Assembly (NCBI GenBank): GCA_009693235.1 | Contig: SHXR01000016.1 | Span: 1 to 64,000 of the forward strand | Reading direction: 5' to 3' | Source: Betaproteobacteria bacterium | Lineage (GTDB): Bacteria > Pseudomonadota > Gammaproteobacteria > Burkholderiales > SG8-39 | DNA: 64,000 bases | Shown: piece after piece, positions 1 to 64,000 of the stretch | Position numbering within the stretch: position 1 is the first letter of the stretch | Layout: each line of letters opens with the position of its first letter | Notes under the pieces: model-generated | Told to the model about the DNA's origin: nothing | Database searches by the model: none | Seen by the model: only the letters and a program-made list of their open reading frames with translations | Translations under genes and position numbers: made by a program

Positions 1-66
1 CTTCGTCACCCACACAAAGTGATACTCGATCTGAAATACTGTGTGGCTACCGTACCTGTATTCCAT
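1..66 (-). CDS. tnpA: IS200/IS605-type transposase TnpA, N-terminus (partial, runs off the window)
   Basis: The minus strand encodes a 22-residue N-terminus beginning MEYRYGSHTVFQIEYHFVWV, the start of the Y1 HUH single-strand transposase of the IS200/IS605 family. Its ATG at 66 is preceded closely by an AGGGAGG ribosome-binding site. The HUH motif and catalytic tyrosine lie beyond the window edge and cannot be seen. The twin hairpins just upstream are what is expected at the end of such an element. The transposase reads away from the MFS gene that the element has cut. The family call is firm because this N-terminus is very conserved; activity cannot be judged. Confidence 0.85.
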   Translation of the reverse strand, partial: MEYRYGSHTVFQIEYHFVWVTK

Positions 67-97
67 GCCGCACCTCCCTTGGTACGACACATTTTCG

Positions 98-125
98 CAG
101 CTAAAGCTGACCGGCTAAAGCCGGT
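98..125. repeat. Two adjacent hairpins with identical TAAA loops at the IS end
   Basis: Two perfect stem-loops lie head to tail: CAGC-TAAA-GCTG (98-109) and ACCGGC-TAAA-GCCGGT (110-125). Both have the same four-base loop. Such subterminal hairpins are the structures that IS200/IS605 transposases recognise in single-stranded DNA. The outer one is closest to the broken MFS gene and is the better candidate for the end hairpin; the inner one may instead affect transposase expression. Confidence 0.7.
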
Positions 126-128
126 GGT

Positions 129-695
129 TTAAACCTTATGATGGACAATCAACAAGGCTGCGCCGCCGCCCACGACGAGCGCAAAGACCGCAAACACTTG
201 GTAGGCCTCGCGCCAGCCGACCAGCCCGATCAGCCATGCGCCGATCACAGGTCCAAGCAAAGTCCCCGCGCCAATGCCCGCCACGGTGAGTCCGGTTGCC
301 AAACCGCGTTTCTTGACAAACCAATGCTGCACCGCGCTTACGCTCGGCACATAGACAAAACCAACGCCCAGTCCGATGCCGACGCCGTAAGCAACGTACA
401 GAAGCTCAATCGACGTGGCTTTGCTCGTCGCGATTAGGCCAAGGACCAGAAAGACCATCCCAGCAACGCAGACGTTGCGCGGCCCAACGCGATCGGACAG
501 CACGCCGGTGAACGCACCGATCAGAAAATAAAGAAAACCAAAAATAGAAAAGACCAGCGCGACATCACCACGGGAGGCATTGAATTCATCCTGAAATGCG
601 GTAAAGAACGCCGCAAACGAATAGCCGATCCCGAAAACGACGAACAGCGCAACGTGCGTCGCGGCAACGACGGTCCAGCCGTGGAAAAGCGCCAC
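129..695 (-). pseudogene. MFS transporter, N-terminal half, truncated by the IS element
   Basis: The frame encodes about 188 residues with five or six hydrophobic segments and the MFS loop motif between segments 2 and 3 (GVLSDRVGPRN). The family is normally about 400 residues with 12 membrane segments, so the C-terminal half is missing. The last codons run into the IS end, which supplies the stop. A GTG start at 695 follows the amidohydrolase stop by only 2 bases, so the two genes were translationally linked. The substrate is unknown; the related carriers are monocarboxylate or oxalate/formate type. The product is almost certainly non-functional. Confidence 0.8.
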
Positions 696-697
696 GC

Positions 698-1540
698 TTA
701 ATCGATGCGATGCTTGGCGAACGCCCCACCGAGGATTTCCTTGCCATTCTTCGAGCCGATCCGCTCCGCGACTTCGCGCGGCAGCTCGGAGAGCCAACGC
801 CGTGCCGTCGAGGCATGCTCCGGAATGAAATGCCAGCGCTCTGCGATATAGGTATCGCTGCCTACCATGAAGCGGTTGGGGAATTCGAGAAACGCCCCCC
901 GCCATTCCGGCGCGAGCTCGCCGCTCGGTACGTGATCGGCGCGAAACGCCAGGTCAGCCCAAAGATTCTTGTGCTTCCTCAGCATCGCGCGCACGCTGGC
1001 TGGATCAGTGAAGCCCGAATGGGCCCACAGGATTCGCGCATTCGGGTCTTGCTTGAACAGGCGCTCGATGGCGTCGACGTCGGAATGCGCGTGCAACATC
1101 AACCCGTATTTCTTCGCGAGTTCCACCATCCGGCGCGGCACCGGAAGGTCGGCATCGGCGCCAAAGAGATGAAACTCACCGATCGCCACATACCGGTATT
1201 TGGCGAGGCACTCCTCGACATAGCGAATGATGTCGGGTTCGCGCACCCAGGTGCCGACATCGCTGCGGGTACGGTAGGGGCGCAGTTCCGGAATGATGAG
1301 ATCGGGCGCGGCATTGAGCAGCCGCTGCGTACCCTCGTCGTCGGAGCTGGAGACCAAGGCGCGGCGCACCCCGGCTTTCCGGAGCAACGCAATCGCTTCT
1401 CTGGTCGGCAGGGTCTCGCGGGCATCATGACTATAGTGCACATGCGCATCAAAGAGCGGCATCTCCTGTGCAACGACTCCCACTGACCACAACAAGGCCG
1501 TGGCCATTGCAGTGGAATACGCGATGAAATGCGCTGCCAT
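698..1540 (-). CDS. Secreted amidohydrolase (amidohydrolase 2 / TIM-barrel metal hydrolase)
   Basis: The 280-residue protein begins with a signal peptide ending near VVAQ and continues with the metal-binding DAHVHYS motif typical of amidohydrolase superfamily TIM barrels. Further candidate metal ligands are the glutamate in IGEFHLFG, the histidines in LHAHSD and WAHSGF, and the aspartate in MVGSDTY. These fit a hydrolase or decarboxylase of the amidohydrolase 2 group, acting in the periplasm. It stands directly upstream of the truncated MFS gene, with which it probably formed an operon. Substrate unknown. The family assignment is solid, the reaction is not. Confidence 0.8.
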   Translation of the reverse strand: MAAHFIAYSTAMATALLWSVGVVAQEMPLFDAHVHYSHDARETLPTREAIALLRKAGVRRALVSSSDDEGTQRLLNAAPDLIIPELRPYRTRSDVGTWVREPDIIRYVEECLAKYRYVAIGEFHLFGADADLPVPRRMVELAKKYGLMLHAHSDVDAIERLFKQDPNARILWAHSGFTDPASVRAMLRKHKNLWADLAFRADHVPSGELAPEWRGAFLEFPNRFMVGSDTYIAERWHFIPEHASTARRWLSELPREVAERIGSKNGKEILGGAFAKHRID

Positions 1541-1626
1541 AGAGATCCTCCTTGCGTTGCTGCGGTCTTCGCCAACAGGCCGCTTCAGAATGACTTCAAT
1601 CGGCCCATCCTTAGGTGAAACAACGT

Positions 1627-2595
1627 CTACCTCTGCCGAGCACGCGCCTTGATGAGCGCATGAAAGGCATCGATCATCGGCGTTGCAATGCCGGCTTTCC
1701 TCGCTAATTCGGCCACCGACCCGATAATCGCATCGATCTCCATTGGTCGTCCACGTTCCAGGTCCTGATGCATGGAGATCTTGGAATTACCGATCGTCCG
1801 TGCAATCGCTATGCGTCCCTCGATGGACAAACGGACCGGTTCGCCGTAAGCCTTCGACACCGCCATCGATTCACGCATCAGTACGCGAATCGTATCCAGC
1901 AATCCCCCGTCCTGATTGATCTCGTTCATGCGGGAGAGCGTCAATGCGGCAAGCGGGTTATACGAGAGGTTCCCAATCAACTTCATCCAGATTTCATTGC
2001 GAATAGTGGGCGTCAGTTTTGGCTCCAGGCGGCCTTTCGAGAGCGCAGCACCGATGACTTCGAGACGGGGCGTCATTCGCCCATCCAACTCGCCCAGAAT
2101 AAACAGGCGGCTACTCGTGTGTTGCACGATGCCGGGTGCGATGACTTCGCCCGCGCCGTGAATGACGCAGCCGATGATGTGTTTGGCATCCAGCGCACGT
2201 GCCATGCCGCCATCGGGGTCGAGGCAATCGACCCGTTGACCTTCTCGCGCACCGCCGATTCGCGAAAAGTACCACCACGGCAAGCCGTTGATGGCGGGGA
2301 TGACGGCGGTCTGATCGCCGACAATCGGCGCGATGCGGGGAAGCATGTCGCCGATCGCATACGCCTTCAGCGTAATGAAGATGACGTCCTGCGGGCTTAA
2401 TTGCCGCGGGTCATCGACCACTCGAAGACGGTAGTTTCGCTCCGGCTGACCAAGCCAACGAACGGTCAGTCCGTCGGCTTGTAGCGCGGCAAGATGCCCC
2501 CCACGGGCAACCAGCGACACGTCTTCGCCCGCGTCGGCAAGACAGCCGGCCAGCAGTCCACCAATAGCGCCCGCGCCGACGATCGCAATCTTCAT
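1627..2595 (-). CDS. Ketopantoate reductase family protein (PanE/ApbA-like)
   Basis: The 322-residue protein starts with the Rossmann motif VGAGAIGG for NADPH binding and has the PanE C-terminal helical domain. The catalytic region is recognisable: NGLPWWYF near the substrate pocket and NEIWMKLIGNLSYNPL with the active-site lysine and asparagine. PanE reduces 2-dehydropantoate to pantoate, but Burkholderiales carry several paralogues that reduce other 2-oxo acids, and this one sits beside a glyoxalase-like gene and an amidohydrolase rather than pantothenate genes. I therefore give the family only. Length is normal for the family. Confidence 0.85.
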   Translation of the reverse strand: MKIAIVGAGAIGGLLAGCLADAGEDVSLVARGGHLAALQADGLTVRWLGQPERNYRLRVVDDPRQLSPQDVIFITLKAYAIGDMLPRIAPIVGDQTAVIPAINGLPWWYFSRIGGAREGQRVDCLDPDGGMARALDAKHIIGCVIHGAGEVIAPGIVQHTSSRLFILGELDGRMTPRLEVIGAALSKGRLEPKLTPTIRNEIWMKLIGNLSYNPLAALTLSRMNEINQDGGLLDTIRVLMRESMAVSKAYGEPVRLSIEGRIAIARTIGNSKISMHQDLERGRPMEIDAIIGSVAELARKAGIATPMIDAFHALIKARARQR

Positions 2596-2655
2596 TCAAA
2601 GACAGCCAATCGCCGTTTCGTCGAAATGAATGCGCCGCCGCACGCGACGCCCTGG

Positions 2656-3213
2656 CTAATGGGACAGTTGCGGACGGGCGGCGCGAATGCGCGCTTTTTC
2701 TTCAGTCCAAGCCGACAACTCGGCATGCGCGGTACGGCGCTTTTCTTCCGCATACGAGGGAGCAGCGACTTCGCAGGTCAATTCGAGTCGCACGCCGTTC
2801 GGATCGAAAAAATAAATTGAGTGGACGAAATGATGATTGATTGCGCCCAGCACATCGATGCCGGCTTGTTGCAGCCGCGCCTTGGCGTGACTTAGCTCAT
2901 CCAAGGATTCGACCCGAAACGCAATGTGCGTGACCCATTTCGGCGTATTAGGCGAGGGCACCGCTGCCTGATCGTCACCCAGGTCAAAGAACGCGATGCA
3001 AGAGCCATCCTGAAACGCAAAGAACAAGTGGACATAGGGATGATTTTCACCGGTACTCGGGACGCTATCGGCTTTGATGACATGCACGAGCGGCAAGCCG
3101 AGGATGTCCTCATAGAAATGGCGCGTTTCCTCGGCATCACGACAACGATAAGCAGTGTGGTGAAGTCCGTGAACAGGCACGGGAGCACCTTTTAGAATCG
3201 GATTTGCACTCAT
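2656..3213 (-). CDS. VOC-superfamily (glyoxalase / extradiol dioxygenase-like) protein
   Basis: The 185-residue protein carries one VOC module of paired beta-alpha-beta-beta-beta units. Candidate metal ligands are the histidine in LHHTAYRC at the first strand, the histidine in THIAFRVE at the second unit, and the glutamate in VRLELTCE at the end. This fits a metal-dependent enzyme such as a glyoxalase, isomerase or extradiol dioxygenase. It is read in the same direction as the ketopantoate-reductase-like gene 60 bases downstream and probably shares its transcript. The reaction cannot be named from sequence. Confidence 0.8.
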   Translation of the reverse strand: MSANPILKGAPVPVHGLHHTAYRCRDAEETRHFYEDILGLPLVHVIKADSVPSTGENHPYVHLFFAFQDGSCIAFFDLGDDQAAVPSPNTPKWVTHIAFRVESLDELSHAKARLQQAGIDVLGAINHHFVHSIYFFDPNGVRLELTCEVAAPSYAEEKRRTAHAELSAWTEEKARIRAARPQLSH

Positions 3214-3491
3214 CAGAATGCCTCCTCGCAGATAAGCGGATGATGGAAAGGCCTAGCGTACCCGACATTGAGGCCGGTCGCCGGATGTCCGGTGCGGCCG
3301 ATAAGTCTCCCCACAGGGACGAGCGGCGTGCGCCCGGGCCTTTCGCCCGGTGGACCGTATCTTGTTGTACCGTCGGCATTCTGACAAAGTTTCCGCAGAC
3401 TGATTGACCTGTTCGCCCATTTACTCGGGGGGCAGTCTAGAATTTACGCCAGCCCAGATGTTGCTCCAGCAATTCAACAGAAGGTCCCCTC

Positions 3492-5939
3492 TTGTCGAGC
3501 GCGATCGCCTTACTTCCCGTCACACGCCGCATCGCCATGGTGCTCGGACTAGGTGTGCTATCGGCTGCCATCGTGCTCCATATCCCAGGATTCGCCGCCC
3601 TATCCACCGCGCTGGAAGGGCGTGTGCTTCACTGGCAGGGCGGCCATGCAGATTGGGCGGGGATCGTTCTTGTCGATTTGAATATCGAGAAATCCGCGGC
3701 GAGTCGTGCGGGTTCAGTACGGGAAACCGCTTCGCTAAGGGCTGAGCTGGCAGCGGTCAATCCGTACCTGAATAATGCCGGTGCACGCGCCACCGTCTAC
3801 GACGTCGCCTCCTTCGACTCAGACCCCATTGACGAAACGTTTGCCGGATCAATCGAATCGAACGCCGTGTTCCCAGCCATTGGCCTGGCCGTCCATCCAA
3901 GTGCAGCCAATCCCGATCGCAGCACATTAAATGCGCTGTCCACCACGGAACCGAAACAAGGCGCCGGCGTCCCGCCGCATCGGGCTTGGGCCGAGATTGC
4001 GCTGCCGTCGGCGCGCTTAGTCCGCCATGGAAAGGCCCTCGCGGGTGTCGTCAATGCCGAACCGGATGCCGATGGGGTAACCCGTCGCCTGCCGCTGTTG
4101 CACACCGCACATGGCGCGGTGTTGCCGTCCATGCCCCTGGCGGCAGTGATCGCCGGGGATCGCTTGCGACCACACATCAATTTTTCGGGAACGCGCATTG
4201 GCATCGGCACGCGCTCCTGGAATGCCAATGAGCACGGCGAGATCGAACCGCGGTTTCCCCGCAACATGGACCGGATTCCCGTCATTGCCTTTGATCGACT
4301 CGTCGGGGCTGTCGCCAAGAGCACGGTGGATTCGGCACTTCAGGATGCCATCCGCAATCGCGTCGTATTTATCGGCAATCTGAACCGAGATACATCGATC
4401 ACGGTGAATACCCCAGCAGGACGGATGCCGACCGTTATGCTGGCCGCCGTTGGGTACACCCAGCTGCTCGGCGCGCACCTCATCCAGCCCGCGAATCTTC
4501 TGATCGACGCCGCTCTATTGGTTGTCGTGTTGATTCCTGGCCTCTGGCTACTCACACAAAGGCGTGGCACGGCGCCTCAGGCGATCATCGCCGCCGCAAC
4601 CGCCACGATCGGACTGGCGATCGGGCTGGGCTTCATCGCATCGGTCGCCGACATACGGCTGAGCTGGACCATGGCGATGGCCGCGGGACCGCTGAGTGCG
4701 ACGCTGGTCTGGGGCTGCATGTTGTTGGTCGCGGCGACGTCACGACGCAACGAGGATCGCGAGCGGGCGGCAACGGAGGAATCGACCCGTCTGAAAACAC
4801 AGTTTTTGAATCACTTGACGCATGAATTGCGGACGCCACTCACCGCCATCATGGGCTTCAATAAGATCAACCAATTCACCGACGAACTTGGCAAGGATCA
4901 ACGGGTCAGCAACAGCGGCATTATCGCCCGCAATTGCGATCATCTTCTCGCGCTGATCAACAACAATCTCGATCTGGCGAAATTGGAAGCCGGACAGCTC
5001 GCCATCACGCGGCTTCCCGAAGACCCGGAACCGGTCTTTCGCGATGTCATGGCGACCATGCGCGCAATGGCGGCCGAAAAGAAAATAGAGCTGCGTTACA
5101 CAAGCAGAACGCCATTGCCGGAAGCGCTTCTGATCGATTCATTTCGCCTCCGCCAGGTGCTTCTCAACCTGCTTGGCAATGCCGTAAAATTCACCTCGCG
5201 GGGATCGGTCGAGATTGTGGTGTCATGGCATATCGCGGCGCTGGAAATCGAGGTTCGCGACACTGGCCCTGGTATTCCGCGCGAAGCGCTTGAGCGCATC
5301 TGGCAGCCCTTTAAACAAGCGGACCTCACGATTGGGCGGCGTTTCGGTGGCACTGGCCTTGGCCTGGCGATTTCGCGCAAGCTGGTCGAATTGATGAACG
5401 GTGAAATCACCGTCGAGTCGCAAGTGGGGCTTGGCGCAACGTTTCGTGTGCGCGTGCCAAGCGAGGCAGCACACCGTCCGGCGTCACCGGAAACGACGGC
5501 ACCGGTGGTCCCCGCGCGCGCCCGTCTCTTTGGCCGCGTGCTCCTTGCCGATGACAACGAAGATTTGCGCGATCTCGTCATCCATCTCCTGCGCAATCTT
5601 GGGCTTGAGGTGCATGCCGTTGAGAACGGCCTCTTGGCGGTTGAAAACGCTGTCGGCAACCAATTTGACGTGGTCCTGATGGACATGGAAATGCCGGTTA
5701 TGAATGGCTATGAAGCCGTGCATGTGCTGCGCGCGCGCGGCTATACCGGAACGATCCTTGGTCTCACCGCACATCAAGAGGGCATCGAAGTGGCCCGCGC
5801 CATTTTGGCCGGGTGCGACGCAGTGCTCACCAAACCGGTATCGCTGGACAGTTTGAACCAAGCCATTACACCGGTGCTCGAGCGCCAAATCGCGGTTCGT
5901 GTGGGGGCACGGCGCACGCCGGTCGCGCAGCGGCATTAG
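3492..5939 (+). CDS. CHASE2-domain hybrid sensor histidine kinase with receiver domain
   Basis: An 815-residue membrane sensor. Domain order: one membrane segment (about 12-32), an extracytoplasmic CHASE2 domain (about 40-300), three closely spaced membrane segments (about 335-420), a HisKA box with phospho-acceptor H444 in LTHELRTPL, a HATPase domain with the N box LLGNAVKFT and the G boxes DTGPGIP and GGTGLGLAIS, and a C-terminal receiver with phospho-acceptor D731 in VLMDMEMP. The start is a TTG preceded by a purine-rich AGAAGG. The HPt protein and response regulator downstream complete a multistep phosphorelay. The signal sensed is unknown. It is divergent from the glyoxalase-like gene, with a 278-base promoter region between. 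Confidence 0.92.
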   Translation: MSSAIALLPVTRRIAMVLGLGVLSAAIVLHIPGFAALSTALEGRVLHWQGGHADWAGIVLVDLNIEKSAASRAGSVRETASLRAELAAVNPYLNNAGARATVYDVASFDSDPIDETFAGSIESNAVFPAIGLAVHPSAANPDRSTLNALSTTEPKQGAGVPPHRAWAEIALPSARLVRHGKALAGVVNAEPDADGVTRRLPLLHTAHGAVLPSMPLAAVIAGDRLRPHINFSGTRIGIGTRSWNANEHGEIEPRFPRNMDRIPVIAFDRLVGAVAKSTVDSALQDAIRNRVVFIGNLNRDTSITVNTPAGRMPTVMLAAVGYTQLLGAHLIQPANLLIDAALLVVVLIPGLWLLTQRRGTAPQAIIAAATATIGLAIGLGFIASVADIRLSWTMAMAAGPLSATLVWGCMLLVAATSRRNEDRERAATEESTRLKTQFLNHLTHELRTPLTAIMGFNKINQFTDELGKDQRVSNSGIIARNCDHLLALINNNLDLAKLEAGQLAITRLPEDPEPVFRDVMATMRAMAAEKKIELRYTSRTPLPEALLIDSFRLRQVLLNLLGNAVKFTSRGSVEIVVSWHIAALEIEVRDTGPGIPREALERIWQPFKQADLTIGRRFGGTGLGLAISRKLVELMNGEITVESQVGLGATFRVRVPSEAAHRPASPETTAPVVPARARLFGRVLLADDNEDLRDLVIHLLRNLGLEVHAVENGLLAVENAVGNQFDVVLMDMEMPVMNGYEAVHVLRARGYTGTILGLTAHQEGIEVARAILAGCDAVLTKPVSLDSLNQAITPVLERQIAVRVGARRTPVAQRH

Positions 5940-6088
5940 CGCCTTCCTTGATCAACTCATGGACGAGCCCATCACGGTATGAATTGCGCGCCGCCAACCT
6001 CATCTTCAGCAATGAATGAAGCGGTCAAAATGCGCTGATTGCTTGCCCTTCGCTTGCCTTTATGACGCAATAGCGGACACTCGCAGGC

Positions 6089-6394
6089 ATGACGATCACC
6101 ATGCTCCCAATTCGCATCGACCGTGAGCTTGCCACGCTCGTACCGCGTTTTCTCGACAACTGTCGACGCGACGCGGGCGTGCTTGAAAAGGCATGTGCGC
6201 AATTTGACCTCGACACCATTCGCAAGATTGGCCACAGTCTCAAAGGTGTCGGAGGCGGGTACGGCTTCGCCGAGATCACAAGCATAGGGGCAACCATAGA
6301 GGCAGCGGCCAAAGCCGGCGACACCGAGGCAGCGCTCACCGTAGTCATCGCATTCAAGGCCTTCCTGAAGGCCGTCCAAGTGGAGTACGTATGA
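6089..6394 (+). CDS. Histidine phosphotransfer (HPt) domain protein
   Basis: A free-standing 101-residue HPt module. The phospho-accepting histidine is H49 in the motif IGHSLKGVGGG, which matches the HxLKG consensus. It should carry phosphate from the receiver of the hybrid kinase upstream to the OmpR-type regulator downstream. Its stop overlaps the regulator's start by four bases (ATGA), so translation is coupled. The gene follows the kinase by 149 bases, probably on the same transcript. Confidence 0.88.
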   Translation: MTITMLPIRIDRELATLVPRFLDNCRRDAGVLEKACAQFDLDTIRKIGHSLKGVGGGYGFAEITSIGATIEAAAKAGDTEAALTVVIAFKAFLKAVQVEYV

Positions 6395-7134
6395 GAGTCG
6401 CTATTCTCGAAGACGATCCAGCACAGATCGATCTCGTTACCCTCTGGCTTAACAATTCGGGCTTCAACTGCCATGTCTTTACCTATGGCAAGGAGTTCAC
6501 GCGGGCACTGACGCGCGAAAGCTTCGATATCTTTCTGCTCGATTGGGAGTTGCCCGATATCACAGGCGCCGATGTCCTTCAATGGATCAGACAAAACGTG
6601 CGGGACGCGACACCGGTGATCTTCACGACCGCGCGCGACCGTGAGGAAGACATCGCGGCCATGCTCAAAGCCGGTGCCGACGACTACATCGTCAAGCCGC
6701 TGCGCAAAATGGAACTGCTCGCGCGGATTCACGCCGTCATGCGTCGCAGCCGCAATGAGAAACCCGCGGACGATGTGTTTGAGATCGGCGAGTTCCGCGT
6801 CAATGTCGAATCCCGCACGGTTCATCGGCACGGCCAACAGGTCGAGCTGACCCAGAAAGGCTTTGACTTGGCAGTGTTCCTGTTCCGCAACCTGAGCCGC
6901 CTGCTGTCCCGCGGTCATATCCTTGAGAACGTATGGGGTCGCAGCTCGAATCTCAATACGCGGACGGTCGACACGCATGTCAGCCGCCTGCGCTCGAAGC
7001 TTGGCTTGGTCCCGGAACATGGTTGGCGTCTGGTTGCGATCTACCAACACGGTTATCGGTTGGAGCAGATCCACAAAGACGAGCAGAACGACTCGGTCAA
7101 TACTGGCATCCCAACGCCGGCGACGACCACCTGA
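6391..7134 (+). CDS. OmpR/PhoB-type response regulator
   Basis: The 247-residue regulator has an N-terminal receiver domain with phospho-acceptor D51 in FLLDWELPD, the acidic residues EDD near the start and the lysine in IVKPLRK. A winged-helix DNA-binding domain follows (about 125-232), with VELTQKGFDLAVFLF and RTVDTHVSRLRSKLG typical of the PhoB/OmpR class. It is the output of the CHASE2 kinase / HPt relay. The pairing of a hybrid kinase and separate HPt with an OmpR-type regulator is less usual than the simple kinase-regulator pair. Targets are unknown. Transcription ends at the hairpin 16 bases downstream. Confidence 0.92.
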   Translation: MRVAILEDDPAQIDLVTLWLNNSGFNCHVFTYGKEFTRALTRESFDIFLLDWELPDITGADVLQWIRQNVRDATPVIFTTARDREEDIAAMLKAGADDYIVKPLRKMELLARIHAVMRRSRNEKPADDVFEIGEFRVNVESRTVHRHGQQVELTQKGFDLAVFLFRNLSRLLSRGHILENVWGRSSNLNTRTVDTHVSRLRSKLGLVPEHGWRLVAIYQHGYRLEQIHKDEQNDSVNTGIPTPATTT

Positions 7135-7150
7135 TTGGGATCATCGATCA

Positions 7151-7180
7151 AACAACGGCGACCATAGGTCGCCGTTGTTT
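7151..7180 (+). terminator. Rho-independent terminator, probably bidirectional
   Basis: A perfect 13-bp stem (AACAACGGCGACC pairing with its complement at 7167-7179) closes on a three-base loop, ATA. The stem begins AACAA and ends TTGTTT, so a short U-rich tail forms on either strand. It lies between the convergent regulator gene and S8 protease pseudogene and can terminate both. Confidence 0.85.
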
Positions 7181-7198
7181 ATTGTGCGGAACACCGCT

Positions 7199-9437
7199 TC
7201 AATAGTTCGATGAAATTCGAATGGACACGGCTCGCTCGGCCGGTGCAAGCGCATCGTGGTTCGGATCAGCTCGATGCAGAGCGGAAAGCGCGAGCATGCT
7301 GGTCTTGCCGATCGAGCGTGAATAGCTGAGTTCGGTCAATCGTTCACGGCCCGCAGGGTTGAGGGAAATCGCTCGCGCCGTTCGCGTCAACTGCCCCGAC
7401 GCGTCAATATCAGTCGGTAAATCGAAGGTCATCACACCGGACATCGCGCACAATGGCTGGGTGAACGTCATGGCGATGCGATCCGTTCGGTGTGCGAGGT
7501 TAGCGCGTGACAAGCTCACCGCATAAGCGCTTACCCGGGTCGTCGACACCTTGGTGATCAAGCTGTCGCCGGTATTCTCGAAACTAGGTGTCGTGGCAAG
7601 CGCATACTGCCCGGCAAATGTCCAGTCGGGAGCGAAATCATAGCGTGCGAAGAGCGTCGCGCCAGTCGTTGCCGGCGTGGCGCTAATGCGATACGCGTCA
7701 CCACCGGCCGATCTGAAGAACGCAGCGGATTCGCGCAGTTGTTGCACCGTTGCGCCGATTGCGCCGCCATCGCCGCTGCGTGCCACCTCGAGCAAGGAGG
7801 CATTTTATTTCGGTGATGAGGACGATGCGGGCGCATATTGATTGCGCGCCGTGTCGGCGCCCGCCGATGAGACGAGTCCCATCTTCAACTTGAAGCCGAA
7901 AGGCATTGCGTAACTGGCTGCCAGATGACTATGGCCTGGAATTAGCGACAAAATCAGCGCGGCAAGGATTGGCCCGGTCGATCACAACGTGTGCGGCGTG
8001 CTCATGCTTTCGCGTTCCGGCGCGTTGACACCAAAATAGGATCCGGCCATGCCGACGAATCCGCCTGCCACCTCAAACCGCGTACCGACTCCCTGGATGA
8101 TCGACAGTCCGGATAGCGCAGTCTGCACTTGGGCGCGCGATTCATAGTCGTACATCTGTCCGGGAGCACGGCGTGCCGTATTGATGCCGACTACCAGCCG
8201 CCCGCCGGTTGGCGTATTGATGCTGGAATAGCCAACGATCCGATCGTCGGCACCGAACAGCTGCTCCGCCGTCATACACTGCGGACCGACAATGCCAGCG
8301 CCCAAATCATAGCGGTACGCGCGTCCGTAGCTATCGAACGCAATGGATTTCAACTCGCCCCTTACCGCCGCGGCTCGCACACCGGCACCGGCCACCATAC
8401 CTGGCGAGAACGAGGCCGTGTTGATCGGGACGCTGCCACCCGATGCAAGGCTCAATGTTGCCGTACCAATCGGGAGGAGCGCGCGTTCGAGATTCAAGAG
8501 GCCCCAGCCGAATACCTCGTCGACGCCGGGCGCCCCGAGATCCGTTGCCGAGACAAATAGGATGCCCGCGATGCGCTCAGCGGAAAGATAAGGCCAGTGC
8601 GCGAGAATCGATGCGGCGGCGCCGGCGACCAGCGGTGCGGCGGCCGATGTCCCGCTCATATACACCATACCGGTATTGCTGAAGGCCGATGCGCCCGGCA
8701 CGGCGATACCTGGGGCCACCATAAACCAATTCTTGGTATCGCCTGCCCGATTTGAAAAGCCGGCTATCGCATTGTTTGCGCCGACCGCGCCAACCGCGAT
8801 GATGCGGCCCCAGCCCACTCATCCTTGGCGAATCGCGCCGGCCATTCGGGATTAGCAAGGGCGCTGTTTCCAGCGGCGACGACCACGAGTTGACCGGCGC
8901 CGACCGACTCCATCAAAGCGGCCTGGGCGATGGGTCCAGGCGCCGAGAGCGACATGTTGACGATCGGGGCTCGTCCAACTGAATAGCGGAGTCCGTCGGC
9001 AAGATTCTGTTGGGACGCGGTCGGCCCATTGAAAACACGAATGGACAACACGCGCGCACCAAGCTCGTCGCCAGCCCCGCCGGACTGCGACAACACCATT
9101 GACGCCACCGCCGTCCCATGTCCCATGTCCCATGGTATCGACAATGTTGCTCGTGAATCCGAATACCTCGATAGCGCCAGGGGGCCATGCGGCCCGCGAA
9201 CATAACGTGTTGGATGTTGGCGCCAGTATCGATCAGTGCAACGGTGGGACCGAGCGCGGCAGCAATTCGGAAGTCGTTGACAAAACGCGGCACCACGCGG
9301 TCCGCCGCGGGGAATGCGCGAAGACCAATGTCGGAAACGAGCGCCGTTGACAGCGGTGCATCGAACGCCAAACCCTGCGCATGAACGCCACCGGCAAAAC
9401 AGCCGGCAATCGCAAGAACCAGAGCGGTCCGATGCAT
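7199..9437 (-). pseudogene. Autotransporter-like S8 (subtilisin) serine protease, disrupted by frameshifts and stops
   Basis: The original product was a secreted subtilase of about 740 residues. A signal peptide (ending GGVHAQ) and all active-site blocks can be found, but in different frames: aspartate in VALIDTGANIQ, histidine in MGHGTAVASM, the oxyanion asparagine region VVVAAGNS, and serine in MSGTSAAAPLV. Frame changes lie at the G5 run 9180-9184, at the 7-bp triple repeat 9113-9133, and near 8808-8811. In-frame stops then lie at 7982-7984 (TGA) and 7805-7807 (TAA) before a C-terminal beta-barrel-like region ending in tyrosine. Two indels could be sequencing errors; the stops and the repeat expansion argue for real decay. 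Confidence 0.8.
9113..9133. repeat. Three tandem copies of a 7-bp unit (GTCCCAT) within the S8 protease gene
   Basis: The plus strand reads GTCCCAT three times without interruption. On the coding strand this is ATGGGAC repeated, exactly at the catalytic histidine motif. With two copies the frame would read DTMGHGTAVA, the canonical subtilase sequence; the third copy adds seven bases and shifts the frame. Confidence 0.9.
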
Positions 9438-9872
9438 GATTTCTCCTGCCGCCGCCGACAGTGAGAATCAGGTTGATCATCAGTACGATGAAATACAGCT
9501 ATCGCTTCGTCGCAATGTTTTTTGCGCACGACCTGACGCGGGCGGCGAGGACTCCTTCGTTCAACGGCAGTCTTGCGCTGACCCGTTACCGGTGATCGGA
9601 CCAATGCGTGCGGAAGTAGGACCACGCTGGCGAGAGACGAGTGACCGAACCGCGCGATCGTGTCCTGGATAGCGGAGAGTGCGACCCGACATCATGGTTA
9701 GGTCGGCAAGGGTCGGGTACTGCAGCGGACTGGAGCGCGTGCTTCGGTCGCCATCGATACAAACAGAAACATCCGAGCGCCTGCCGGTAAAACTCGCCTT
9801 ACATCCACCGCTCAGAATGGTTCTCACTACGTTGCAATGCGGCTCACAAAGCCGCACCACCCGGAGCGCAAA
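9438..9872. other. Intergenic stretch without a recognised gene
   Basis: This region lies between the divergent S8 protease pseudogene and the small secreted protein gene, so it should hold promoters for both. Short open frames exist on both strands but none has a recognisable motif or a good ribosome-binding site. I see no clear hairpin terminator or repeat. Confidence 0.5.
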
Positions 9873-10160
9873 ATGAACAAGATCCTTGCCGCAGTAATCC
9901 TGACCGGAATGATCGCCGCCGTTCCCGCTAGTGCTCATGCGCACGACCGTCGCAGCGATTCGCATCATCAGATTGATGACGACTCACGGTACTACGACGC
10001 GCGTCACCATCGCGATCACCGGCACCGTCAGTATCGTGTGTACGACGCCCCGGTCGTGTACTACCCTGCCCCGCGGGTCGCCCAAATCTACGTGCCCGCG
10101 CTTCCACTGCCCCCACTTCCCCTCCCGCATGTGAACATCATGTGGCGCATCGGCCACTAG
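9873..10160 (+). CDS. Small secreted His/Asp/Tyr-rich protein of unknown function
   Basis: A 95-residue protein with a clean signal peptide (MNKILAAVILTGMIAAVPAS, cleaved after AHA). The mature part is low in complexity: a His/Arg/Asp/Tyr-rich block (DRRSDSHHQIDDDSRYYDAR and more histidines) and then a Pro/Leu-rich tail. The ATG at 9873 was chosen over one 36 bases upstream because GGAG lies 8 bases before it and the signal peptide starts there. Histidine-rich exported proteins of this kind can bind metal ions, but that is inference. It ends in a copy of the intergenic repeat. Confidence 0.7.
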   Translation: MNKILAAVILTGMIAAVPASAHAHDRRSDSHHQIDDDSRYYDARHHRDHRHRQYRVYDAPVVYYPAPRVAQIYVPALPLPPLPLPHVNIMWRIGH

Positions 10161-10176
10161 GCGAAGAGGGAGTACG

Positions 10177-10288
10177 CCTAGGCAAACGCTGATTAAGCGA
10201 CCGCGCGCAATCAGCGCGTTACGCGGCAAAGTGGAGGGGATGGGGCCCGTTCATCCCCGCCCAACCCCCTCGTTCAGCAAATTCCTAG
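10177..10288 (+). repeat. Convergent-intergenic repeat, copy 1 (diverged)
   Basis: The left part (AAACGCTGATTAAGC, then GCGCAATCAGCG) and the right end (CCCCTCGTTCAG through CCTAG) match the copies at 15688 and 34020; the middle has diverged. The left part holds the inverted repeat CGCTGATT / AATCAGCG. CCTAG occurs at both ends, and the right one includes the stop codon of the M20 peptidase gene. It lies between two convergent genes. Confidence 0.7.
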
Positions 10289-11730
10289 CGCATCTGCGCA
10301 CCGGCCACGACGGTGGCCACCGCACCAGTGAGCTTCTTGACGTACGGAATGTGCAGGAACTCGTTGGGGCCGTGCGCGTTGGACTGCGGCCCAAGAACGC
10401 CGGTGATCAAGAATTGTGCAGCGGGAAATTTTTCGCCGAGCATATTCATGAAGGGGATGGTTCCCCCTTCGCCAGTGTAGGCAGCGGATTTGCCGAAATG
10501 CGCTAACGAGGCGTCTTGCAGCAACCGCTTCAACCAAGGCGCGGTCGGCGGCGCATTCCAACCGGTCGCTCCGCCATCGGTCGTGAAGGACACGTTGGCG
10601 CTGTAGGGTGGACTCGTCTCCAACGCCCGCTTCATCGCCTGCGCTCCCCGTTCGGCATCAACGGTGGGCGGCAGGCGCATGCTCAGCTTCAAGATGGTTT
10701 TCGGTCGCAAGACATTGCCCGCAGAATCCAGACTGGGCAGTCCGGCACCACCGGTTACCGACAATGCCGGACGCCAAGTCTTCGCGAGAATTCCTTCAAT
10801 CGGGTCGGTGGTCGTTGGCATCGCATGCGTATGAGCGCCCTCTCCATGCGAACAACCGATCCAGGGAAATTCCTGCCAGATGGCATCACCGATAATTGCT
10901 CCGGCCAGCGTAGCCTCTTCCTCCCGATCGGCCGGGATATCGGCATGCAGCTCGGGCAACAGGACGCGGCCGGAGTCAGGATCGTCGATGCGATTGAGCA
11001 GTTGGCGCGCAATGCGAAACGATGAGGGCACCAGACCGCTCGCTCGACCGGAATGCACGCCCTCTTTGAGCACCTCGACCGTGAGGACACCACCGATCAG
11101 ACCTCTTAATGACGTGGTCACCCACAGCTGCTCATAATTGCCGCAGCCCGAATCGAGTCCGATCACCAGACGGACATCGCCCAAGCGGGGCGCGAGCAGA
11201 TCGAGATACGCGGGGAGGTCCGGGCTGCCGCTCTCCTCGCAGGTCTCGATGAGCCCGACGCAACGCGATCGCGGTATGCCTTGCGCATCGAGCGCCTGGA
11301 TGACCGAGAGCGAGGCATAGACCGCATAACCATCATCGGCGGCACCGCGCCCATAGAGCTTCCCGTTTTCGACGACTGGTTTCCATGGACCGAGATCCTC
11401 GCGCCAACCAACCATCTCCGGCTGCTTATCGAGATGCCCATAGAACAAAATGGTCCGCTCGTTGCCGGCCGTATTGGTGGCCGGGATATCAAAAAACAGG
11501 CATGGCGTCTTGCCGGGCAAGGTCACGATCTCTAGCGTCATCCCGCGGATCGGCTGCGCGCGCGACCAACGTTCCGCGGCCTTGATCACGTCGGCCAGAT
11601 ACCCGTTCGCGGCCCAATTGGGATCAAACGCGGGCGATTTGGCCGGGACGCGGACATAGTCGATCAATCGCGGAATGACATCCTCATCGAATTTGCGATC
11701 GATGAATGCTTGCAGAGCGGAGGTCGACAT
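10285..11730 (-). CDS. M20-family dipeptidase (metallopeptidase)
   Basis: A 481-residue member of the M20 peptidase family, cytoplasmic (no signal peptide). Metal-binding and catalytic blocks are visible in order: GHLDKQPE (His ligand and Asp), GRGAADDG (bridging Asp), ETCEESGSP (general base and ligand glutamates), LDSGCGNY (Asp ligand) and AHGPNEF (final His ligand). The lid domain sits between. Such enzymes cut dipeptides or N-acylated amino acids. The ATG at 11730 (MSTSALQAFIDRK) is chosen because the family N-terminus begins there. It is divergent from the Bug receptor gene. The exact substrate is unknown. Confidence 0.88.
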   Translation of the reverse strand: MSTSALQAFIDRKFDEDVIPRLIDYVRVPAKSPAFDPNWAANGYLADVIKAAERWSRAQPIRGMTLEIVTLPGKTPCLFFDIPATNTAGNERTILFYGHLDKQPEMVGWREDLGPWKPVVENGKLYGRGAADDGYAVYASLSVIQALDAQGIPRSRCVGLIETCEESGSPDLPAYLDLLAPRLGDVRLVIGLDSGCGNYEQLWVTTSLRGLIGGVLTVEVLKEGVHSGRASGLVPSSFRIARQLLNRIDDPDSGRVLLPELHADIPADREEEATLAGAIIGDAIWQEFPWIGCSHGEGAHTHAMPTTTDPIEGILAKTWRPALSVTGGAGLPSLDSAGNVLRPKTILKLSMRLPPTVDAERGAQAMKRALETSPPYSANVSFTTDGGATGWNAPPTAPWLKRLLQDASLAHFGKSAAYTGEGGTIPFMNMLGEKFPAAQFLITGVLGPQSNAHGPNEFLHIPYVKKLTGAVATVVAGAQMR

Positions 11731-11826
11731 GGTTTGAACCAGGCAATGGTTGCGACCGGCAAGTCTACCGCCCGTTCGCCACGACGCGGCTATCATCGTG
11801 TCTGGTTGGCTTTGAGGTTTGCAAAG

Positions 11827-12798
11827 ATGCTCTTGATTGCACGCACGGTACTCGCCGCAATGATCCTTGCCGGGGCATTCACTGCCTTCGCGCAATCGAA
11901 TTACCCGAACAAGCCGATCACTTGGATCGTGCCCTATCCGGCCGGCGGCAATGCGGATTTGCGTACGCGGGAAATCGCACGGCTGCTCGCGCCCATGCTT
12001 GGCCAACCGATCATCGCGGAGAACCGGTCCGGGGCGGGTGGCAATATCGGTACCGCGATCATTGCCAAAGCAAAACCCGACGGTTACACCATCGGCGTCG
12101 GCAATTTCGCGCCGCTCGCGGTCAATCAAACGATGATGAAGAGCATCCCGTTCGACCCGCTCGGGGATTTTTCGGCGATCATTCTTATCGAACGCGGGCC
12201 GTTGGTGCTGATGGTCAACAACGCGTCGCCAATTCAGTCTCTCGCCGATCTTATCGCCACCGCAAAAGCAAAGCCCGGCAAGCTCACCTTCGCCTCAGGC
12301 GGACTTGGCGGATCGCATCATCTGTCGGCCGAGCTATTGAAAGCGACCGCAAAAATCGATCTGGTGCATATTCCTTACAAGGGGGGGGCGCCCGCCGCGA
12401 CCGATCTTCTCGCCGGTCATGTCGACATGATGTTCGAGCAGATGTATGCGGCGATGCCGAACATCAAAGCCGGCAAGACCCGCGCCCTTGGCATCACCAG
12501 CAAGAAGCGTTTGCCCTTCGCGCCTGACATTCCCACCATGGAAGAAGCAGGACTCCCAGGATTCGAAGTGCTGAATTGGCAGGGGGTCATCGCACCAAGA
12601 GGAACGTCGCCCGAGATCATTCAGAAACTCAATGCCGATCTCAACAAGATCCTCGCCACCGATGAGATGCGCGATCGCGTCACGTCCCAGGGAAACGAGA
12701 TTGCCGGGGGCACGCCCCAGCAGTTCGACGCCTTCATTCGCGCCGAAAATGCCAAATGGGGCAAACTGGTACGCGAAGCCAAAATCACTGCTGACTAA
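11827..12798 (+). CDS. Tripartite tricarboxylate transporter (Bug-type) substrate-binding protein
   Basis: A 323-residue periplasmic binding protein with a signal peptide (MLLIARTVLAAMILAGAFTA, cleaved before QSNYPNKP). Bug-family landmarks are present: IVPYPAGGNAD, the ENRSGAGGNIG carboxylate-binding loop, AKPDGYT, and HIPYKGGAPA with an intact G8 run at DNA level. No TctA/TctB membrane genes accompany it, which is common for Bug orphans in Burkholderiales. It is followed after 31 bases by a HisD-like dehydrogenase and then a GGT-like enzyme, so it may deliver or sense a substrate of that pathway. Confidence 0.9.
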   Translation: MLLIARTVLAAMILAGAFTAFAQSNYPNKPITWIVPYPAGGNADLRTREIARLLAPMLGQPIIAENRSGAGGNIGTAIIAKAKPDGYTIGVGNFAPLAVNQTMMKSIPFDPLGDFSAIILIERGPLVLMVNNASPIQSLADLIATAKAKPGKLTFASGGLGGSHHLSAELLKATAKIDLVHIPYKGGAPAATDLLAGHVDMMFEQMYAAMPNIKAGKTRALGITSKKRLPFAPDIPTMEEAGLPGFEVLNWQGVIAPRGTSPEIIQKLNADLNKILATDEMRDRVTSQGNEIAGGTPQQFDAFIRAENAKWGKLVREAKITAD

Positions 12799-12829
12799 TC
12801 TTTCGACCAACCGACCATAGAAAGTTGCC

Positions 12830-14104
12830 ATGCGCACCTACATCAAGAAAGCCGAACCCGCAGCGCCGCAGGACAAGACCAAACTCGAAGAGACCGTGCG
12901 CAAGATGCTGGCTGATATCGCACAAAATCGGGATGAGGCGATCCGCCGCTATGCCAAGCAGTTCGACAAATGGGACAACCCGGAGTTTCGCGTGTCCCAA
13001 GATCAGATTCGCAAGGCCGAGCGCGAGTTACCCGGGACCTTCAAGGATGATTTCAAGTACGCCCTGAAGCAGGTCACGACCTTCGCCAAGAAACAACTCG
13101 AGACGCTGCAAAATTTCGAAACCGAGATTGAACCTGGCATCGTGCTCGGGCAAAAAATGATCCCGATTTCGCGCGTCGGCTGCTACGTTCCGGGTGGCAA
13201 GTTCCCGCTGGTCGCCTCGGCCATCATGAGCGTCGGCACTGCCAAGGCGTCTGGCGTCGACCATATTACTGCGTGCGCACCACCGCGTGATGCGTCGGGG
13301 ATGTACAACTACACGCTCTATGCGCTCGCCACCGCCGGCGCCGACGAGATCTACAACCTGGGCGGTGCCCAGGCGATGGCCGCGATGGTGCATGGTTGCG
13401 TCGGCATGAAAGCAGTCGATCTGATCACCGGCGCCGGAAACCCGTTCGTTGCCGAGGCCAAACGGCAACTGTTTGGACAGGTCGGTATCGATTTGCTCGC
13501 CGGCCCCACCGAGATCCTGATCGTTGCCGATGACAGCGCGGACGCCTCGCTGGTTGCCACCGATCTGCTCGGTCAGGCCGAGCATGGCCCGGACAGCCCG
13601 GCATGGCTGGTCACGACCTCCAGAACGTTAGGCGAAGCGGTCGCCAAAGAAGTGGAACGCCAGCTCGAAACGCTGCCAACCAAACATACCGCCGGCCCTG
13701 CGTGGCGTGATCGTGGTGAAATCGTCGTCGTCGATTCCGATGCTGAAGCGGTCGCAGCTTGCGATGAATACGCGCCCGAGCACCTGGAAGTGATGACCGC
13801 GCACAACGACTACTACCTGCGCACGCTCCGCAACTATGGCAGCCTGTTCGTCGGCGAAGAAAGCACCGTTGCCTATGGCGACAAGGGCATCGGCACCAAC
13901 CATACGCTGCCCACCGCCAAAGCGGCGCGGTACACGGGTGGCCTCTGGGTCGGCAAATTCATCAAGACCGTGACCTACCAGCACTTGACCAAGGAAGCGA
14001 GCCGCAAGATCGCGCCGATCATGAGTCGCATCTGTGTTGCCGAAGGCATGTTGGCCCATGGCATCACCGCCGATGTGCGCGAAAAGCGCTACAGCAAGAA
14101 GTAG
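12830..14104 (+). CDS. HisD-family dehydrogenase (histidinol dehydrogenase paralogue)
   Basis: A 424-residue member of the histidinol dehydrogenase family: VGCYVPGGKFPL near the NAD site, GAGNPFVAEAK, GPTEILIVAD, the Zn-ligand segment GQAEHGPDSPAW, the catalytic EYAPEHLEV and GTNHTLPT. No other his genes are nearby. HisD paralogues outside histidine operons include 3-sulfopropanediol dehydrogenase, which oxidises an alcohol to an acid in two NAD-dependent steps. Placement between a Bug receptor and a gamma-glutamyltransferase-like gene suggests a catabolic role. I would not name it hisD without phylogeny. Confidence 0.85.
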   Translation: MRTYIKKAEPAAPQDKTKLEETVRKMLADIAQNRDEAIRRYAKQFDKWDNPEFRVSQDQIRKAERELPGTFKDDFKYALKQVTTFAKKQLETLQNFETEIEPGIVLGQKMIPISRVGCYVPGGKFPLVASAIMSVGTAKASGVDHITACAPPRDASGMYNYTLYALATAGADEIYNLGGAQAMAAMVHGCVGMKAVDLITGAGNPFVAEAKRQLFGQVGIDLLAGPTEILIVADDSADASLVATDLLGQAEHGPDSPAWLVTTSRTLGEAVAKEVERQLETLPTKHTAGPAWRDRGEIVVVDSDAEAVAACDEYAPEHLEVMTAHNDYYLRTLRNYGSLFVGEESTVAYGDKGIGTNHTLPTAKAARYTGGLWVGKFIKTVTYQHLTKEASRKIAPIMSRICVAEGMLAHGITADVREKRYSKK

Positions 14105-14111
14105 CCGGCTG

Positions 14112-15692
14112 ATGCCCAGACAGCGAACGCAGAACTGGATCGTCCAGAAGCCCTTAGCGCGGTCCAAACGCGGCGTGGTGGCCTCCCAGCACCGCGCCGC
14201 CGCCGAGGTTGGTGCAAACATCCTCGCGGCGGGCGGCAATGCAGTCGATGCGGCCGTTGCGACCGGATTCGCGCTCGGGTCGATCGAACCGTGGAATAGC
14301 GGACTGGGCGGGATTGGCTACATGCTGGTCTACCTCGCACGGGAACAGCGCGTCGAGGTGGTCGATTTCGGGCCGATTTCGCCCCGGTCGCTTGACGTGC
14401 GGGACTACCCCCTCACCGGCGGATTCACCACCGATCTGTTCACCTGGCCTACGGTGTTGGAAGATCGCAATGTGCACGGACCGCAGTCGATTGCCCTGCC
14501 GGGTGTGGTGGACGGGCTGGGACTTGCCCTTGAGCGTTTTGGTTCCATGCCCCTCCGAGACGTCTTGGCCCCAGCCATCGCACTCGCCGACCAAGGCATG
14601 CGGATCGACTGGTTCCTCACCTTGAAAGTTGCGACGATGGCGGCCGACCTTGCCCGCTATCCGTCGACCCGTGACATCTGGCTGCCAAACAAATTGCCAC
14701 CCGTGTCAGCCAACGCATCGACGCATCACAAACTGAGCGGACTTGCCGTGACATTGCGACGTCTTGCAAGTGCCGGCCGACGGGATTTTTATGAAGGCGA
14801 CATCGCCACCAGCATAGCGAGCGACTTGCGCGTGCTGGGCGGTAATTTGACCCGCGACGATCTCGCGGCGTATCGCGCGCGCATCGTCCCGCCGCTCGCG
14901 GCGAACTACCGGGACGCCCGGGTGTTTCTCGCACCGGGACTCACCGGTGGGGCCAGCATGGCCGAAACCCTTGGTGAACTGGCGAACGAGAAGTTTGGCA
15001 GCGGCGGACCGGATGCGAATGCGTTTGTCGCCTATGCCAAGGTGCTACGCGGCGCCTATGCCAGACGCTTGGAAAGCATGGGGGAAATCAAGGACGCGCG
15101 TGACCCCGGCTGCACCACGCACTTCAATGTGATCGATCACCACGGCAATATGGTCGCGGTCACGCAGACCTTGCTCTCGGTATTTGGCAGCAAGCTGGTC
15201 CTGCCATCAACCGGCATTCTCATGAATAACGGCATCATGTGGTTTGATCCGGTGCCCGGCAAACCGAATTCACTCGCCCCAGGCAAGCGGCCGTTGACCA
15301 ATATGTGCCCGGTCATCGTGCGCCGCGACAACAAGCCTTCGTTCGCCATTGGTGCATCGGGCGGGCGTAAGATTTTTCCGGCGGTGTTACAAATCACCTC
15401 GATGCTCATCGACCATGGAATGAGCCTGGAGACTGCCTTCCATCAACCGCGCATCGATGCAAGCGGCGGCGACACGGTGGGCGTCGATCCGCGGCTACCG
15501 CAAACAACGATCGATCAACTAAGGACGCATGTTCCGATCGAATTCGCCGAACACACCGTCTATCCGACGAATTTCGCGTGCCCAAGCGCGGTGTTGGATG
15601 ATCCGCTGACTGGCGAGCGATCCGGCATCGGCGATGTCATGTCGCCTTGGTCTGGCGCAGTGGGCGAGCCAGCACGTCCGGCTGTTACCTAG
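14112..15692 (+). CDS. Gamma-glutamyltransferase family protein
   Basis: A 526-residue Ntn-hydrolase of the GGT family. The self-cleavage site and nucleophile are recognisable as the threonine pair in GCTTHFNVIDHHGNMVAVTQ, preceded by a large-subunit region with AAGGNAVDAAVA and followed by LAPGKRPLTNMCP and the GASGGRKIFP loop. No signal peptide is visible, unlike secreted GGT, so it may act in the cytoplasm. It follows the HisD-like gene by 7 bases, the three genes from 11827 forming an operon. Its final stop lies inside an intergenic repeat. Confidence 0.85.
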   Translation: MPRQRTQNWIVQKPLARSKRGVVASQHRAAAEVGANILAAGGNAVDAAVATGFALGSIEPWNSGLGGIGYMLVYLAREQRVEVVDFGPISPRSLDVRDYPLTGGFTTDLFTWPTVLEDRNVHGPQSIALPGVVDGLGLALERFGSMPLRDVLAPAIALADQGMRIDWFLTLKVATMAADLARYPSTRDIWLPNKLPPVSANASTHHKLSGLAVTLRRLASAGRRDFYEGDIATSIASDLRVLGGNLTRDDLAAYRARIVPPLAANYRDARVFLAPGLTGGASMAETLGELANEKFGSGGPDANAFVAYAKVLRGAYARRLESMGEIKDARDPGCTTHFNVIDHHGNMVAVTQTLLSVFGSKLVLPSTGILMNNGIMWFDPVPGKPNSLAPGKRPLTNMCPVIVRRDNKPSFAIGASGGRKIFPAVLQITSMLIDHGMSLETAFHQPRIDASGGDTVGVDPRLPQTTIDQLRTHVPIEFAEHTVYPTNFACPSAVLDDPLTGERSGIGDVMSPWSGAVGEPARPAVT

Positions 15693-15785
15693 GGAAACGC
15701 CGATTAAGCTATCTCGCGCAATCAGCGTGACCGTATTTTTCAGGGAGTTACGAGAGGGCGAGCCCCTTGTTCAGTGACTACCTAG
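15688..15785 (+). repeat. Convergent-intergenic repeat, copy 2
   Basis: The copy reads AAACGCCGATTAAGCTATC, then CGCGCAATCAGCGTGA, TATTTTTCAGGGAGTTACGA, and GCGAGCCCCTTGTTCAGTGA. It closely resembles the complement of copy 3. CCTAG stands at both ends; each contains the stop codon of one flanking gene (GGT-like on the plus strand, soxY on the minus strand), so the element fills the whole gap. Its inverted repeat could act as a terminator for both genes. Confidence 0.8.
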
Positions 15786-16270
15786 CCCACGCAGCCGCCC
15801 AGCGTCACCTTGACTTCGCGTGTTGCCAAAAAAAATTGGCCATCGGTGGTTCTGATCAGCGCATGCACGTTAGAAGTATTCGCGATCTTCACGCGCATTG
15901 AGATAATCGGATCGCTGCCGGGTGGAAAATTGAACTTCGCAGCGAGCGCACTCGGGTTTTTCTCGATGAGAATCGCTACCGACTGCGTATTGGGAATGCG
16001 GCTAGTGAATTCGATCGGCACGACCGCCCCGTTTTCAGCGATGTCAGGGGTAATCCCCCACGCCACCTCATTCGTTTTAGCCACCGTCGCGCCATTGAAG
16101 GCCTTAACGACATCGTTGACGGTTTTCGCCGCGAACGCCTCCTTGTTCCACCCGCTCTGCGCGGCTGCAGTGCCCGGTGCCGTCAAGCCGGCCGCTGCAA
16201 ACAGGCTAAGAACAGAGATCGCTCCGGCGGCCTTGAGCGCGGCCCGGCGCCCCACTTCGATTTCGGACAT
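15782..16270 (-). CDS. soxY: SoxY-type sulfur carrier protein (orphan)
   Basis: A 162-residue protein with a Tat signal (GRRAALKAAGAIS) and an immunoglobulin-like SoxY domain. SoxY carries sulfur intermediates on a cysteine in a C-terminal swinging arm, usually GGCGG; here the chain ends in TLGGCVG, so the carrier cysteine is kept but the motif is altered. SoxY normally works with SoxZ and SoxAX/B/CD, none of which is in this window. It may serve Sox genes elsewhere or a different carrier role. The alanine dehydrogenase gene is upstream on the same strand, 68 bases away. Confidence 0.8.
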   Translation of the reverse strand: MSEIEVGRRAALKAAGAISVLSLFAAAGLTAPGTAAAQSGWNKEAFAAKTVNDVVKAFNGATVAKTNEVAWGITPDIAENGAVVPIEFTSRIPNTQSVAILIEKNPSALAAKFNFPPGSDPIISMRVKIANTSNVHALIRTTDGQFFLATREVKVTLGGCVG

Positions 16271-16338
16271 ATGCTGAACAACTCCACTCGCTAGATCTTG
16301 GCGGGTTGCAGTCTAACGAGGCCACACCGGATCGGTTG

Positions 16339-17510
16339 CTATGTTTTCTTATTTGCATATTCCCGCGCCGACCATATCGCCGGGTGTGTCGACTGTCTCT
16401 CCAACATGGCAAGCGGGGCTTGCGCGTGCATGCCAAGCGCCTCCGCGACGGCGCGATTGGTAAGCTGTCCGGCCATCACGTTGAGACCATTCTGCAAATG
16501 CGGATCGCGTCGTAGCGCATCATCGATGCCGTAGTCGGCCAGCGCCATCACGAATGGCAAGGTTGCGTTGTTCAGCGCGAAGGTGGACGTGCGCGGCACC
16601 GCACCCGGCATGTTGGCGACGCAGTAGTGAACCACGCCTTCTGTCACATAGATCGGATCAGCATGGGTCGTCGGCCGAGCGGTTTCGACGCAACCGCCTT
16701 GATCGATCGCCACATCCACGATCACCGCACCGCGTTGCATGCGAGACACCATCTCGCGTGTCACCAGCCGCGGCGCGGCGGCGCCTGCGACCAGCACCGC
16801 ACCGATCACGAGATCGGCCGACAAGACATGCTGTTCGGTCGTATCGGCATTGCCGAGTACGGTCGTCACGCGCGCGCCGAAACGATCGTTGAGCCGGCGA
16901 AGCACATCGACCGATCGATCGATGACGACGACCTCAGCACCGATGCCCGCTGCGACATAGGCAGCGTTCGCGCCGACCACACCGCCACCCAGAATGACCA
17001 CCTTGCCGGGTGCGACGCCAGGAACTCCCGGCAACAGCACGCCACGACCGCCCGCCTCGCGTTCGAGCGCCCTCGCCCCAGCCTGAATCGACATGCGACC
17101 GGCCACTTCCGACATCGACCGCAAGAGCGGCAAGCCGCCAGCGGCGCCGGTCACGGTTTCGTAGGCGATACAGGTCGCGCCACTATCGAGCACATCTTGT
17201 GCTTGCTCTAGATCAGGGGCGAGGTGCAGGTAGGTAAAGAGCGTTTGGCCGGGTCGCAGCCGTTTGCGTTCGACCGCTTGCGGCTCCTTGACCTTGACGA
17301 TCAACTCCGATTGCAAAAGAGCTCATCCGCGGTATTGGCGATGGTCGCGCCAACCGCTCGATAGGCCACGTCGTCGACGCCGATCCCCTGCCCGGCATTG
17401 CTTTCAACGACTACCACATGGCCGCGGCGGGTCAGTTCACGTACCGAGGCCGGCGTGAGTCCCACCCGGTATTCATGGACTTTGATTTCTTTTGGAACGC
17501 CGATGCGCAT
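16339..17510 (-). pseudogene. ald: Alanine dehydrogenase, split by one frameshift
   Basis: The gene should encode about 390 residues: MRIGVPKEIK, GLTPASVREL and VVVESNAGQG at the N-terminus, then [17 protein letters not shown] and the NAD motif [14 protein letters not shown], and the C-terminal [12 protein letters not shown]. Alanine dehydrogenase converts L-alanine and NAD to pyruvate, ammonia and NADH. The frame breaks once near 17313-17322, beside a run of four A, between ADELF and QSELIVK. All else is well conserved, so the break is recent or an error in the sequence; if it is an error, this is an intact ald gene. Confidence 0.85.
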
Positions 17511-17667
17511 GGCCTGCCCCTCCAATGAACGGTACGGCATGGACCGTACTGACATGGGGGCGCTCACGACAAGGAACAAGTCCCCTGCAAGGGCACCGGA
17601 TCAGAAATCGTTGCAATCAGGGGCGGGCGCAGACCCCATCCATCGCATTGTTGATTGGAGCATCAAC

Positions 17668-18747
17668 CTATGAAACGTCAACGATCCGCACCCTGACTTT
17701 GCGCTCTACCTCCCCGCGGCGCACGGTGAATTCGGCTTCGTTACCGATGCCCGCGCGATCCAGCGCGCTCACAAAAGCGGTCACGTTGCCAACCGGCTGA
17801 CCGTTGACCGCCACGATGATGTCGCCGACCTCACCGGTGCGCACATCAAAAGGCGTGAGGCCGCCCTTCGCAGCCGGCGAGTTGGGCGCCACGCCCAAAA
17901 TAACGACGCCCACAATGCCTGCCCGCGCGGTCACGGACTGATCTGCGGCCATGATGCCGATGCCAGGTCGCGGCGCTTTCCCACGCTTGATGAGTTCGGG
18001 CACGATCCGATTGACGAGGTCCACCGGAATGGAAAATCCAACGCCCGTGGACGATCCGGATTCCGAAAGAATCGCGGTATTCACACCGATCAGGCGACCC
18101 GCCGAATCGAGTAACGGTCCACCTGAATTGCCCGGATTGATGGCTGCATCCGTTTGAATGACGCCGGAAATTTCGCGGATCTCCGAAGTGGGCAAGTGAC
18201 GATCCAGTGCACTCACGATGCCCGTCGTCAGCGTGCGCGACAGGCCGAAGGGATTGCCGATCGCAAACACCGATTGGCCGATTTTCAATTCGGCGGAATT
18301 CCCGATCGTGATCGGTCGTAATTGAGCGGGCAGATCGGTGAGACGCACCACCGCAAGGTCGTATTCAGGCGCCGCACCCACCAGGGTCGCGCGAATCGGG
18401 TTGCCGACATCCAACTGCACATTGATCCGATTGGCGCCCTCGATCACATGAAAATTGGTGACGATGTGCCCGGCTCTGTCCCACACGAAGCCGGAACCGG
18501 CGCCCTGCGCGACGTTCGCGCCCATCACCCCGCGTCGCTGCAGCGTCTCGGTAAATATATAGGCCACCGATGGCGCCGCATTCTCGAAGAGTTCGATGAC
18601 GCTTTTTTCCTGATCGGCCAGCATGCCGCGTGGCGTCACGGTGCGTGGCTCCGCGTCAGTCAGCACGAAGCGCGTGTAAAGCTTGTCGACGACCCAATAG
18701 GCGCCAAAAATGATCAGAACGATCCAGATGACACGGGATAAACGCAT
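17668..18747 (-). CDS. Membrane-anchored HtrA/DegS-like serine protease
   Basis: A 359-residue periplasmic protease anchored by one N-terminal membrane segment (VIWIVLIIFGAYWVV). The trypsin-like domain has the full triad: histidine in TNFHVIEGA, aspartate in YDLAVVRL, serine in NPGNSGGPLL. One PDZ domain follows (about 265-355), the DegS/HtrA layout, unlike DegP with two PDZ domains. Such proteases cleave anti-sigma factors or damaged proteins in envelope stress. The ATG at 18747 is chosen because the family N-terminus and the basic-then-hydrophobic anchor begin there. It is divergent from the amidase that opens the catabolic operon. Confidence 0.9.
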   Translation of the reverse strand: MRLSRVIWIVLIIFGAYWVVDKLYTRFVLTDAEPRTVTPRGMLADQEKSVIELFENAAPSVAYIFTETLQRRGVMGANVAQGAGSGFVWDRAGHIVTNFHVIEGANRINVQLDVGNPIRATLVGAAPEYDLAVVRLTDLPAQLRPITIGNSAELKIGQSVFAIGNPFGLSRTLTTGIVSALDRHLPTSEIREISGVIQTDAAINPGNSGGPLLDSAGRLIGVNTAILSESGSSTGVGFSIPVDLVNRIVPELIKRGKAPRPGIGIMAADQSVTARAGIVGVVILGVAPNSPAAKGGLTPFDVRTGEVGDIIVAVNGQPVGNVTAFVSALDRAGIGNEAEFTVRRGEVERKVRVRIVDVS

Positions 18748-18925
18748 GAGGATACTGCGAAGGCACGGCGCATCGACCGTTCGCATTGCAAAGTGACTGG
18801 AGGCGGGATACTGCCTGAATGTAGGTTGCCCTGCACGCCGGTTCAGTCGGCATTCATACCGCGGGCCCCTGCATGTCTGATCGCAGTGCAGTACCCTTGC
18901 AGGATTCATCTCCGAGGATCTATGC

Positions 18926-20356
18926 ATGCCAGCGCTTCGCGACGACAACGGAATCCGCTCCGCCCTTGACATTGCACGCATGGTCCGGGACGGTACGGCA
19001 ACACCAAGCGCCATAACGGCCGAATGCCTGGCACGCATCGACGCAACCCAGGCGACATTGAACGCTTATGTGACGGTCTGTCATGCCGAAGCAATGCGTG
19101 ATGCCAAGGCACTCAATGCCGCGGCGACATCGCAACCACTATTGGGCGTGCCGGTTTCGGTCAAGGACAACATCGAAACGGTGGGCGTGCGCACGACCTT
19201 TGGATCGAAAACGCGGGCCGCCAACATGCCCGCAACGGAAGGCGTCGCGGTCAAACGACTGCGCGCAGCCGGGGCGGTGATGGTCGGCAAGACCACGCTG
19301 CCGGAATTTGCCTCGAGCCTATTGGGCGAATCGCCGCTTACCGGCAGCACGCGCAATCCCTGGAATCTTGCGCTGAGCCCAGGCGGCTCCAGTAGCGGGG
19401 CCGCAGCGGCCGTTGCTGCAGGCCTCGGACCGATCGCGCTCACCACCGATGCGGGCGCCTCGACCCGCCTGCCCGCTGCGCTTTGCGGCGTGCTCGGTAT
19501 CAAGCCGTCCATGGGTCTCATCCCTTATGAACTCTTTCCGGATGGATTCGGTAATTTCATCCATATGGGTCTCATGACCCGTACCGTCGGCGATATGGCC
19601 GCAGCGCTCGATGTTGTCTCCGGCGCAGACGCCAGTGATCCGCTATCGATCGGCGTTGCACCGACGCGCGCCTTGGCGAAACTGGCCGAGCCGCTCGCCC
19701 TTGGGAAAAGTCGGATCGCCTGGCGCCCGTTGCTGGGCAACGCGGCGCTCGACGACGAGGTGCGGGCCTTGTGTGAACGCACGCTCGAAGTCTTTAAAGA
19801 CCGCGGTGCAACAGTCGACACTGTCATCGAACCCTTTGAGGGCGCCGGACCGACCTGGCGCGTCTTGCAACAGGTCAATTGGGCAGGCCGCTTCGCAGTG
19901 CCGGACGAGGCCACAGCGGCAATGATGGATCCCGGATTCGTCGCCGGCATTCGCGCGGGCGCCGCCATCTCCGGAAATGAATTGAATGCGGCCATCTACA
20001 AGCGCACGAGTTACTTCAGAATGGTCCAGACATGGTTTCAATCGTTCGATTGGCTGGCCACACCGGTTACGACCGTATCAAGCGTCGCTGCCGACGCCAA
20101 AGGCGATGCCCCACTCACCATCAACGGCCAACCGGTCGGGGAATTGCGCGCCGTCCTGGCCCCTTATTTGAACGTGTTCAATCTCACCGGGCACCCGGCC
20201 ATCAGCGTACCGGCTGGCTTCACCAAGGCAGGTGTGCCGGTTGGCATTCAACTGGTCGGTCGCCTTTACGCCGACACCGACTTACTGCGGATGGCAAAGC
20301 TCATCGAAGACATCCAACCGTGGGCGAGTCGGATTCCCGCTGCCGCACCACATTGA
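18926..20356 (+). CDS. Amidase-signature family amidase
   Basis: A 476-residue member of the amidase-signature family, which hydrolyses amides to acids and ammonia with a Ser-cisSer-Lys triad. The lysine is in PVSVKDNIET, the cis-serine in SPGGSSSGAA, and the nucleophilic serine in TDAGASTRLPA, where the usual GGS is AS-preceded but the serine is kept. Cytoplasmic, no signal peptide. As first gene of the run of closely spaced plus-strand genes to 30531, it may release an aromatic acid from an amide precursor for the oxygenases downstream; that is inference. The next gene starts 13 bases later. Confidence 0.88.
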   Translation: MPALRDDNGIRSALDIARMVRDGTATPSAITAECLARIDATQATLNAYVTVCHAEAMRDAKALNAAATSQPLLGVPVSVKDNIETVGVRTTFGSKTRAANMPATEGVAVKRLRAAGAVMVGKTTLPEFASSLLGESPLTGSTRNPWNLALSPGGSSSGAAAAVAAGLGPIALTTDAGASTRLPAALCGVLGIKPSMGLIPYELFPDGFGNFIHMGLMTRTVGDMAAALDVVSGADASDPLSIGVAPTRALAKLAEPLALGKSRIAWRPLLGNAALDDEVRALCERTLEVFKDRGATVDTVIEPFEGAGPTWRVLQQVNWAGRFAVPDEATAAMMDPGFVAGIRAGAAISGNELNAAIYKRTSYFRMVQTWFQSFDWLATPVTTVSSVAADAKGDAPLTINGQPVGELRAVLAPYLNVFNLTGHPAISVPAGFTKAGVPVGIQLVGRLYADTDLLRMAKLIEDIQPWASRIPAAAPH

Positions 20357-20369
20357 CTCACCGCCCATC

Positions 20370-21362
20370 ATGTCAAAACTGAAACTCACGCTCGCCGTCT
20401 GCGATTACGATCGCACGAAGGCCATCTTCCAGGGCCGCGTGTCGGTCGAAGGGGTGGATCTTATTCCGCTTGCAGTGGGCGCCGAGGAATGCTTCCACCG
20501 CGCCTTTAAATACCAGGAGTTCGACATTTGCGAACTGTCGTTGTCGAGTCATTCGGCAACCACCTCGCGCGGTGAAAGCCACTACATCGGCATCCCAGCC
20601 TTCGTATCGCGAGTGTTTCGACACAGCGGCATCTATGTGCGCACCGATAGGGGCATCAAAACACCCCAAGATCTACGCGGCAAGATCGTCGGCCTGCCTG
20701 AGTACCAGATCACCGCGAACGTCTGGATTCGCGGCACGCTGCAAGACGATTATGGCGTGAAACCCGCAGAAATTCGCTGGCGGCGCGGTGGCATCGAGGA
20801 GCCTGGGCGCGGTGAGCGATCACCAATTCAATTGCCGCCCGATGTAGAGTTGCTGCAGATCCCGGACCACCAGACGCTATCTGGCATGCTCGAAACAGGC
20901 GAGATCGACGCGATGATCACCGCCCGGGCGCCCTCCTGTTTTGATCGGAAGGTGCCGCATGTCGATCGCCTGTTTCCGAATTTCAAAGCGGTCGAGCAAG
21001 AATATTTCCAACGCACCCGCCTCTTTCCGATCATGCACCTCATCGGCATTCGCAAGTCGCTCGTTGAACAGTACCCATGGCTCGCGGTCAACCTCTACAA
21101 CGTATTTCTCGCCGCCCAAAAGGTGGCGGTCAAGGAGTTGTATGAACTCACGCAGCTCATGATCAATCTGCCCTGGGCGGTCGACCACTATCAGGAAACG
21201 GTCCGCGTCATGGGCGAAGACTTCTGGCCCTATGGTTTCCACGAGAATCGGCAGAACCTCGACACGTTTCTTCGGTTCCATCATGAACAGGGGCTGTCCA
21301 AACGGCGGGTGGCCGCAGCCGAACTGTTTGCCCCATCGACGTTTGATTTAGCTAAGATCTGA
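20370..21362 (+). CDS. 4,5-dihydroxyphthalate decarboxylase / ABC substrate-binding-like family protein
   Basis: A 330-residue protein with the typical family N-terminus (LKLTLAVCDYDRTKAIFQGR) and the conserved block RHSGIYVRTDRGIKTPQDL, GLPEYQITANVWIRG, WRRGGIEEPGR. It has the fold of periplasmic binding proteins but no signal peptide. Members include Pht5 4,5-dihydroxyphthalate decarboxylase, while many others are annotated only as ABC-type binding proteins. In this operon, beside oxygenase genes, an aromatic decarboxylase role is plausible. The ATG at 20370 gives the family's usual start; a longer frame upstream overlaps the amidase and is not credible. Confidence 0.8.
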   Translation: MSKLKLTLAVCDYDRTKAIFQGRVSVEGVDLIPLAVGAEECFHRAFKYQEFDICELSLSSHSATTSRGESHYIGIPAFVSRVFRHSGIYVRTDRGIKTPQDLRGKIVGLPEYQITANVWIRGTLQDDYGVKPAEIRWRRGGIEEPGRGERSPIQLPPDVELLQIPDHQTLSGMLETGEIDAMITARAPSCFDRKVPHVDRLFPNFKAVEQEYFQRTRLFPIMHLIGIRKSLVEQYPWLAVNLYNVFLAAQKVAVKELYELTQLMINLPWAVDHYQETVRVMGEDFWPYGFHENRQNLDTFLRFHHEQGLSKRRVAAAELFAPSTFDLAKI

Positions 21363-21398
21363 TCCTACCGAAGCGCCCCGCAACACCGGAGGTTTGCC

Positions 21399-22691
21399 AT
21401 GTTCAGCAACGATACGGTTATTCATCCGCTCGGATCGACATCAAAGGAGCGCGAACCCGCGTCCTACCAATGGCCCGCCGAAGGTCTTGCCGCCATCCCC
21501 GATTGGATTTACACCAGCGAATGGATCTACGATCGTGAGATGGCGCGGATCTTCCACGGCAAAACATGGAATTTCGTTGCTTTGGAAGCCGAGGTTCCGC
21601 ACGCGGGCGATTTCAAACGATCATACGTCGGCCCAACGCCGGTGGTCGTGGTCCGCGACGAAGCGGGCGGCGTGCAGGTGTTCGAGAACCGTTGCGCGCA
21701 TCGCGGTGTTGAATTCTGCCGGCATGCACGCGGCAACACGACCGAGTTTGTCTGTCCCTACCACCAGTGGACTTACGATCTGCATGGCGACCTGCAAGGC
21801 ATCCCGTTCAAGCGCGGCATCAAGGGCGAGGCCGATAGCGGCATGCCCGCCGACTTCAACAACAAGCAGCACGGACTTCGCAAGCTGAACGTCGAGTGCC
21901 TGCATGGCGTGGTATTCGCCTCCTTCGCCGAGGCTATGGAACCGGTTGCGCAATATCTCGGTGAGGAAGTGCTGAAGGATTTCGCGGTGGTGTTCAAGGA
22001 TCGCAAGCTGAAGATCCTTGGCTATTACCGAAACGAGCTGCCCGGCAATTGGAAGCTCTATCAGGAAAATTTGAAAGACCCCTATCACGCCACCCTGCTC
22101 CACTCTTTCCTAGTGACGTTCGGGCTGATGGTTGCAGGCAGCAAGACATCGATGATCGCCGATCCCACCGGACGGCATGGCACGATGGCTTCACGCCGAC
22201 CCGACGATGTCTCGAAGGTGGTCGATAGCAACACCGCAAAAGAAATGCGCGCCTACCGTACCGATCTCAAGTTGGCTGATACCCGGTTCCTCGAATTCAT
22301 TCCCGAGTTCAACTCACCATGGACGGTGACGATGCAGACCATCTGGCCCAATATGATCGTGCAGCGCGAACTCAACACGCTCGGCGTACGGCAGATCGTA
22401 CCCAACGGCCCCAATAGTCAAATCATGATTTGGACGATGTTCGGCTATGACACCGACACACCGGAAATGACGCGCCATCGCCTACGCCAGGGCAACCTGA
22501 TGGGCCCCTCCGGATTTCTCGGCTTGGAGGACAATGAAGCCATCAAGTTCCTGCAGGAAGGCGTACGCCGATCACCGAGCGATCGCGGCGTGCTAAAACT
22601 TGGCGGTAAGAGCGAAGGAACGGGCGGCATCATTAGCGAATCGGCGATTCGCGCGATGTATCGCAGCTATCGTGAGGTGATGGAACTGTGA
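21399..22691 (+). CDS. Rieske aromatic ring-hydroxylating oxygenase, alpha subunit
   Basis: The 430-residue catalytic subunit. The Rieske [2Fe-2S] ligands are C99, H101, C119 and H122. The mononuclear iron site is in ENLKDPYHATLLH, with H230 and H235 as ligands and D227 linking to the neighbouring Rieske centre. The motif resembles the anthranilate 1,2-dioxygenase / salicylate 5-hydroxylase branch. It works as an alpha-beta oligomer with the next gene, whose ATG overlaps this stop by four bases. No ferredoxin or reductase gene is in the window, so electrons must come from proteins encoded elsewhere. Substrate unknown; an aromatic carboxylate is likely. Confidence 0.9.
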   Translation: MFSNDTVIHPLGSTSKEREPASYQWPAEGLAAIPDWIYTSEWIYDREMARIFHGKTWNFVALEAEVPHAGDFKRSYVGPTPVVVVRDEAGGVQVFENRCAHRGVEFCRHARGNTTEFVCPYHQWTYDLHGDLQGIPFKRGIKGEADSGMPADFNNKQHGLRKLNVECLHGVVFASFAEAMEPVAQYLGEEVLKDFAVVFKDRKLKILGYYRNELPGNWKLYQENLKDPYHATLLHSFLVTFGLMVAGSKTSMIADPTGRHGTMASRRPDDVSKVVDSNTAKEMRAYRTDLKLADTRFLEFIPEFNSPWTVTMQTIWPNMIVQRELNTLGVRQIVPNGPNSQIMIWTMFGYDTDTPEMTRHRLRQGNLMGPSGFLGLEDNEAIKFLQEGVRRSPSDRGVLKLGGKSEGTGGIISESAIRAMYRSYREVMEL

Positions 22692-23200
22692 AAATCGCCG
22701 GTTACGAGCAACAACCCGTCGATGCGCGGCTCGCGCGCGAAGCACGCTGGGACGTCGAAGAGTTTCATGCAGCGTATTGCCAGTTGCTGGACTTGGGCGA
22801 CATTGAACAATGGGCCGATTTTTTCACCACCGACTGCCTCTACATCATCACCGCCCGCGAGAACGCTGAAGCCGATCTTCCCGTAGGTCTCGTGTATGCA
22901 GAAGGTCGCGACATGATTCGCGATCGCGCGTTCGCGGTGCGCCACACGCAGATGTTCGCGCCGCGCTATTTGCAGCACTTTGTGTCCAACGTGTTGATCC
23001 TCGCCGTCGCGGGCAACGAGATCCGCGCGCAATCGAACTATCAACTGCTGCAAACGCTCGTGGAAGGCCCGACCACGCTTCTGCAAGCAGGACGCTATTA
23101 CGACACCTTCTGGCGTGAGAATGGTCGGCTGCTCATCGAGGAGCGCCGCTGCATCTACGATACGACGTTGATTGCCAACGACCTCGTCCTACCGGTATAG
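22688..23200 (+). CDS. Ring-hydroxylating oxygenase, beta subunit
   Basis: A 170-residue small subunit of the SnoaL/NTF2-like fold. Recognisable blocks are EVEEFHAAYCQLLDLGDIEQ-like start (here DVEEFHAAYCQLLDLGDIEQ), the YRDM-type helix (EGRDMIRDRAFAVRHT) and ILIEERRCIYDTTLIAN-like end. It is structural and stabilises the alpha subunit. Start overlaps the alpha stop (ATGA type), so the two are made in equal amounts. It ends 34 bases before the molybdenum hydroxylase large subunit. Confidence 0.88.
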   Translation: MKIAGYEQQPVDARLAREARWDVEEFHAAYCQLLDLGDIEQWADFFTTDCLYIITARENAEADLPVGLVYAEGRDMIRDRAFAVRHTQMFAPRYLQHFVSNVLILAVAGNEIRAQSNYQLLQTLVEGPTTLLQAGRYYDTFWRENGRLLIEERRCIYDTTLIANDLVLPV

Positions 23201-23234
23201 TGATTTTTCAACGCACGGTCTTGAAGCGAACCCA

Positions 23235-25607
23235 ATGAGCGAATTGCACGGCAAACCCGGACAAGGTATCGGCGCCCGCGTACCACGCAAGGAAGATGCA
23301 CGGCATCTGCATGGACGCGGCAATTTCGTCTCCGACCTCATCTTTCCCGGCCAACGTGAAGTGGTCTTTCTACGCAGCCCGATCGCGCATGGCATCCTCC
23401 GCGGTATCACCAAACCAGCCGGGTTTGAATCGGTAGTCTATGCACGCGCCGACATCGCGGGCATCCGCAACATTGAAGCACCTTCGACGCTGCCCACCTA
23501 CAAGCTGTCAACGCAACCACCGCTCGCCCAGGGCAAGGTGCGTTTCGTGGGTGAGCCGGTCGCGATGGTCGTCGCGAAAACCCGGGCGGAAGCGGAGGAT
23601 ATCGCCGAGCAAATCCAACTCGACATCGAAGAGCTGCCGGCGCTGGTCGACGCCCATCGAGCGCGGCTGGACACCGACGTGCGCGTCCATAACGAGTGGA
23701 GCGACAACCTGTTTCTCACGCTCGATTTCGACAACAACTTCGAAGCGGAGTCGAAGAAGGCGACGATCGTCGTCACCCGCGAGATCAATCTTGCGCGACA
23801 AGCGATGGTGCCGATGGAAGGACGCGCCATCGTCGCGCATTGGGACGATCGGGCCGGCCAATTGATCGTCTACACATCCACCCAAGCGCCGCATGTGATC
23901 CGTGTAGGGCTCGCGCAGTTTCTTGGCATCGATGAAGGTATGATCCGCGTGATCTCACCCGATGTCGGCGGCGGCTTCGGTTTAAAGTGTGTGCTGTGGC
24001 CGGAAGAACTGTGCGTCGCCTGGCTCGCCCTGACGCAAAAGAAACCATTTCGCTACATCGAAGATCGCCGCGAACATCTCACCGCCGGCGCCAACTGCCG
24101 CCAGCATCACTACACAGTCACTGCGTACGCCGATCAACGCGGCCGGCTCCTCGCACTTGATGCGCAAATTACCATCGACGGCGGCGCGTATTCCAATTGG
24201 CCATTCACCATCGGTCTTGAGCCGGGACAAGCGACCGGCAACCTTCCCGGCCCGTATGAGTTCAAAGGCTACCGCTGCAAGACCTACTGCGTCGCGACGA
24301 ATAAACCGGGGTTTCTTCCCTATCGGGGGGTAGCGAGAACCGGCGTGTGTTTTGCGATGGAACTCATCATGGATGCCATCGCGCGTGCGGTCGATCGCGA
24401 TCCCTATGAAGTGAGATACGAGAATCTCATTCCTCCGCAATTGATGCCCTACAACAATGTGTCGCGCAAGCACTATGACAGCGGCGATTATCCGCGCGCG
24501 CTGGCGATGGTCCGGGAAAAGCTCGATTACGACGGCTGGCTGGCGCGTAAAGCGCAGGGTGAACCGGATGGGCGTTTGATCGGCATCGGCTTCGCGAGCT
24601 ATTGCGAACAATCGGCGCATGGCACAAGCGTCTTCGCCTCATGGGGCCTGCCGCTGATCCCTGGCTACGATCAAGCCACCGTTCGCACCACTCCAGACGG
24701 CGGTCTGGAAATCCGGGTGGGCGTTCATTCGCACGGTCAGGGGATGGAGACCACTCTTGCACAGGTGGCGCATGAAGTGGTCGGCGTGCCGATCGAACGC
24801 ATTCGCGTCGTGCATGGCGACACCGGCATAACGCCGTTTTCCACGGGAACCTACGCCTCACGCAGCATCGTCATGGCAGGCGGTGCAGTGGGTCGCGCCT
24901 GTCAAACGCTGTTGCCGCGGTACATCCACATTGGTGCGCATCTACTAAAGTGCAAACCCGACGATGCACGCTTCGAGAAAAGCGAAGTGGTCGGTCCAAA
25001 TGGCCGCGTCTCACTGAAAGAGATTGCGACGGCGTGGTTCCTGCGCCCCGAGCGGCTGCCGGTCGATGTCGATCGCGATGGGCTGGAAGCGACCGTCGGC
25101 TACAAGCCCACGGTCGACACCGGCGCCTTTACATACGCCTCACACGGTGCAGTGATCGCGGTCGATCCGGAAGTGGGCGGGATCGAGATCCTTGACTATG
25201 TGATCGTCGAGGACTGCGGAACGATGGTCAATCCGATGGTGGTGGAAGGCCAAACCTTGGGCGGTGTCGCGCAAGGGATCGGTACCGCAATGTTTGAAGA
25301 GTCGCCCTACGATGCCAATGGCCAGCCGCTTGCATCGACCTTCATGGACTATACGATGCCAGGCGCAACCGAAATCCCCGCGATCCGCATCTATCACACC
25401 GAGTCACCCTCGCCTTACACGTTATTCGGCATCAAAGGCATGGGGGAAGGCGGTGCGATCGCTCCTCCTGCGGTCATTTTTAACGGCGTCAATGATGCGC
25501 TGAAGGATCTGGGGGTCGAAGTGAATGAAACGCCGCTCACGCCAAAGAAACTGCTGGAAGCGATTGAGCGTGCAAGGCAAGCCCACCCGCAACGCAAAGT
25601 CGCATAG
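23235..25607 (+). CDS. Molybdenum hydroxylase large (molybdopterin-binding) subunit, CoxL/XDH family
   Basis: A 790-residue catalytic subunit of the xanthine dehydrogenase / CO dehydrogenase family. Seen: N-terminal RVPRKEDARHLHGRGNF, PDVGGGFGLK in the Mo-pterin region, LPYRGVARTGV at the loop where true CO dehydrogenase has its AYRCSFR active-site motif (absent here), and the catalytic glutamate in KGMGEGGAIAPP. It should therefore hydroxylate an organic ring or aldehyde with water-derived oxygen, not oxidise CO. The ATG at 23235 follows the beta-subunit gene by 34 bases. Partners are the FAD and FeS subunits that follow directly. Confidence 0.9.
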   Translation: MSELHGKPGQGIGARVPRKEDARHLHGRGNFVSDLIFPGQREVVFLRSPIAHGILRGITKPAGFESVVYARADIAGIRNIEAPSTLPTYKLSTQPPLAQGKVRFVGEPVAMVVAKTRAEAEDIAEQIQLDIEELPALVDAHRARLDTDVRVHNEWSDNLFLTLDFDNNFEAESKKATIVVTREINLARQAMVPMEGRAIVAHWDDRAGQLIVYTSTQAPHVIRVGLAQFLGIDEGMIRVISPDVGGGFGLKCVLWPEELCVAWLALTQKKPFRYIEDRREHLTAGANCRQHHYTVTAYADQRGRLLALDAQITIDGGAYSNWPFTIGLEPGQATGNLPGPYEFKGYRCKTYCVATNKPGFLPYRGVARTGVCFAMELIMDAIARAVDRDPYEVRYENLIPPQLMPYNNVSRKHYDSGDYPRALAMVREKLDYDGWLARKAQGEPDGRLIGIGFASYCEQSAHGTSVFASWGLPLIPGYDQATVRTTPDGGLEIRVGVHSHGQGMETTLAQVAHEVVGVPIERIRVVHGDTGITPFSTGTYASRSIVMAGGAVGRACQTLLPRYIHIGAHLLKCKPDDARFEKSEVVGPNGRVSLKEIATAWFLRPERLPVDVDRDGLEATVGYKPTVDTGAFTYASHGAVIAVDPEVGGIEILDYVIVEDCGTMVNPMVVEGQTLGGVAQGIGTAMFEESPYDANGQPLASTFMDYTMPGATEIPAIRIYHTESPSPYTLFGIKGMGEGGAIAPPAVIFNGVNDALKDLGVEVNETPLTPKKLLEAIERARQAHPQRKVA

Positions 25608-25612
25608 CGCCG

Positions 25613-26443
25613 ATGAAATCCGCCAAGTTCGACTACACCCGCCCACATGATGTGCGCGCAGCCATTCACGCGCTGGCTGACGCCCTTGGTGAAGCGAAGT
25701 TTCTCGCTGGCGGCCAATCGCTAGGGCCGATGCTCAACTTGCGCCTCACCCGTCCGAAGCTGCTGGTCGATGTGTCCCGGATCGAAGCACTGCGTAGCAT
25801 CGACGTCGTCAACGGTTCGATCCGGATCGGCGCGGCAGTCACCCATGCTGAAATCGAGGATGCCGGCGCAAGCTTGGCCCGCAATGCAATGCTGCCTGCA
25901 GTGGCGCGTGAGATTGCCTATCGCACGATTCGCAATCGCGGCACCATCGGCGGCAGCCTGGCTCATGCCGATCCTGCCGCGGATTGGCCCCTTGCGCTTG
26001 CCGCACTGGATGCGGTGATCATCGTGAATGGCCCGGCCGGACAACGCTCGATCCCCTCGGCCCGTTTCATGCTGGCCGCCTTCACCACGCAACTGGCCGA
26101 TGACGAAATGATCGAAGCGATCATCGTCCCTGAGCTCTCGCCCAGCGCGCGCTGGGGCACCTACAAATTCTGCAAACGCACCGGCGAGTTCCCGGATGCA
26201 GCCGCCATGGCGGTGTTCGATCCGGCACGCAGAATCGCCCGCGTCTACGTCGGGGCGTTGAGTGGCGCGCCGGTACCCTTGGATGCCCTGGCAAGGGGCA
26301 TCGCGCAGCAAGGTGCCGTTGCATTGACGGCAACGGCGGTCGATCGCGCGATCGCCATGGCGGTGCCGGAACTCGATGCGGTCGGTCGAAAAATGCATGC
26401 CGCGACCACGATGCGTGCGGTACAACAAGCGCTGGCATCATGA
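25613..26443 (+). CDS. Molybdenum hydroxylase FAD-binding subunit (CoxM-like)
   Basis: A 276-residue FAD subunit of the CoxM family. FAD-binding motifs are LAGGQSLGPML near residues 32-42 and TIRNRGTIGGSLAHADPA near 105-122, the AGGQS and TIGG signatures of this group. It passes electrons from the FeS clusters to an acceptor. Gene order L-M-S is as in many non-CO molybdenum hydroxylases of Burkholderiales. The next gene overlaps its end by four bases. Confidence 0.9.
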   Translation: MKSAKFDYTRPHDVRAAIHALADALGEAKFLAGGQSLGPMLNLRLTRPKLLVDVSRIEALRSIDVVNGSIRIGAAVTHAEIEDAGASLARNAMLPAVAREIAYRTIRNRGTIGGSLAHADPAADWPLALAALDAVIIVNGPAGQRSIPSARFMLAAFTTQLADDEMIEAIIVPELSPSARWGTYKFCKRTGEFPDAAAMAVFDPARRIARVYVGALSGAPVPLDALARGIAQQGAVALTATAVDRAIAMAVPELDAVGRKMHAATTMRAVQQALAS

Positions 26444-27624
26444 ATCAGGTGGTTTTCACGCTCAATGGCGAACGCACCGAAGCGCTGGTGGAACCGCGCC
26501 TGCATCTGGCCGACTATCTTCGCGATACGTCGCGCCTTACCGGCACCCACCTTGGCTGCGAGCACGGCGTGTGTGGTGCGTGCACCGTTCTCATCGATGG
26601 GCAGCCCGCGCGCTCCTGCATCGCTTTCACCGTCGCCTGCGACGGGCGGGACGTTCGCACTATCGAGGGCTTCGAAGACGATGCGTTGATGAAGGATCTA
26701 CGCACCGCGTTCACCCGCGACCACGCACTGCAATGCGGCTTCTGCACACCAGGCATGTTGATTGCCGCGCGCGACGTCGTGATGCGTTGCCCAGACGCTG
26801 ATGACAAGCGCATCAGGAGCGAAATGTCCGGCAATCTATGCCGATGCACCGGCTACTTAGGTATCGCCAACGCCATCAATAGCGTCATCCAAGCAAGACG
26901 GGGCGGCGGCGCGACCCCGGCGATCCGCACGGCGATTGCCGCCAACGCACCGGTCGTGCAACCCCTCGCCAAACCATGGCAGGCCTTTACGCCGGCCGAT
27001 GCAGAAGCCGCCGCACCAAGACCCGCCGTTGCGGCGCCGCTCGATGACGCCGGTCCGCGCGAAGGCTGGCAGCGGATCGAGGAAAGCTTCATTGCCAATC
27101 ATTCGCCTGGTCGCGTGTGGGAAATCTTTGCCGATACCGCAGGCGTTGCTGCCTGCCTGCCTGGCGCGTCCATCGATGAAGCAACACCGACGAGCGCCAA
27201 GGGGCGGATCGATGTTCGGTTCGGGCCGATGAAGGCATCGTTTGCCGGTGCGACCTCCCTCGAACGCAATGAGACCCGCATGGAAGGCCGGATCAGGGGT
27301 GGCGGGAGCGATTCGCTGACCGGATCACGCGCCAAAGCGGACATCACTTATCGGCTAGCGAGCGAACACGACCGCACGCGGGTTTCGATCGTCATGGATT
27401 ACAACCTGCAAGGCCCGCTCGCGCAGTTTTCCAGGTCGGGTATCGTGAAGGCCTTCGCCGGGCGGATGGTCGCGCAGTTCGGTGAAAATTTGAATGCAAA
27501 ACTGGGCGGTGGGTCCGCGCCTATTCCACTTGCCGCAGGCCGGACCGCAGAATTGAACGCCGGCAATGTGCTTTGGCAGTGGCTGTGGAGCACGATCAAG
27601 AAGCTTTTGGGTCTAACGCGATAG
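26440..27624 (+). CDS. Fusion of molybdenum hydroxylase [2Fe-2S] subunit (CoxS) with a CoxG/SRPBCC domain
   Basis: A 394-residue protein made of two parts. Residues 1-160 are a CoxS subunit with two [2Fe-2S] clusters: C40, C45, C48, C60 (plant type) and the later CGFCTPGM and GNLCRCTGY (alpha-helical type). After a linker rich in Ala and Pro (about 165-205), residues 210-370 form a CoxG-like SRPBCC domain (SPGRVWEIFAD, ACLPGAS, VRFGPMKASFAG), ending in a short hydrophobic tail (LWQWLWSTIKKLLG). CoxG of CO dehydrogenase recruits the enzyme to the membrane, so the fusion may tether this enzyme as one unit. Confidence 0.9.
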   Translation: MNQVVFTLNGERTEALVEPRLHLADYLRDTSRLTGTHLGCEHGVCGACTVLIDGQPARSCIAFTVACDGRDVRTIEGFEDDALMKDLRTAFTRDHALQCGFCTPGMLIAARDVVMRCPDADDKRIRSEMSGNLCRCTGYLGIANAINSVIQARRGGGATPAIRTAIAANAPVVQPLAKPWQAFTPADAEAAAPRPAVAAPLDDAGPREGWQRIEESFIANHSPGRVWEIFADTAGVAACLPGASIDEATPTSAKGRIDVRFGPMKASFAGATSLERNETRMEGRIRGGGSDSLTGSRAKADITYRLASEHDRTRVSIVMDYNLQGPLAQFSRSGIVKAFAGRMVAQFGENLNAKLGGGSAPIPLAAGRTAELNAGNVLWQWLWSTIKKLLGLTR

Positions 27625-27634
27625 GAGACGGACG

Positions 27635-27997
27635 ATGGCACTCATTCCATTGGCAACACAGGGCAACTTCTTCCACATCTACGATTTTCGGGTGAAAGAA
27701 GGCATGATCGATGAGTTCGTGCGGCTCTTCAACGAATTCGACTACTCCGATCACAATCCGATGCACAAGTCGGCCGCGCAGGTGAAAGACGGCGTGCTGG
27801 TCCAAGACACCAAGGACCCGCAGCGTTTTTGGCTGATCGCGGAATGGTCGGACATCGAAGAGCATGCGCGGATTCGCAAGGTGCTCGTCGAGATGAAACC
27901 TGCATTCGTGAAGTGCATCGAAGGCGGCAAGTTCATTCCCGATTACGGCAAGATCGTGTCCAGCACGCCGGAACACATTCTGAACAAAGCCGCGTAA
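27635..27997 (+). CDS. Small ABM-like (antibiotic biosynthesis monooxygenase fold) protein
   Basis: A 120-residue protein with the length and pattern of a ferredoxin-like dimeric alpha-beta barrel: NFFHIYDFRVKEGMIDEFVR at the start and a strand FWLIAEWSD in the middle. Such proteins act as cofactor-free monooxygenases, isomerases or lyases in aromatic breakdown, or have no known role. It sits 10 bases after the CoxS-CoxG gene and 20 bases before the isomerase, with AGGAG in front. Family placement is from pattern only; function unknown. Confidence 0.55.
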   Translation: MALIPLATQGNFFHIYDFRVKEGMIDEFVRLFNEFDYSDHNPMHKSAAQVKDGVLVQDTKDPQRFWLIAEWSDIEEHARIRKVLVEMKPAFVKCIEGGKFIPDYGKIVSSTPEHILNKAA

Positions 27998-28017
27998 TTC
28001 AACTTCGAATCGATCCC

Positions 28018-28662
28018 ATGCAGCTCTACACCTTCTTTCGTTCTTCCACTTCCTTTCGCCTGCGAATTGCGCTCGCCTATAAGGGTATGTCGTATGAGGC
28101 GCGCTACACCAGCTTGCCGAAAATGGAACATGCCAAACCGGACTACTTGTCGGTGAATCCGCAAGGGCTGGTACCGGCGTTGATCGATGATTCCGGCAAA
28201 GTGTTCACGCAATCGATGGCGATGATCGAGTATCTGGATGATTTGAAGCCGGCGCCCGCGCTCATGCCGAAGCATCCCGAAGAGAAGTGGTATGTGCGCG
28301 CGGTCGCGCAGATCATCGGCTGTGAAATGCATCCGCTCAACAACGTCCGGGTGCTTAAATACCTGAAAACCGCCTATGCCTTGGATGACAACAAGATCAA
28401 CAAGGAGTGGTATCCGCACTGGATTCATGAAGGCATGCGCGGGCTGGAGTCCCTCATCGCCTCGCAAGGGCGCGCCGGCACGTACTGCCTCGGCAACCAG
28501 TTCACGATGGCCGATGTGTGTCTCGTCCCGCAGATCTACAACGCCAAGCGATTCAATTGCGATATGACCCCCTATCCGGCCGCGATGAAGATCTTCGAGG
28601 CATGCGCCCAACTGGATTGCGTCAAAACCACTGAACCTGCGACGCAAAGCGACGCCATCTGA
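28018..28662 (+). CDS. Maleylacetoacetate / maleylpyruvate isomerase (zeta-class GST)
   Basis: A 214-residue glutathione-dependent enzyme. The active-site signature near the N-terminus, FRSSTSFRLRIALAYKG, is that of zeta-class GSTs (SSxSxRVR type); QSMAMIEYLDD is the glutathione site, and the C-terminal domain has ADVCLVPQIYNAKRF. The zeta enzyme isomerises maleylacetoacetate or maleylpyruvate to the fumaryl form after ring cleavage of homogentisate or gentisate. With the Rieske oxygenase it hints at a gentisate-type route, though no ring-cleavage dioxygenase is in the window. The start at 28018 is the family start. Confidence 0.87.
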   Translation: MQLYTFFRSSTSFRLRIALAYKGMSYEARYTSLPKMEHAKPDYLSVNPQGLVPALIDDSGKVFTQSMAMIEYLDDLKPAPALMPKHPEEKWYVRAVAQIIGCEMHPLNNVRVLKYLKTAYALDDNKINKEWYPHWIHEGMRGLESLIASQGRAGTYCLGNQFTMADVCLVPQIYNAKRFNCDMTPYPAAMKIFEACAQLDCVKTTEPATQSDAI

Positions 28663-29901
28663 GTGAGTGCCGCATCACGAGCAGATAGCAATTCCTACGC
28701 GGTCACACGGCTTGTCGCATCGCTCGTCCTGATGACGATCGGCAACGGCGGCATGTACGCCGCGACCGTCGCCTTGCCGTTGGTACAAGCAGATTTCGGC
28801 ATCGGACGCTCCGATGCGTCACTCCCCTACACGCTCACCATGATCGGCTTTGGACTGGGCGGCATCATGATGGGCCGTCTCGCCGATCGATTCGGTGTGA
28901 TGATGCCGGTGATCGGTGGCGCGATTTTTATTTGCGGCGGTTTTGTCGCTGCCTCGTTCGCGCCGAACATTTGGACTTTCGCGCTCCTACACGGCGTTCT
29001 GATCGGCTTTTTCGGCTGCGCCGCCACATTCGCACCGCTTATCGCGGACGTATCGCAGTGGTTCACCAAGCGCCGCGGCATCGCGGTAGCCATCGTCATC
29101 AGCGGCAACTATGTCGCCGGGGCCATCTGGCCGCTCGTACTGGAAAACACATTCTCGTCGGTCGGCTGGCGCGCAACGTACATCGGCGTGGGCATCTTTA
29201 GCCTCGCCACGATGATTCCGCTCGCCCTGTTGCTGGGGCGCCCACCGCCCTCCCACGAGAATGGCGACAGCGCCCCACATGTCCGTTTTGTCGCGGACCG
29301 CCCACTCGGTTTTTCCCCAGCCGTATTGCAAGCGATTCTGGTGCTGGCAAGCATCGCCTGCTGTGTCGCGATGTCGATGCCGATCGTGCATATCGTCGCG
29401 TACTGTGGTGATCTGGGGATCGCGGCGGCGCGCGGCGCTGAAATGCTCTCCTTGATGCTCGCCTCGGGGATCGTGAGCCGGCTTGCGTCCGGATGGATCT
29501 CCGATCAGATCGGTGCGTTACGCACCCTCCTCCTCGGTTCGACCTTGCAGGGCGCCGCGTTGCTGCTCTTTCTCCCGTTCGATGGACTCGCATCGCTCTA
29601 CGTCGTGTCGGCCATGTTCGGCTTATTTCAAGGCGGCATCGTACCGATGTACGCGATCATCGTGCGCGATTATTTCCCCCCAAGTGAAGCCGGCACGCGC
29701 GTAGGCGTAGTGATGATGGCAACCATGCTTGGTATGGCGCTTGGCGGCTGGATGTCGGGTGCCGTGTTTGATCTCACCGGTTCCTACCGGGCGGCGTTTC
29801 TCAATGGCTCGGCATGGAACCTGTTTAATGTTGCGATTGCCGCTTGGTTGCTCTATCGTCATACTCGGCTTTACCCCACCGCAGATCGGAGTCGCCAATG
29901 A
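28663..29901 (+). CDS. MFS transporter (12 membrane segments)
   Basis: A 412-residue major facilitator with 12 hydrophobic segments and the family loop motifs GRLADRFGV (between segments 2 and 3) and GWISDQIGALRT (between 8 and 9). A GTG start follows the isomerase stop with no gap. Related carriers move aromatic or monocarboxylic acids with protons, which suits import of the operon's substrate; this is inferred from place. It ends by overlapping the start of the broken GST gene by four bases. Confidence 0.87.
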   Translation: MSAASRADSNSYAVTRLVASLVLMTIGNGGMYAATVALPLVQADFGIGRSDASLPYTLTMIGFGLGGIMMGRLADRFGVMMPVIGGAIFICGGFVAASFAPNIWTFALLHGVLIGFFGCAATFAPLIADVSQWFTKRRGIAVAIVISGNYVAGAIWPLVLENTFSSVGWRATYIGVGIFSLATMIPLALLLGRPPPSHENGDSAPHVRFVADRPLGFSPAVLQAILVLASIACCVAMSMPIVHIVAYCGDLGIAAARGAEMLSLMLASGIVSRLASGWISDQIGALRTLLLGSTLQGAALLLFLPFDGLASLYVVSAMFGLFQGGIVPMYAIIVRDYFPPSEAGTRVGVVMMATMLGMALGGWMSGAVFDLTGSYRAAFLNGSAWNLFNVAIAAWLLYRHTRLYPTADRSRQ

Positions 29902-30531
29902 AACTCAAACTCTACTATGCCCCATCGCCCGTTCACTCGTCCCATTGATTGCATTGCATGAAGCGGACGCCGAGTTCGAGCTCCGCCCGGTGTCGCTGAA
30001 AAGCGGCGAACAGAAAACGCCCGAGTACCTCAAGGTCAACCGAAAGGGAAGGTCCCAGCGCTTGATGTCGACGGCGAGATCCTGACTGAAAACGTCGCCA
30101 TCCTCAGCTTTCTTGCGCGGACGTTTCCCAATGCCAATTTGCTACCGACTGACCCAAAGAATTCCATCAAGGCGCTCATCCTGATGGGATTCTGCGGCGC
30201 CGGCATGCATCCACCGCTCACCCGCATCAACGGGCCGGTACGATTTTGCGATGTGCCCGGCACCGAAGAGAGTGTGCGCAAGCTCGCGGTCGAGGAGGTC
30301 ATCAAAAATTTCACGGTCGCCGACGAACTTCTCGCCGGACGCGAATGGCTCTTCGATCACTGGACCGCGGTGGACGCCTACTTCTTTTGGGTGTGGCGCC
30401 GGTTTGGTCTGTTCGACATCAAGATCCCAGCGTTCTCGAACTATGCCGCGCATGGTGAGCGCATGATGAAACGTGCCAGCGTGCAAAAGGCTTTCGCGTA
30501 CGAAAAGGAAGTGCAGGCAAAGGGTATCTAA
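29898..30531 (+). pseudogene. Glutathione S-transferase with two frameshifts
   Basis: Three frame segments together give a complete GST of about 211 residues: MKLKLYYAPS, then ARSLVPLIALHEADAEFELR through PEYLKVN, then KVPALDVDGEILTENVAILS and the rest to KEVQAKGI. Frame one is lost near 29936-29940 in TCGCCCG, and frame two near 30040-30041 where AACCGAAAG stands for the expected AACCCGAAAG. Each is one missing base next to a C or G run. As part of the catabolic operon an intact GST would fit. I score it as a pseudogene, with real doubt that the indels are errors. Confidence 0.75.
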
Positions 30532-31156
30532 GGAAAGGCGCGGCCGTGACAAGAACGGTGATCATCGTCACGGCGCTGCGCAAGCCGTAGACGGATCAAG
30601 CCAATGGCCAACGCTCTCTCGGTCGGGGGGGCGAACATTCGCGTCGAGTAGCTTCGCTGGATGAAGCGTCGCAATGCGAATGACGCGATCGAGCAGGCAT
30701 GTCTTGTCGAGCCGTCGCCTAGTAATCGCATATGTGCTTTTGCGGGATGTCGCGCTACACGCGGTCTGGCGCAGTAGGGATTTGCCTACACGACCATTAG
30801 TCAGATAGCCGCCCGTCACGGCGCATGAACATGGTCCAATTCAGCATGGTGAATCATCGCAGTGCGACGTGGGCTTGGCCGTAGCGCATCCCGCCGACGC
30901 TGTCGTTGAGCGGCGCAATGGCGCCCTCCCCGCGGCGCCCGACGGGAGCATGCTGCCTGCTAGGGATGATCGAACGTCGGCCCGCGTCGCGATGCAGGCA
31001 ACGGGTGGCACCCGCAAGTTCGGCATGCAACTTCCGTGCACCAAGTCGCTCGATCCATTTTGGAATAACGCGCCCGCCCGGCACTGGCTGCCGACGTCGT
31101 CGCCCGGGTGCGCATCGATGCATGCGCCATGACATCCCCCCCGCCCCGAGCCGCTT
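30532..31156. other. Intergenic region without a supported gene
   Basis: About 625 bases separate the catabolic operon from the CHASE2-EAL gene. Open frames of 60-95 codons occur on both strands, but none has a ribosome-binding site, a family motif or the codon use of the neighbours. A plus-strand stretch near 30800 reads ISQIAARHG before a stop, which resembles a transposase helix-turn-helix fragment, but is too short to call. The region looks like decayed or rearranged sequence and must hold the promoter of the next gene. Confidence 0.5.
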
Positions 31157-33175
31157 ATGCAGGCGTCACGATGGATCTACGCGACGCTGGGCATCGCATT
31201 GACCGGCGCAGTCCTGCACCTTTCGGGACTCGCAGCGTGCCTGGAATATCTTCTATCAGATGTCTTCCTCGCTACGGCGGAGCGCGCACCCGATCCATCG
31301 ATCGTTATCGTCGAGATTGACAACGCAAGCTTGGAGAGAATCGGGCGTTGGCCCTGGTCACGCGCCATCCATGCCGAATTCGTCGACCTGGCACAGCGGG
31401 CGGGCGCCAAATCGGTCGGCTTCGACATTGCCTTTGCCGAGCCGGACGCGGCCGATCTGAACGGCGATGCAATATTTGCAGCCACGCTCGCCCGCAGCGA
31501 TCGAGTCGTGTTACCGGTCTTCGTCAAGCGCGATGAGACCGGCATTCCATGGGAATCGCGTCCCCTCCCGCGCCTAGCCGTCGCAGCCAGACTCGGCCGG
31601 GTCGATGTACCGATTGACCGTGATGGCTTGGTACGGCGCACCATTGAGGACCACCGCAACCCCGCTCTCCGCGCAACGACCTTTGCCAATGCAGCGTGGG
31701 AAGCGAGCAAGGAGCCCGCTTCGCCTGGCGATCCGGCCCACCCTGCGAAAGAGCGGCCGCACTATGAAGAACGTCTGATCCCGTTCTGCTCATTTAATGG
31801 GCGTTTCAGTCGACTATCGTTTGCCGACGTCATAGCCGACCCCGGTCAGGCCGCATTCCTACGCGAGCGCATCGTACTCGTCGGCGTCACGGCGCCCCGC
31901 TTGGCTTCCGGACTCCTGGTTCCCGGCAAGGGCAGCCCGCGCATGCTGAGCGGCATTGAAGTGCAAGCGCATGTGCTCAATGCCATCAAACAGGGTTCGC
32001 TCGTGCGCGCGGCAGGTTGGGTCCTCGATGCTACTGCCGCAGTGCTCGCGTTGGTGGTGATGGTCGATGTCATGGTGTTTATGCGTGCTCCTCGCTGGGT
32101 CAATGCCACTGTCGCCGCGACACTCGTCGTCTGCGGATTGGTGCCGGCGTTGCTGCTGCTTAAAAACATCTGGCTGTCGCCCGCGCTGCCTATCCTCATC
32201 CTTACCACCGGATACGCCACCTGGTGGTGGCTCTATCCCCGCACCACGGAGCGTTTGATCCAACCATTCCGATCGCATCCGGATGTGACGAGGCAATCAT
32301 CCGAGGACGCGTTCGTCATGCACAACGAGGACGGCTTGCACGTTGAGCAAGATGACGGGCATGGCAAAAGCAATCTCGATCTGCAAATGGACCTTGCCCA
32401 TGCGATCGAGCGGAACGAACTGCTGTTGCACTATCAGCCACAAATTGATGTGACGGGCGGGCGCGTGGTCGGCGTGGAGGCCCTTATCCGATGGCAGCAT
32501 CCCCGTCTTGGGCTACTTGGCCCCGATCGCATTATCCCGGTCGCGGAAGCTGCCGATCTCATCATCGCCACCGATGATTGGGTAGCCCATACAGCCGCAC
32601 ACCAGCTTGCGGCATGGCGAAAAAGCGATTTTCCGCTATTGACCATGAGTATCAATGTATCGAATCGGCAACTGCTGCGCACCGACCTCGTCACCCTGGC
32701 AAAGCACATCATCGATGAGAGCGACACTGGGCGCGGTGAACTGATCTTCGAGGTCACCGAGCGCATGTTGATACATGACCCTGATCAGTGCGCAAAAACG
32801 ATTGCGGCGATTCGAGGCATCGGCATTGGCGTATCCATCGATGATTTCGGAACCGGATATTCCTCCCTGGCCCATCTTCAGAATCTTACGGTCGACCAGA
32901 TCAAGATCGACCAGTCGTTCATCCAATTGCTACCGGACGATCACGGCGGTGCCGCCACTGTGCAAGCCGTCCTCAACATGGCCCGCACGCTTGGCATTCC
33001 AACCGTCGCGGAAGGCGTCGAAACGAGGGCGCAGCTCGAGTGGCTGCGCGCGCAGCATTGCGAAAAAGTGCAGGGGTACTTGTATAGTCGGCCGGTCGCC
33101 GCCAGCGAGCTTCCCGACCTGATCAATGCGATCCAGAATCGAATGACGCTGGCGCAGGCAATCGCTGAAAAATAA
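31157..33175 (+). CDS. CHASE2-EAL protein: membrane sensor c-di-GMP phosphodiesterase
   Basis: A 672-residue membrane protein. After one N-terminal segment comes a CHASE2 domain (about 30-280, with PDPSIVIVEIDNASL), then three membrane segments (about 285-365), and a cytoplasmic EAL domain (about 405-655). The EAL motif is VEALIRWQHP, with the metal-site segments MSINVSNRQL, EVTERML, SIDDFGTGYSSL and VAEGVET all present. It should hydrolyse cyclic di-GMP in response to an outside signal. There is no GGDEF domain. The same sensor domain occurs in the histidine kinase at 3.5 kb. Confidence 0.9.
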   Translation: MQASRWIYATLGIALTGAVLHLSGLAACLEYLLSDVFLATAERAPDPSIVIVEIDNASLERIGRWPWSRAIHAEFVDLAQRAGAKSVGFDIAFAEPDAADLNGDAIFAATLARSDRVVLPVFVKRDETGIPWESRPLPRLAVAARLGRVDVPIDRDGLVRRTIEDHRNPALRATTFANAAWEASKEPASPGDPAHPAKERPHYEERLIPFCSFNGRFSRLSFADVIADPGQAAFLRERIVLVGVTAPRLASGLLVPGKGSPRMLSGIEVQAHVLNAIKQGSLVRAAGWVLDATAAVLALVVMVDVMVFMRAPRWVNATVAATLVVCGLVPALLLLKNIWLSPALPILILTTGYATWWWLYPRTTERLIQPFRSHPDVTRQSSEDAFVMHNEDGLHVEQDDGHGKSNLDLQMDLAHAIERNELLLHYQPQIDVTGGRVVGVEALIRWQHPRLGLLGPDRIIPVAEAADLIIATDDWVAHTAAHQLAAWRKSDFPLLTMSINVSNRQLLRTDLVTLAKHIIDESDTGRGELIFEVTERMLIHDPDQCAKTIAAIRGIGIGVSIDDFGTGYSSLAHLQNLTVDQIKIDQSFIQLLPDDHGGAATVQAVLNMARTLGIPTVAEGVETRAQLEWLRAQHCEKVQGYLYSRPVAASELPDLINAIQNRMTLAQAIAEK

Positions 33176-33353
33176 GCCCTTCGCCGGTGGCAAGGAGGAC
33201 TGTGAGAAGATGGTGGGGAACGCGCGACCATACGCTGCGCATCGATCGGCCCTGGTCTCGCCAGTTGCTGCGGGGTATTTTGCGACCTACCAATGAACTT
33301 CCCCCCCCTTACACGGTCGATAGTCTGCTTACCCTCACAACGGAAAATAATCC

Positions 33354-34004
33354 ATGACTTCGCAGGAAACCGAGCTGCTCAACACGTTCCTCGCGCAGCT
33401 CACCGAGATACGTGGCATCGCCAAGGACCGGGCGGCAGACGACCTGATCGCCAAAGCCGTCGCCCAGCAACCCGATTCTGCCTATCTTCTGGTGCAACGG
33501 TCCCTCCTGCAGGATCAAGCACTCGATGCTGCCAGGCAGCAAATCGCAAAACTGGAAAGCGATCTGCGCGGTGTAGCAGCCCCTGCGGCGGCCCGCTCGG
33601 GCGGATTCCTAAGCGGCATGAGCGCCTGGGGACGTAAGCCTACGGCAGCGGTTGCACCAGCCTTCGCGAGCCAGCCAAGCCAAGCCTCCTCACCATATGC
33701 GGCCGCGACCCCATCGGCGATGCAGCAAGGCGGTGGCAGCAGTTTTCTAGGGCGTGCCGCAGCCACCGCAGCGGGCGTCGTCGGCGGTGCCTTTCTTTTT
33801 CAAGGCATCAGCCAGCTCATGGGCCACCACGGAAACGGCACGCCTGCAAGCGCGCAACAAGGCACGCCGGCCGAATCCGGTCTACTCACCAATAGTTTCG
33901 CCAACGACGTAGAACCGAATGTCGCCGGCAACGATGGGATGGAACAGTACGACAGCGCACTGGATGACTCCGCAGGATTCGATGATTCATCATCCGAGGC
34001 ATAA
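33354..34004 (+). CDS. DUF2076 family protein
   Basis: A 216-residue protein. The N-terminal 75 residues are helical and likely coiled coil (TELLNTFLAQL-like start, then LIAKAVAQQPDSAYLLVQRS, typical of DUF2076). A Gly/Ala/Ser-rich middle is followed by a hydrophobic segment (SFLGRAAATAAGVVGGAFLF, about 130-150) and an acidic tail full of Asp and Ser. DUF2076 proteins are of unknown function and may be periplasmic ligand-binding or membrane-linked. It stands alone and ends at copy 3 of the intergenic repeat. A C8 run lies upstream in its leader. Confidence 0.75.
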   Translation: MTSQETELLNTFLAQLTEIRGIAKDRAADDLIAKAVAQQPDSAYLLVQRSLLQDQALDAARQQIAKLESDLRGVAAPAAARSGGFLSGMSAWGRKPTAAVAPAFASQPSQASSPYAAATPSAMQQGGGSSFLGRAAATAAGVVGGAFLFQGISQLMGHHGNGTPASAQQGTPAESGLLTNSFANDVEPNVAGNDGMEQYDSALDDSAGFDDSSSEA

Positions 34005-34019
34005 CTGGCGGTGAGCAGT

Positions 34020-34125
34020 TCCCCTTAAGTGATCACTTAACAAGGGGGCTCGCTCCTTCGTAACTCCCCGAAAAATATGGGCACCCTGATTGCGCGGAAT
34101 AGCTTAATCAGCGTTTTCTTGATTC
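34020..34125 (-). repeat. Convergent-intergenic repeat, copy 3 (inverted)
   Basis: The complement of this stretch reads AAACGCTGATTAAGCTATTC, CGCGCAATCAGG, TATTTTTCGGGGAGTTACGA, GCGAGCCCCCTTGTTAAGTG, close to copy 2 throughout. At its left end AAGTGATCACTT is a perfect 12-base palindrome. It lies between the convergent DUF2076 gene and the amidohydrolase gene. Confidence 0.8.
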
Positions 34126-34174
34126 ATTTCAACGGAAACAAGCTCACTACCCAAAGCCCGTCGACGGTGGATGG

Positions 34175-35242
34175 CTAGCGCGCGTAGAACCGCTCGATGT
34201 TGTCGCAGAAAATATTCTGCCGCGCCTCATCGGTCAGGTCATCGCGTGACATCAATTCATCCACTTCATGCATCGCTCGCTCGACATTCGACTCATGCGG
34301 ATAGTCCGACGCAAAAATGATGTTCCGCGAGCCAATCCGATCGATGAGCGTGCGCATGGACGGTTCACCGCCCTCGCAGCTGAAGTACAACCGGCCGGAC
34401 TTGAAGACATCCGACGGGGACGTCTTCATGAACGACGAATACTCGCGCACTTCCTTGCCAGCCCATCCGGAATACGCGCGGTCGAGCCGGTCGATCATAT
34501 AGGGCACCCATCCGGTGCCGGCCTCGAGGAATCCAACGCGCAAGGTCTTGAAGCGATCGAACACGCCTTCCATGACAAAGCTGGTGAGCTGAATCATTTG
34601 CGATATCGGATGTTCGAGCGCTTGCGTCGCCGCGAAGTGGATCATTGAATTGATGCCAAGGTTCATCGATGGTGCGCCATGCGTTGCAATCGGCACATTG
34701 AGACGCTCGGCTTCTTCGTAGACCGGCCAGAAATCCGGATGCCCGAGCAATTGCCGGACGCCGACATCGGCACTATTGGCTGGCAGCACCGCACCCACCG
34801 CGCCTAGCTCAGTGACCGCGCGGCGCAGTTCCTTCACTGCCTCCGGTACGCTTTGCAGCGGGATCAACGCCATTGCGCGCAGACGCTTCGATTTCCGGTA
34901 ATACCGGTCATGAAACCAATCGTTGTAGGCTCGCGCCAGTGCAATAGCCCATCGCGTGTCCTGGATGGTTGTAAATGAGAGTCCTGCGGTCGGATAGAGC
35001 ACCGTCGATTCGATGCCCATTTTATCCAGCGTATCGAGCCAATTTTGCGACGTGATGTTGTAGTCGGCATAAAGACCCATGCGCGCAATGATGGCGCCCC
35101 GACTGTAGCCGTCCAGCGTCGGGAAAAAGGGATAACCAAGCAGCGACGTATTCTTTGCGTACGGCGCCTCCAGATATTCAAACAACTCGGCGTCGCGCTC
35201 GATGACATGTCCGTCGCCGTCCAGAATTCGCTTTGGTCGCAT
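34175..35242 (-). CDS. Amidohydrolase 2 family protein (decarboxylase/hydrolase type)
   Basis: A 355-residue TIM-barrel protein of the amidohydrolase 2 group, which includes ACMSD and gamma-resorcylate decarboxylase. Seen: DGDGHVIE at the start (the first metal site has D-G-H rather than H-x-H), the histidine in PIATHGAPSM, the motif VGFLEAGTGWVPYM, and the aspartate in FASDYPHES. Such enzymes in Burkholderiales often decarboxylate or hydrolyse aromatic or cyclic acids. It is read in the same direction as, and 35 bases after, the diiron-like gene, so they likely form a two-gene unit. Substrate unknown. Confidence 0.82.
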   Translation of the reverse strand: MRPKRILDGDGHVIERDAELFEYLEAPYAKNTSLLGYPFFPTLDGYSRGAIIARMGLYADYNITSQNWLDTLDKMGIESTVLYPTAGLSFTTIQDTRWAIALARAYNDWFHDRYYRKSKRLRAMALIPLQSVPEAVKELRRAVTELGAVGAVLPANSADVGVRQLLGHPDFWPVYEEAERLNVPIATHGAPSMNLGINSMIHFAATQALEHPISQMIQLTSFVMEGVFDRFKTLRVGFLEAGTGWVPYMIDRLDRAYSGWAGKEVREYSSFMKTSPSDVFKSGRLYFSCEGGEPSMRTLIDRIGSRNIIFASDYPHESNVERAMHEVDELMSRDDLTDEARQNIFCDNIERFYAR

Positions 35243-35277
35243 GTTGCAGTCTCCTGTTTTGTCAACTCATCAGACGG

Positions 35278-36018
35278 CTAGGTGCGCCGCCGCTTCGCTT
35301 TCGCCGCCAAGCATTGCGAAATCTGCATATCGTTCATCGGGTAGCCGAACATTTCATTGCGCATCGCCACGCGCTGCATACTCACCGCCCGCACGCTTTC
35401 TTGCATACGAGCGAGATCGGCCGCCCTTTTTATGAGGCCCGCCGCCTCCCGCGCCATCTCGTCGTAATGATCCTTTTCGTCGTCGTAGATGACCTGCATT
35501 GCCTTGGCTGTCATCTTATTTAGCCGACTGCCGGTGAGCTTAGCGCCCTCCCGGAAAAGGCGTGCGCCACCACCCTCGGTAAGACCGACGGCGGCGCGAT
35601 CGAGCGGGGAACCGGATTCAACCAGCCGCCGGCGTAAATCGCCCAACTTTTTCTCTTCCGATAACTGGATCGTGTCGGTTGCCGCGATCTTGCGACCGAG
35701 CAAGAACTCCAGGATGTCGGCCAGTACCACATAGTGGTTGAACTCCTGGGTGAGCTGCATCATCAGAAAATGAAAGTGACGCCGGTCGACGCCTTTCTCG
35801 ACCTGGGGAAACATCTCCACCAGATTGGCAAGCTCGCGATGCAAACCGTTGAAATAGCCATCGACCGGATGAAGCTCCTTCCATAGCTGGGCCCGCAGAT
35901 AGTGGATATGCCCGGCCTTGGTCGCCGTCGCGTAAAAGCGCCGGGCAATTTCCGCCTCCGCCTCCCAATAAGGGTAGGCCATATCGAGCAAGGTTTTCTT
36001 GATGACAGCAGGGCTCAT
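35278..36018 (-). CDS. Unrecognised all-helical protein with a putative diiron (ferritin-like) site
   Basis: I do not recognise this 246-residue protein. It appears almost fully helical. Possible iron ligands occur in the order known for four-helix diiron carboxylate proteins: acidic residues in helix 1 (WEAEAEIARR, E19-E23), ExxH in helix 2 (E92-H95 in QEFNHY), a glutamate in a third helix (E148 or E157), and ExxH in helix 4 (E181-H184 in DEKDHY). That is the pattern of ferritin-like oxidases and hydroxylases. It is paired with an amidohydrolase gene downstream. No signal peptide. The reading of the ligands is inference and needs structure prediction. Confidence 0.6.
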   Translation of the reverse strand: MSPAVIKKTLLDMAYPYWEAEAEIARRFYATATKAGHIHYLRAQLWKELHPVDGYFNGLHRELANLVEMFPQVEKGVDRRHFHFLMMQLTQEFNHYVVLADILEFLLGRKIAATDTIQLSEEKKLGDLRRRLVESGSPLDRAAVGLTEGGGARLFREGAKLTGSRLNKMTAKAMQVIYDDEKDHYDEMAREAAGLIKRAADLARMQESVRAVSMQRVAMRNEMFGYPMNDMQISQCLAAKAKRRRT

Positions 36019-36260
36019 AAGGGCTATCGCGACGATCGGATGACGCGATTACAACATGGTCCCTCTGTCTGCGCAAACCCTTCGAACGACGACCTGAGAT
36101 AGGAGAGCGGCGGGCGCGGGTTCCCTACCTTGACTTGCCATGATTTCGCCGCAATTGCGCGTCAGTTTGCCATGCGCGCATCCCGGGTACGCCCGAATTG
36201 GCCGGTTAAATGGTCTGCACGACAGAAGCACTGAACACTCAACCAACGAGGGGCGCATCG

Positions 36261-38363
36261 ATGCAGACCACACGACATTCCCGTTATGCAGCAATGCTTC
36301 TTGCACGGATAGAGAAGGCGTGCGTGCTCGTTTATCTGGCGATCGTCTGGCCGATGCGTTTAGCGCATGCGCAAGAGTACGCGCCAATCCAGCTGCGCGA
36401 CATCCGATCGGGGACGCTGTTGTTCAAAGTCCAAGCAACCGGGACGACCGTCGAATCACTTCGACAGTCCACCGGTGTGACGATCCGCATCGCCGGGATC
36501 GTGGCGCGCGCCACCGTACGACAAACGTTTCGCAACACCACAGATGAATGGATGGAGGGCATCTATGTATTCCCGCTCCCTGAAAATGCCGCGGTCGATC
36601 AGCTGAACATTCGCGTTGGCGAGCGCGTCATTCACGGCATCATCAAAGAGAAAAATGCCGCCAAAGCCGCCTACGAGCAGGCGAAAACGGGAGGACTACA
36701 AACCGCTTTATTGGAGCAGGAGCGTCCGAATCTGTTCACGTCGAATGTCGCAAACATCGGTCCACGCGATGCCATTACCGTCGAGATCGAATACCAACAA
36801 ACACTCCGCTATGACAACGAGCAGTTCTCCATCCGCTTTCCGACCGCGATTACGCCCCGCTACATTCCGGGCAACACGCAGGTCGCCCTGCTCACCGGCA
36901 ACGGTTGGGCCGCCAATACCGATGTCGTCGTGGACGCCGCGCGGATTACGCCTCCTGTGGCGTATCCACGCAATCTCGCCGAGCCTCTTAATTCGATCAC
37001 GCTCAAAGTGATACTCGATGCAGGCGTTCCGCTTGCCGCGGTGGAAAGCGTCTACCATCCGATCCGCACCACGCCAATCGATGATCGCCGTCGCGAGATC
37101 ACACTCGACGGTGACGATGCGGCCACCCGCGATTTCGAGCTCACCTGGACGCCGGCCGCCTCGAATACGCCGCGGACCGCGTTCTTTACCGAGAAAAAAG
37201 CGGGCAAGACATATTGCCTCCTGATGGTGATGCCGCCTTCCGCAACGCCGTCACGCACGCTGCCGCGCGAAGTGATCTACATCATTGATACATCCGGATC
37301 GATGTCTGGGACCTCCATCGCGCAGGCGCGTGAAGCGCTTCGCATGGCCGTCGAACGCCTCGATCCGACGGCGAAATTCAATGTGATCGAGTTCAATTCG
37401 TACGCCAAGGCACTCTTTCAAGACGCCCAGCCTGCTACACCGCAAAACCTCCGAACCGCAGTGCGCTGGATCGACCAACTACGCGCCAATGGCGGGACCG
37501 AAATGGCGCTCGCATTGAACCTCGCTCTCAATGGTAAAGAAAATACCGATCGCATACGGCAGGTCATTTTTCTCACTGATGGCGCGGTGGGCAATGAAGA
37601 GCAACTGTTCAAGCTGATTGCAGACAAGCTCGGCGACTCACGCCTGTTTGCGGTCGGTATCGGTGCCGCACCGAACAGCCACTTCATGACCAAGGCCGCC
37701 CAGACCGGACGCGGTACGTTCACCTATATCAGCAAGGTCGAAGAAGTGAAAGAAAAAATGACGGCACTGTTCCAGAAGTTGGAATCGCCGGTGCTGAAAG
37801 GCATTCAAGTCGCCTGGCCGGAAGCCAAGGGGCCGGCCGATGCGTGGCCGCGCCGGATCCCCGATCTCCATCTGGGTGAGCCGCTCATCGTGAGCGCTGC
37901 CCTCGACGACGCCAAGGGCAGCGTCAAACTCATTGGATTGAATGGTGAATCAATCTGGGACGCCACATTACCGATGGCGCAAGCAACGCCGGGCACCGGA
38001 ATGGGCGTGTTGTGGGCCCGCGAAAAAATCGGCGCACTGACCGACCAACTGAAGGAAGGGAAAGCCGAGGACGAGGTGCGTTCAGCGGTGGTCCAGGTAG
38101 CACTCCAGCATCATCTCGTTTCTCAATATACGAGCCTCGTCGCAATCGACCGAACCCCGGTGCGCCGCTCGGACGATCCCCTCAAGACGGCTGCCCTGCA
38201 GGTGAATTTGCCGGACAGTGCCGATTACGAGGCGATCTTCGGCACGCAGCAAGGCGAGTTGCCGCGCGGGGCAACCTCCGCCCAATTGAATTTCGCGTAT
38301 GGCTTCTTGCTGCTGCTGTTGACGAGCCTGCTGTGCCAGGTCCGTCGCCGACTCGCCAAGTGA
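36261..38363 (+). CDS. VIT/vWA-domain sortase target protein
   Basis: A 700-residue secreted protein. A signal peptide (ending near LAHA) is followed by a VIT domain (about 35-165, GIVARATVRQTFRNTTDEW) and a von Willebrand A domain (about 330-500) with an intact metal-ion-dependent adhesion site, IIDTSGSMSG. The C-terminus is a sorting signal: LPRGAT at 667-672, a hydrophobic stretch (FLLLLLTSLL) and a basic tail (RRRLAK). This is the layout of the dedicated target of proteobacterial class GN sortase, whose gene follows 11 bases downstream. ATG at 36261 is chosen because the basic signal-peptide N-region starts there. It is divergent from the diiron-like gene. Confidence 0.9.
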   Translation: MQTTRHSRYAAMLLARIEKACVLVYLAIVWPMRLAHAQEYAPIQLRDIRSGTLLFKVQATGTTVESLRQSTGVTIRIAGIVARATVRQTFRNTTDEWMEGIYVFPLPENAAVDQLNIRVGERVIHGIIKEKNAAKAAYEQAKTGGLQTALLEQERPNLFTSNVANIGPRDAITVEIEYQQTLRYDNEQFSIRFPTAITPRYIPGNTQVALLTGNGWAANTDVVVDAARITPPVAYPRNLAEPLNSITLKVILDAGVPLAAVESVYHPIRTTPIDDRRREITLDGDDAATRDFELTWTPAASNTPRTAFFTEKKAGKTYCLLMVMPPSATPSRTLPREVIYIIDTSGSMSGTSIAQAREALRMAVERLDPTAKFNVIEFNSYAKALFQDAQPATPQNLRTAVRWIDQLRANGGTEMALALNLALNGKENTDRIRQVIFLTDGAVGNEEQLFKLIADKLGDSRLFAVGIGAAPNSHFMTKAAQTGRGTFTYISKVEEVKEKMTALFQKLESPVLKGIQVAWPEAKGPADAWPRRIPDLHLGEPLIVSAALDDAKGSVKLIGLNGESIWDATLPMAQATPGTGMGVLWAREKIGALTDQLKEGKAEDEVRSAVVQVALQHHLVSQYTSLVAIDRTPVRRSDDPLKTAALQVNLPDSADYEAIFGTQQGELPRGATSAQLNFAYGFLLLLLTSLLCQVRRRLAK

Positions 38364-38374
38364 GGGAGTGGCCG

Positions 38375-39055
38375 ATGTCCGATCAACCCATACAATCCGA
38401 TGCACTGGGTGTCGAATCTGCGCTACCAGCCGGGTATCCCGGAGCGCTGGCACCGGTGAGAACGTCGCACCGTCGCGGATCGCGGATGGTCACGGCGCTC
38501 TTCATGGCATGTCTGGTCGCCGGCCTCTGGCAATTTGGTGCGGGCCTTTACATCCATGCAAAGGCCCGCTTCGCGCAACTGCTCATCGCCAGCGCATGGA
38601 CGAAAACACTCGCGGGTCAGCGCGCGGTGAAGCCATGGTCCTGGGCCGACACCTGGCCGGTGGCGCGTATCCATGCACCCGCAACCGGTAGTGAGCTTTA
38701 TGTGCTGGCCGGATCGGACGGGCGCACCATCGCGTTCGGCCCCGGCCACATGCACGGTACGCCATTGCCGGGCCACCAAGGCAATAGCGTCATCGGTGGC
38801 CATCGCGATACGCACTTTGCGTTCTTGCGCGATCTCAAACACGGTGACGCCTTGACCGTGCAACGCGAAGACGGCGAACTGCGCCACTTCCGCGTCAATG
38901 ATCTGCAAGTCGTGGACAAGTTCGATACCCATGTCGCATCGAATACCGGCCCAACACGCATTACGCTCATCACCTGTTGGCCCTTCAATGCGCTACAACC
39001 GGGCGGACGGGAACGCTATGTGGTGAGCGCGGTGGCCACGTCGGCCTCGTACTGA
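38375..39055 (+). CDS. Class GN sortase
   Basis: A 226-residue membrane-anchored transpeptidase. One membrane segment (MVTALFMACLVAGLWQFGAG) leads into a sortase barrel with all three active-site residues: H143 in VIGGHRDTHF, C201 in LITCWPF and the arginine in GRERYVV. Proteobacterial sortases of this class are found next to a single VIT/vWA target and are thought to fix it in the envelope. The start at 38375 follows GGGAG in good spacing; a longer frame upstream overlaps the target gene and is rejected. Gram-negative bacteria lack the usual cell-wall acceptor, so the anchoring point is unknown. Confidence 0.92.
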   Translation: MSDQPIQSDALGVESALPAGYPGALAPVRTSHRRGSRMVTALFMACLVAGLWQFGAGLYIHAKARFAQLLIASAWTKTLAGQRAVKPWSWADTWPVARIHAPATGSELYVLAGSDGRTIAFGPGHMHGTPLPGHQGNSVIGGHRDTHFAFLRDLKHGDALTVQREDGELRHFRVNDLQVVDKFDTHVASNTGPTRITLITCWPFNALQPGGRERYVVSAVATSASY

Positions 39056-39090
39056 ACGTCGCGCCCGATTGCCCTGATCCGCTTACACCC

Positions 39091-40218
39091 TCAACGCTGG
39101 CCAAGTGCATGCGGATCACGCAACGGCGGGACGTCCTTGAAGCGCGGCATGATCTCGCTGGAGAAGAGCCGCATCGATTCCTCAGAGATATAGCGAGTCT
39201 TGCTGGCCCATTCGCCTTGAAAGCGCGCGAGCAGATGGTTGATCCCAAGATCGACCAGCTCTTGTACCTTTGCTGCCACCGTGTCGGGGTGTCCGGCGAT
39301 CGTCGCGTAGGAGTCGCCACCCGCCGCGAACGCAGCAGCAACGGATTCGCCGGGCTTGCGCTTCACCACCGGGCCATCAAGCGATCCGTATTCTGCGATG
39401 AAGCGCTGGCGCAGCTTCAATTGTTCCGCCTTCGCCTCTTCCAACCGTGCGACGGCCTCGGCATCCGATTTCGCCACCACGACGCTCAACCAATCGCAGG
39501 TGCACCAACGCATACACTCTGCGACCACCTCGGGTGGATGATTCGATTCGGCCAGTGTCCGGCGATAGAGGTGAACCTGATCGATAAGGGGCGATTCGGA
39601 ACCGAAGGTGCCAAGGAAGGCGGGCCAGCCATTTTTCGCGGCAGTGACCAGCGCATCGTCGCGACTGGCGGTACGAATAATGGTGGGATGGCGCTTCCGG
39701 TACGGCGCCGGTACGACTCTTCGCGAAATCTTGCCGCGCTGGGTCGGCATCTCGAACATGTAATCCGGATCGCCGGTTCGAAATTTCCAGAGGTTGTGCA
39801 CGATCTCAAGCGTGTCGACCGCGGCGCGTCCGGACCCGTGATATTCCGCGTCGACCCCCATGCCGGCCGGCTCCTTGCCGGGAAAGCCACTGCCAAGCCC
39901 GTAGAGCGTACGCCCTTTGGTCAATTGATCGAGCAAATTCATGCTCTCCACCAAACGCACCGGATGGTAGTAAGACGTGGAGAGCACACCGAACCCAAGA
40001 TAGCGATCAGGCGGCAATTGCGGCGCCAGGAACGCGGCAAACTGCATCGGGTTGCTGTGCCATGGGCCGCGAAAATGGTGCTCGGTGAACCAAGGATTGA
40101 AACCGAGTTGACCGGCGAGAAGCGACTGCTCAATGGCAACGTCGATGACGCGCTCGTCCTCGTCGGGACCGTCGATGGCCGCGACGTACATCGACAGAAT
40201 CATGGTGGAGAAATCCAT
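39091..40218 (-). CDS. Luciferase-like (LLM) flavin-dependent oxidoreductase
   Basis: A 375-residue bacterial-luciferase-like enzyme: FTEHHFRGPW near residues 43-52, GFGVLSTSYYHPVRLVESM, and GRTLYGLGSGFPGKE, all typical of the F420- or FMN-dependent LLM class. Members add oxygen to, or oxidise, diverse substrates with reduced flavin supplied by a partner. No flavin reductase is nearby. It stands alone between the convergent sortase gene and efp. A second LLM gene lies at 50.7 kb. The reaction is unknown. Confidence 0.85.
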   Translation of the reverse strand: MDFSTMILSMYVAAIDGPDEDERVIDVAIEQSLLAGQLGFNPWFTEHHFRGPWHSNPMQFAAFLAPQLPPDRYLGFGVLSTSYYHPVRLVESMNLLDQLTKGRTLYGLGSGFPGKEPAGMGVDAEYHGSGRAAVDTLEIVHNLWKFRTGDPDYMFEMPTQRGKISRRVVPAPYRKRHPTIIRTASRDDALVTAAKNGWPAFLGTFGSESPLIDQVHLYRRTLAESNHPPEVVAECMRWCTCDWLSVVVAKSDAEAVARLEEAKAEQLKLRQRFIAEYGSLDGPVVKRKPGESVAAAFAAGGDSYATIAGHPDTVAAKVQELVDLGINHLLARFQGEWASKTRYISEESMRLFSSEIMPRFKDVPPLRDPHALGQR

Positions 40219-40331
40219 CGTTCCTTCGCTCGTTGATCCGGAAGAACGATGGGCTCTGCCGCGATGGAGGAGGTACGCGCACCAGGGCGCGTGCGGAAAA
40301 TTTGGCGTCCGCGCCGGGCGGCGCTACAGCG

Positions 40332-40886
40332 CTACACGCGCTTGCGGTACTCGTGCGTGCGGGTGTCGATCTCGATCTTGTCGCCCAATTGCACGAACAG
40401 CGGCACCTGGATGTTAAAGCCGGTTGCGATCTTGGCGCTCTTCATCACCTTGCCCGAGGTGTCCCCTTTGACGGCAGGCTCGGTTTCGACGACTTCGCGC
40501 ACCACGCTGGCTGGAATCTCCACCGAAATCGCGCGATCATCGTAGAACACCACCGACACCGGCATGTTGTCTTCGAGATAGAGCAGCGCATCGCCCATGT
40601 TCTCGGCTTCGACTTCGAACTGGTTGTACTCCTCGTCCATGAAGGTGTACATCGGATCGGCGAAATACGAGTAGGTGCAGTCCTTTTTCTCAAGGATGAC
40701 CTGATCCATCTTGTCATCGGCCTTGAACACGACCTCGGTGCCACCGTTGGACAAGAGATTCTTCAGTTTCATGCGGACGGTGGCTGAGTTGCGGCCACCG
40801 CGGCTGTACTCCGCGCGGAGCACGACCATCGGATCCTTGCCTTGCATGATGACGTTGCCGGCGCGGATTTCCTGGGCGATCTTCAT
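40332..40886 (-). CDS. efp: Elongation factor P (arginine-32 type)
   Basis: A 184-residue EF-P with three beta-barrel domains; it binds stalled ribosomes at polyproline stretches. The tip of domain I reads [13 protein letters not shown], with arginine at position 32 where E. coli has the lysine that is beta-lysylated. Arg32 EF-Ps are rhamnosylated by EarP, and the earP gene is 75 bases upstream on the same strand. C-terminal domain III ends in [14 protein letters not shown]. Length and start are normal. Confidence 0.95.
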
Positions 40887-40961
40887 AGCGATTCCATCTT
40901 CAAACGGTTGATATCGAGGCTAAGCTCACACGCATCGCGCCCCGACGGGAAGCGCGGCATT

Positions 40962-42023
40962 TTAGCCTGTAACGGTGGCCAGGGCACGCAGTTGCGTAAC
41001 AAGATCGGTTTGGCGAAGCAGTTGTTCGCGCCACCGCACCGCATGGAACTGCCAATTCGCCATGCCAGGCAAGCGAGGAATGCCCGCCGACAGGCCGTTC
41101 CAGGCGTTTGATAAGGTGCTGTAGTCATCGGCCTCGGAGAACTTCGCACCCTTCAGGTATAAGGTGTTGAATGCATGAAGTTTCTTCGCATGGACACCAT
41201 CCGTTTGCGGATAAATCTGCCAGATAAAGGGGCGGCCCGCCCACAGCGCCCGCACCAGGGAATCCTCGCCGCGCACAAAATTGAGGTCAGAGGACCAGAG
41301 CAAATGGTCGAATTCGGGCTGCGGTAGAGCGGGCACGAGCACCGCCCGTACTGACCCGATCCGCAAAGTGGGGCCCAAGGTCTTGATCGCCAATTGCGAT
41401 GCGGCACCGTAAGTCACAGCAAGCAGCGTGGGCTCTGCTTGCAGGGCATCGATCAGCGGCGCAAGCGGCGCATGCTCGTAACAAAAGAGGCTGATGATCC
41501 GCTCACCCTCGGCGGCCTGCAAGCCATGCGCGGCGCGCCATGCGATGGCGTCAAAGCGGGACTGCCGTGCCAGCAGATCCGGTTCGCGTAAAAGGCCACC
41601 TGTAGCCACGGTGAAGCCGGGATAGAAAAATTGCTTACGCAATCCCGCATCGGCCCCGCCCATTTGCGGAGAGACCAGCAAATGATTGCGCGCGACATAG
41701 TCTTCGGCGCTCAGATATTCGAGATTGATCCACGCCGGTGGGCGCGCGTGCCCTGCAGCCATTTGACGAACGAAGGCCCTGGGCAATTCACAGCCAAACG
41801 CTTCGATGACGACATCGCCCGGTTCCGGCCATTGCGTGTCACCGGACCAGTGCAATGCCGTGACGCCTTTGGCGCCGCCTGGGGCCATCCAGGTGAGCGC
41901 AATCGGGTCGTCAATCCATAAGCGAACCGTGTCACCACCGGCCGCCAGTTGCGCGGCAAGCCGCCAACAAACGCCGATGTCACCCCAGTTGTCGATCACT
42001 CGGCAAAAGACATCCCAACGCAC
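40962..42023 (-). CDS. earP: EF-P arginine rhamnosyltransferase EarP
   Basis: A 353-residue GT-B glycosyltransferase that transfers rhamnose from dTDP-rhamnose to Arg32 of EF-P. The N-terminus RVIDNWGDIGVCWRLA holds two conserved aspartates (D11 and D15, equivalent to the catalytic pair of known EarPs), and the nucleotide-sugar pocket is seen in FVRGEDSLVRALWAGRPFIW with its conserved glutamate. Gene order earP-efp on one strand is as in Neisseria and many Burkholderiales. It is a good lineage marker for beta- and gammaproteobacteria. Confidence 0.93.
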   Translation of the reverse strand: MRWDVFCRVIDNWGDIGVCWRLAAQLAAGGDTVRLWIDDPIALTWMAPGGAKGVTALHWSGDTQWPEPGDVVIEAFGCELPRAFVRQMAAGHARPPAWINLEYLSAEDYVARNHLLVSPQMGGADAGLRKQFFYPGFTVATGGLLREPDLLARQSRFDAIAWRAAHGLQAAEGERIISLFCYEHAPLAPLIDALQAEPTLLAVTYGAASQLAIKTLGPTLRIGSVRAVLVPALPQPEFDHLLWSSDLNFVRGEDSLVRALWAGRPFIWQIYPQTDGVHAKKLHAFNTLYLKGAKFSEADDYSTLSNAWNGLSAGIPRLPGMANWQFHAVRWREQLLRQTDLVTQLRALATVTG

Positions 42024-42187
42024 TGTTCAATCAACCTTGGCGCCAGAATCCCGTACGACCTTGCCAAGCCGCGGAATCTCCTCGCGAAAGCAGTACAGCA
42101 AAAGTCGAACGAACGGGTGCATGGGATGGTCCTCCTTGGCCCAGTCTAATGCGAGCGGCCGATCGCCATGCGCGGCGTACCGAAGAG

Positions 42188-43838
42188 CTATGCCATCTGC
42201 GCGGCCTTCACCGACCGTACCACCGGAACTGCGAGGGGGAGGAAACTATCGGCGCTCGCACGAGCCCAAGCATTGGTGAACTGCGGCCCTGCGCTGCCCG
42301 CAAGCAACGCACCTTGTTCCAGCGGGCGATAGATTTTCTCGAAGCTCTCCACATGATTCGGGCCCACGCGGCGGGAAAAATGATGCAAACGCAGTTCGCG
42401 CGGATGCTTAAGACCTGAGGCGGCGATCACTTCCGCCAAGGCCCGCAAGGTTGATTGATGAAAGCGGAACACGCGGTCGGCTTTCTCACCCACGACCAGC
42501 GCGTGCTGTCGATAAGGATCCTGCGTCGCAACGCCGGCGGGACAGCGATCGGTATGACACGACTGCGCTTGGATACAGCCAAGTGCGAACATGAAGCCGC
42601 GGGCAGCATTGCACCAGTCGGCACCGAGGGCCATGAGCCGTGTGATATCGAAGGCGGAGGTAATTTTTCCGGCTGCACCGATTCGGATCTTATCCCGCAG
42701 ATTCACCCCGATCAGCGCGTTATGGACCAACGTGAGGCCATCCCGCAATGGCATGCCGAGATGATCGACAAATTCAAGCGGCGCGGCGCCGGTGCCGCCT
42801 TCGGTGCCATCCACAACGATAAAGTCTGGCGTGATGTCCGTCTTTAGCATCGCCTTGCAGAGGGTGAGGAATTCCGATGGGTGCCCGATGCAAAGCTTGA
42901 AGCCGACCGGCTTCCCGCCCGACAACTCACGCAATTTCTGCACGAACTCAAGGAGGCCCACCGGTGTTGAGAATGCACGATGCGTGGGCGGCGAAACACA
43001 ATCGACGCCCATCGGCACGCCTCGTGTCACGGCGATTTCCGGCGACACCTTTGCGGCCGTCAACACACCGCCATGGCCGAGCTTCGCCCCTTGTGACAAC
43101 TTGATTTCCACCATCTTGACCTGATCAAGACGCGCGTTCTTGACGAATTGCTCGGCAGAGAATGAACCATCATCATTGCGGCAACCGAAATAACCGCTAC
43201 CGATCTCCCAGATCAGGTCGCCGCCATGCTCGCGGTGGTAAGGGGAAATACCGCCCCCCCGTATCATGCGCAAAGTTGCCGCGCTGAGCGCCTTTGTTCA
43301 ACGCGCGAATAGCATTCGCACTCAAGGCGCCAAAACTCATCGCGGAGATATTGAAGATCGAGGCTGAATAGGGACGCGCGGATCGTTGCCCGCCAATCAA
43401 CAGCCGAAACGGCTCGGTGGAGGGCTCTAGGGCAGCAAGCGAGTGATTCATCCACTCAAATGAGCTGTCATAAACGTCCAACTGGGTTCCAAACGGCACT
43501 TTATCCAGCTGGCCCTTCGCTCGCTGATAAACGATCGCCCGCTTCTTCCTGGCGAAGGGGGTGCCGTTCGAATCATCTTCAAGAAAGTACTGCCGGATCT
43601 CCGGACGGATCTTCTCGAGCATGAAGCGCGCATGCGCCGCGATCGGATAGTTGCGCAAGACGCTGTGGTGCGGCTGCGTGAGATCGCGCAGTCCAATGAT
43701 CGCTAACAAGGCAACCGGCACAAACAGGATCCAGAATCCGCTCCATCGCTGCGCCAACACGAGACATACCAACGTTGTGATCAATACAGCGGTGAGTAGC
43801 AGGTAGCGGCGCTCGAACGGCAGGAGAAGGGTTTTCAT
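42188..43838 (-). pseudogene. FMN-binding glutamate-synthase-family protein, split at a G7 run
   Basis: The gene should encode about 550 residues: two N-terminal membrane segments (LLLTAVLITTLVCLVLAQRW and the next), then a GltB-type FMN barrel with NISAMSFGALS, KLSQGAKLGHGG, GTEGGTGAAP and a 3Fe-4S cysteine set in SCHTDRCPAG. It is a stand-alone membrane-bound relative of the glutamate synthase central domain, function not well known. The frame breaks at a run of seven C on the plus strand (43254-43260): with six, the chain would read HDTGGGISPYHREHGG, as in the family. The rest is fully conserved, so the break is likely recent or an error. Confidence 0.82.
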
Positions 43839-43992
43839 CTTTGTTTGTCGGTGAGGGACCGACGCCATGGTAGTCAGCGGCGGTGCCATCCAATAATGCA
43901 TTTGCCGCGAACGGCGACAATCAATAGGGTGCCAACCAGCCAGTGATAGTATTCATCACGAGCACGCTCATTAGTATGTAGCGCAAGGTGCG

Positions 43993-45018
43993 GTGATCCT
44001 ACGCGCGACGAATGCGGCCGGATTCAAAAGGGGAACCTCTTTGTTAGGCGCGACACTCGCTTTATTGTCGGCGGCGTCCTTTGCACTCAATACCGTCACC
44101 GCGCGACGTGGCGTGGTCACCGGTACGCCAAGCCAGGCGATGGCAGTCAGCGTGCCACTAGGTGTCGTTTGCTTCGCGCTCGCCGCCACCGTGATGGGCG
44201 ATATCGGGCGGCTCAGGAGCTTTCCACCCGCTGCGATGGCATGGATGGCAGGCGTTGGCGTCGTCCACTTTGTGGTGGGACGCTACTGCAATTACCGCGC
44301 CACCAAGGCGGCCGGCGCCAATCTTGTTTCAACCGTCCTTCATCTGCAAGTGGTCGCGACGCTCACCTTGGCAGTGGTCGTGCTGCACGAACCCTGTACG
44401 GTCCTGCAGATGATAGGCGGGGCGATGATCATCGCCGGCTCCATCATCACGCATCAACAACGTGTTCACCCAGCGCCATCGGGGGCGGATGCCGGCGATG
44501 TTTTCGTCCCCCACCGACTGGCGGGCTATTGCTTTGCTACGCTCGCGGCGCTGGCCTACGGCACCTCGCCTATTATGGCACGCATCGCACTCGCTGATTC
44601 CGCGCCGGGCCAGGGCCTCCTCGGTGGATTAATTGCATACATCGCCGCCACCGCAGTCGTATCGCTTGCGCTCCTCTGGCGGACCAGCCGGCAAAATATC
44701 CTCGCGCTCAACCACGAAAACGGTCGCTGGTTCTTCTATTCGGGATTGTTCGTCGCGATCGCACAAGGACTCTTCTTCGCCGCGGTGTCGATTGCACCGA
44801 TCATGTTCGTCATGCCGCTGCTGCAGATGTCGCTGGTGTTCCTGCTTATTCTGTCCCGCTGGTTCAACCCGCATCATGAAGTGTTTGGGCGGGTGGTGAT
44901 CCTAGGCGTGGCGACTTCCATTGCCGGGGCGCTGTCGGTATCGATCAGCACCGAGTCGATTCTGGGCACGCTAACCATCCCCGATCCGCTCGCGGGAGTG
45001 CTGCGTTGGCGGCTGTAG
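43993..45018 (+). CDS. DMT-superfamily permease (two EamA domains)
   Basis: A 341-residue inner-membrane protein with about ten hydrophobic segments in two repeated EamA halves (GATLALLSAASFALNTVTAR and, later, GYCFATLAALAYGTSPIMAR). Such carriers export metabolites or move sugars and amino acids. The start is a GTG at 43993; a TTG at 44041 just before LLGATLALL is also possible. It is divergent from the glutamate-synthase-like gene and convergent with the MmgE/PrpD gene, 6 bases apart. Substrate unknown. Confidence 0.8.
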   Translation: MILRATNAAGFKRGTSLLGATLALLSAASFALNTVTARRGVVTGTPSQAMAVSVPLGVVCFALAATVMGDIGRLRSFPPAAMAWMAGVGVVHFVVGRYCNYRATKAAGANLVSTVLHLQVVATLTLAVVVLHEPCTVLQMIGGAMIIAGSIITHQQRVHPAPSGADAGDVFVPHRLAGYCFATLAALAYGTSPIMARIALADSAPGQGLLGGLIAYIAATAVVSLALLWRTSRQNILALNHENGRWFFYSGLFVAIAQGLFFAAVSIAPIMFVMPLLQMSLVFLLILSRWFNPHHEVFGRVVILGVATSIAGALSVSISTESILGTLTIPDPLAGVLRWRL

Positions 45019-45024
45019 AGGCGA

Positions 45025-46368
45025 CTAGCCCTCGATATCAACGCATAGGCTGGCGAGGTCACGCAAAGATTCAAGACGGTCGACCTGCTCGATGATCCGA
45101 TCGACCGCGGGCGATTGCAATGCCACCTCAGCACAGATTCGCAACTTGGCGATGATCTGCGCTTGGGTAAGCGGCAGACTGACCCCACCTTGCGGCACCT
45201 CGCGGCGCTCGACCAGGACCGCACCATCGTCCAGCTCGATCTGCAGCTCAGCCGGAAATTCATCGCAATCGGGCAGATCAGACGATATGCGCACGTCAAT
45301 TCGACGGCGCAGCGCGGCGAGCGTGGCATCGCCGATGGCCTTTTGCGAAAAATGCCGATACGTCAGCTCGCCGTCGCGAAGCGCAGCGGCAATGCAGAAA
45401 CGCAGATTCACCTTGCCTTGTAACGGCTCACGCGGTTCTTCACTACGCAGCGTCATCGCATTCCAGGGATGCACAAGACAGGTGATGCTCTTCACTCGCG
45501 AGAGATCACCCTTAAGCCGTTGGTGAAGGGCAATCGCTGCATCGACCGCGGCCAGCGTTGGCGCACCGGACGGATAAAGCTTGAAGATAATTCCCGAGGC
45601 AAGCAGTTCAAACGGCTCGCCAAGCGGCAGCAAAGACGGATTTTTCTTGGCGTACACCGCGAAGAAGCCGTACTTGCCATGCAAGGCAGATGGATCGGCG
45701 TCGAATCCGCGCTCAGCGAGCAACGCCGCATGCACCGCATCGCGCGCCGTAAGACCCACATGCAAACCCATCGTCATGGTGCCGAAATTCTGCCGGATGC
45801 CACTTGCCATGGACGCTGCAAGGCCCAGCGCAGCACGGGTCCTTTGCGGATCCAGATTGAGCAGTCGACAACATGCAGCGGTGACGCCAAACACCCCGAG
45901 CACCCTCGTCACATGCCAGCCTTGCTCGTAGAATTGCGGATTGAGCATTCGCCCAAGCTTGACGCTCACTTCGAACCCGGCGGCATAAGCTTGGAGGAGC
46001 GACTTGCCCGTCGCACCGCGATATTGCGCAAGCGGCAGCAATGCTGACACCAGTGGCGCACTCGGATGCGCGATCATCGGCCCGTTGTTGTCGTCGAAGA
46101 GTTCTGCATGCGCAGAGGTGCCGTTGATCAATGCCGCGGCGATGACATCCGTCTTGGCCTTCATACCGACGATGGAGGCCTGCGGCTTGCCGGCTCGCTC
46201 GCGTTCGACGGCCGCCACGATCCTTGGTCCTTCCAGGCGAGAACCAAGCAAGGTCACCGCGATCGTATCGAGAAACGCGCGCTTGACGAGCACCACCGCT
46301 TCATCCGGCAAATGCTCTACCGCGGGACCGGTCACCCATTCCGCGATCGCCTGCATTGGATTGTCCAC
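45025..46368 (-). CDS. MmgE/PrpD family protein
   Basis: A 447-residue member of the MmgE/PrpD family, which contains 2-methylcitrate dehydratase, cis-aconitate decarboxylase and many uncharacterised catabolic enzymes. Seen: KRAFLDTIAVTLLG near the N-terminus, NGTSAHAELFDD, the AAGFEVSVKLGR helix and LHGKYGFFAVY. No methylcitrate-cycle genes are near. A GTG start at 46368 follows AAGGGA and lies just after the upstream gene's stop; the longer open frame overlaps that gene and is rejected. It closes the minus-strand operon 51953-45025. Its substrate may be that bound by the Bug receptor of this cluster. Confidence 0.83.
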   Translation of the reverse strand: MDNPMQAIAEWVTGPAVEHLPDEAVVLVKRAFLDTIAVTLLGSRLEGPRIVAAVERERAGKPQASIVGMKAKTDVIAAALINGTSAHAELFDDNNGPMIAHPSAPLVSALLPLAQYRGATGKSLLQAYAAGFEVSVKLGRMLNPQFYEQGWHVTRVLGVFGVTAACCRLLNLDPQRTRAALGLAASMASGIRQNFGTMTMGLHVGLTARDAVHAALLAERGFDADPSALHGKYGFFAVYAKKNPSLLPLGEPFELLASGIIFKLYPSGAPTLAAVDAAIALHQRLKGDLSRVKSITCLVHPWNAMTLRSEEPREPLQGKVNLRFCIAAALRDGELTYRHFSQKAIGDATLAALRRRIDVRISSDLPDCDEFPAELQIELDDGAVLVERREVPQGGVSLPLTQAQIIAKLRICAEVALQSPAVDRIIEQVDRLESLRDLASLCVDIEG

Positions 46369-46378
46369 CAAATGTCCC

Positions 46379-47440
46379 TTAAACGCGCACTTCGTATTGG
46401 GGCGCTTCGCCACGAAAAGCCGCGTGGCAGTTGCGCGCGATGATTGCGAACTCGTCGAGCAATCCGCTCTTCGCACCACCTGCCAGATGCGGAGTCATGA
46501 CGATATTTTCCAATTCGGCAAACCGATCACGCGCAGGCCGCGGTTCGATGGCATGTACGTCGAGCGCTGCACCGGCAATCTGCGATGACACCAGCGTCTG
46601 GTACAACGCGTCTTCATCAACCAGGGCACCACGACTCATGTTGATGAAGTACGCGTCCGAGCGCATCCCGGCAAAAAATTTCTGACCCGCGTAACCGGCG
46701 TACTCGGGGAGATTGGGCAGCATCAGCGACACAAAGTCGGCGCCGGCGAGCAATGCCCGTTCATCGACGAACTGCGCGCCCACGGCGGCTTCAATTTCCG
46801 GTGTTGCGCGCCGTCGCTTGGTATAGACGATCGACATGCCGAATGCATGCGCCAGCTTGGCGAGAAGAAAGCCGACTTCCCCCATACCGACAATGCCGAG
46901 TTTCTTACCGTAGAGCCCCGCGGCGTTGAAGGCCGCCCAGTTGTAGACGACGCTGCCCGCCTGGGTTGATGACGGGGTCACGCTTCCTCCATCGCGGACG
47001 GCCCGATCGGCCGCAAGCAGGCATTTCGTCAACGCAAGCATTAGCAGCATGCCGTGCTCGGCGGTATAAAGGAGCGTGCGCCTCGGTAGACATGACACAC
47101 GGATGTCGCGCTCAGCTGCGGCGACGAGATCGATGCCGTCGGTTCGTTGGCCCAAGCGCTGGATCAACTTAAGGCGCGGATGCCGGCGCATGCATGCGCG
47201 ATCGACCTCGCCGCGCCGAAAGATGATGGCCGACGCATCGTCGAACATGCCGTCTGCCTCTTTCGCAATGGCCGCGCCGTCGCAGGCGCGCAATCCCTTC
47301 GCCGCATTCAACAGCCTCGTGAGATCGATGCGCTCGGGTGCAAAGTAATCGGCAATCCAGGGATCCTTATCGTTGCTAAGGATCGCGCGCAGCACGCGCA
47401 CCACCGGGTCATCGTCCATAAATAGCAGGCGGGCAGACAC
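46379..47440 (-). CDS. D-2-hydroxyacid dehydrogenase family protein
   Basis: A 353-residue NAD(P)-dependent dehydrogenase. The nucleotide motif is GIVGMGEVGFLLAKLA; the active site has the arginine in INMSRGALVDEDAL, a glutamate after it and the histidine in MTPHLAGGAK. It should reduce a 2-oxo acid to a D-2-hydroxy acid or the reverse. It lies 10 bases before the MmgE/PrpD gene and 4 bases after the Bug receptor gene in the same operon. An in-frame ATG seven codons in (MDDDPVVRV) is an alternative start. Confidence 0.85.
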   Translation of the reverse strand: MSARLLFMDDDPVVRVLRAILSNDKDPWIADYFAPERIDLTRLLNAAKGLRACDGAAIAKEADGMFDDASAIIFRRGEVDRACMRRHPRLKLIQRLGQRTDGIDLVAAAERDIRVSCLPRRTLLYTAEHGMLLMLALTKCLLAADRAVRDGGSVTPSSTQAGSVVYNWAAFNAAGLYGKKLGIVGMGEVGFLLAKLAHAFGMSIVYTKRRRATPEIEAAVGAQFVDERALLAGADFVSLMLPNLPEYAGYAGQKFFAGMRSDAYFINMSRGALVDEDALYQTLVSSQIAGAALDVHAIEPRPARDRFAELENIVMTPHLAGGAKSGLLDEFAIIARNCHAAFRGEAPQYEVRV

Positions 47441-47444
47441 CCGA

Positions 47445-48398
47445 TCACTCGGCCCGGATGTTGGCCGTACGAATCGTTTCGCCCCAGCGCCGGCCCTCGT
47501 CTTGCATGAACTTGCCGAATTCGTCAGTGCTCATCAACTGCGCCTCGGCACCGGCGGCACTGATTCGCTCACGTACTTCGGTCACCGAGATGGCGATGGC
47601 AACCTGGTTTTGGATCCAATCGATCGCTTCACGGGATGCGCCTTTCGGCGTGGTAAAGCCCACCCAGTTCGAGGCGACGAAGAGGACACCCGCCTCGGTC
47701 GTGGTTGGCACGTTGGGTAGCGCTCCCGGCCGGCGCCCCGCCGTCACACTCATCGCGTTGATCTTGCCGCTTTTCACCTGATTCATCGCCGTGGGCATAG
47801 CGGTAATGACCATATCGATCGAACCACCGAGCAACGCCGCCATGGCATCGCCCATGCCCCGATAGGGAACATGCGTGATGTCGATGTTCGCGGTGCGCCG
47901 GAAAAGTTCGGTGACCACATGATTCACGCCACCGATGCCGGACGACCCATAGTTGATCTTGCCCGGATTGGCCTTGGCAAACGCGAGCAGTTCGGCCATC
48001 GAACGCGCCTTGGCGTTGGCATTTACCGCGATCACAAACGGCATCTGCGCGATAAGCGTGATCGGCAACAGATCCGCGTGATCCCAAGACAGCGTCGGGT
48101 ACAACGCGGGCAGCATCGTGTAGGTCACGTCGGTTGCTACCAAAGTATAGCCATCGCCAACTGCTTTAGCACCGGCTTCGTAGCCGATCCGACCGCCCGC
48201 ACCGCCGCGATTCTCCACGACGATGGTCTTGCCACTTTGCTCGGTGATTTTCTGCGCTATCACCCGCGCTAGGATGTCCGATACACCCCCCGCCACGAAC
48301 GGCACGATGACCCGGATGGATTTGTCCGGATACTGCGCAAAGGCCAGAGGTGCGTAGAGCAACATCGACATCAGCGCGAACATCCTACGAAAATTCAT
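47445..48398 (-). CDS. Tripartite tricarboxylate transporter (Bug-type) substrate-binding protein
   Basis: A 317-residue periplasmic receptor with a signal peptide (MNFRRMFALMSMLLYAPLAF, cleaved before QYPDKS). Bug landmarks: IRVIVPFVAGGVSD, ENRGGAGGRIGYEAGA, NYGSSGIGGVNHV and HVPYRGMGDAMAAL. No TctAB genes are near. Second such protein in the window; the two are clearly different in sequence. It overlaps the end of the MFS gene upstream by 14 bases, and so belongs to the same transcript. Confidence 0.9.
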   Translation of the reverse strand: MNFRRMFALMSMLLYAPLAFAQYPDKSIRVIVPFVAGGVSDILARVIAQKITEQSGKTIVVENRGGAGGRIGYEAGAKAVGDGYTLVATDVTYTMLPALYPTLSWDHADLLPITLIAQMPFVIAVNANAKARSMAELLAFAKANPGKINYGSSGIGGVNHVVTELFRRTANIDITHVPYRGMGDAMAALLGGSIDMVITAMPTAMNQVKSGKINAMSVTAGRRPGALPNVPTTTEAGVLFVASNWVGFTTPKGASREAIDWIQNQVAIAISVTEVRERISAAGAEAQLMSTDEFGKFMQDEGRRWGETIRTANIRAE

Positions 48399-49779
48399 GG
48401 CTCGCTCGACAAGTAATGAAACGCATTGAGTGTAATGGCAATACCGGGCATCGTGATGGGGCTCCCCCGACCGGCCGAGCCCCTCGCTTCTTGGCCCGCG
48501 CTACGCCACCTTCTTGTCCGACAAAGTCGACGAGTTCCTTCCGATGGGTATCCGGCGCAAACCAGAAGAAGAGCGGCCCGAGCAGCAGGAATGGAATCGC
48601 AAGAATCGGCAGACCGGCCGCGATGGAATGGGACGTTGCAATGACGCCGATGATCAGCGGAGCGGTAGACGCCAATGCGGTGCCGACGGTGAATGTTGCG
48701 CCGACCCCGGTACCGCGAATTTGCGTGGGAAACAGCTCGGTCGTATAGCCAAGTCCCGCCCCGAAGCTGCCTGTGATCAGGAAATTTGTTGCAAGCCCCA
48801 CCCAAAAGAGGGTCGTTGGCGTCTCGCAGTAGCCCATCGCGAAGAGGAGAAATCCGGCCGGCACTGCAAAGGCTGGGATGACCCAGCGACGACCATAGAG
48901 ATCGCACAGCCAGCCGCACAACCAGTACGCAAAAATCGCACAGAACATCCAGATCGACAGATAGCCGCTCATGGTCGGAAAACCAAGACCGCGCTCGTTC
49001 GCCAGATAAAACGGCATCCAGGCCGACCAACCAATCCAGGTGAACAAATAGAGAAAGTAGATCGCGGATGCGAGAATGCTTTCGCGCGGATACGAACGGA
49101 ATGGCGCAAGGATGTTGAGCTGCTTCTTGAGCCCTTCTTTCACCATCTGCGATGTGACGTGTTCGTAGCGTGGGCTTTCCTTGATGCCGATGCGGATCCA
49201 AAGAACGAGCAAGGCGGGCAGGATGCCAAGGAAGTAGAGGGATCGCCAACCCCAGATAGGCACCACCACGAGGGCTGCGAGCGAGCAAAGCATGTACCGA
49301 GGGGTAGCCGCCGACCAAGCCCCCGAGCGCGGTCGCGCGCCATTTATTGGGCGCCGTCTCGGTGACCATCAACATGCCAATCGGATTCTCGCCGGCAAGC
49401 GCGATTCGCGTGAGCGAAGCAAGCACCATGAGCATCACCCAGCCGGTCGCGAATCCGGAGAGTCCGGTGAGAATCGCGTAGCCCAGAATGCACCAGATCA
49501 ACACCGGCTTGCGTCCATAGAGATCGGCAAGAACGGGGAAGACAAAAGTACCGATTAGACCCACCCAACGGGCAACGGTGGTAACCAAACCGATGGTCGC
49601 CGGGGTAATGCCCATTCCTTGATCAGGATGGGGGTCACAAGTTGCATGATCGTGGCCTCGTAGATATCAAAGGCCCACCCGAGGATGCAAATGGTGAGGA
49701 CGGTGACGCTATTCCTGTTCCAACGGTCGTTCGACGACGCCGGCGCTTGCGCCGGTACACCTGCACTGGTGCTCATCAT
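48385..49779 (-). pseudogene. MFS transporter (metabolite:H+ symporter type) with two frameshifts
   Basis: Segments in alternate frames together make a complete 12-segment carrier of about 460 residues: ILGWAFDIYEATIMQLVTP, then GITPATIGLVTTVARWVG and DLYGRKPVLIWC, then GWRSLYFLGILPALLVLWIR through PFLLLGPLFFWFAPDT. The first break is near 49611-49613, where GGG stands for an expected GGGG; the second near 49295-49304 beside a CCCC run. Both are small indels in an otherwise well-kept gene, so error is possible. It resembles aromatic-acid and sialic-acid type symporters and would import the operon's substrate. Confidence 0.78.
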
Positions 49780-49894
49780 TGTCTCCTTCCTTTGCGGCCC
49801 GCTCTTTGGCAGGTCACGATCATTGAAACCACCCGGTGGGCAGCGATGCGCTCAACTCATTTCGTTACCTTTCGCTTCACGACTGACTGACTGA

Positions 49895-50695
49895 CTATCG
49901 ATCTATAAATGCGCTGATCGCTCGCATCACCGGGGCCGGCTGTTCGAGATGCGGCAAATGCCCCGCTTGGTCGATCATCTCGATCCGCGCGCCGGCGATG
50001 CGATTGGCAAACTCTAGGGCGTACGCCGGTGCAATGATGCGATCCGCCTTGCCCCAGACGATCAACGTTGGCGCGCCGATGCGATGACTGCGCAGCTTGA
50101 AACCGCGATCGGCAACCGGCCACACGAATTTTCCGGTGCACGCCTGCGCCCAAATGAATTGAGTGAGCGTATCGACGCGGCCGGCCGCATCGGTGGGCAC
50201 GTGAAAGAACTGCTTGGATGCTTCGCATTCCGCGTCCGCGAACAGCATGGAGCGGCGTTGCGCTTCACTCAGGATCATCCAGTTCTGCACTGGCAGATCG
50301 TCCCGCCATAGTCCGACCGGATCGATCAGTACCAGCTTGGAAATCGAACGGGGCACGGCCGCCGCGAACTCGGCGGCCACTAACGCGCCGAACGAATGTC
50401 CGACCAAGGGCGGCGCTTTCAATTCGAGCCGATCAAAGAGTTCGCCGTAATAAACGATGAGATCGAGCCAACTGTCGAGCGCATGGACCGCTTCGTTGTT
50501 GCCGCGGCTGGTGCCCGGATGCTTGGGTGCAAAGACGGTATAGGTGGCGGCGAGTCGCTCAATGAACGCGCGGTCCTGTGCGAGACCCCAAGGGCCGTGC
50601 AAGAAAACGAGCGCCGGTCCGCTACCGGAGATCTCGACTTCGGTTTCGACGCGGTTCTGCCAAAGCTTGAGCGTGCGCACTGCTGGGGAGGCCAT
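49895..50695 (-). CDS. Alpha/beta-fold hydrolase
   Basis: A 266-residue serine hydrolase with a complete triad: serine in VGHSFGALVAAEF, aspartate in VWGKADRIIAP and histidine in QAGHLPHLEQP; the oxyanion hole is near FLHGPWG. The lid and length fit C-C bond hydrolases (meta-cleavage products) and esterases. It is 16 bases after the LLM gene and so co-transcribed with it. With a luciferase-like monooxygenase it may open and cleave a ring, but this is conjecture. Confidence 0.87.
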   Translation of the reverse strand: MASPAVRTLKLWQNRVETEVEISGSGPALVFLHGPWGLAQDRAFIERLAATYTVFAPKHPGTSRGNNEAVHALDSWLDLIVYYGELFDRLELKAPPLVGHSFGALVAAEFAAAVPRSISKLVLIDPVGLWRDDLPVQNWMILSEAQRRSMLFADAECEASKQFFHVPTDAAGRVDTLTQFIWAQACTGKFVWPVADRGFKLRSHRIGAPTLIVWGKADRIIAPAYALEFANRIAGARIEMIDQAGHLPHLEQPAPVMRAISAFIDR

Positions 50696-50711
50696 TTGAT
50701 CTCTCCGGCAA

Positions 50712-51953
50712 TCAGGACGCAGACGCTGCGATTGCAGCGACGTGACGCTTCACCCGCAGACGCTCGGGCCACCAACGGTCTTCGTACTGGTCGTCCCACA
50801 GATTCTCAAGATACGGCAGCACGTCGCGGGCAAACAGCGCTATGTTCTGCTTGGTGAGCTCAGTAGACATCGAGCCGAACTGCAGCAGCGTGAGCAAATG
50901 GCCAACGCGGAGACGCTTCACACCGTCCATCAATTGTTCCCGCACGGTCTTGGGACTCCCCACGATCACAAAGCCACGCTCGTAGTAATCCTTCGCCTTG
51001 AGCGCGCGCAGATTGATGCCGGCACGCGGATTGTTCGTCAATCCTTGCACTAACGACGCGTAATCGAGGCAACCGGGAATCGCCTGGTAGTTGGGCGGAA
51101 TGAGCAACAACTTGTGGAAGAAGTATTCCGCATGTTCGGCGTAAAGGTCTTCCGCTTCGGCATCGCTCTCGGCCACACCGATCAGTTGCAGAAAACTGAA
51201 GCGGTGCGGATTGTCGTCACGCCCTTTGCTGGCCACCAACTCCCAATAGCGATCGGCAACAAACTCGGCGCTCTTCAAACCGTAGTAGCTGAGATGGCAA
51301 AAACAATGATCCATGTTCACGACATTTTCAGCGGTCGCGGAAATGCCTGATCCTGGAATCCAGATGGGCGGCAAGGGCTGCTGGATCGGGCGTGGCCACA
51401 GATTGACCATGCCAAGCTGATAGTGCCTGCCATTCCAGGCAAACGTCTCTTTCGCCGACCATGCTTTTTTGACGAGGGCGAGTGCCTCGCGATAGCGCTC
51501 GCGCTGCTCGACCGGCACCACACCGTTCGACAGCGCGGCATCCGATGGCAGCCCGGTCGGAAAGCCCGCCACCAATCGACCGCCGCTGATGCAATCGATC
51601 ATCGCGTATTCCTCGGCGATGCGCGTTGGCGGTGTGCTGGACGGCAGCGTCGACCCCAATTGGATGATCGCAACGTTCTGGCCGGCAGTACCACGCGCCA
51701 ATACCGCGCCCATCAGGCTCGGATTGGCCATGAATCCATAGACGTTTTGATGATGCTGGTTGGTGCAAAGCCCGTGAAAACCCAACTTGGCCGCCAACAG
51801 CATCTCATCCAGAGTGTCGTTGTAGTATTTCCCGACCAGATCGGGATCGGCCACATCGAACCAATTCGGATCGATGTAGGCAGAGTTGTAGCGCTTATCG
51901 AAATCCGCTGGCAGGTCGCGGTACGGCATCAGGTGAAACATGCAGACTTTCAC
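50712..51953 (-). CDS. Luciferase-like (LLM) flavin-dependent oxidoreductase
   Basis: A 413-residue LLM enzyme: LGFHGLCTNQHHQNVYGF, IIQLGSTLPSSTPPTRIAEE, GGRLVAGFPTGLPSD and a flavin-pocket region PPIWIPGSG. A GTG start at 51953 (then KVCMFHLMPYR) is chosen because GGGAGA lies 6 bases before and the family N-terminus begins there. First gene of the minus-strand operon 51953-45025. No flavin reductase is in the window. It differs strongly from the LLM at 39.1 kb. Confidence 0.85.
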   Translation of the reverse strand: MKVCMFHLMPYRDLPADFDKRYNSAYIDPNWFDVADPDLVGKYYNDTLDEMLLAAKLGFHGLCTNQHHQNVYGFMANPSLMGAVLARGTAGQNVAIIQLGSTLPSSTPPTRIAEEYAMIDCISGGRLVAGFPTGLPSDAALSNGVVPVEQRERYREALALVKKAWSAKETFAWNGRHYQLGMVNLWPRPIQQPLPPIWIPGSGISATAENVVNMDHCFCHLSYYGLKSAEFVADRYWELVASKGRDDNPHRFSFLQLIGVAESDAEAEDLYAEHAEYFFHKLLLIPPNYQAIPGCLDYASLVQGLTNNPRAGINLRALKAKDYYERGFVIVGSPKTVREQLMDGVKRLRVGHLLTLLQFGSMSTELTKQNIALFARDVLPYLENLWDDQYEDRWWPERLRVKRHVAAIAASAS

Positions 51954-52091
51954 GGCTTCTCCCTTTTCATGCTCACCGACAAGCATTCATCGTACTCTGA
52001 GAGCGGCAAAAAAATCAACACCGCACCGAATCGAGAACGTCTTCGCTAAAGCGTATCCTCGGCCCTTTGCAAGATTCCAGGAACCGACGCA

Positions 52092-52847
52092 ATGCCAATC
52101 CTACTCGATCATCCCGAGCCGCATATTGCCCTCATTACGATCGACAATCAGTCAAAACGCAACGCCATGTCCCGCGCCATGATGGCAGACCTCGCTGCGC
52201 TGTGGGATCAACTGGAGACCTCCATCTGCCGTTGCATCGTCATCACGGGTGCCGGTGACAAGGCGTTCAACGCCGGCGCCGACATCAGTGGCGATCTTAG
52301 CGTGAGTGAAGAGACTGCTCGCATCATCAATCGTGCGCTCCTCAAGACTTCGAGCTATCCAAAGCCCGTCATCGCAGCGGTCAACGGCGTCTGCGCGGGA
52401 GGTGGGGTCGAGTTGCTGCTGTCGGCCGATATTCGGATCAGCGCACCGCATGCACGGTTCGGACTGCCTGAAGTGAAGTGGGCCATCTACCCGTTCGGTG
52501 GCGCGGCGGCCAAACTCATCCATCAGATCGGCCATGTGCATGCCATGAAGCTCTTGCTGACTGCCGAGATGATCGACGCAGCGACGGCCGAGCGCATCGG
52601 GCTCATCAATGAAATCGTGCCCGCCGATCGCTTGCTCCAGCAAGCCCTGTCGACGGCCCGCACCATTGCCGCAAATAGCCCGGTTGCGGTGCAAGCAGTG
52701 AAACAACATATCAGCACATGCATCGCGGAACGCACACTGGCGCAAGAAGCAGCCGAACAGGCGATGGGAGATCGCGTGCGCGCCAGCGCCGATTTCATCG
52801 AAGGGGTGCATGCGTTTCGCGAGAAGCGAACACCCCGCTACGTCTAG
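52092..52847 (+). CDS. Enoyl-CoA hydratase/isomerase (crotonase) family protein
   Basis: A 251-residue crotonase-fold protein. The CoA and oxyanion segments are GAGDKAFNAGADIS and NGVCAGGGVELLLSADIRIS; the usual catalytic region reads FGLPEVKWAIYPFGGAAAKL. One of the two glutamates used in hydration is not obvious, so it may be an isomerase or hydrolase. It stands alone, divergent from the LLM operon across a 138-base gap, with a possible promoter there. Confidence 0.85.
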   Translation: MPILLDHPEPHIALITIDNQSKRNAMSRAMMADLAALWDQLETSICRCIVITGAGDKAFNAGADISGDLSVSEETARIINRALLKTSSYPKPVIAAVNGVCAGGGVELLLSADIRISAPHARFGLPEVKWAIYPFGGAAAKLIHQIGHVHAMKLLLTAEMIDAATAERIGLINEIVPADRLLQQALSTARTIAANSPVAVQAVKQHISTCIAERTLAQEAAEQAMGDRVRASADFIEGVHAFREKRTPRYV

Positions 52848-52894
52848 GACACGGATCGGTCACCGACCGCGCAGGAAGGATGTAAGCGTTCCGG

Positions 52895-53206
52895 CTAAAG
52901 CCCGGGCATCCCGCGAATGATCAGCACTTCGGCGGGTGTGTCGAGGCGGACGCTCTCCAGACGCCAGCGCGTACCGGTTTCAACGAACCACCATGCCCCC
53001 TCCGCCGCGGTCATGGTCGATGCGGTGTCGACATCGACGATCCCTGCTTCTCCGCCCAGGACGCAGATGGCGGTTTCACCCGCAACTGCGCCAGACGGAT
53101 TGAAGGGAACACCTGGTGCAATGGTGAGGCGATCGAGCGCGAGACGAGGCACCCGGAGATGTTGCGGGCCAAGTGGGGCCAACCCATCCAATGGGTTCGT
53201 CGTCAT
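52895..53206 (-). CDS. Small cupin-like protein of unknown function
   Basis: A 103-residue protein that looks like a single beta-barrel (LRVPRLALDRLTIAPGVPFN, TAICVLGGEAGIV, GAWWFVETGTRWRLE, AEVLIIRG). The strand pattern is that of a cupin, but the histidines that bind metal in cupins are missing. The gene begins inside the last codons of the preceding cupin gene (4-base overlap), so the two are translated together. Function unknown. Confidence 0.6.
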   Translation of the reverse strand: MTTNPLDGLAPLGPQHLRVPRLALDRLTIAPGVPFNPSGAVAGETAICVLGGEAGIVDVDTASTMTAAEGAWWFVETGTRWRLESVRLDTPAEVLIIRGMPGL

Positions 53207-53664
53207 CGCCTCCCGGAGAAGGCGACCGGTGGCACCACGGCGATCCCCGTGGTTTCAGCTCCCGTGTGAGGAGGTGCCTCGCACGGCACAATAAACATGC
53301 CGGGCATATCGCGCGCCGTGATGCCAATGTTGGCGATCGCCGCGTCCGGGTTGTACTCGGCGTGCATCGCATGTTGATCAATCGATGCCAGCTCGCCCGC
53401 CTGGACGGCAACACTTGTCCGCATGCCCGCCCCACAACGAAACGCCATGGTGCCTTGCATGACGTAAAGGGCTGTGTCGAGAGCGCCGTGATGATGGGTC
53501 ATGGTCGACCAATTAGGATCAGTACGCATAATGTTGATCGCTAGATGCTGCGTCGGTGCCATGGCGCTTGGCAGCACCGATACCGCCGACACGCCAGGAC
53601 TTGCCGACGCGTTCGGATCGGCGACTGGTAACGAAGGAATCGGCAACGCGCGGATGGCACACAT
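53203..53664 (-). CDS. Cupin-domain protein
   Basis: A 153-residue beta-barrel with a cupin motif: THHHGALDTALYVMQGTMAF (histidines and glutamate-like positions of motif 1) and IDQHAMHAEYNPD for motif 2. The histidines should bind a metal. N-terminal region is Ala/Ser-rich without a clear signal peptide. It lies between a VOC gene upstream and the small cupin-like gene downstream, all on the minus strand. Possible roles are a small-molecule dioxygenase or isomerase; not determinable. Confidence 0.75.
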   Translation of the reverse strand: MCAIRALPIPSLPVADPNASASPGVSAVSVLPSAMAPTQHLAINIMRTDPNWSTMTHHHGALDTALYVMQGTMAFRCGAGMRTSVAVQAGELASIDQHAMHAEYNPDAAIANIGITARDMPGMFIVPCEAPPHTGAETTGIAVVPPVAFSGRR

Positions 53665-53696
53665 AGGAACGAACGCTCTCGTCGGACGTTGTGAGG

Positions 53697-54254
53697 CTAG
53701 CTTGCCTTAGCCATTACGCCTTTGGTGAGTTCGCGCATCACCGCTTGCGTGGCGGCATCCGCTTTCTCACCCACTTGGACATGCCTTACCTTCTCCCAAT
53801 AGCGGTGAACATCGGCCAAGACCGCGGCATCCGTTCGTTCGATATCGATGGTAATGCCGATCGGCACCCAGGACGGCACCCCAGTGAGCCAGAATATTTC
53901 CGTCGTGTTGCCCTCGGGATCATCGAAATAGCAGCCGATCGCGCTCACATGCGTGACGATCCGCTGGATGCGATAACCCCCTGCGATCAGGCGCTGGCGA
54001 AATTCGCGCAAATGCGCAAGCGTTGCCACGCGCATCGAGATCTGATTGATCAGGTGCGGATCTTCAGGCGACGGCCGCCCGCGCATCAGCACGATTTCAT
54101 GATCGGAACGGGAGGGGTCGCTGCTCAGGAACGCGCTCGACTCGTCGGCCTTGGTGAGCGTCATGCCAAGGAAATCCCGATAGAAAGCGGTCATCCGCGC
54201 GAGATCGCGCACGTAAATACCGACATGACCTAGTCCTACGACGTGTGCTGGCAT
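53697..54254 (-). CDS. VOC-superfamily (glyoxalase / extradiol dioxygenase-like) protein
   Basis: A 185-residue VOC protein: GLGHVGIYVRDLARMTAFYR at the start (first His ligand), DHEIVLMRG, and DPEGNTTEIFW near the end with the last glutamate ligand. The layout and spacing match extradiol-dioxygenase-like or glyoxalase proteins. It opens the three-gene minus-strand unit with the two cupin genes; 33 bases separate it from the next. Reaction unknown. It is not closely alike in sequence to the VOC gene at 2.7 kb. Confidence 0.82.
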   Translation of the reverse strand: MPAHVVGLGHVGIYVRDLARMTAFYRDFLGMTLTKADESSAFLSSDPSRSDHEIVLMRGRPSPEDPHLINQISMRVATLAHLREFRQRLIAGGYRIQRIVTHVSAIGCYFDDPEGNTTEIFWLTGVPSWVPIGITIDIERTDAAVLADVHRYWEKVRHVQVGEKADAATQAVMRELTKGVMAKAS

Positions 54255-54299
54255 GAAAATCTCCTCGTCAACCGATCAGTCTTAAGTGTAGCGCCATTG

Positions 54300-54650
54300 C
54301 TACTGCCGCCAAAAACTTGGCGTCATCACCACGAACAAGGTGAACAGCTCAAGCCGGCCAAGCAACATCGCAAAGGTGCAGACCCAGGTCTGGAAATCAG
54401 TAAGCACCGCATAGGTTGATGCGGGTCCGACTGCTCCCAGCCCCGGACCCATATTGGTCACACAGGCAACCGCCGCCGAAAAGGCCGTGACCACATCAGC
54501 ACCTGAGATGGTGAGCAATAGCGTCGCAGCGACAATCGTCGAGCCAAACAACATCGCGAAGGCGAGGACTGAAAATATCACGTTGTTTTCGATCACCTGC
54601 CGGCCGATCTTGACGTGCAGCACCGCGCGTGGATGCACGAGACGCCTGAC
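54300..54650 (-). pseudogene. trkH: TrkH potassium-uptake protein, C-terminal fragment
   Basis: About 115 residues of the TrkH C-terminus remain: RRLVHPRAVLHVKIG, TAFSAAVACVTNMGPGLGAVGP (the fourth selectivity-filter region) and LLGRLELFTLFVVMTPSFW. The full family length is about 480, so three of four pore repeats are gone. The 5' side runs without a gap into the truncated integrase; the join lies near 54645-54655. The fragment is not functional. It is the product of a deletion that removed the rest of trkH together with the far part of an island. Confidence 0.85.
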
Positions 54651-55490
54651 GTGATAGCGGCACGACGTGTTCGCTTTGCATTTTCATCCGCTCAGCCGGG
54701 ATTCGCCACGTGGCGTTCGGTGTGTCAATCTCGTCCCACCGCGCCCCGCGCAGCTCGCCGGGACGCGCCGCAGTGAGCAGCAGCAGGCGAAGCGCGTTGG
54801 TGATCGTAGGATCGCCCTCGTAGGCGTCCAACCGCGAAAGAAACTCGGAACCTCACGCTCTGGCAACGCGGCTCGATGCTGCACATGGCGCGGGCGAAGC
54901 ACGTCGCTTGGGCGCATGCCCGCAATCGGATTCGTCTCGATACGCTCAATCATTAGGGCAAAGCGAAATACATCGCCGATGCGCTGCATGACGCGCGAAG
55001 CCGTTTCGCCGGCACCACGTGCCTCGATTGCTTGGATGACCGACGTGATATCGCGCAGCTTCAGTTCGGTGATCTGCGTTGTGCCAATCACGGGGAACAC
55101 GTCCTTGTCGAGCGAGTCAACGATGCGCTTCTTGGTCTGCGCCTCCCAACGCGGTGACTGGTGCTCGATCCAATCCCGAGCAACCCGCTCGAATGCATTG
55201 ACCTCGGTGAGCTTTGCCTCGCGCTTTTCAGTTTGCTTCGCCGCACTAGGGTCGATTCCATTGCGCAGCATTCGCCGTGCGTCATCGCGCCGTTGACGTG
55301 CCTCACGGAGTGTGACCTCTGGATAAACACCAAGTGATAGTCGCTTCTCTTTGCCAGCAATGCGGTACTTGAGGCGCCACCACTTACCACCCGATGGTGC
55401 GATCTCCAAGTACATACCGGCGCCGTCGAACAATCGAAAGGGCTTCGATTGAGGCTGTGCCTTGCGAATGACGGTATCGCTAATCGGCAT
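54651..55490 (-). pseudogene. int: P4-type tyrosine integrase, C-terminally deleted and frameshifted
   Basis: The start is an integrase of the P4/DUF4102 group: MPISDTVIRKAQ, FDGAGMYLEIAPSGGKWWRL and RLSLGVYPEVTLREAR. The core domain keeps the first catalytic arginine block (LLLTAARPGELRGARWDEID) and RMKMQSEHVVPLSR, then breaks off into trkH before the HxxR and tyrosine blocks. One base is also missing near 54847 (EREVP to EFLSRL). Such integrases insert islands into tRNA genes; tRNA-Leu begins 163 bases upstream, as expected. Lacking its tyrosine, it cannot catalyse recombination. Confidence 0.88.
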
Positions 55491-55652
55491 GGGGGCAACT
55501 CCTTGAGAGGGCAACCTAACGGCCCCAATATTGCCCCACTTGCCCCCGGATACAAGCGGACGACTCCGGACCGCTGCGGCCTTCGATTGCGGTCGTCTTT
55601 CTGTTAGGTCAATGGGTTAGGGTACTTCTGCGGATTTCTGCGGACTACTGTG

Positions 55653-55739
55653 TGGTGCCGGAGGCGGGACTCGAACCCGCACGCCATCGCTGGCACCGGA
55701 TTTTGAGTCCGGCGCGTCTACCAGTTCCACCACTCCGGC
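55653..55739 (-). tRNA. tRNA-Leu (anticodon CAA)
   Basis: The minus strand folds as an 87-base class II tRNA with acceptor GCCGGAG / CTCCGGC, discriminator A and encoded CCA. The anticodon stem CCGGA / TCCGG encloses the loop CTCAAAA, giving CAA, which reads UUG codons. A long variable arm and the T-loop GTTCGAGTC are present. The integrase remnant follows its 3' end, the usual attachment side for P4-type islands. Confidence 0.95.
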
Positions 55740-55870
55740 AGGAGCCCAATGCGCAAGGCTTTGGTGAGGAACGCGATTATCCGCGATAACAGGTCCTGCG
55801 AGCAACTTTCGATGCTTACCTGCGATCCCGCAACCAATGCGTCCCCTCGTATCCTGAGTTTTAAGGGCTT

Positions 55871-55985
55871 AACAACCGGAGGGCAATGGAAAAGCGTAGC
55901 GCATTCCATCTAAGATTCTGAATTCACGCCGAATTCTCTCCAACGCGGTGGAATGCGCACTACTTTTCCACCCTACCGGTTGTTG
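55871..55985. repeat. Long inverted repeat (REP/REPIN-like doublet)
   Basis: Two arms of about 38 bases are near-complementary: the left starts AACAACCGGAGGGCAATGGA (55871) and the right ends CCACCCTACCGGTTGTT (55985). Each arm also has its own smaller palindrome around GGAAT-GCGC. A single unit of the same kind (GGTGGAATGCGC, ATTCCACCCTA) is found at 63487. Doublets of such units in inverted order are typical of REP elements moved by RAYT transposases. It lies between tRNA-Leu and the D-aminoacylase-like gene. Confidence 0.8.
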
Positions 55986-56011
55986 GTGAATGGCGAGAGG
56001 GTTCCAGCGCG

Positions 56012-57691
56012 CTACGCCGCGAACTCCCGCAACACCTTCCCCGCCAGTGGCGCACCCTTGATTCGACCGTTTTCATTGACGATCCGCGTTCCGTTCACCC
56101 ACACGCCCGATAATCCAAGGGCCGATGTGACGAGCCGCGGGGCGCTGGCCGGCAGGTCGAATCGCCGTTGCTTTGGGCCACGACCTACCGTTGCCGGATC
56201 GAAGAGCATCAAGTCGGCGAAATGACCGACTTGGAGGCTACCGCGTTCTTGGATGCCGTACACGCTTGCTTGATGGCTGGTGAGGCGGCGCACTGCTTCT
56301 TCGATCGGCATGATGCCGCAGTCGCGCGCCCAGTGGCCAAGCAGATGCAAGCCGAACCCCACGTCGTTGAAGAACGTGAGATGCGCGCCGCCGTCCGATA
56401 GTGAAACGATCGAATGCGAATGCGTGAGGAGCTTGCCCACCCCTGCCTCGTCAGAGTTGAGGAAGGTCGCCGTAAAGAGCGTGTCGATATTTTCCGCGAG
56501 CGCGAGATCGAACATGAAATCGAGCGGATGCTGGTTCGTGGCAGCACCCAGCTCGACGAGATTGCGGCCTTCGTAGCTTGCGTGGCGCGGGTCCGCCACT
56601 TCGGTAACAAAGACCCTGTCCCATTCGCCATTGAAGAGGCGAAAGATCGCAGGCTTGGTGACTTCCACTTTCATCGCGTCGCGAAACTGCTGGTTCCTCA
56701 AGACGTCGAGGTAGCCCGCGCGGCCCGCGTCTTTGACGAATTGCCAGGCCTCCAATCCTTCGAACGGATAAGGCGCTTTCATGGTGATGTCCATGGTGAG
56801 GGGACACGCCGAGACCGCGCCCACCAATTTATGGCCGCGAGTATTCGCCGCAGCAATACCGTCGAGATCACGAAACACCGGTTCCGGGTTGGACGCGTTA
56901 TGCAGAAGTGCGGCGATGATCACCGGGCGCGTGCTTGCTTTCGCCAACGCTTCCAGAAAATCGATCGTCGTGTGGCCGCCTTTGGTGAGCATGAATACAC
57001 CGCGTCCTCCCTCGCGCAAGCAGCTGACAAGGGTCATCAACTCGCGCTCTTCGGCCAAGCGCGAAGGCATCGGAATGCCGCCTTCCCCATTATGCGCAGG
57101 CGAAGTCGTCGTCGAAAAACCGATTGCACCGGCTTGCATCGCTTCGACGACGAGCATTCGCATCCGCTCGATCTCGGCATCGGTGGCCGCGCGCTTCGGC
57201 GCGTCTTCGCCCATTACGTAGGTACGGATCGAGGAGTGCCCCACGAAGGCCGCGATATTGACGCCCACGCCTTGTCGTTCGATCGCTGCGACATACTCCG
57301 GGAACGTCTCGAAGTTCCAGCGAATACCTGCTTCCAATGCGGCAAGGGACATGCCTTCGACCTGCGTGAGATTGCGCATGACGAGGCCACGATCATGCGG
57401 CTTGCAAGGCGCGATGGTAAATCCGCAATTGCCGATGACCGCGGTCGTCACCCCGTGCGAAGGGGACGGATCAATCCACGGGTCCCAAGTGAGCTGGGCA
57501 TCGTAGTGGGTATGGTTGTCGATGATGCCGGGCGCCAGCATGAGCCCCTGCCCATCGATCGTTTCGCGCGCGGGGCCAAGGTCATTGCCGATCGCGGCGA
57601 TGCGGCCACGCTCGATAGCGAGCGCGCCGGGTCGCGGCGGCTGCCCTAGCCCATCACACAATACGACATTGCGAATCACCGTATCGAACAT
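56012..57691 (-). CDS. N-acyl-D-amino-acid deacylase family amidohydrolase
   Basis: A 559-residue amidohydrolase of the D-aminoacylase group. Metal-site motifs: [12 protein letters not shown], the zinc-bridging cysteine in [10 protein letters not shown], histidine in [10 protein letters not shown], and the catalytic aspartate in [11 protein letters not shown]. Two small beta domains at the ends are typical. Cytoplasmic. It hydrolyses N-acyl-D-amino acids or similar amides; the exact substrate is not known. The start at 57691 (MFDTVIRN) fits the family; an upstream ATG at 57730 is possible. Divergent from queA, with the triple 15-bp repeat in between. Confidence 0.87.
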
Positions 57692-57742
57692 CGCGTGGCC
57701 GGAAGAAACAGGATGGGTGAAGGCTACCATGCACGAAGTTCG

Positions 57743-57787
57743 CGTTAATCGGCGACACGTTAATCGGCGACACGTTAATCGGCGACC
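57743..57787. repeat. Three tandem copies of a 15-bp unit
   Basis: CGTTAATCGGCGACA is repeated three times with a single change in the last base of the third copy. It lies in the gap between the divergent D-aminoacylase-like gene and queA, so it could alter spacing of promoters of either. The unit length is a multiple of three, so it adds no frameshift if read through. Confidence 0.9.
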
Positions 57788-57806
57788 CATGCCTGATAAT
57801 GCCGGG

Positions 57807-58838
57807 ATGTATACGCTTGATGACTTCGATTACGACCTCGCGCCCGAGCTGATCGCACAGCAGCCCGCCGCCGAACGCCGCGCGTCGCGCTTGCTGCACC
57901 TCGCGGCCGGCTCGTCGCACGCGCTATCGGATCATCAGTTCAGCGAGTTGGCCGATTTTTGCGAGCCGGGTGACGTGTTGGTGTTCAACGACACGCGCGT
58001 CATGAAAGCGCGGCTGTTCGGTGCGAAGGAAAGCGGTGGGCGCGTCGAGGTTTTGGTCGAACGGATCATCGGTACGCGCGATGTGTTAGCCCATGTACGT
58101 GCCAGTAAATCACCGCGGGCGGGCGCCCGCATTCGCCTAGAAGACAGCATCGATGTCACCGTAATGGGGCGCGTTGACGATCTCTTTCATCTCCAGTTCG
58201 ATGCCGCGGTCGAAGCCATACTGGAAACCCACGGACATGTGCCGTTACCGCCCTATATCACCCATGCGCCTGCAGCGAGCGATGCAGCGCGCTATCAGAC
58301 GGTGTATGCGCGACATCCCGGCGCGGTGGCCGCGCCCACTGCGGGCTTGCATTTCGATGAGCCGATGCTTGGTACGCTGGCCGATCGCGGTCTCGAGATC
58401 GCGTATCTCACCTTGCATGTGGGGGCCGGGACCTTTCAACCGGTACGGGCCCACCGCATCGATGAGCATCGCATGCATGCCGAGCGCTTCGATATTCCGA
58501 CCGCCACGGCAGAACGAATTGCCAAAGCGAAGGCCGCCGGCAAACGCGTCATCGCAGTGGGCACCACTAGCCTTAGGGCGCTCGAGGCGAGCGCGGCGCA
58601 GCACGGCGTAGTCACGGCAGGCCCGGCCGAGACCGACATCTTCATTACGCCCGGGTTCACGTTTCGCGTAGCCGATCGCCTCGTCACGAATTTCCATCTG
58701 CCGAAATCGACCCTCATGATGTTGATCTCGGCGTTTGCCGGGATGGCCCCCGTGCGTGCGGCCTATCGACATGCCATCGCCCAACGCTATCGATTTTTCA
58801 GCTACGGTGATGCCATGCTGATCGATCGCGCAGCGTGA
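57807..58838 (+). CDS. queA: S-adenosylmethionine:tRNA ribosyltransferase-isomerase
   Basis: A 343-residue enzyme that moves the ribosyl part of S-adenosylmethionine to preQ1 in tRNA, giving epoxyqueuosine. Conserved family blocks: [18 protein letters not shown] at the start, [50 protein letters not shown] and [18 protein letters not shown]. The ATG at 57807 begins the family N-terminus; one six codons upstream (57789) is possible but has no better ribosome-binding site. tgt follows 74 bases later, the usual queuosine pair. Confidence 0.95.
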
Positions 58839-58897
58839 GCGCATCAAACATGGCATGGGCCCGCCCGCAAGGGTATCCTTCGCGACCCTCCTATTGA

Positions 58898-60055
<1,158 letters not shown>

Positions 60056-60190
60056 TATACTTGAGAGTTTCCATGAACCGTGTCAACCCTGGTTGCCCAT
60101 CGGCGCTAGCGGGACGAACGCGACAGATCGACGTGCCGGGGACGCACGATTGCAATCCAATTTATTCCCCAATTCGAAAGGCTGGAGTCC

Positions 60191-60514
60191 ATGTTTATCA
60201 GTGAAGCGTTCGCGCAAACGGCAAGCGGCGGCATCGAAAGTCAGATGATGGGCTTGTTGCCCATTGTGCTGATGTTCGTGCTGCTTTACTTCCTCATGAT
60301 TCGACCGCAGATGAAGCGGTCGAAAGAACACCGCACAATGACCGAGTCCCTCACCAAAGGCGATGAAGTCGTATGCGCAGGCGGCATGCTCGGTCGGATC
60401 ACGAAGGTGACCGATGCGTACATCACGGTGGAAATCGCGGCGAACACGGAAATCGTAGTGCAGCGTGCCGCCATCTCGACAATGCTGCCGAAGGGCACGT
60501 TGAAGTCCGTTTAA
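60191..60514 (+). CDS. yajC: Preprotein translocase accessory subunit YajC
   Basis: A 107-residue single-pass membrane protein: LLPIVLMFVLLYFLMIRPQM is the membrane anchor, followed by the cytoplasmic SH3-like part (EVVCAGGMLGRITKVTDAYI). YajC binds SecDF and the SecYEG channel. ATG at 60191 has GGAG 7 bases before. It begins the yajC-secD-secF operon; 28 bases separate it from secD. Confidence 0.94.
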   Translation: MFISEAFAQTASGGIESQMMGLLPIVLMFVLLYFLMIRPQMKRSKEHRTMTESLTKGDEVVCAGGMLGRITKVTDAYITVEIAANTEIVVQRAAISTMLPKGTLKSV

Positions 60515-60542
60515 AACCTCTCCAAACCACTCGCGCGAGTCT

Positions 60543-62402
60543 ATGAATCGTTATCCGATTTGGGTCTACATCACAATTGTCGTAGCGCTTGCGCTGGGCT
60601 CTCTGTACACGCTGCCGAATTTCTTCGGCGAAGCACCGGCAGTGCAGATCTCCGGTGCACGCGCGACCGTCAAGGCAGATGTAGCGGTACAAAGCCGGGT
60701 CGAGGGCCTGCTCAAGAAGGCCGAAATAGCGATTGAAGGGTCATCCTTCGACGGCAATAGCGTGCGAGTGCGCTTTGGTGATCCGGAAACGCAATTCAAG
60801 GCCCGCGATCTCATCGATCGGGGCTTGAATAGCGGCAATAAAGAGGATCCCGATTACACAGTTGCCGCCAATATGGTGGCGCGCTCACCGGCGTGGCTGC
60901 GCACGGTCCATGCACTGCCGATGTACCTCGGGCTCGATCTGCGGGGCGGGGTGCATTTTCTCTTGCAAGTGGATATGCGTGAGGCGCTCAAGAAACGGCT
61001 CGACGGTATGGCCGGTGAGATCCGCACACAGTTTCGTTCCGACAGCGTGCGGGCCAGTTTCAGACGGGAAGGCAGCTCGCTCACACTTGGCTTTCGCGAT
61101 AACGAGTTGCGCGACAAGGCACGCAAGATTCTCACCGACAAATTTACCGACTTGGCGCTCGCCGATGTCACAGCCGGCACCGAGATCCAGATCGTCGCGA
61201 CGATCAAGCCGGAGGCCGAGACCCGTCTCAAGGAAAGCGCGCTCAAGCAAAACATCTCAACGCTCAATCGGCGCGTCAATGAGCTGGGTGTCGCCGAACC
61301 GGTCATTCAACAACAAGGCGCCGAGCGGATCGTCGTTCAGCTGCCTGGCGTCCAGGACACCGCGCAAGCGAAAAAAGTGATTGGCCGGACCGCGACCCTC
61401 GAATTGCGCATGGTCGATGAAGACAACAGCAATGCCAATGCTATTCGCGAAGCCGAACTCGGTCGCCCGCCGGTCGGCTCGGAGCTCTATCGTGAGCGGG
61501 GTGGCGGCCCGGTACTGGTCAAACGGCAGGTCGAATTGACCGGTGAGCGGTTAACCGATGCGCAGGCTGGATTCGACAACCAATCGAATGAACCAGCGGT
61601 TCATCTGACCCTCGATGACCGCGGCGCGACGATTTTCAAGCAGCTCACGCGTGAGAACGTCAACAAGCGGATGGCCATTCTGCTCTGCGAGCGGGGCCGC
61701 TGCGAAGTGGTGACGGCGCCCGTCATTCGCTCTGAAATCGGCGGCGGGCGTGTGCAGATCTCGGGGCGCATGAGTTCCGCGGAAGCCACCGAGACCGCAT
61801 TGCTGCTACGCGCCGGCTCGCTCGCTGCCTCGATGGAATTCGTGGAAGAACGATTGATCGGGCCGAGCCTTGGCGCCGACAACATCGAAAAAGGCTGGAA
61901 GTCCACCCTCGGCGGATTCCTGGCGATTGCGGCCTTCATGATCGTGTATTACACGTTGATCGGCCTATTCTCGGTGATCGCTCTGTCGTCGAACCTGTTG
62001 TTTCTGGTGGCGTTGCTGTCGATGCTCCAGGCCACCTTGACGCTGCCTGGTATCGCGGCGGTCGCGCTGACGCTTGGCATGGCCATCGATGCCAACGTGC
62101 TGATCAATGAGCGCATCCGGGAAGAACTGCGTAACGGGCTCCCACCCCAGGCGGCGATTCACACCGGCTATGACCGCGCGTTCAACACGATTATCGATTC
62201 CAATGTGACAACGCTGATCGCAGGACTAGCGCTGTTGATTTTCGGTTCCGGTCCGGTGCGGGGCTTTGCAGTCGTGCACTGTCTTGGCATCATGACTTCA
62301 ATGTTCAGTGCGGTGGTCGTCTCCCGTGCGCTCGTGAATCTTTACTATGGCCGCATGCGCAAGCTGGAGAAAATTGCGATTGGCAATACGTCCTGGTCCT
62401 GA
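60543..62402 (+). CDS. secD: Protein translocase subunit SecD
   Basis: A 619-residue inner-membrane protein that, with SecF, uses the proton-motive force to pull secreted proteins across. The first membrane segment is WVYITIVVALALGSLYTLPN; a large periplasmic part (P1) follows with GLDLRGGVHFLLQVD; five membrane segments lie at the C-terminus, including GMAIDANVLINERIREELR, the conserved proton-path region. Frame is complete. secF starts 65 bases after its stop. Confidence 0.95.
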   Translation: MNRYPIWVYITIVVALALGSLYTLPNFFGEAPAVQISGARATVKADVAVQSRVEGLLKKAEIAIEGSSFDGNSVRVRFGDPETQFKARDLIDRGLNSGNKEDPDYTVAANMVARSPAWLRTVHALPMYLGLDLRGGVHFLLQVDMREALKKRLDGMAGEIRTQFRSDSVRASFRREGSSLTLGFRDNELRDKARKILTDKFTDLALADVTAGTEIQIVATIKPEAETRLKESALKQNISTLNRRVNELGVAEPVIQQQGAERIVVQLPGVQDTAQAKKVIGRTATLELRMVDEDNSNANAIREAELGRPPVGSELYRERGGGPVLVKRQVELTGERLTDAQAGFDNQSNEPAVHLTLDDRGATIFKQLTRENVNKRMAILLCERGRCEVVTAPVIRSEIGGGRVQISGRMSSAEATETALLLRAGSLAASMEFVEERLIGPSLGADNIEKGWKSTLGGFLAIAAFMIVYYTLIGLFSVIALSSNLLFLVALLSMLQATLTLPGIAAVALTLGMAIDANVLINERIREELRNGLPPQAAIHTGYDRAFNTIIDSNVTTLIAGLALLIFGSGPVRGFAVVHCLGIMTSMFSAVVVSRALVNLYYGRMRKLEKIAIGNTSWS

Positions 62403-62467
62403 TGGACCTGGGAAACTCCCGTTTCCCGCTTCCCGTTTCCCGACTCACCATTCACAGGTTCCAAAAC

Positions 62468-63442
62468 ATGGAATTCTTCAAGATCCGTAACGATATTCCG
62501 TTCATGCGTCATGCGTTGACGTTCAACGTCATTTCGTTCGCGACATTCCTGCTGGCCGTCTTTTTCCTTGCCGCCAAGGGCCTGCATTACTCGATCGAAT
62601 TTACCGGCGGCACGTTGCTGGAGATCTCCTACAATGAAGCGGCCGACATCAATAAAATCCGCGGGGCGTTGGAGAAGGCGGGCTTTACCGATACCACCGT
62701 GCAGAATTTTGGCTCGTCCCGCGATGTGTTGATTCGCGTCCCGCTCGTCAGAGCGGCCAGCGACGCGAAGGCGGGCGACAAGGAGGCCAGTGAAAAGGCC
62801 GCACAGAGCTCGCTATCGGATCGGGTGAGCGTCATCTTGAAAGCCGATGACCCAACCGCTGAGGTGCGGCGGGTCGAATATGTCGGGCCACAGGTCGGCG
62901 CCGAGCTGGCTGAGAACGCGGCGCTTGCACTGTTGATTACTTCGATCGGGATCGTCCTCTACCTTGCCTTTCGATTCGAATGGAAGTTCGGGCTGGCAGC
63001 GATCATCGCCAATTTGCACGACGTCGTGATCATCCTTGGCTTCTTCGCATTCTTTCAGTGGGAGTTCTCGTTGCCGGTGTTGGCGGCCGTGCTCGCGGTG
63101 CTTGGTTACTCGGTCAACGAGTCAGTCGTTATTGCCGACCGGATTCGCGAGAACTTTCGCAAGATGCGCCGCGTTTCGGTTACCAACATCATCGACAACG
63201 CGATTACCAGCACCATCTCCCGCACCATCATCACGCACGGTTCCACGCAGCTAATGGTGTGCTCGATGCTGATCTTCGGTGGCCAAGCCTTGCACTACTT
63301 TGCCCTCGCCCTCACGATCGGCATCTGCTTCGGGATCTATTCTTCGGTGTTGGTGATGGCGCCAATCGTGCGCTGGCTAGGCGTGAAACGTGAAGATCTC
63401 GTGAAGCCCATCAAGGGCAAGAAAGACGAGGCGGTGGTTTAG
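62468..63442 (+). CDS. secF: Protein translocase subunit SecF
   Basis: A 324-residue partner of SecD: FFKIRNDIPFMRH start, IEFTGGTLLEISY at the first periplasmic loop, VGPQVGAELAENAALALLIT, and GYSVNESVVIADRIRENFRK in the membrane core. The ATG at 62468 begins the family N-terminus; a longer frame upstream reads through a repeated CCCGTTTCCCG-type stretch in the secD-secF gap and is not credible. A repeat unit follows downstream. Confidence 0.94.
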   Translation: MEFFKIRNDIPFMRHALTFNVISFATFLLAVFFLAAKGLHYSIEFTGGTLLEISYNEAADINKIRGALEKAGFTDTTVQNFGSSRDVLIRVPLVRAASDAKAGDKEASEKAAQSSLSDRVSVILKADDPTAEVRRVEYVGPQVGAELAENAALALLITSIGIVLYLAFRFEWKFGLAAIIANLHDVVIILGFFAFFQWEFSLPVLAAVLAVLGYSVNESVVIADRIRENFRKMRRVSVTNIIDNAITSTISRTIITHGSTQLMVCSMLIFGGQALHYFALALTIGICFGIYSSVLVMAPIVRWLGVKREDLVKPIKGKKDEAVV

Positions 63443-63486
63443 CGGGGGCGGCCGGAATGCCCAGTGAATTGCGCGCTGCTATTTCT

Positions 63487-63517
63487 GGTGGAATGCGCTT
63501 CGCTATTCCACCCTACG
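63487..63517. repeat. Single REP-like palindromic unit
   Basis: GGTGGAAT and ATTCCACC form a perfect 8-bp stem around a ten-base loop (GCGCTTCGCT), then CCTACGG. It matches the arms of the inverted repeat at 55871-55985. It lies between convergent secF and the cytochrome gene and may also act as a terminator. Confidence 0.8.
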
Positions 63518-63550
63518 GTTCTACATTGCACGTATTACGATACACCGCCG

Positions 63551-64000
63551 TCACTCCTTCTCATCGGGCAGCGCGGGGATCGATCGCAGATAGGCGATCA
63601 TCGCGGCCAAGTCTGCTGGCGTCAGCTTCGATAGCGTATTGGTGATCACTTCACCCATCGATTCGGCAACCACATCGCCATCGGCGGTAAGCCCCGATGT
63701 AAGGAAGTCGATCAAATCCTTGTCGCTCCACTTTTTGAGCTTGGTGGGCGTGATGTTCGGAATACCCTTGCCCTCCGGCCCCTTGCCGCCGGCTAAGAAG
63801 CGCGATGACTTAACGCCACCCAGCAAATTGCGCGGGGTATGGCATTCACCGCAATGGCCGAGCGCCTGCGTGAGATAGGCGCCGCGATTGACCACCGGCG
63901 GTTGCTTCGCGTCAGCCGCCATTGCACCCGGTGTGAAGAACAGCAACTTCCAGCCCGACAAGAGCAATCGAAAGCGAAACGGCAGATGCAATTCATGCGG
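63551..64000 (-). CDS. c-type cytochrome, C-terminal part (runs off the window)
   Basis: The visible 149 codons hold one heme-binding site, GHCGECHTPRN (CxxCH), and a likely methionine ligand in VAESMGEVITN. The part before the heme site (LPFRFRLLLSGWKLLFFTPG) is not a signal peptide of its own; it matches the linker before a later heme domain in diheme cytochromes that serve membrane dehydrogenases. The frame stays open to the window edge, so an N-terminal heme domain probably lies beyond it. It is convergent with secF. Confidence 0.8.
   Translation of the reverse strand, partial: PHELHLPFRFRLLLSGWKLLFFTPGAMAADAKQPPVVNRGAYLTQALGHCGECHTPRNLLGGVKSSRFLAGGKGPEGKGIPNITPTKLKKWSDKDLIDFLTSGLTADGDVVAESMGEVITNTLSKLTPADLAAMIAYLRSIPALPDEKE

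Follow-up and report, generated by a model that had tools for sequence, protein, structure and literature searches.

An operon at positions 18926-30531 of the window (the whole stretch of 64,000 nucleotides analysed) joins an upper half that matches the known picolinate pathway to a replaced lower half, and it is this replaced half that is new, hinting at an undescribed way of opening the pyridine ring and disposing of it. The gene content, the synteny, the exchange of lower modules between related loci and the absence of close PicC and PicD relatives from the assemblies searched were all observed. With a confidence somewhat above even, we propose that the operon serves a picolinate-type degradation in which an 'aza-gentisate' lower route replaces the PicC and PicD steps. 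No earlier report of this replacement-type variant was found in the literature searched, whose reach left out most subscription papers.

The gene families were assigned by hmmscan, and the Pht5-like protein was compared with solved structures (Table 1). All eleven genes keep the order first described, and the spacing of 0-36 bases or 4-base overlaps is borne out after coordinate refinement. The eleven-gene operon of the sequence-only reading stands as a tightly spaced, one-strand unit, but only the ten genes between 18926 and 29901 are intact: the eleventh, a GST-like gene, is interrupted by two frame changes, the ORF 30139-30531 representing its C-terminal part only. In that reading a maleylpyruvate-type isomerase and a carrier close the operon; the isomerase in fact comes ninth, and the last two genes are the carrier and the broken GST. 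The carrier is probably used for substrate uptake; its NCBIfam scores (130 bits for SfMCT and 98 bits for the oxalate/formate family) are both far below cut-off. As had been noted, neither a ring-cleavage enzyme of known family nor an oxygenase reductase was found by hmmscan among the operon genes, and the same holds for an oxygenase ferredoxin; the best match for a ferredoxin acting in trans in the window's genome (C23:7347-7634) is 43% identical to a pic ferredoxin. The flanking genes, a protease-like ORF on the reverse strand (17668-19038, family judged by eye) and a CHASE2-EAL protein on the forward strand (31157-33175), look unrelated to the operon.

Table 1. Genes of the operon, with the distance in bases to the preceding gene (negative values are overlaps) and the basis of each assignment.
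Gene product	Position	Strand	Gap	Basis
Amidase-signature hydrolase	18926..20356	+		Pfam Amidase 307 bits
Pht5-like protein (4,5-dihydroxyphthalate decarboxylase relative)	20370..21362	+	13	phmmer 9jp7, residues 1-327, E 4e-95
Rieske oxygenase alpha subunit, PicB-type	21399..22691	+	36	Rieske, Ring_hydroxyl_A
Rieske oxygenase beta subunit	22688..23200	+	-4	Ring_hydroxyl_B 50 bits, SnoaL_4
Mo hydroxylase large subunit, PicA-type	23235..25607	+	34	MoCoBD_1, MoCoBD_2, Ald_Xan_dh_C
Mo hydroxylase FAD subunit	25613..26443	+	5	FAD_binding_5 157 bits
Mo hydroxylase 2Fe-2S subunit fused to CoxG domain	26440..27624	+	-4	Fer2, Fer2_2, COXG; cysteine motifs
120-aa ABM-fold protein	27635..27997	+	10	ABM 21.1 bits
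Zeta-class GST, maleylpyruvate isomerase (NagL)-like	28018..28662	+	20	TIGR01262 245 bits
MFS carrier	28663..29901	+	0	MFS_1 160 bits
Second GST-like gene, broken	29898..30531	+	-4	three-frame translation; GST nature by eye

Conserved gene order was looked for in other genomes and found: in a locus of the same genus (L093), order and spacing are identical from the amidase to residue 62 of the carrier, where that contig stops, with 85-97% identity. Since order and spacing are retained at this level of identity, the arrangement is conserved and not due to chance.

Judging from their sequences, the Rieske pair and the Mo hydroxylase resemble PicB and PicA, the upper half of the picolinate pathway. 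Both the identities and the shared neighbourhood place a PicA-type Mo hydroxylase beside PicB-type alpha and beta subunits as in a pic cluster, these names following the order of the genes and the number of subunits given in PMC10142695, not a published PicA or PicB sequence. The alpha subunit (motifs C.H...C..H at 99 and D.YH...H at 227) is 61-69% identical to the alpha subunits from 60 type I loci (defined below), and the Mo large subunit (motifs GMGEG and PYRGVAR) is 58-67% identical to its counterparts in 45 type I loci. Two other identities were rejected: anthranilate 1,2-dioxygenase AndAc for the oxygenase (NF041684, 406 bits against a cut-off of 750), and the large subunit of aerobic CO dehydrogenase for the Mo enzyme (NF040766, 568 bits with a cut-off of 950; TIGR02416, 426 bits with a cut-off of 991; the loop is PYRGVAR). 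PicB and PicA of the pic clusters yield 3,6-dihydroxypicolinate. According to PMC10142695, the published picolinate and nicotinate routes converge on 2,5-dihydroxypyridine and then maleamate (PMC11181247 and PMC12117332 are further papers cited beside this one and PMC6644310). The pic cluster of Alcaligenes faecalis JQ135 and Bordetella bronchiseptica RB50 (PMC10142695) shares with the window a three-subunit Mo hydroxylase (PicA1A2A3) and a Rieske alpha and beta pair (part of PicB1-B4), but the window operon is devoid of PicC, D, E, F and G, of the ferredoxin, of the reductase and of the MarR gene, and carries in their place the ABM-fold protein, the NagL-like GST, the amidase and the Pht5-like gene.

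Loci in which the oxygenase has one or more of PicC-G in its vicinity were called type I; type II, with the replacement set, is marked by the ABM-fold protein of 120 aa, which is frequently accompanied by a NagL-like zeta GST and an amidase. Among 80 oxygenase-anchored loci, 60 carry PicC-G, 13 the replacement set, 7 neither and none both (Fisher p 2.5e-10); at least two of PicC-G are present in 57 of the 80, and the published picC primer, with 2-3 mismatches, falls exactly at the start of the putative PicC gene in 8 loci. No PicC was found near the window's operon, nor PicE, PicF or PicG near the oxygenase in the 64 kb window at the thresholds used. The sequence-only reading could match the operon to no known path; this holds for the lower half but not for the upper one, for which alone the conserved clusters point to a separate known pathway, with PicC-G adjoining PicB/PicA relatives in three quarters of the loci.

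On the oxygenase tree, type II requires 5-6 changes and a single type II clade is rejected (AU p 1e-6), and the alpha subunits of type II loci such as L062, L064 and L078 resemble those of type I more closely than the window's. Type II is therefore not one clade and two lower modules have been exchanged on one upper module, which implies the same intermediate. Supported branches hold no more than 4 independent contrasts, and a pairwise sign test is not significant by itself (median p 0.25). The ABM, GST and amidase genes accompany the same oxygenase type in Lacisediminimonas profundi CHu64-6-4 (L064) and Bradyrhizobium elkanii WSM2783 (L086).

The genome-wide searches, in which many of the compared genomes are incomplete MAGs, are in agreement with this division. 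PicD relatives of 75-100% identity are present in each of the 7 type I genomes (the probe's own among them), and the matches in 20 type II genomes do not exceed 49%, with no match at all in the window's genome (79% complete) or in G001 (91%). PicC is found at 62-72% in all 7 type I genomes; the best match over the 20 type II genomes is 48%, and 41% in the window's own genome. The ABM-fold protein, absent from all 35 genomes of type I or of neither type, is the marker of the replacement module.

This protein scores below the Pfam PF03992 cut-off (23.1 bits), has no sequence relative in the PDB at E 1, and shows 41 invariant positions across 20 homologues. Its structure model (pLDDT 89) has the ABM fold, with a best Z of 10.6 to the ABM protein 3gz7 and Foldseek E values of 2e-4 to 1e-3; Z is 8.7 for ActVA-Orf6 and 9.0 for SnoaB, which are cofactor-free quinone-forming oxygenases. 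AlpJ enzymes resemble ActVA-Orf6 and cleave a hydroquinone ring without cofactor. The modelled fold is thus comparable to that of the AlpJ/ActVA-Orf6/SnoaB group, from which the protein differs by the lack of sequence relationship and likely by its invariant residues. It is the best candidate for the putative ring-opening enzyme.

The closest solved relative of the Rieske alpha subunit is salicylate 5-hydroxylase (7c8z), the product of which is gentisate, and those of the zeta GST are the maleylpyruvate isomerases 2jl4 and 2v6k; the GST also passes the TIGR01262 (maleylacetoacetate/maleylpyruvate isomerase) cut-off of 171 bits. Both enzymes are thus nearest to solved members of the nag/gentisate route, composed of salicylate 5-hydroxylase, gentisate dioxygenase, maleylpyruvate isomerase and fumarylpyruvate hydrolase, but the operon lacks the second and fourth of these, has the ABM-fold protein and the amidase instead, and contains an extra Mo hydroxylase. 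The amidase carries GKT at 121, GGSSSG at 153 and D.G.S.R at 175, motifs in keeping with the Lys-Ser-Ser triad of the family. A first attack by it on an amide (nicotinamide- or anthranilamide-like) is not supported: the amidase accompanies the ABM/GST set and, at the thresholds applied, is absent from all 60 type I loci. That the operon is a single unit for an N-heteroaromatic carboxylate is probably correct. The Pht5-like protein, unmatched in Pfam and NCBIfam scans, is similar over its full length to a solved Pht5 member and possibly decarboxylates incoming pyridine-2,3-dicarboxylate. No support for 6-hydroxyquinolinate as its substrate was found in the literature searched; PMC6644310 mentions the decarboxylation of 6-hydroxyquinolinic acid only as one of the (putatively) prFMN-dependent reactions and does not settle the class of 4,5-dihydroxyphthalate decarboxylases.

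In the 'aza-gentisate' route, all of whose substrates, products and activities we infer, picolinate, or a relative joining the same path (e.g. pyridine-2,3-dicarboxylate via the Pht5-like decarboxylase), would be converted into 6-hydroxypicolinate by the Mo hydroxylase, and hydroxylation at C3 by the Rieske oxygenase would give 3,6-dihydroxypicolinate, the aza-analogue of gentisate. Here the route would leave the published path, with neither decarboxylation by PicC nor cleavage of 2,5-dihydroxypyridine by PicD. Oxidative ring opening, for which the ABM-fold protein is the candidate, would yield a maleyl-type product in the cis configuration, for example N-oxalylmaleamate. The NagL-like GST would isomerise this product to the trans form with glutathione before the amidase cleaves the C-N bond, giving fumarate and a C2 amide or acid. 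The relationships of the oxygenase and of the GST and the AlpJ precedent count in favour of this chemistry. A more specific version is tentative and somewhat unlikely as a whole. In it, the ABM-fold protein would represent a novel type of ring-cleaving dioxygenase that needs no cofactor or has a metal site (three invariant histidines could be among the ligands) and that opens 3,6-dihydroxypicolinate directly without decarboxylation; with the isomerase and the amidase it would form an undescribed pathway that several times took the place of the 2,5-dihydroxypyridine route or gave way to it.

Several observations count against the route, besides the small number of independent contrasts and the incompleteness of many genomes: of 20 type II loci (window counted), no more than 13 have the isomerase and 10 the amidase, and three ABM-bearing genomes (G841, G842, G038) have no close pic-type Rieske alpha, the best-scoring being 37-46% identical, or 49% for a 133-residue piece in G842. 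A gentisate dioxygenase could moreover act in trans, and is the main rival to the ABM-fold protein as ring opener: with the same upper pathway, this enzyme or a gentisate-like cupin encoded elsewhere would open 3,6-dihydroxypicolinate, leaving the ABM-fold protein an accessory role, e.g. clearing an oxidised by-product. Of 20 type II genomes, 16 encode a gentisate 1,2-dioxygenase that scores above cut-off, the window's own included (C30:7048-8049), and three genomes of genus g7 have a gentisate-like cupin (395-405 bits, cut-off 442) at about 6-14 kb from the operon's GST end. However, 4 of the 20 are without one above cut-off (G029, G844, G853 and G854, the latter with a 24-bit match only) and such an enzyme also occurs in 5 of 7 type I genomes, so that the enzyme does not track the type II module, and the ABM-fold protein as type II marker would be left unexplained; we regard this explanation as rather unlikely.

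It is also conceivable, if quite improbable, that oxidation by the ABM-fold protein turns 3,6-dihydroxypicolinate into a trihydroxy or quinone-like form, after which the amidase opens the ring lactam and the GST isomerises the maleyl-keto acid so formed. The quinone-forming enzymes among the fold matches, and other possible hydrolases near some type II modules, such as the PuuE-like gene of L097, are in agreement with such a scheme, but half of the type II loci have no amidase and a common fold is no proof of function. An equally improbable explanation is that type II serves a different substrate, the specificities of the Rieske and Mo enzymes being shifted and the lower genes belonging to the path of another compound; the modest identity of the window's alpha subunit to those of type I and the Pht5-like gene, suggestive of a dicarboxylate, would fit, but the scattering of type II among type I on the oxygenase tree and the type II alpha subunits closer to type I argue against it.

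If the 'aza-gentisate' reading is true, pyridine catabolism would have a further branch, a second exit from 3,6-dihydroxypicolinate that uses gentisate-like glutathione chemistry and may rely on a ring-opening enzyme of very small size; an unstudied family of ABM-fold proteins would gain a function, and the annotation of such clusters would change.

Clustering of neighbouring ORFs, based on a home-made gene caller that can miss genes, revealed no conserved additional ring-cleavage gene near the type II clusters. Individual neighbours were nevertheless observed: a haem-oxygenase-like protein in L098 only, among the loci examined, TauD adjoining the cluster in L013, the PuuE-like hydrolase (polysaccharide-deacetylase family) near the module in L097, DUF1989 near the clusters of L011, L100 and L101, and an FrdA-like flavoprotein with a 2Fe-2S protein near those of L094-L096.

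Ten intact genes, with intergenic gaps of -4 to 36 bases, encode an amidase, a Pht5-like protein, the alpha and beta subunits of a Rieske oxygenase, the large, FAD and 2Fe-2S-CoxG subunits of a Mo hydroxylase, an ABM-like protein, a zeta GST and an MFS carrier. The layout and tight spacing of the eleven-gene operon described in the sequence-only reading are retained, but the eleventh gene, GST-like and overlapping the MFS stop by 4 bases, changes frame twice in a three-frame reading and is either a pseudogene or an assembly error. Conservation of gene order in another genome was confirmed in a same-genus locus (L093), where order and spacing are kept at 85-97% identity up to the contig end inside the carrier gene. 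The operon lacks the ferredoxin, reductase and MarR genes seen in other clusters, and its transporter is of the MFS type, whereas many relatives have ABC or TRAP genes. In three clusters bearing an ABM gene (L011, L100 and L101), a DUF1989 gene separates the TRAP-transporter genes from those of the Mo hydroxylase. In the window's own genome (G000, 3.9 Mb, 79% complete), the Rieske-oxygenase catalytic domain is matched 17 times.

Coordinates of the operon and of features observed in related loci
Location	Feature	Positions	Strand
Window	Ten intact operon genes	18926-29901	+
Window	Broken GST-like gene	29898-30531	
Own genome, contig C30 (L107)	Gentisate 1,2-dioxygenase gene	7015-8061	
Own genome, contig C30 (L107)	PuuE-like hydrolase	10534-11433	
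L098	Haem-oxygenase-like protein (Haem_oxygenas_2)	1258-1944	
L101	DUF1989 gene	14463-15359	
L104 (genus g7)	Two gentisate-like cupins, second Pht5-like gene, second amidase	1966-14694	

The window alpha subunit was used to scan named genomes; of 584 confirmed relatives, the 80 best were retained. Within the stretch examined, at least one of PicC, PicD, PicE, PicF and PicG, the classical lower genes of the picolinate pathway, was found in 60 of these 80 loci (type I) and at least two in 57, at identity thresholds of 50-60% over at least half of the length. These labels are based on the published pic gene order (PMC10142695), on Pfam families (amidohydrolase 2, alpha/beta hydrolase, isochorismatase and Amdase-like, Pfam giving no match for the PicD copy) and on a primer published for picC of B. 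bronchiseptica RB50, which matches the very start of the PicC gene, with 2-3 mismatches, in 8 loci, all of type I. In most type I clusters the genes for the alpha and beta subunits are grouped with those for a Rieske ferredoxin and a reductase, in the manner of picB1B2B3B4, and three Mo hydroxylase genes correspond to picA1A2A3. The window alpha subunit is 61-69% identical to those of the 60 type I loci and its Mo large subunit 58-67% identical to those of 45. According to PMC10142695, PicA yields 6-hydroxypicolinate and PicB 3,6-dihydroxypicolinate; synteny and identity suggest that the window enzymes catalyse these two steps. The path, which the sequence-only reading could not match to a known one, corresponds to the picolinate pathway in its upper half and differs from it in its lower half.

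None of PicC-G was found in the 64-kb window at the 50-60% thresholds. The replacement (type II) set is marked, partly by definition, by the ABM protein, present in 13 of the best 80 loci, with the GST in 8 and the amidase in 8; in L011 and L014 the ABM gene was detected only once the flanking stretch was extended. No PicC-G gene occurs in these 13 loci, and neither ABM, GST nor amidase above thresholds in the 60 type I loci; the other seven hold neither set, some being interrupted by contig ends. With the window and six loci retrieved with the ABM protein, 20 type II loci were obtained, of which 13 have the GST, 10 the amidase and 15 the oxygenase within the stretch examined. A PicD probe from L020 matched nothing in the genome of the window (79% complete) or in G001, a genome of the same genus (91%). 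Across 27 distinct genomes, it matched at 75-100% identity in 7/7 of type I, its own included, and at no more than 49% in the 20 of type II, four of them without a match; for PicC, the values were 62-72% in 7/7 and at best 48% in the 20. The ABM protein is rare, being found, with the window's genome counted each time, in 11 of 98 genomes of the family, 3 of 399 in the order sample and 1 of 398 in the phylum sample, and with a probe validated in separate searches it was found in none of 35 genomes classed as type I or as neither. The oxygenase was sought in seven ABM-bearing genomes and is present at 72-77% in four, G841, G842 and G038 having nothing close. In G841 and G842 the ABM gene lies on a short contig; since G842 is nevertheless rated 99% complete, the ABM protein may also work with other partners.

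In a quick tree built from 82 alpha subunits with two outgroup sequences, six changes were required to explain type II (five when loci of neither type were dropped), and well supported branches made at least three of them unavoidable. After manual removal of the outgroups and of 31 rows, most of them nearly identical to others, a more careful tree of 51 rows again required five to six changes, of which at least four were unavoidable. On this tree, with long branches for L083 and L016, type II formed one clade in 0/200 bootstrap trees and was rejected as such by the AU test (p 1e-6), the group having been named after the quick tree had been viewed. One supported group unites the type II loci L082 and L086 with L080, L085 and L088 of type I, and the sister group of L062, L064 and L078 (type II) comprises eight type I loci and one with neither set. 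The gene sets are distributed far from randomly (raw count, Fisher p 2.5e-10); supported branches offer only four independent contrasts, in which the modules move oppositely in 2-4 (mean 3.4) and in the same direction in none (sign test, median p 0.25). The alternation of two lower modules on one upper module is well supported by these sequence comparisons, and is expected if both modules start from the same compound. The best reading of the window pathway is picolinate degradation in a variant form whose lower half has been exchanged.

Replacing one ring CH of gentisate by N gives 3,6-dihydroxypicolinate, and gentisate is the product of salicylate 5-hydroxylase. Among solved structures, this enzyme is the one most similar to the oxygenase (413 bits, the next 320), and the GST most resembles, of the named ones, maleylpyruvate isomerases (186 bits, against 185 for an unnamed GST and at most 138 for maleylacetoacetate isomerases); both kinships point to a gentisate logic for the type II route. 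In the chemistry that we propose from these similarities, the ring would be cut between the carboxyl-bearing and hydroxyl-bearing carbons, giving N-oxalylmaleamate, the aza-analogue of maleylpyruvate, which would be isomerised to the fumaryl form, from which the amidase would release fumarate.

A candidate for ring opening is the ABM protein, whose model (mean pLDDT 89) has an ABM fold with matches that include 3gz7 (Z 10.6), MhuD (9.1), SnoaB (9.0) and ActVA-Orf6 (8.7), although sharing a fold proves no function; no sequence relative was found in the PDB. Twenty homologues share 41 invariant positions, including His14, His44, His77, Tyr16, Glu70, Trp71 and Arg81, part of this invariance reflecting relatedness (61-97% identity to the window protein). 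A precedent for such an opening exists in the AlpJ family, whose members resemble ActVA-Orf6 and break a hydroquinone ring with no cofactor (PMC11181247). The ring could instead be opened by a gentisate dioxygenase: one scores above cut-off in 16 of the 20 type II genomes, that of the window among them, and three genus g7 genomes encode a gentisate-like cupin some 6-14 kb away from the operon. Above cut-off, the dioxygenase is missing in the other four type II genomes and present in 5/7 type I genomes. In the window's genome, about 2.5 kb separates the gentisate 1,2-dioxygenase gene from the PuuE-like hydrolase, and by eye a similar hydrolase comes after the ABM gene in L097. The haem-oxygenase-like protein of L098 lies directly 3' of the ABM gene and occurs in no other locus examined. 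The L104 genes, partly recognised by eye, are beside the type II operon.

Neither Pfam nor NCBIfam gives a match for the Pht5-like protein, which nevertheless aligns along its entire length with 9jp7, a solved 4,5-dihydroxyphthalate decarboxylase. The Pht5-like protein might decarboxylate a hydroxylated pyridine-2,3-dicarboxylate to 6-hydroxypicolinate, for which no literature support was found, and which would fit because quinolinate is the aza-analogue of phthalate. Its gene occurs in six type II loci (including the window), in seven of type I and in one with neither set. In six of the seven type I loci (L040, L041, L067, L072, L073 and L075) it adjoins a second Mo hydroxylase that shares 34-36% identity with the window's, and the pair is possibly a feeder for another pyridine carboxylate.

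Follow-up and report, generated by a model that had tools for sequence, protein, structure and literature searches.

A rare, unclassified protein family with a predicted heme-oxygenase-like fold and a probable non-canonical metal site

The locus and its genes

The window analyzed here is a stretch of 64,000 nucleotides from the contig SHXR01000016.1 of a Betaproteobacteria bacterium. It contains a gene for a protein of 246 aa with an ATG start, followed on the same strand by the gene for an amidohydrolase of the Amidohydro_2 family. The gap between them is 35 bases, exactly as given in the earlier note, and an AGGAG stands shortly before the start of the amidohydrolase gene at 35242. A copy of the 246 aa protein in a sister species of the same genus is 88% identical and dN/dS between the two is 0.075, which indicates that this is a conserved, real protein-coding gene under purifying selection. 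The features discussed below are listed in Table 1.

Table 1. Genes and residues of the window discussed in the text, with candidate metal ligands numbered in the 246 aa protein
Feature	Position	Strand	Remarks
Gene of the heme-oxygenase-like protein	35278..36018	-	246 aa, ATG start
Amidohydro_2 (PF04909) partner	34175..35242	-	355 aa; D10, H12, H188, E240, D313 and H316 correspond to AibH2-type primary ligands
E21-A22-E23	35950..35958	-	helix 1; acids invariant
E48	35875..35877	-	in the invariant pair K47-E48, toward the end of auxiliary helix 2; may be an additional or substitute carboxylate
E92	35743..35745	-	candidate ligand on core helix 1 (the alpha1 acid of HDOs); invariant; pattern as AetD D76 and MboA E86
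H95	35734..35736	-	candidate ligand on core helix 1 (the alpha1 His of HDOs); invariant
E148	35575..35577	-	candidate ligand on core helix 2; invariant
E157	35548..35550	-	on core helix 2, two to three turns past E148; invariant; possible replacement ligand or second-sphere residue
I177	35488..35490	-	position of the first His in HDO alpha3 Hx3[DE]x2H
E181	35476..35478	-	candidate ligand on core helix 3 (the [DE] in Hx3[DE]x2H); invariant
H184	35467..35469	-	candidate ligand on core helix 3 (final His in Hx3[DE]x2H); invariant
EAL-domain protein	31157..33175	+	672 aa
Sortase target protein, then sortase	36210..39055	+	marine proteobacterial sortase target protein (TIGR03788); class GN sortase (TIGR03784)
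Luciferase-like monooxygenase	39091..40218	-	PF00296

No family had been recognized for the protein from its sequence, and the searches bear this out. Pfam, NCBIfam and PHROGs searches returned chance matches only (ADDB_N and IMD, of low E-value, were discounted), as did sequence and profile searches of the PDB (alpha-tocopherol transfer protein and designed bundles). The Pfam models matched none of the 18 family members, and a plasmid search in protein mode gave no match. No dedicated reductase gene adjoins the 246 aa gene, and scans for Rfam families, promoters and terminators around the gene pair found none above chance.

Distribution and conservation of the family

Besides the copy in the sister species, genome searches found a 65% identical relative in one alphaproteobacterial MAG and relatives of 44–47% identity in another three alphaproteobacterial MAGs, of which at least two are marine by their titles. 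A divergent group of homologues, about 28–37% identical to the window protein, is present within the same GTDB family. One of them is a 28% identical paralogue in the genome of the window itself (G000:C18:40352-41056; L002, L029), flanked on one side by a phosphate ABC (Pst) cluster and on the other by a gene for a TctC-type receptor. Members occur in 12 of the 98 genomes of the bacterial family, and a scan of 398 genomes across the phylum found no further convincing member. The protein family is therefore rare, and its distribution is patchy.

In an alignment of 18 homologues, 32 positions are invariant. These include E21, E23, E48, E92, H95, E148, E157, D180, E181 and H184, as well as four arginines, R79, R129, R216 and R220; H60, H83 and E62 are conserved solely in the branch of the window protein. 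Of the 32 invariant positions, 10 are Asp, Glu or His, compared with 40 among all 246 residues (hypergeometric p = 0.018), a modest enrichment because the aligned rows are related. The earlier note had picked out E92xxH95, E181xxH184, a glutamate at 148 or 157 and acids in helix 1 as a metal-binding pattern and had called for its ligands to be compared among homologues. All are present in the protein and all are without variation in the 18 sequences. Since the distant homologues are only 28–31% identical, the motif is more than chance.

Predicted fold

AlphaFold2 models were obtained, from input alignments of six sequences, for the window protein (pLDDT 83.7, pTM 0.82) and for a relative 47% identical to it (pLDDT 86.4, pTM 0.84). 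Both match chains of the heme-oxygenase-like (HO) fold over residues 1–229. The highest structural Z is to TenA (15.4; 194–199 residues at 3.0–3.3 A), alongside CADD (13.6–14.9), HrmI (13.5), UndA (12.6–13.5) and PolF (12.1–12.8), with PqqC, FlcD, BesC, AetD and heme oxygenase also among the matches at Z of about 11–15; helical models can reach a Z of 14 by chance, and every row here belongs to one superfamily, the HO-fold class filling all 50 of the VIA rows listed. TenA and PqqC have the HO fold without a metal. With both models Foldseek gave a probability of 1.00 to HO-fold chains, at E-values of just 0.002–0.01. On these models it is very probable that the window protein has the HO fold, a seven-helix class. 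Of the folds proposed for comparison in the earlier note (ferritin-like, TENA, MiaE and AurF-type), it is thus TENA that the models match best, with some ferritin-like chains lower among the Foldseek rows.

Two details of the window model bear on the candidate site. A helix at residues 34–49 is auxiliary helix 2, and there is a helix break just after E181. In the heme-oxygenase-like dimetal oxidases (HDOs), alpha3 is flexible in the region of this break (PMC13108848, PMC11611611).

Candidate ligands compared with known HO-fold enzymes

The published layout of the HDOs (PF14518 and relatives) is an acid and a His on core helix alpha1, a Glu on alpha2 and the motif Hx3[DE]x2H on alpha3. Known members have 3-His/3-carboxylate or 3-His/4-carboxylate sites, with mononuclear FlcD as the exception (PMC13108848, PMC11363339). 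In AetD the ligands are D76 and H79 on core alpha1, E140 on alpha2 and H172, E176 and H179 on alpha3 (PMC10654658, PMC11611611), and in MboA they are E86 and H89, E143, and H172, D176 and H181 (PMC13185094). FlcD has E181 and H191, E244, and H274, the last two alpha3 positions being lost (PMC11363339).

The window protein resembles the HDOs in its predicted fold, in a core helix 1 that reads E-x2-H as in AetD (D76xxH79) and MboA (E86, H89), in the Glu of core helix 2, in the [DE]xxH of core helix 3 and in the spacing of these residues. For spacing, the reference was a set of 24 proteins of PF14518 taken from the bacterial group that the window itself comes from. The distance from the alpha1 His to the alpha2 Glu is 53 residues in the window protein (H95–E148) and 54–60 in the PF14518 proteins; that from the alpha2 Glu to the last alpha3 His is 36 (E148–H184) and 37–43, respectively, with 48 in two members that have no such Glu. 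This points to E148 as the alpha2 Glu and to E181 and H184 as the last two alpha3 ligands. Placing E157 at the alpha2 position would give 62 and 27, which misfits PF14518, and E157 was rejected as the canonical ligand; of the two glutamates offered earlier, E148 is the one retained. An hhalign comparison with the PF14518 alignment was not significant (E = 0.31), although in it H184 lines up with the final His of that motif in the HDOs. Judged by spacing, helix order and pattern, E92, H95, E148, E181 and H184 would occupy five of the six HDO ligand positions. Their strict retention in the family speaks for a metal site, and we consider it likely that the protein has one.

What sets the family apart is the sixth position. 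Where the HDOs have the first His of alpha3, the six closest sequences have Ile and the other twelve Val. The family also differs in its extra invariant carboxylates, and neither sequence nor profile comparison detects a similarity to PF14518. The diiron site envisaged in the earlier note is thus upheld as a likely metal site of E92/H95, E148 and E181/H184, but one that lacks a canonical ligand. Because this defining feature of alpha3 is absent, we stop short of classing the protein among the canonical HDOs; its mode of action is probably like theirs. FlcD likewise combines the HO fold with an incomplete ligand set, but there the last two alpha3 ligands are lost, whereas the window family has lost the first. 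Another incomplete HDO site is seen in two of the PF14518 proteins (L076, L081), in which an Arg aligns with the core helix 2 Glu and the alpha3 Hx3Dx2H is intact.

Of the further invariant carboxylates, the helix-1 acids E21 and E23, to which a role had been assigned previously, may possibly take part in the site. We do not equate E48 with the Glu that SznF-type proteins have on an auxiliary helix, as E48 and E92 are 44 residues apart against 28 for F48 and D76 of AetD (PMC11611611).

The amidohydrolase partner and genomic surroundings

The partner, itself a likely metalloenzyme, keeps residues that match all six of the AibH2 ligands D25, H27, H211, E265, D337 and H340 (PMC7782822). In sequence, the solved structures closest to it are for the most part amidohydrolase-related dinuclear oxygenases (AROs), namely 8sm9, PtmU3, AibH2 and SfbO, which rank above decarboxylases. 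An acid two residues past the last His (D342 in AibH2, E313 in PtmU3) is reported to be kept only in binuclear members (PMC7782822). Unlike the AROs, the partner has Ser at this second-sphere position (S318; Thr or Pro in its relatives) and has no adjoining Rieske reductase gene.

Do the two genes form a unit? The earlier note suggested a small oxidative or decarboxylating one. The pair is kept in only two genomes, both of one genus, and elsewhere each gene occurs without the other; in five genomes the orthologues of the partner (61–75% identical) have no adjoining HO-fold gene. In addition, the genome has 29 PF04909 stretches, so that finding one of them next to the HO-fold gene is no great surprise. 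The confinement of the pairing to one genus thus lends little weight to a joint unit, and the earlier suggestion is weakened. That the two proteins act in one pathway is conceivable, at odds somewhat below even.

The neighbors of other family members are varied. Those of the 44–47% relatives are a TauD dioxygenase, a UbiD decarboxylase and an NMT1-like binding protein, and those of the 65% relative a thiolase, a ChsH2 OB-fold protein and a BKACE protein. In the divergent group there is a luciferase-like monooxygenase directly upstream (L032, L035), or there are TctC receptors. These varied catabolic neighborhoods support a role in degradation rather than in natural-product synthesis. Genes for luciferase-like monooxygenases are repeatedly found close to HO-fold family members, and one also lies near an orthologue of the partner (L085).

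Proposed function and alternatives

Our preferred reading, to which we give a probability of about 0.58, is that the window gene belongs to an unnamed HO-fold family that carries out HDO-like, metal-dependent oxidation with O2 in catabolism. One or two iron (or Mn/Fe) ions would be bound between core helices 1, 2 and 3 by the five candidate ligands. The metal would activate O2 to oxidize a carboxylate- or CoA-type substrate in the manner of UndA, CADD, AetD and MboA; that the protein is an O2-activating oxidase or oxygenase we hold to be slightly better than an even chance. If the AetD assignment is applied, the Fe2 site (E92, E148, E181 and H184) would be complete and the Fe1 site (H95 with bridging E181) one histidine short. 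The missing ligand may be supplied by E48, E157, E21/E23 or D180, or by the substrate. Several observations count against this reading: the lack of significant sequence or profile similarity to the HDOs, the canonical ligand lost in every member, the metal-free state of TenA and PqqC on the same fold, and the lack of a dedicated reductase gene next to the HO-fold gene. The family is probably a carboxylate-rich, histidine-poor one of HDO-like oxygenases, an altered relative of the HO-fold iron oxygenases. A fuller version can be offered only tentatively: a new family of HO-fold oxygenases that has a dimetal site of two His and four or more carboxylates, acts in catabolism and in one genus lies beside an ARO-like amidohydrolase.

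Has the site instead lost its metal altogether? An enzyme that works without metal on this fold, as TenA (thiaminase II/aminopyrimidine hydrolase) and the cofactorless oxidase PqqC do, would use the invariant Glu, His and Arg residues for acid-base chemistry on an organic substrate. The top Z to TenA chains fits this, the absent alpha3 His could signal a lost metal site, and the four invariant arginines suggest an anionic substrate. Yet PF03070, the family of TenA, matches 0 of the 18 members, and the genome has a separate HO-fold gene that does score with PF03070. The sole Cys, near the C-terminus, is unconserved, which leaves no TenA_C nucleophile, although the TenA_E class (Glu) is compatible. 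Two His and three carboxylates, moreover, are kept at the positions and spacings of HDO ligands. We regard a metal-free enzyme as unlikely, though a good deal less so than a ferritin-like four-helix diiron protein, the bundle supposed in the earlier note. Two His and several carboxylates do resemble the ferritin-like 4C/2H set (PMC13108848), and PaaA/PaaC, CmlI and bacterioferritin are among the lower Foldseek rows for the 47% relative, but HO-fold chains rank at the top with both models and the helix order and length are those of HO-like proteins. The models speak against the bundle, which is now very improbable.

The loss of one ligand could also mean that only one metal is bound. Such a mononuclear-iron enzyme would mirror FlcD, which keeps Fe1 with E181, H191 and H274 only; here the Fe2 set would be kept and one Fe1 ligand lost. 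The first alpha3 His is gone in 18 of 18 sequences, which fits such an enzyme. However, H95, which the AetD scheme makes a ligand of Fe1, is strictly kept and further carboxylates are invariant, suggesting a second metal or a substitute ligand, and we rate a mononuclear enzyme as rather less probable than a metal-free one.

A rare, unclassified HO-fold family with a non-canonical predicted metal site thus remains the probable description. If it is correct, a strictly conserved family with one His fewer would test how far the HO-fold site can shift toward sites rich in carboxylates such as that of methane monooxygenase, which has also been asked of MboA (PMC13185094). Two His with four or more carboxylates would reproduce on another fold the set of ligands seen in methane monooxygenase and R2 proteins. 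The family would also be a so far unannotated group of oxygenases from environmental proteobacteria, outside natural-product clusters.

Other features of the window

The sortase target protein and the class GN sortase, a known pair, lie between the HO-fold gene and the luciferase-like monooxygenase gene. The EAL-domain protein seems to be without the middle region of the 962 aa protein of the sister species (L003, 7886-10774, minus strand). The sister-species contig CAMDRJ010000053.1 (L003) is titled as a Klebsiella pneumoniae MAG; it comes from a sister species of the genome of the window, and the title looks wrong.
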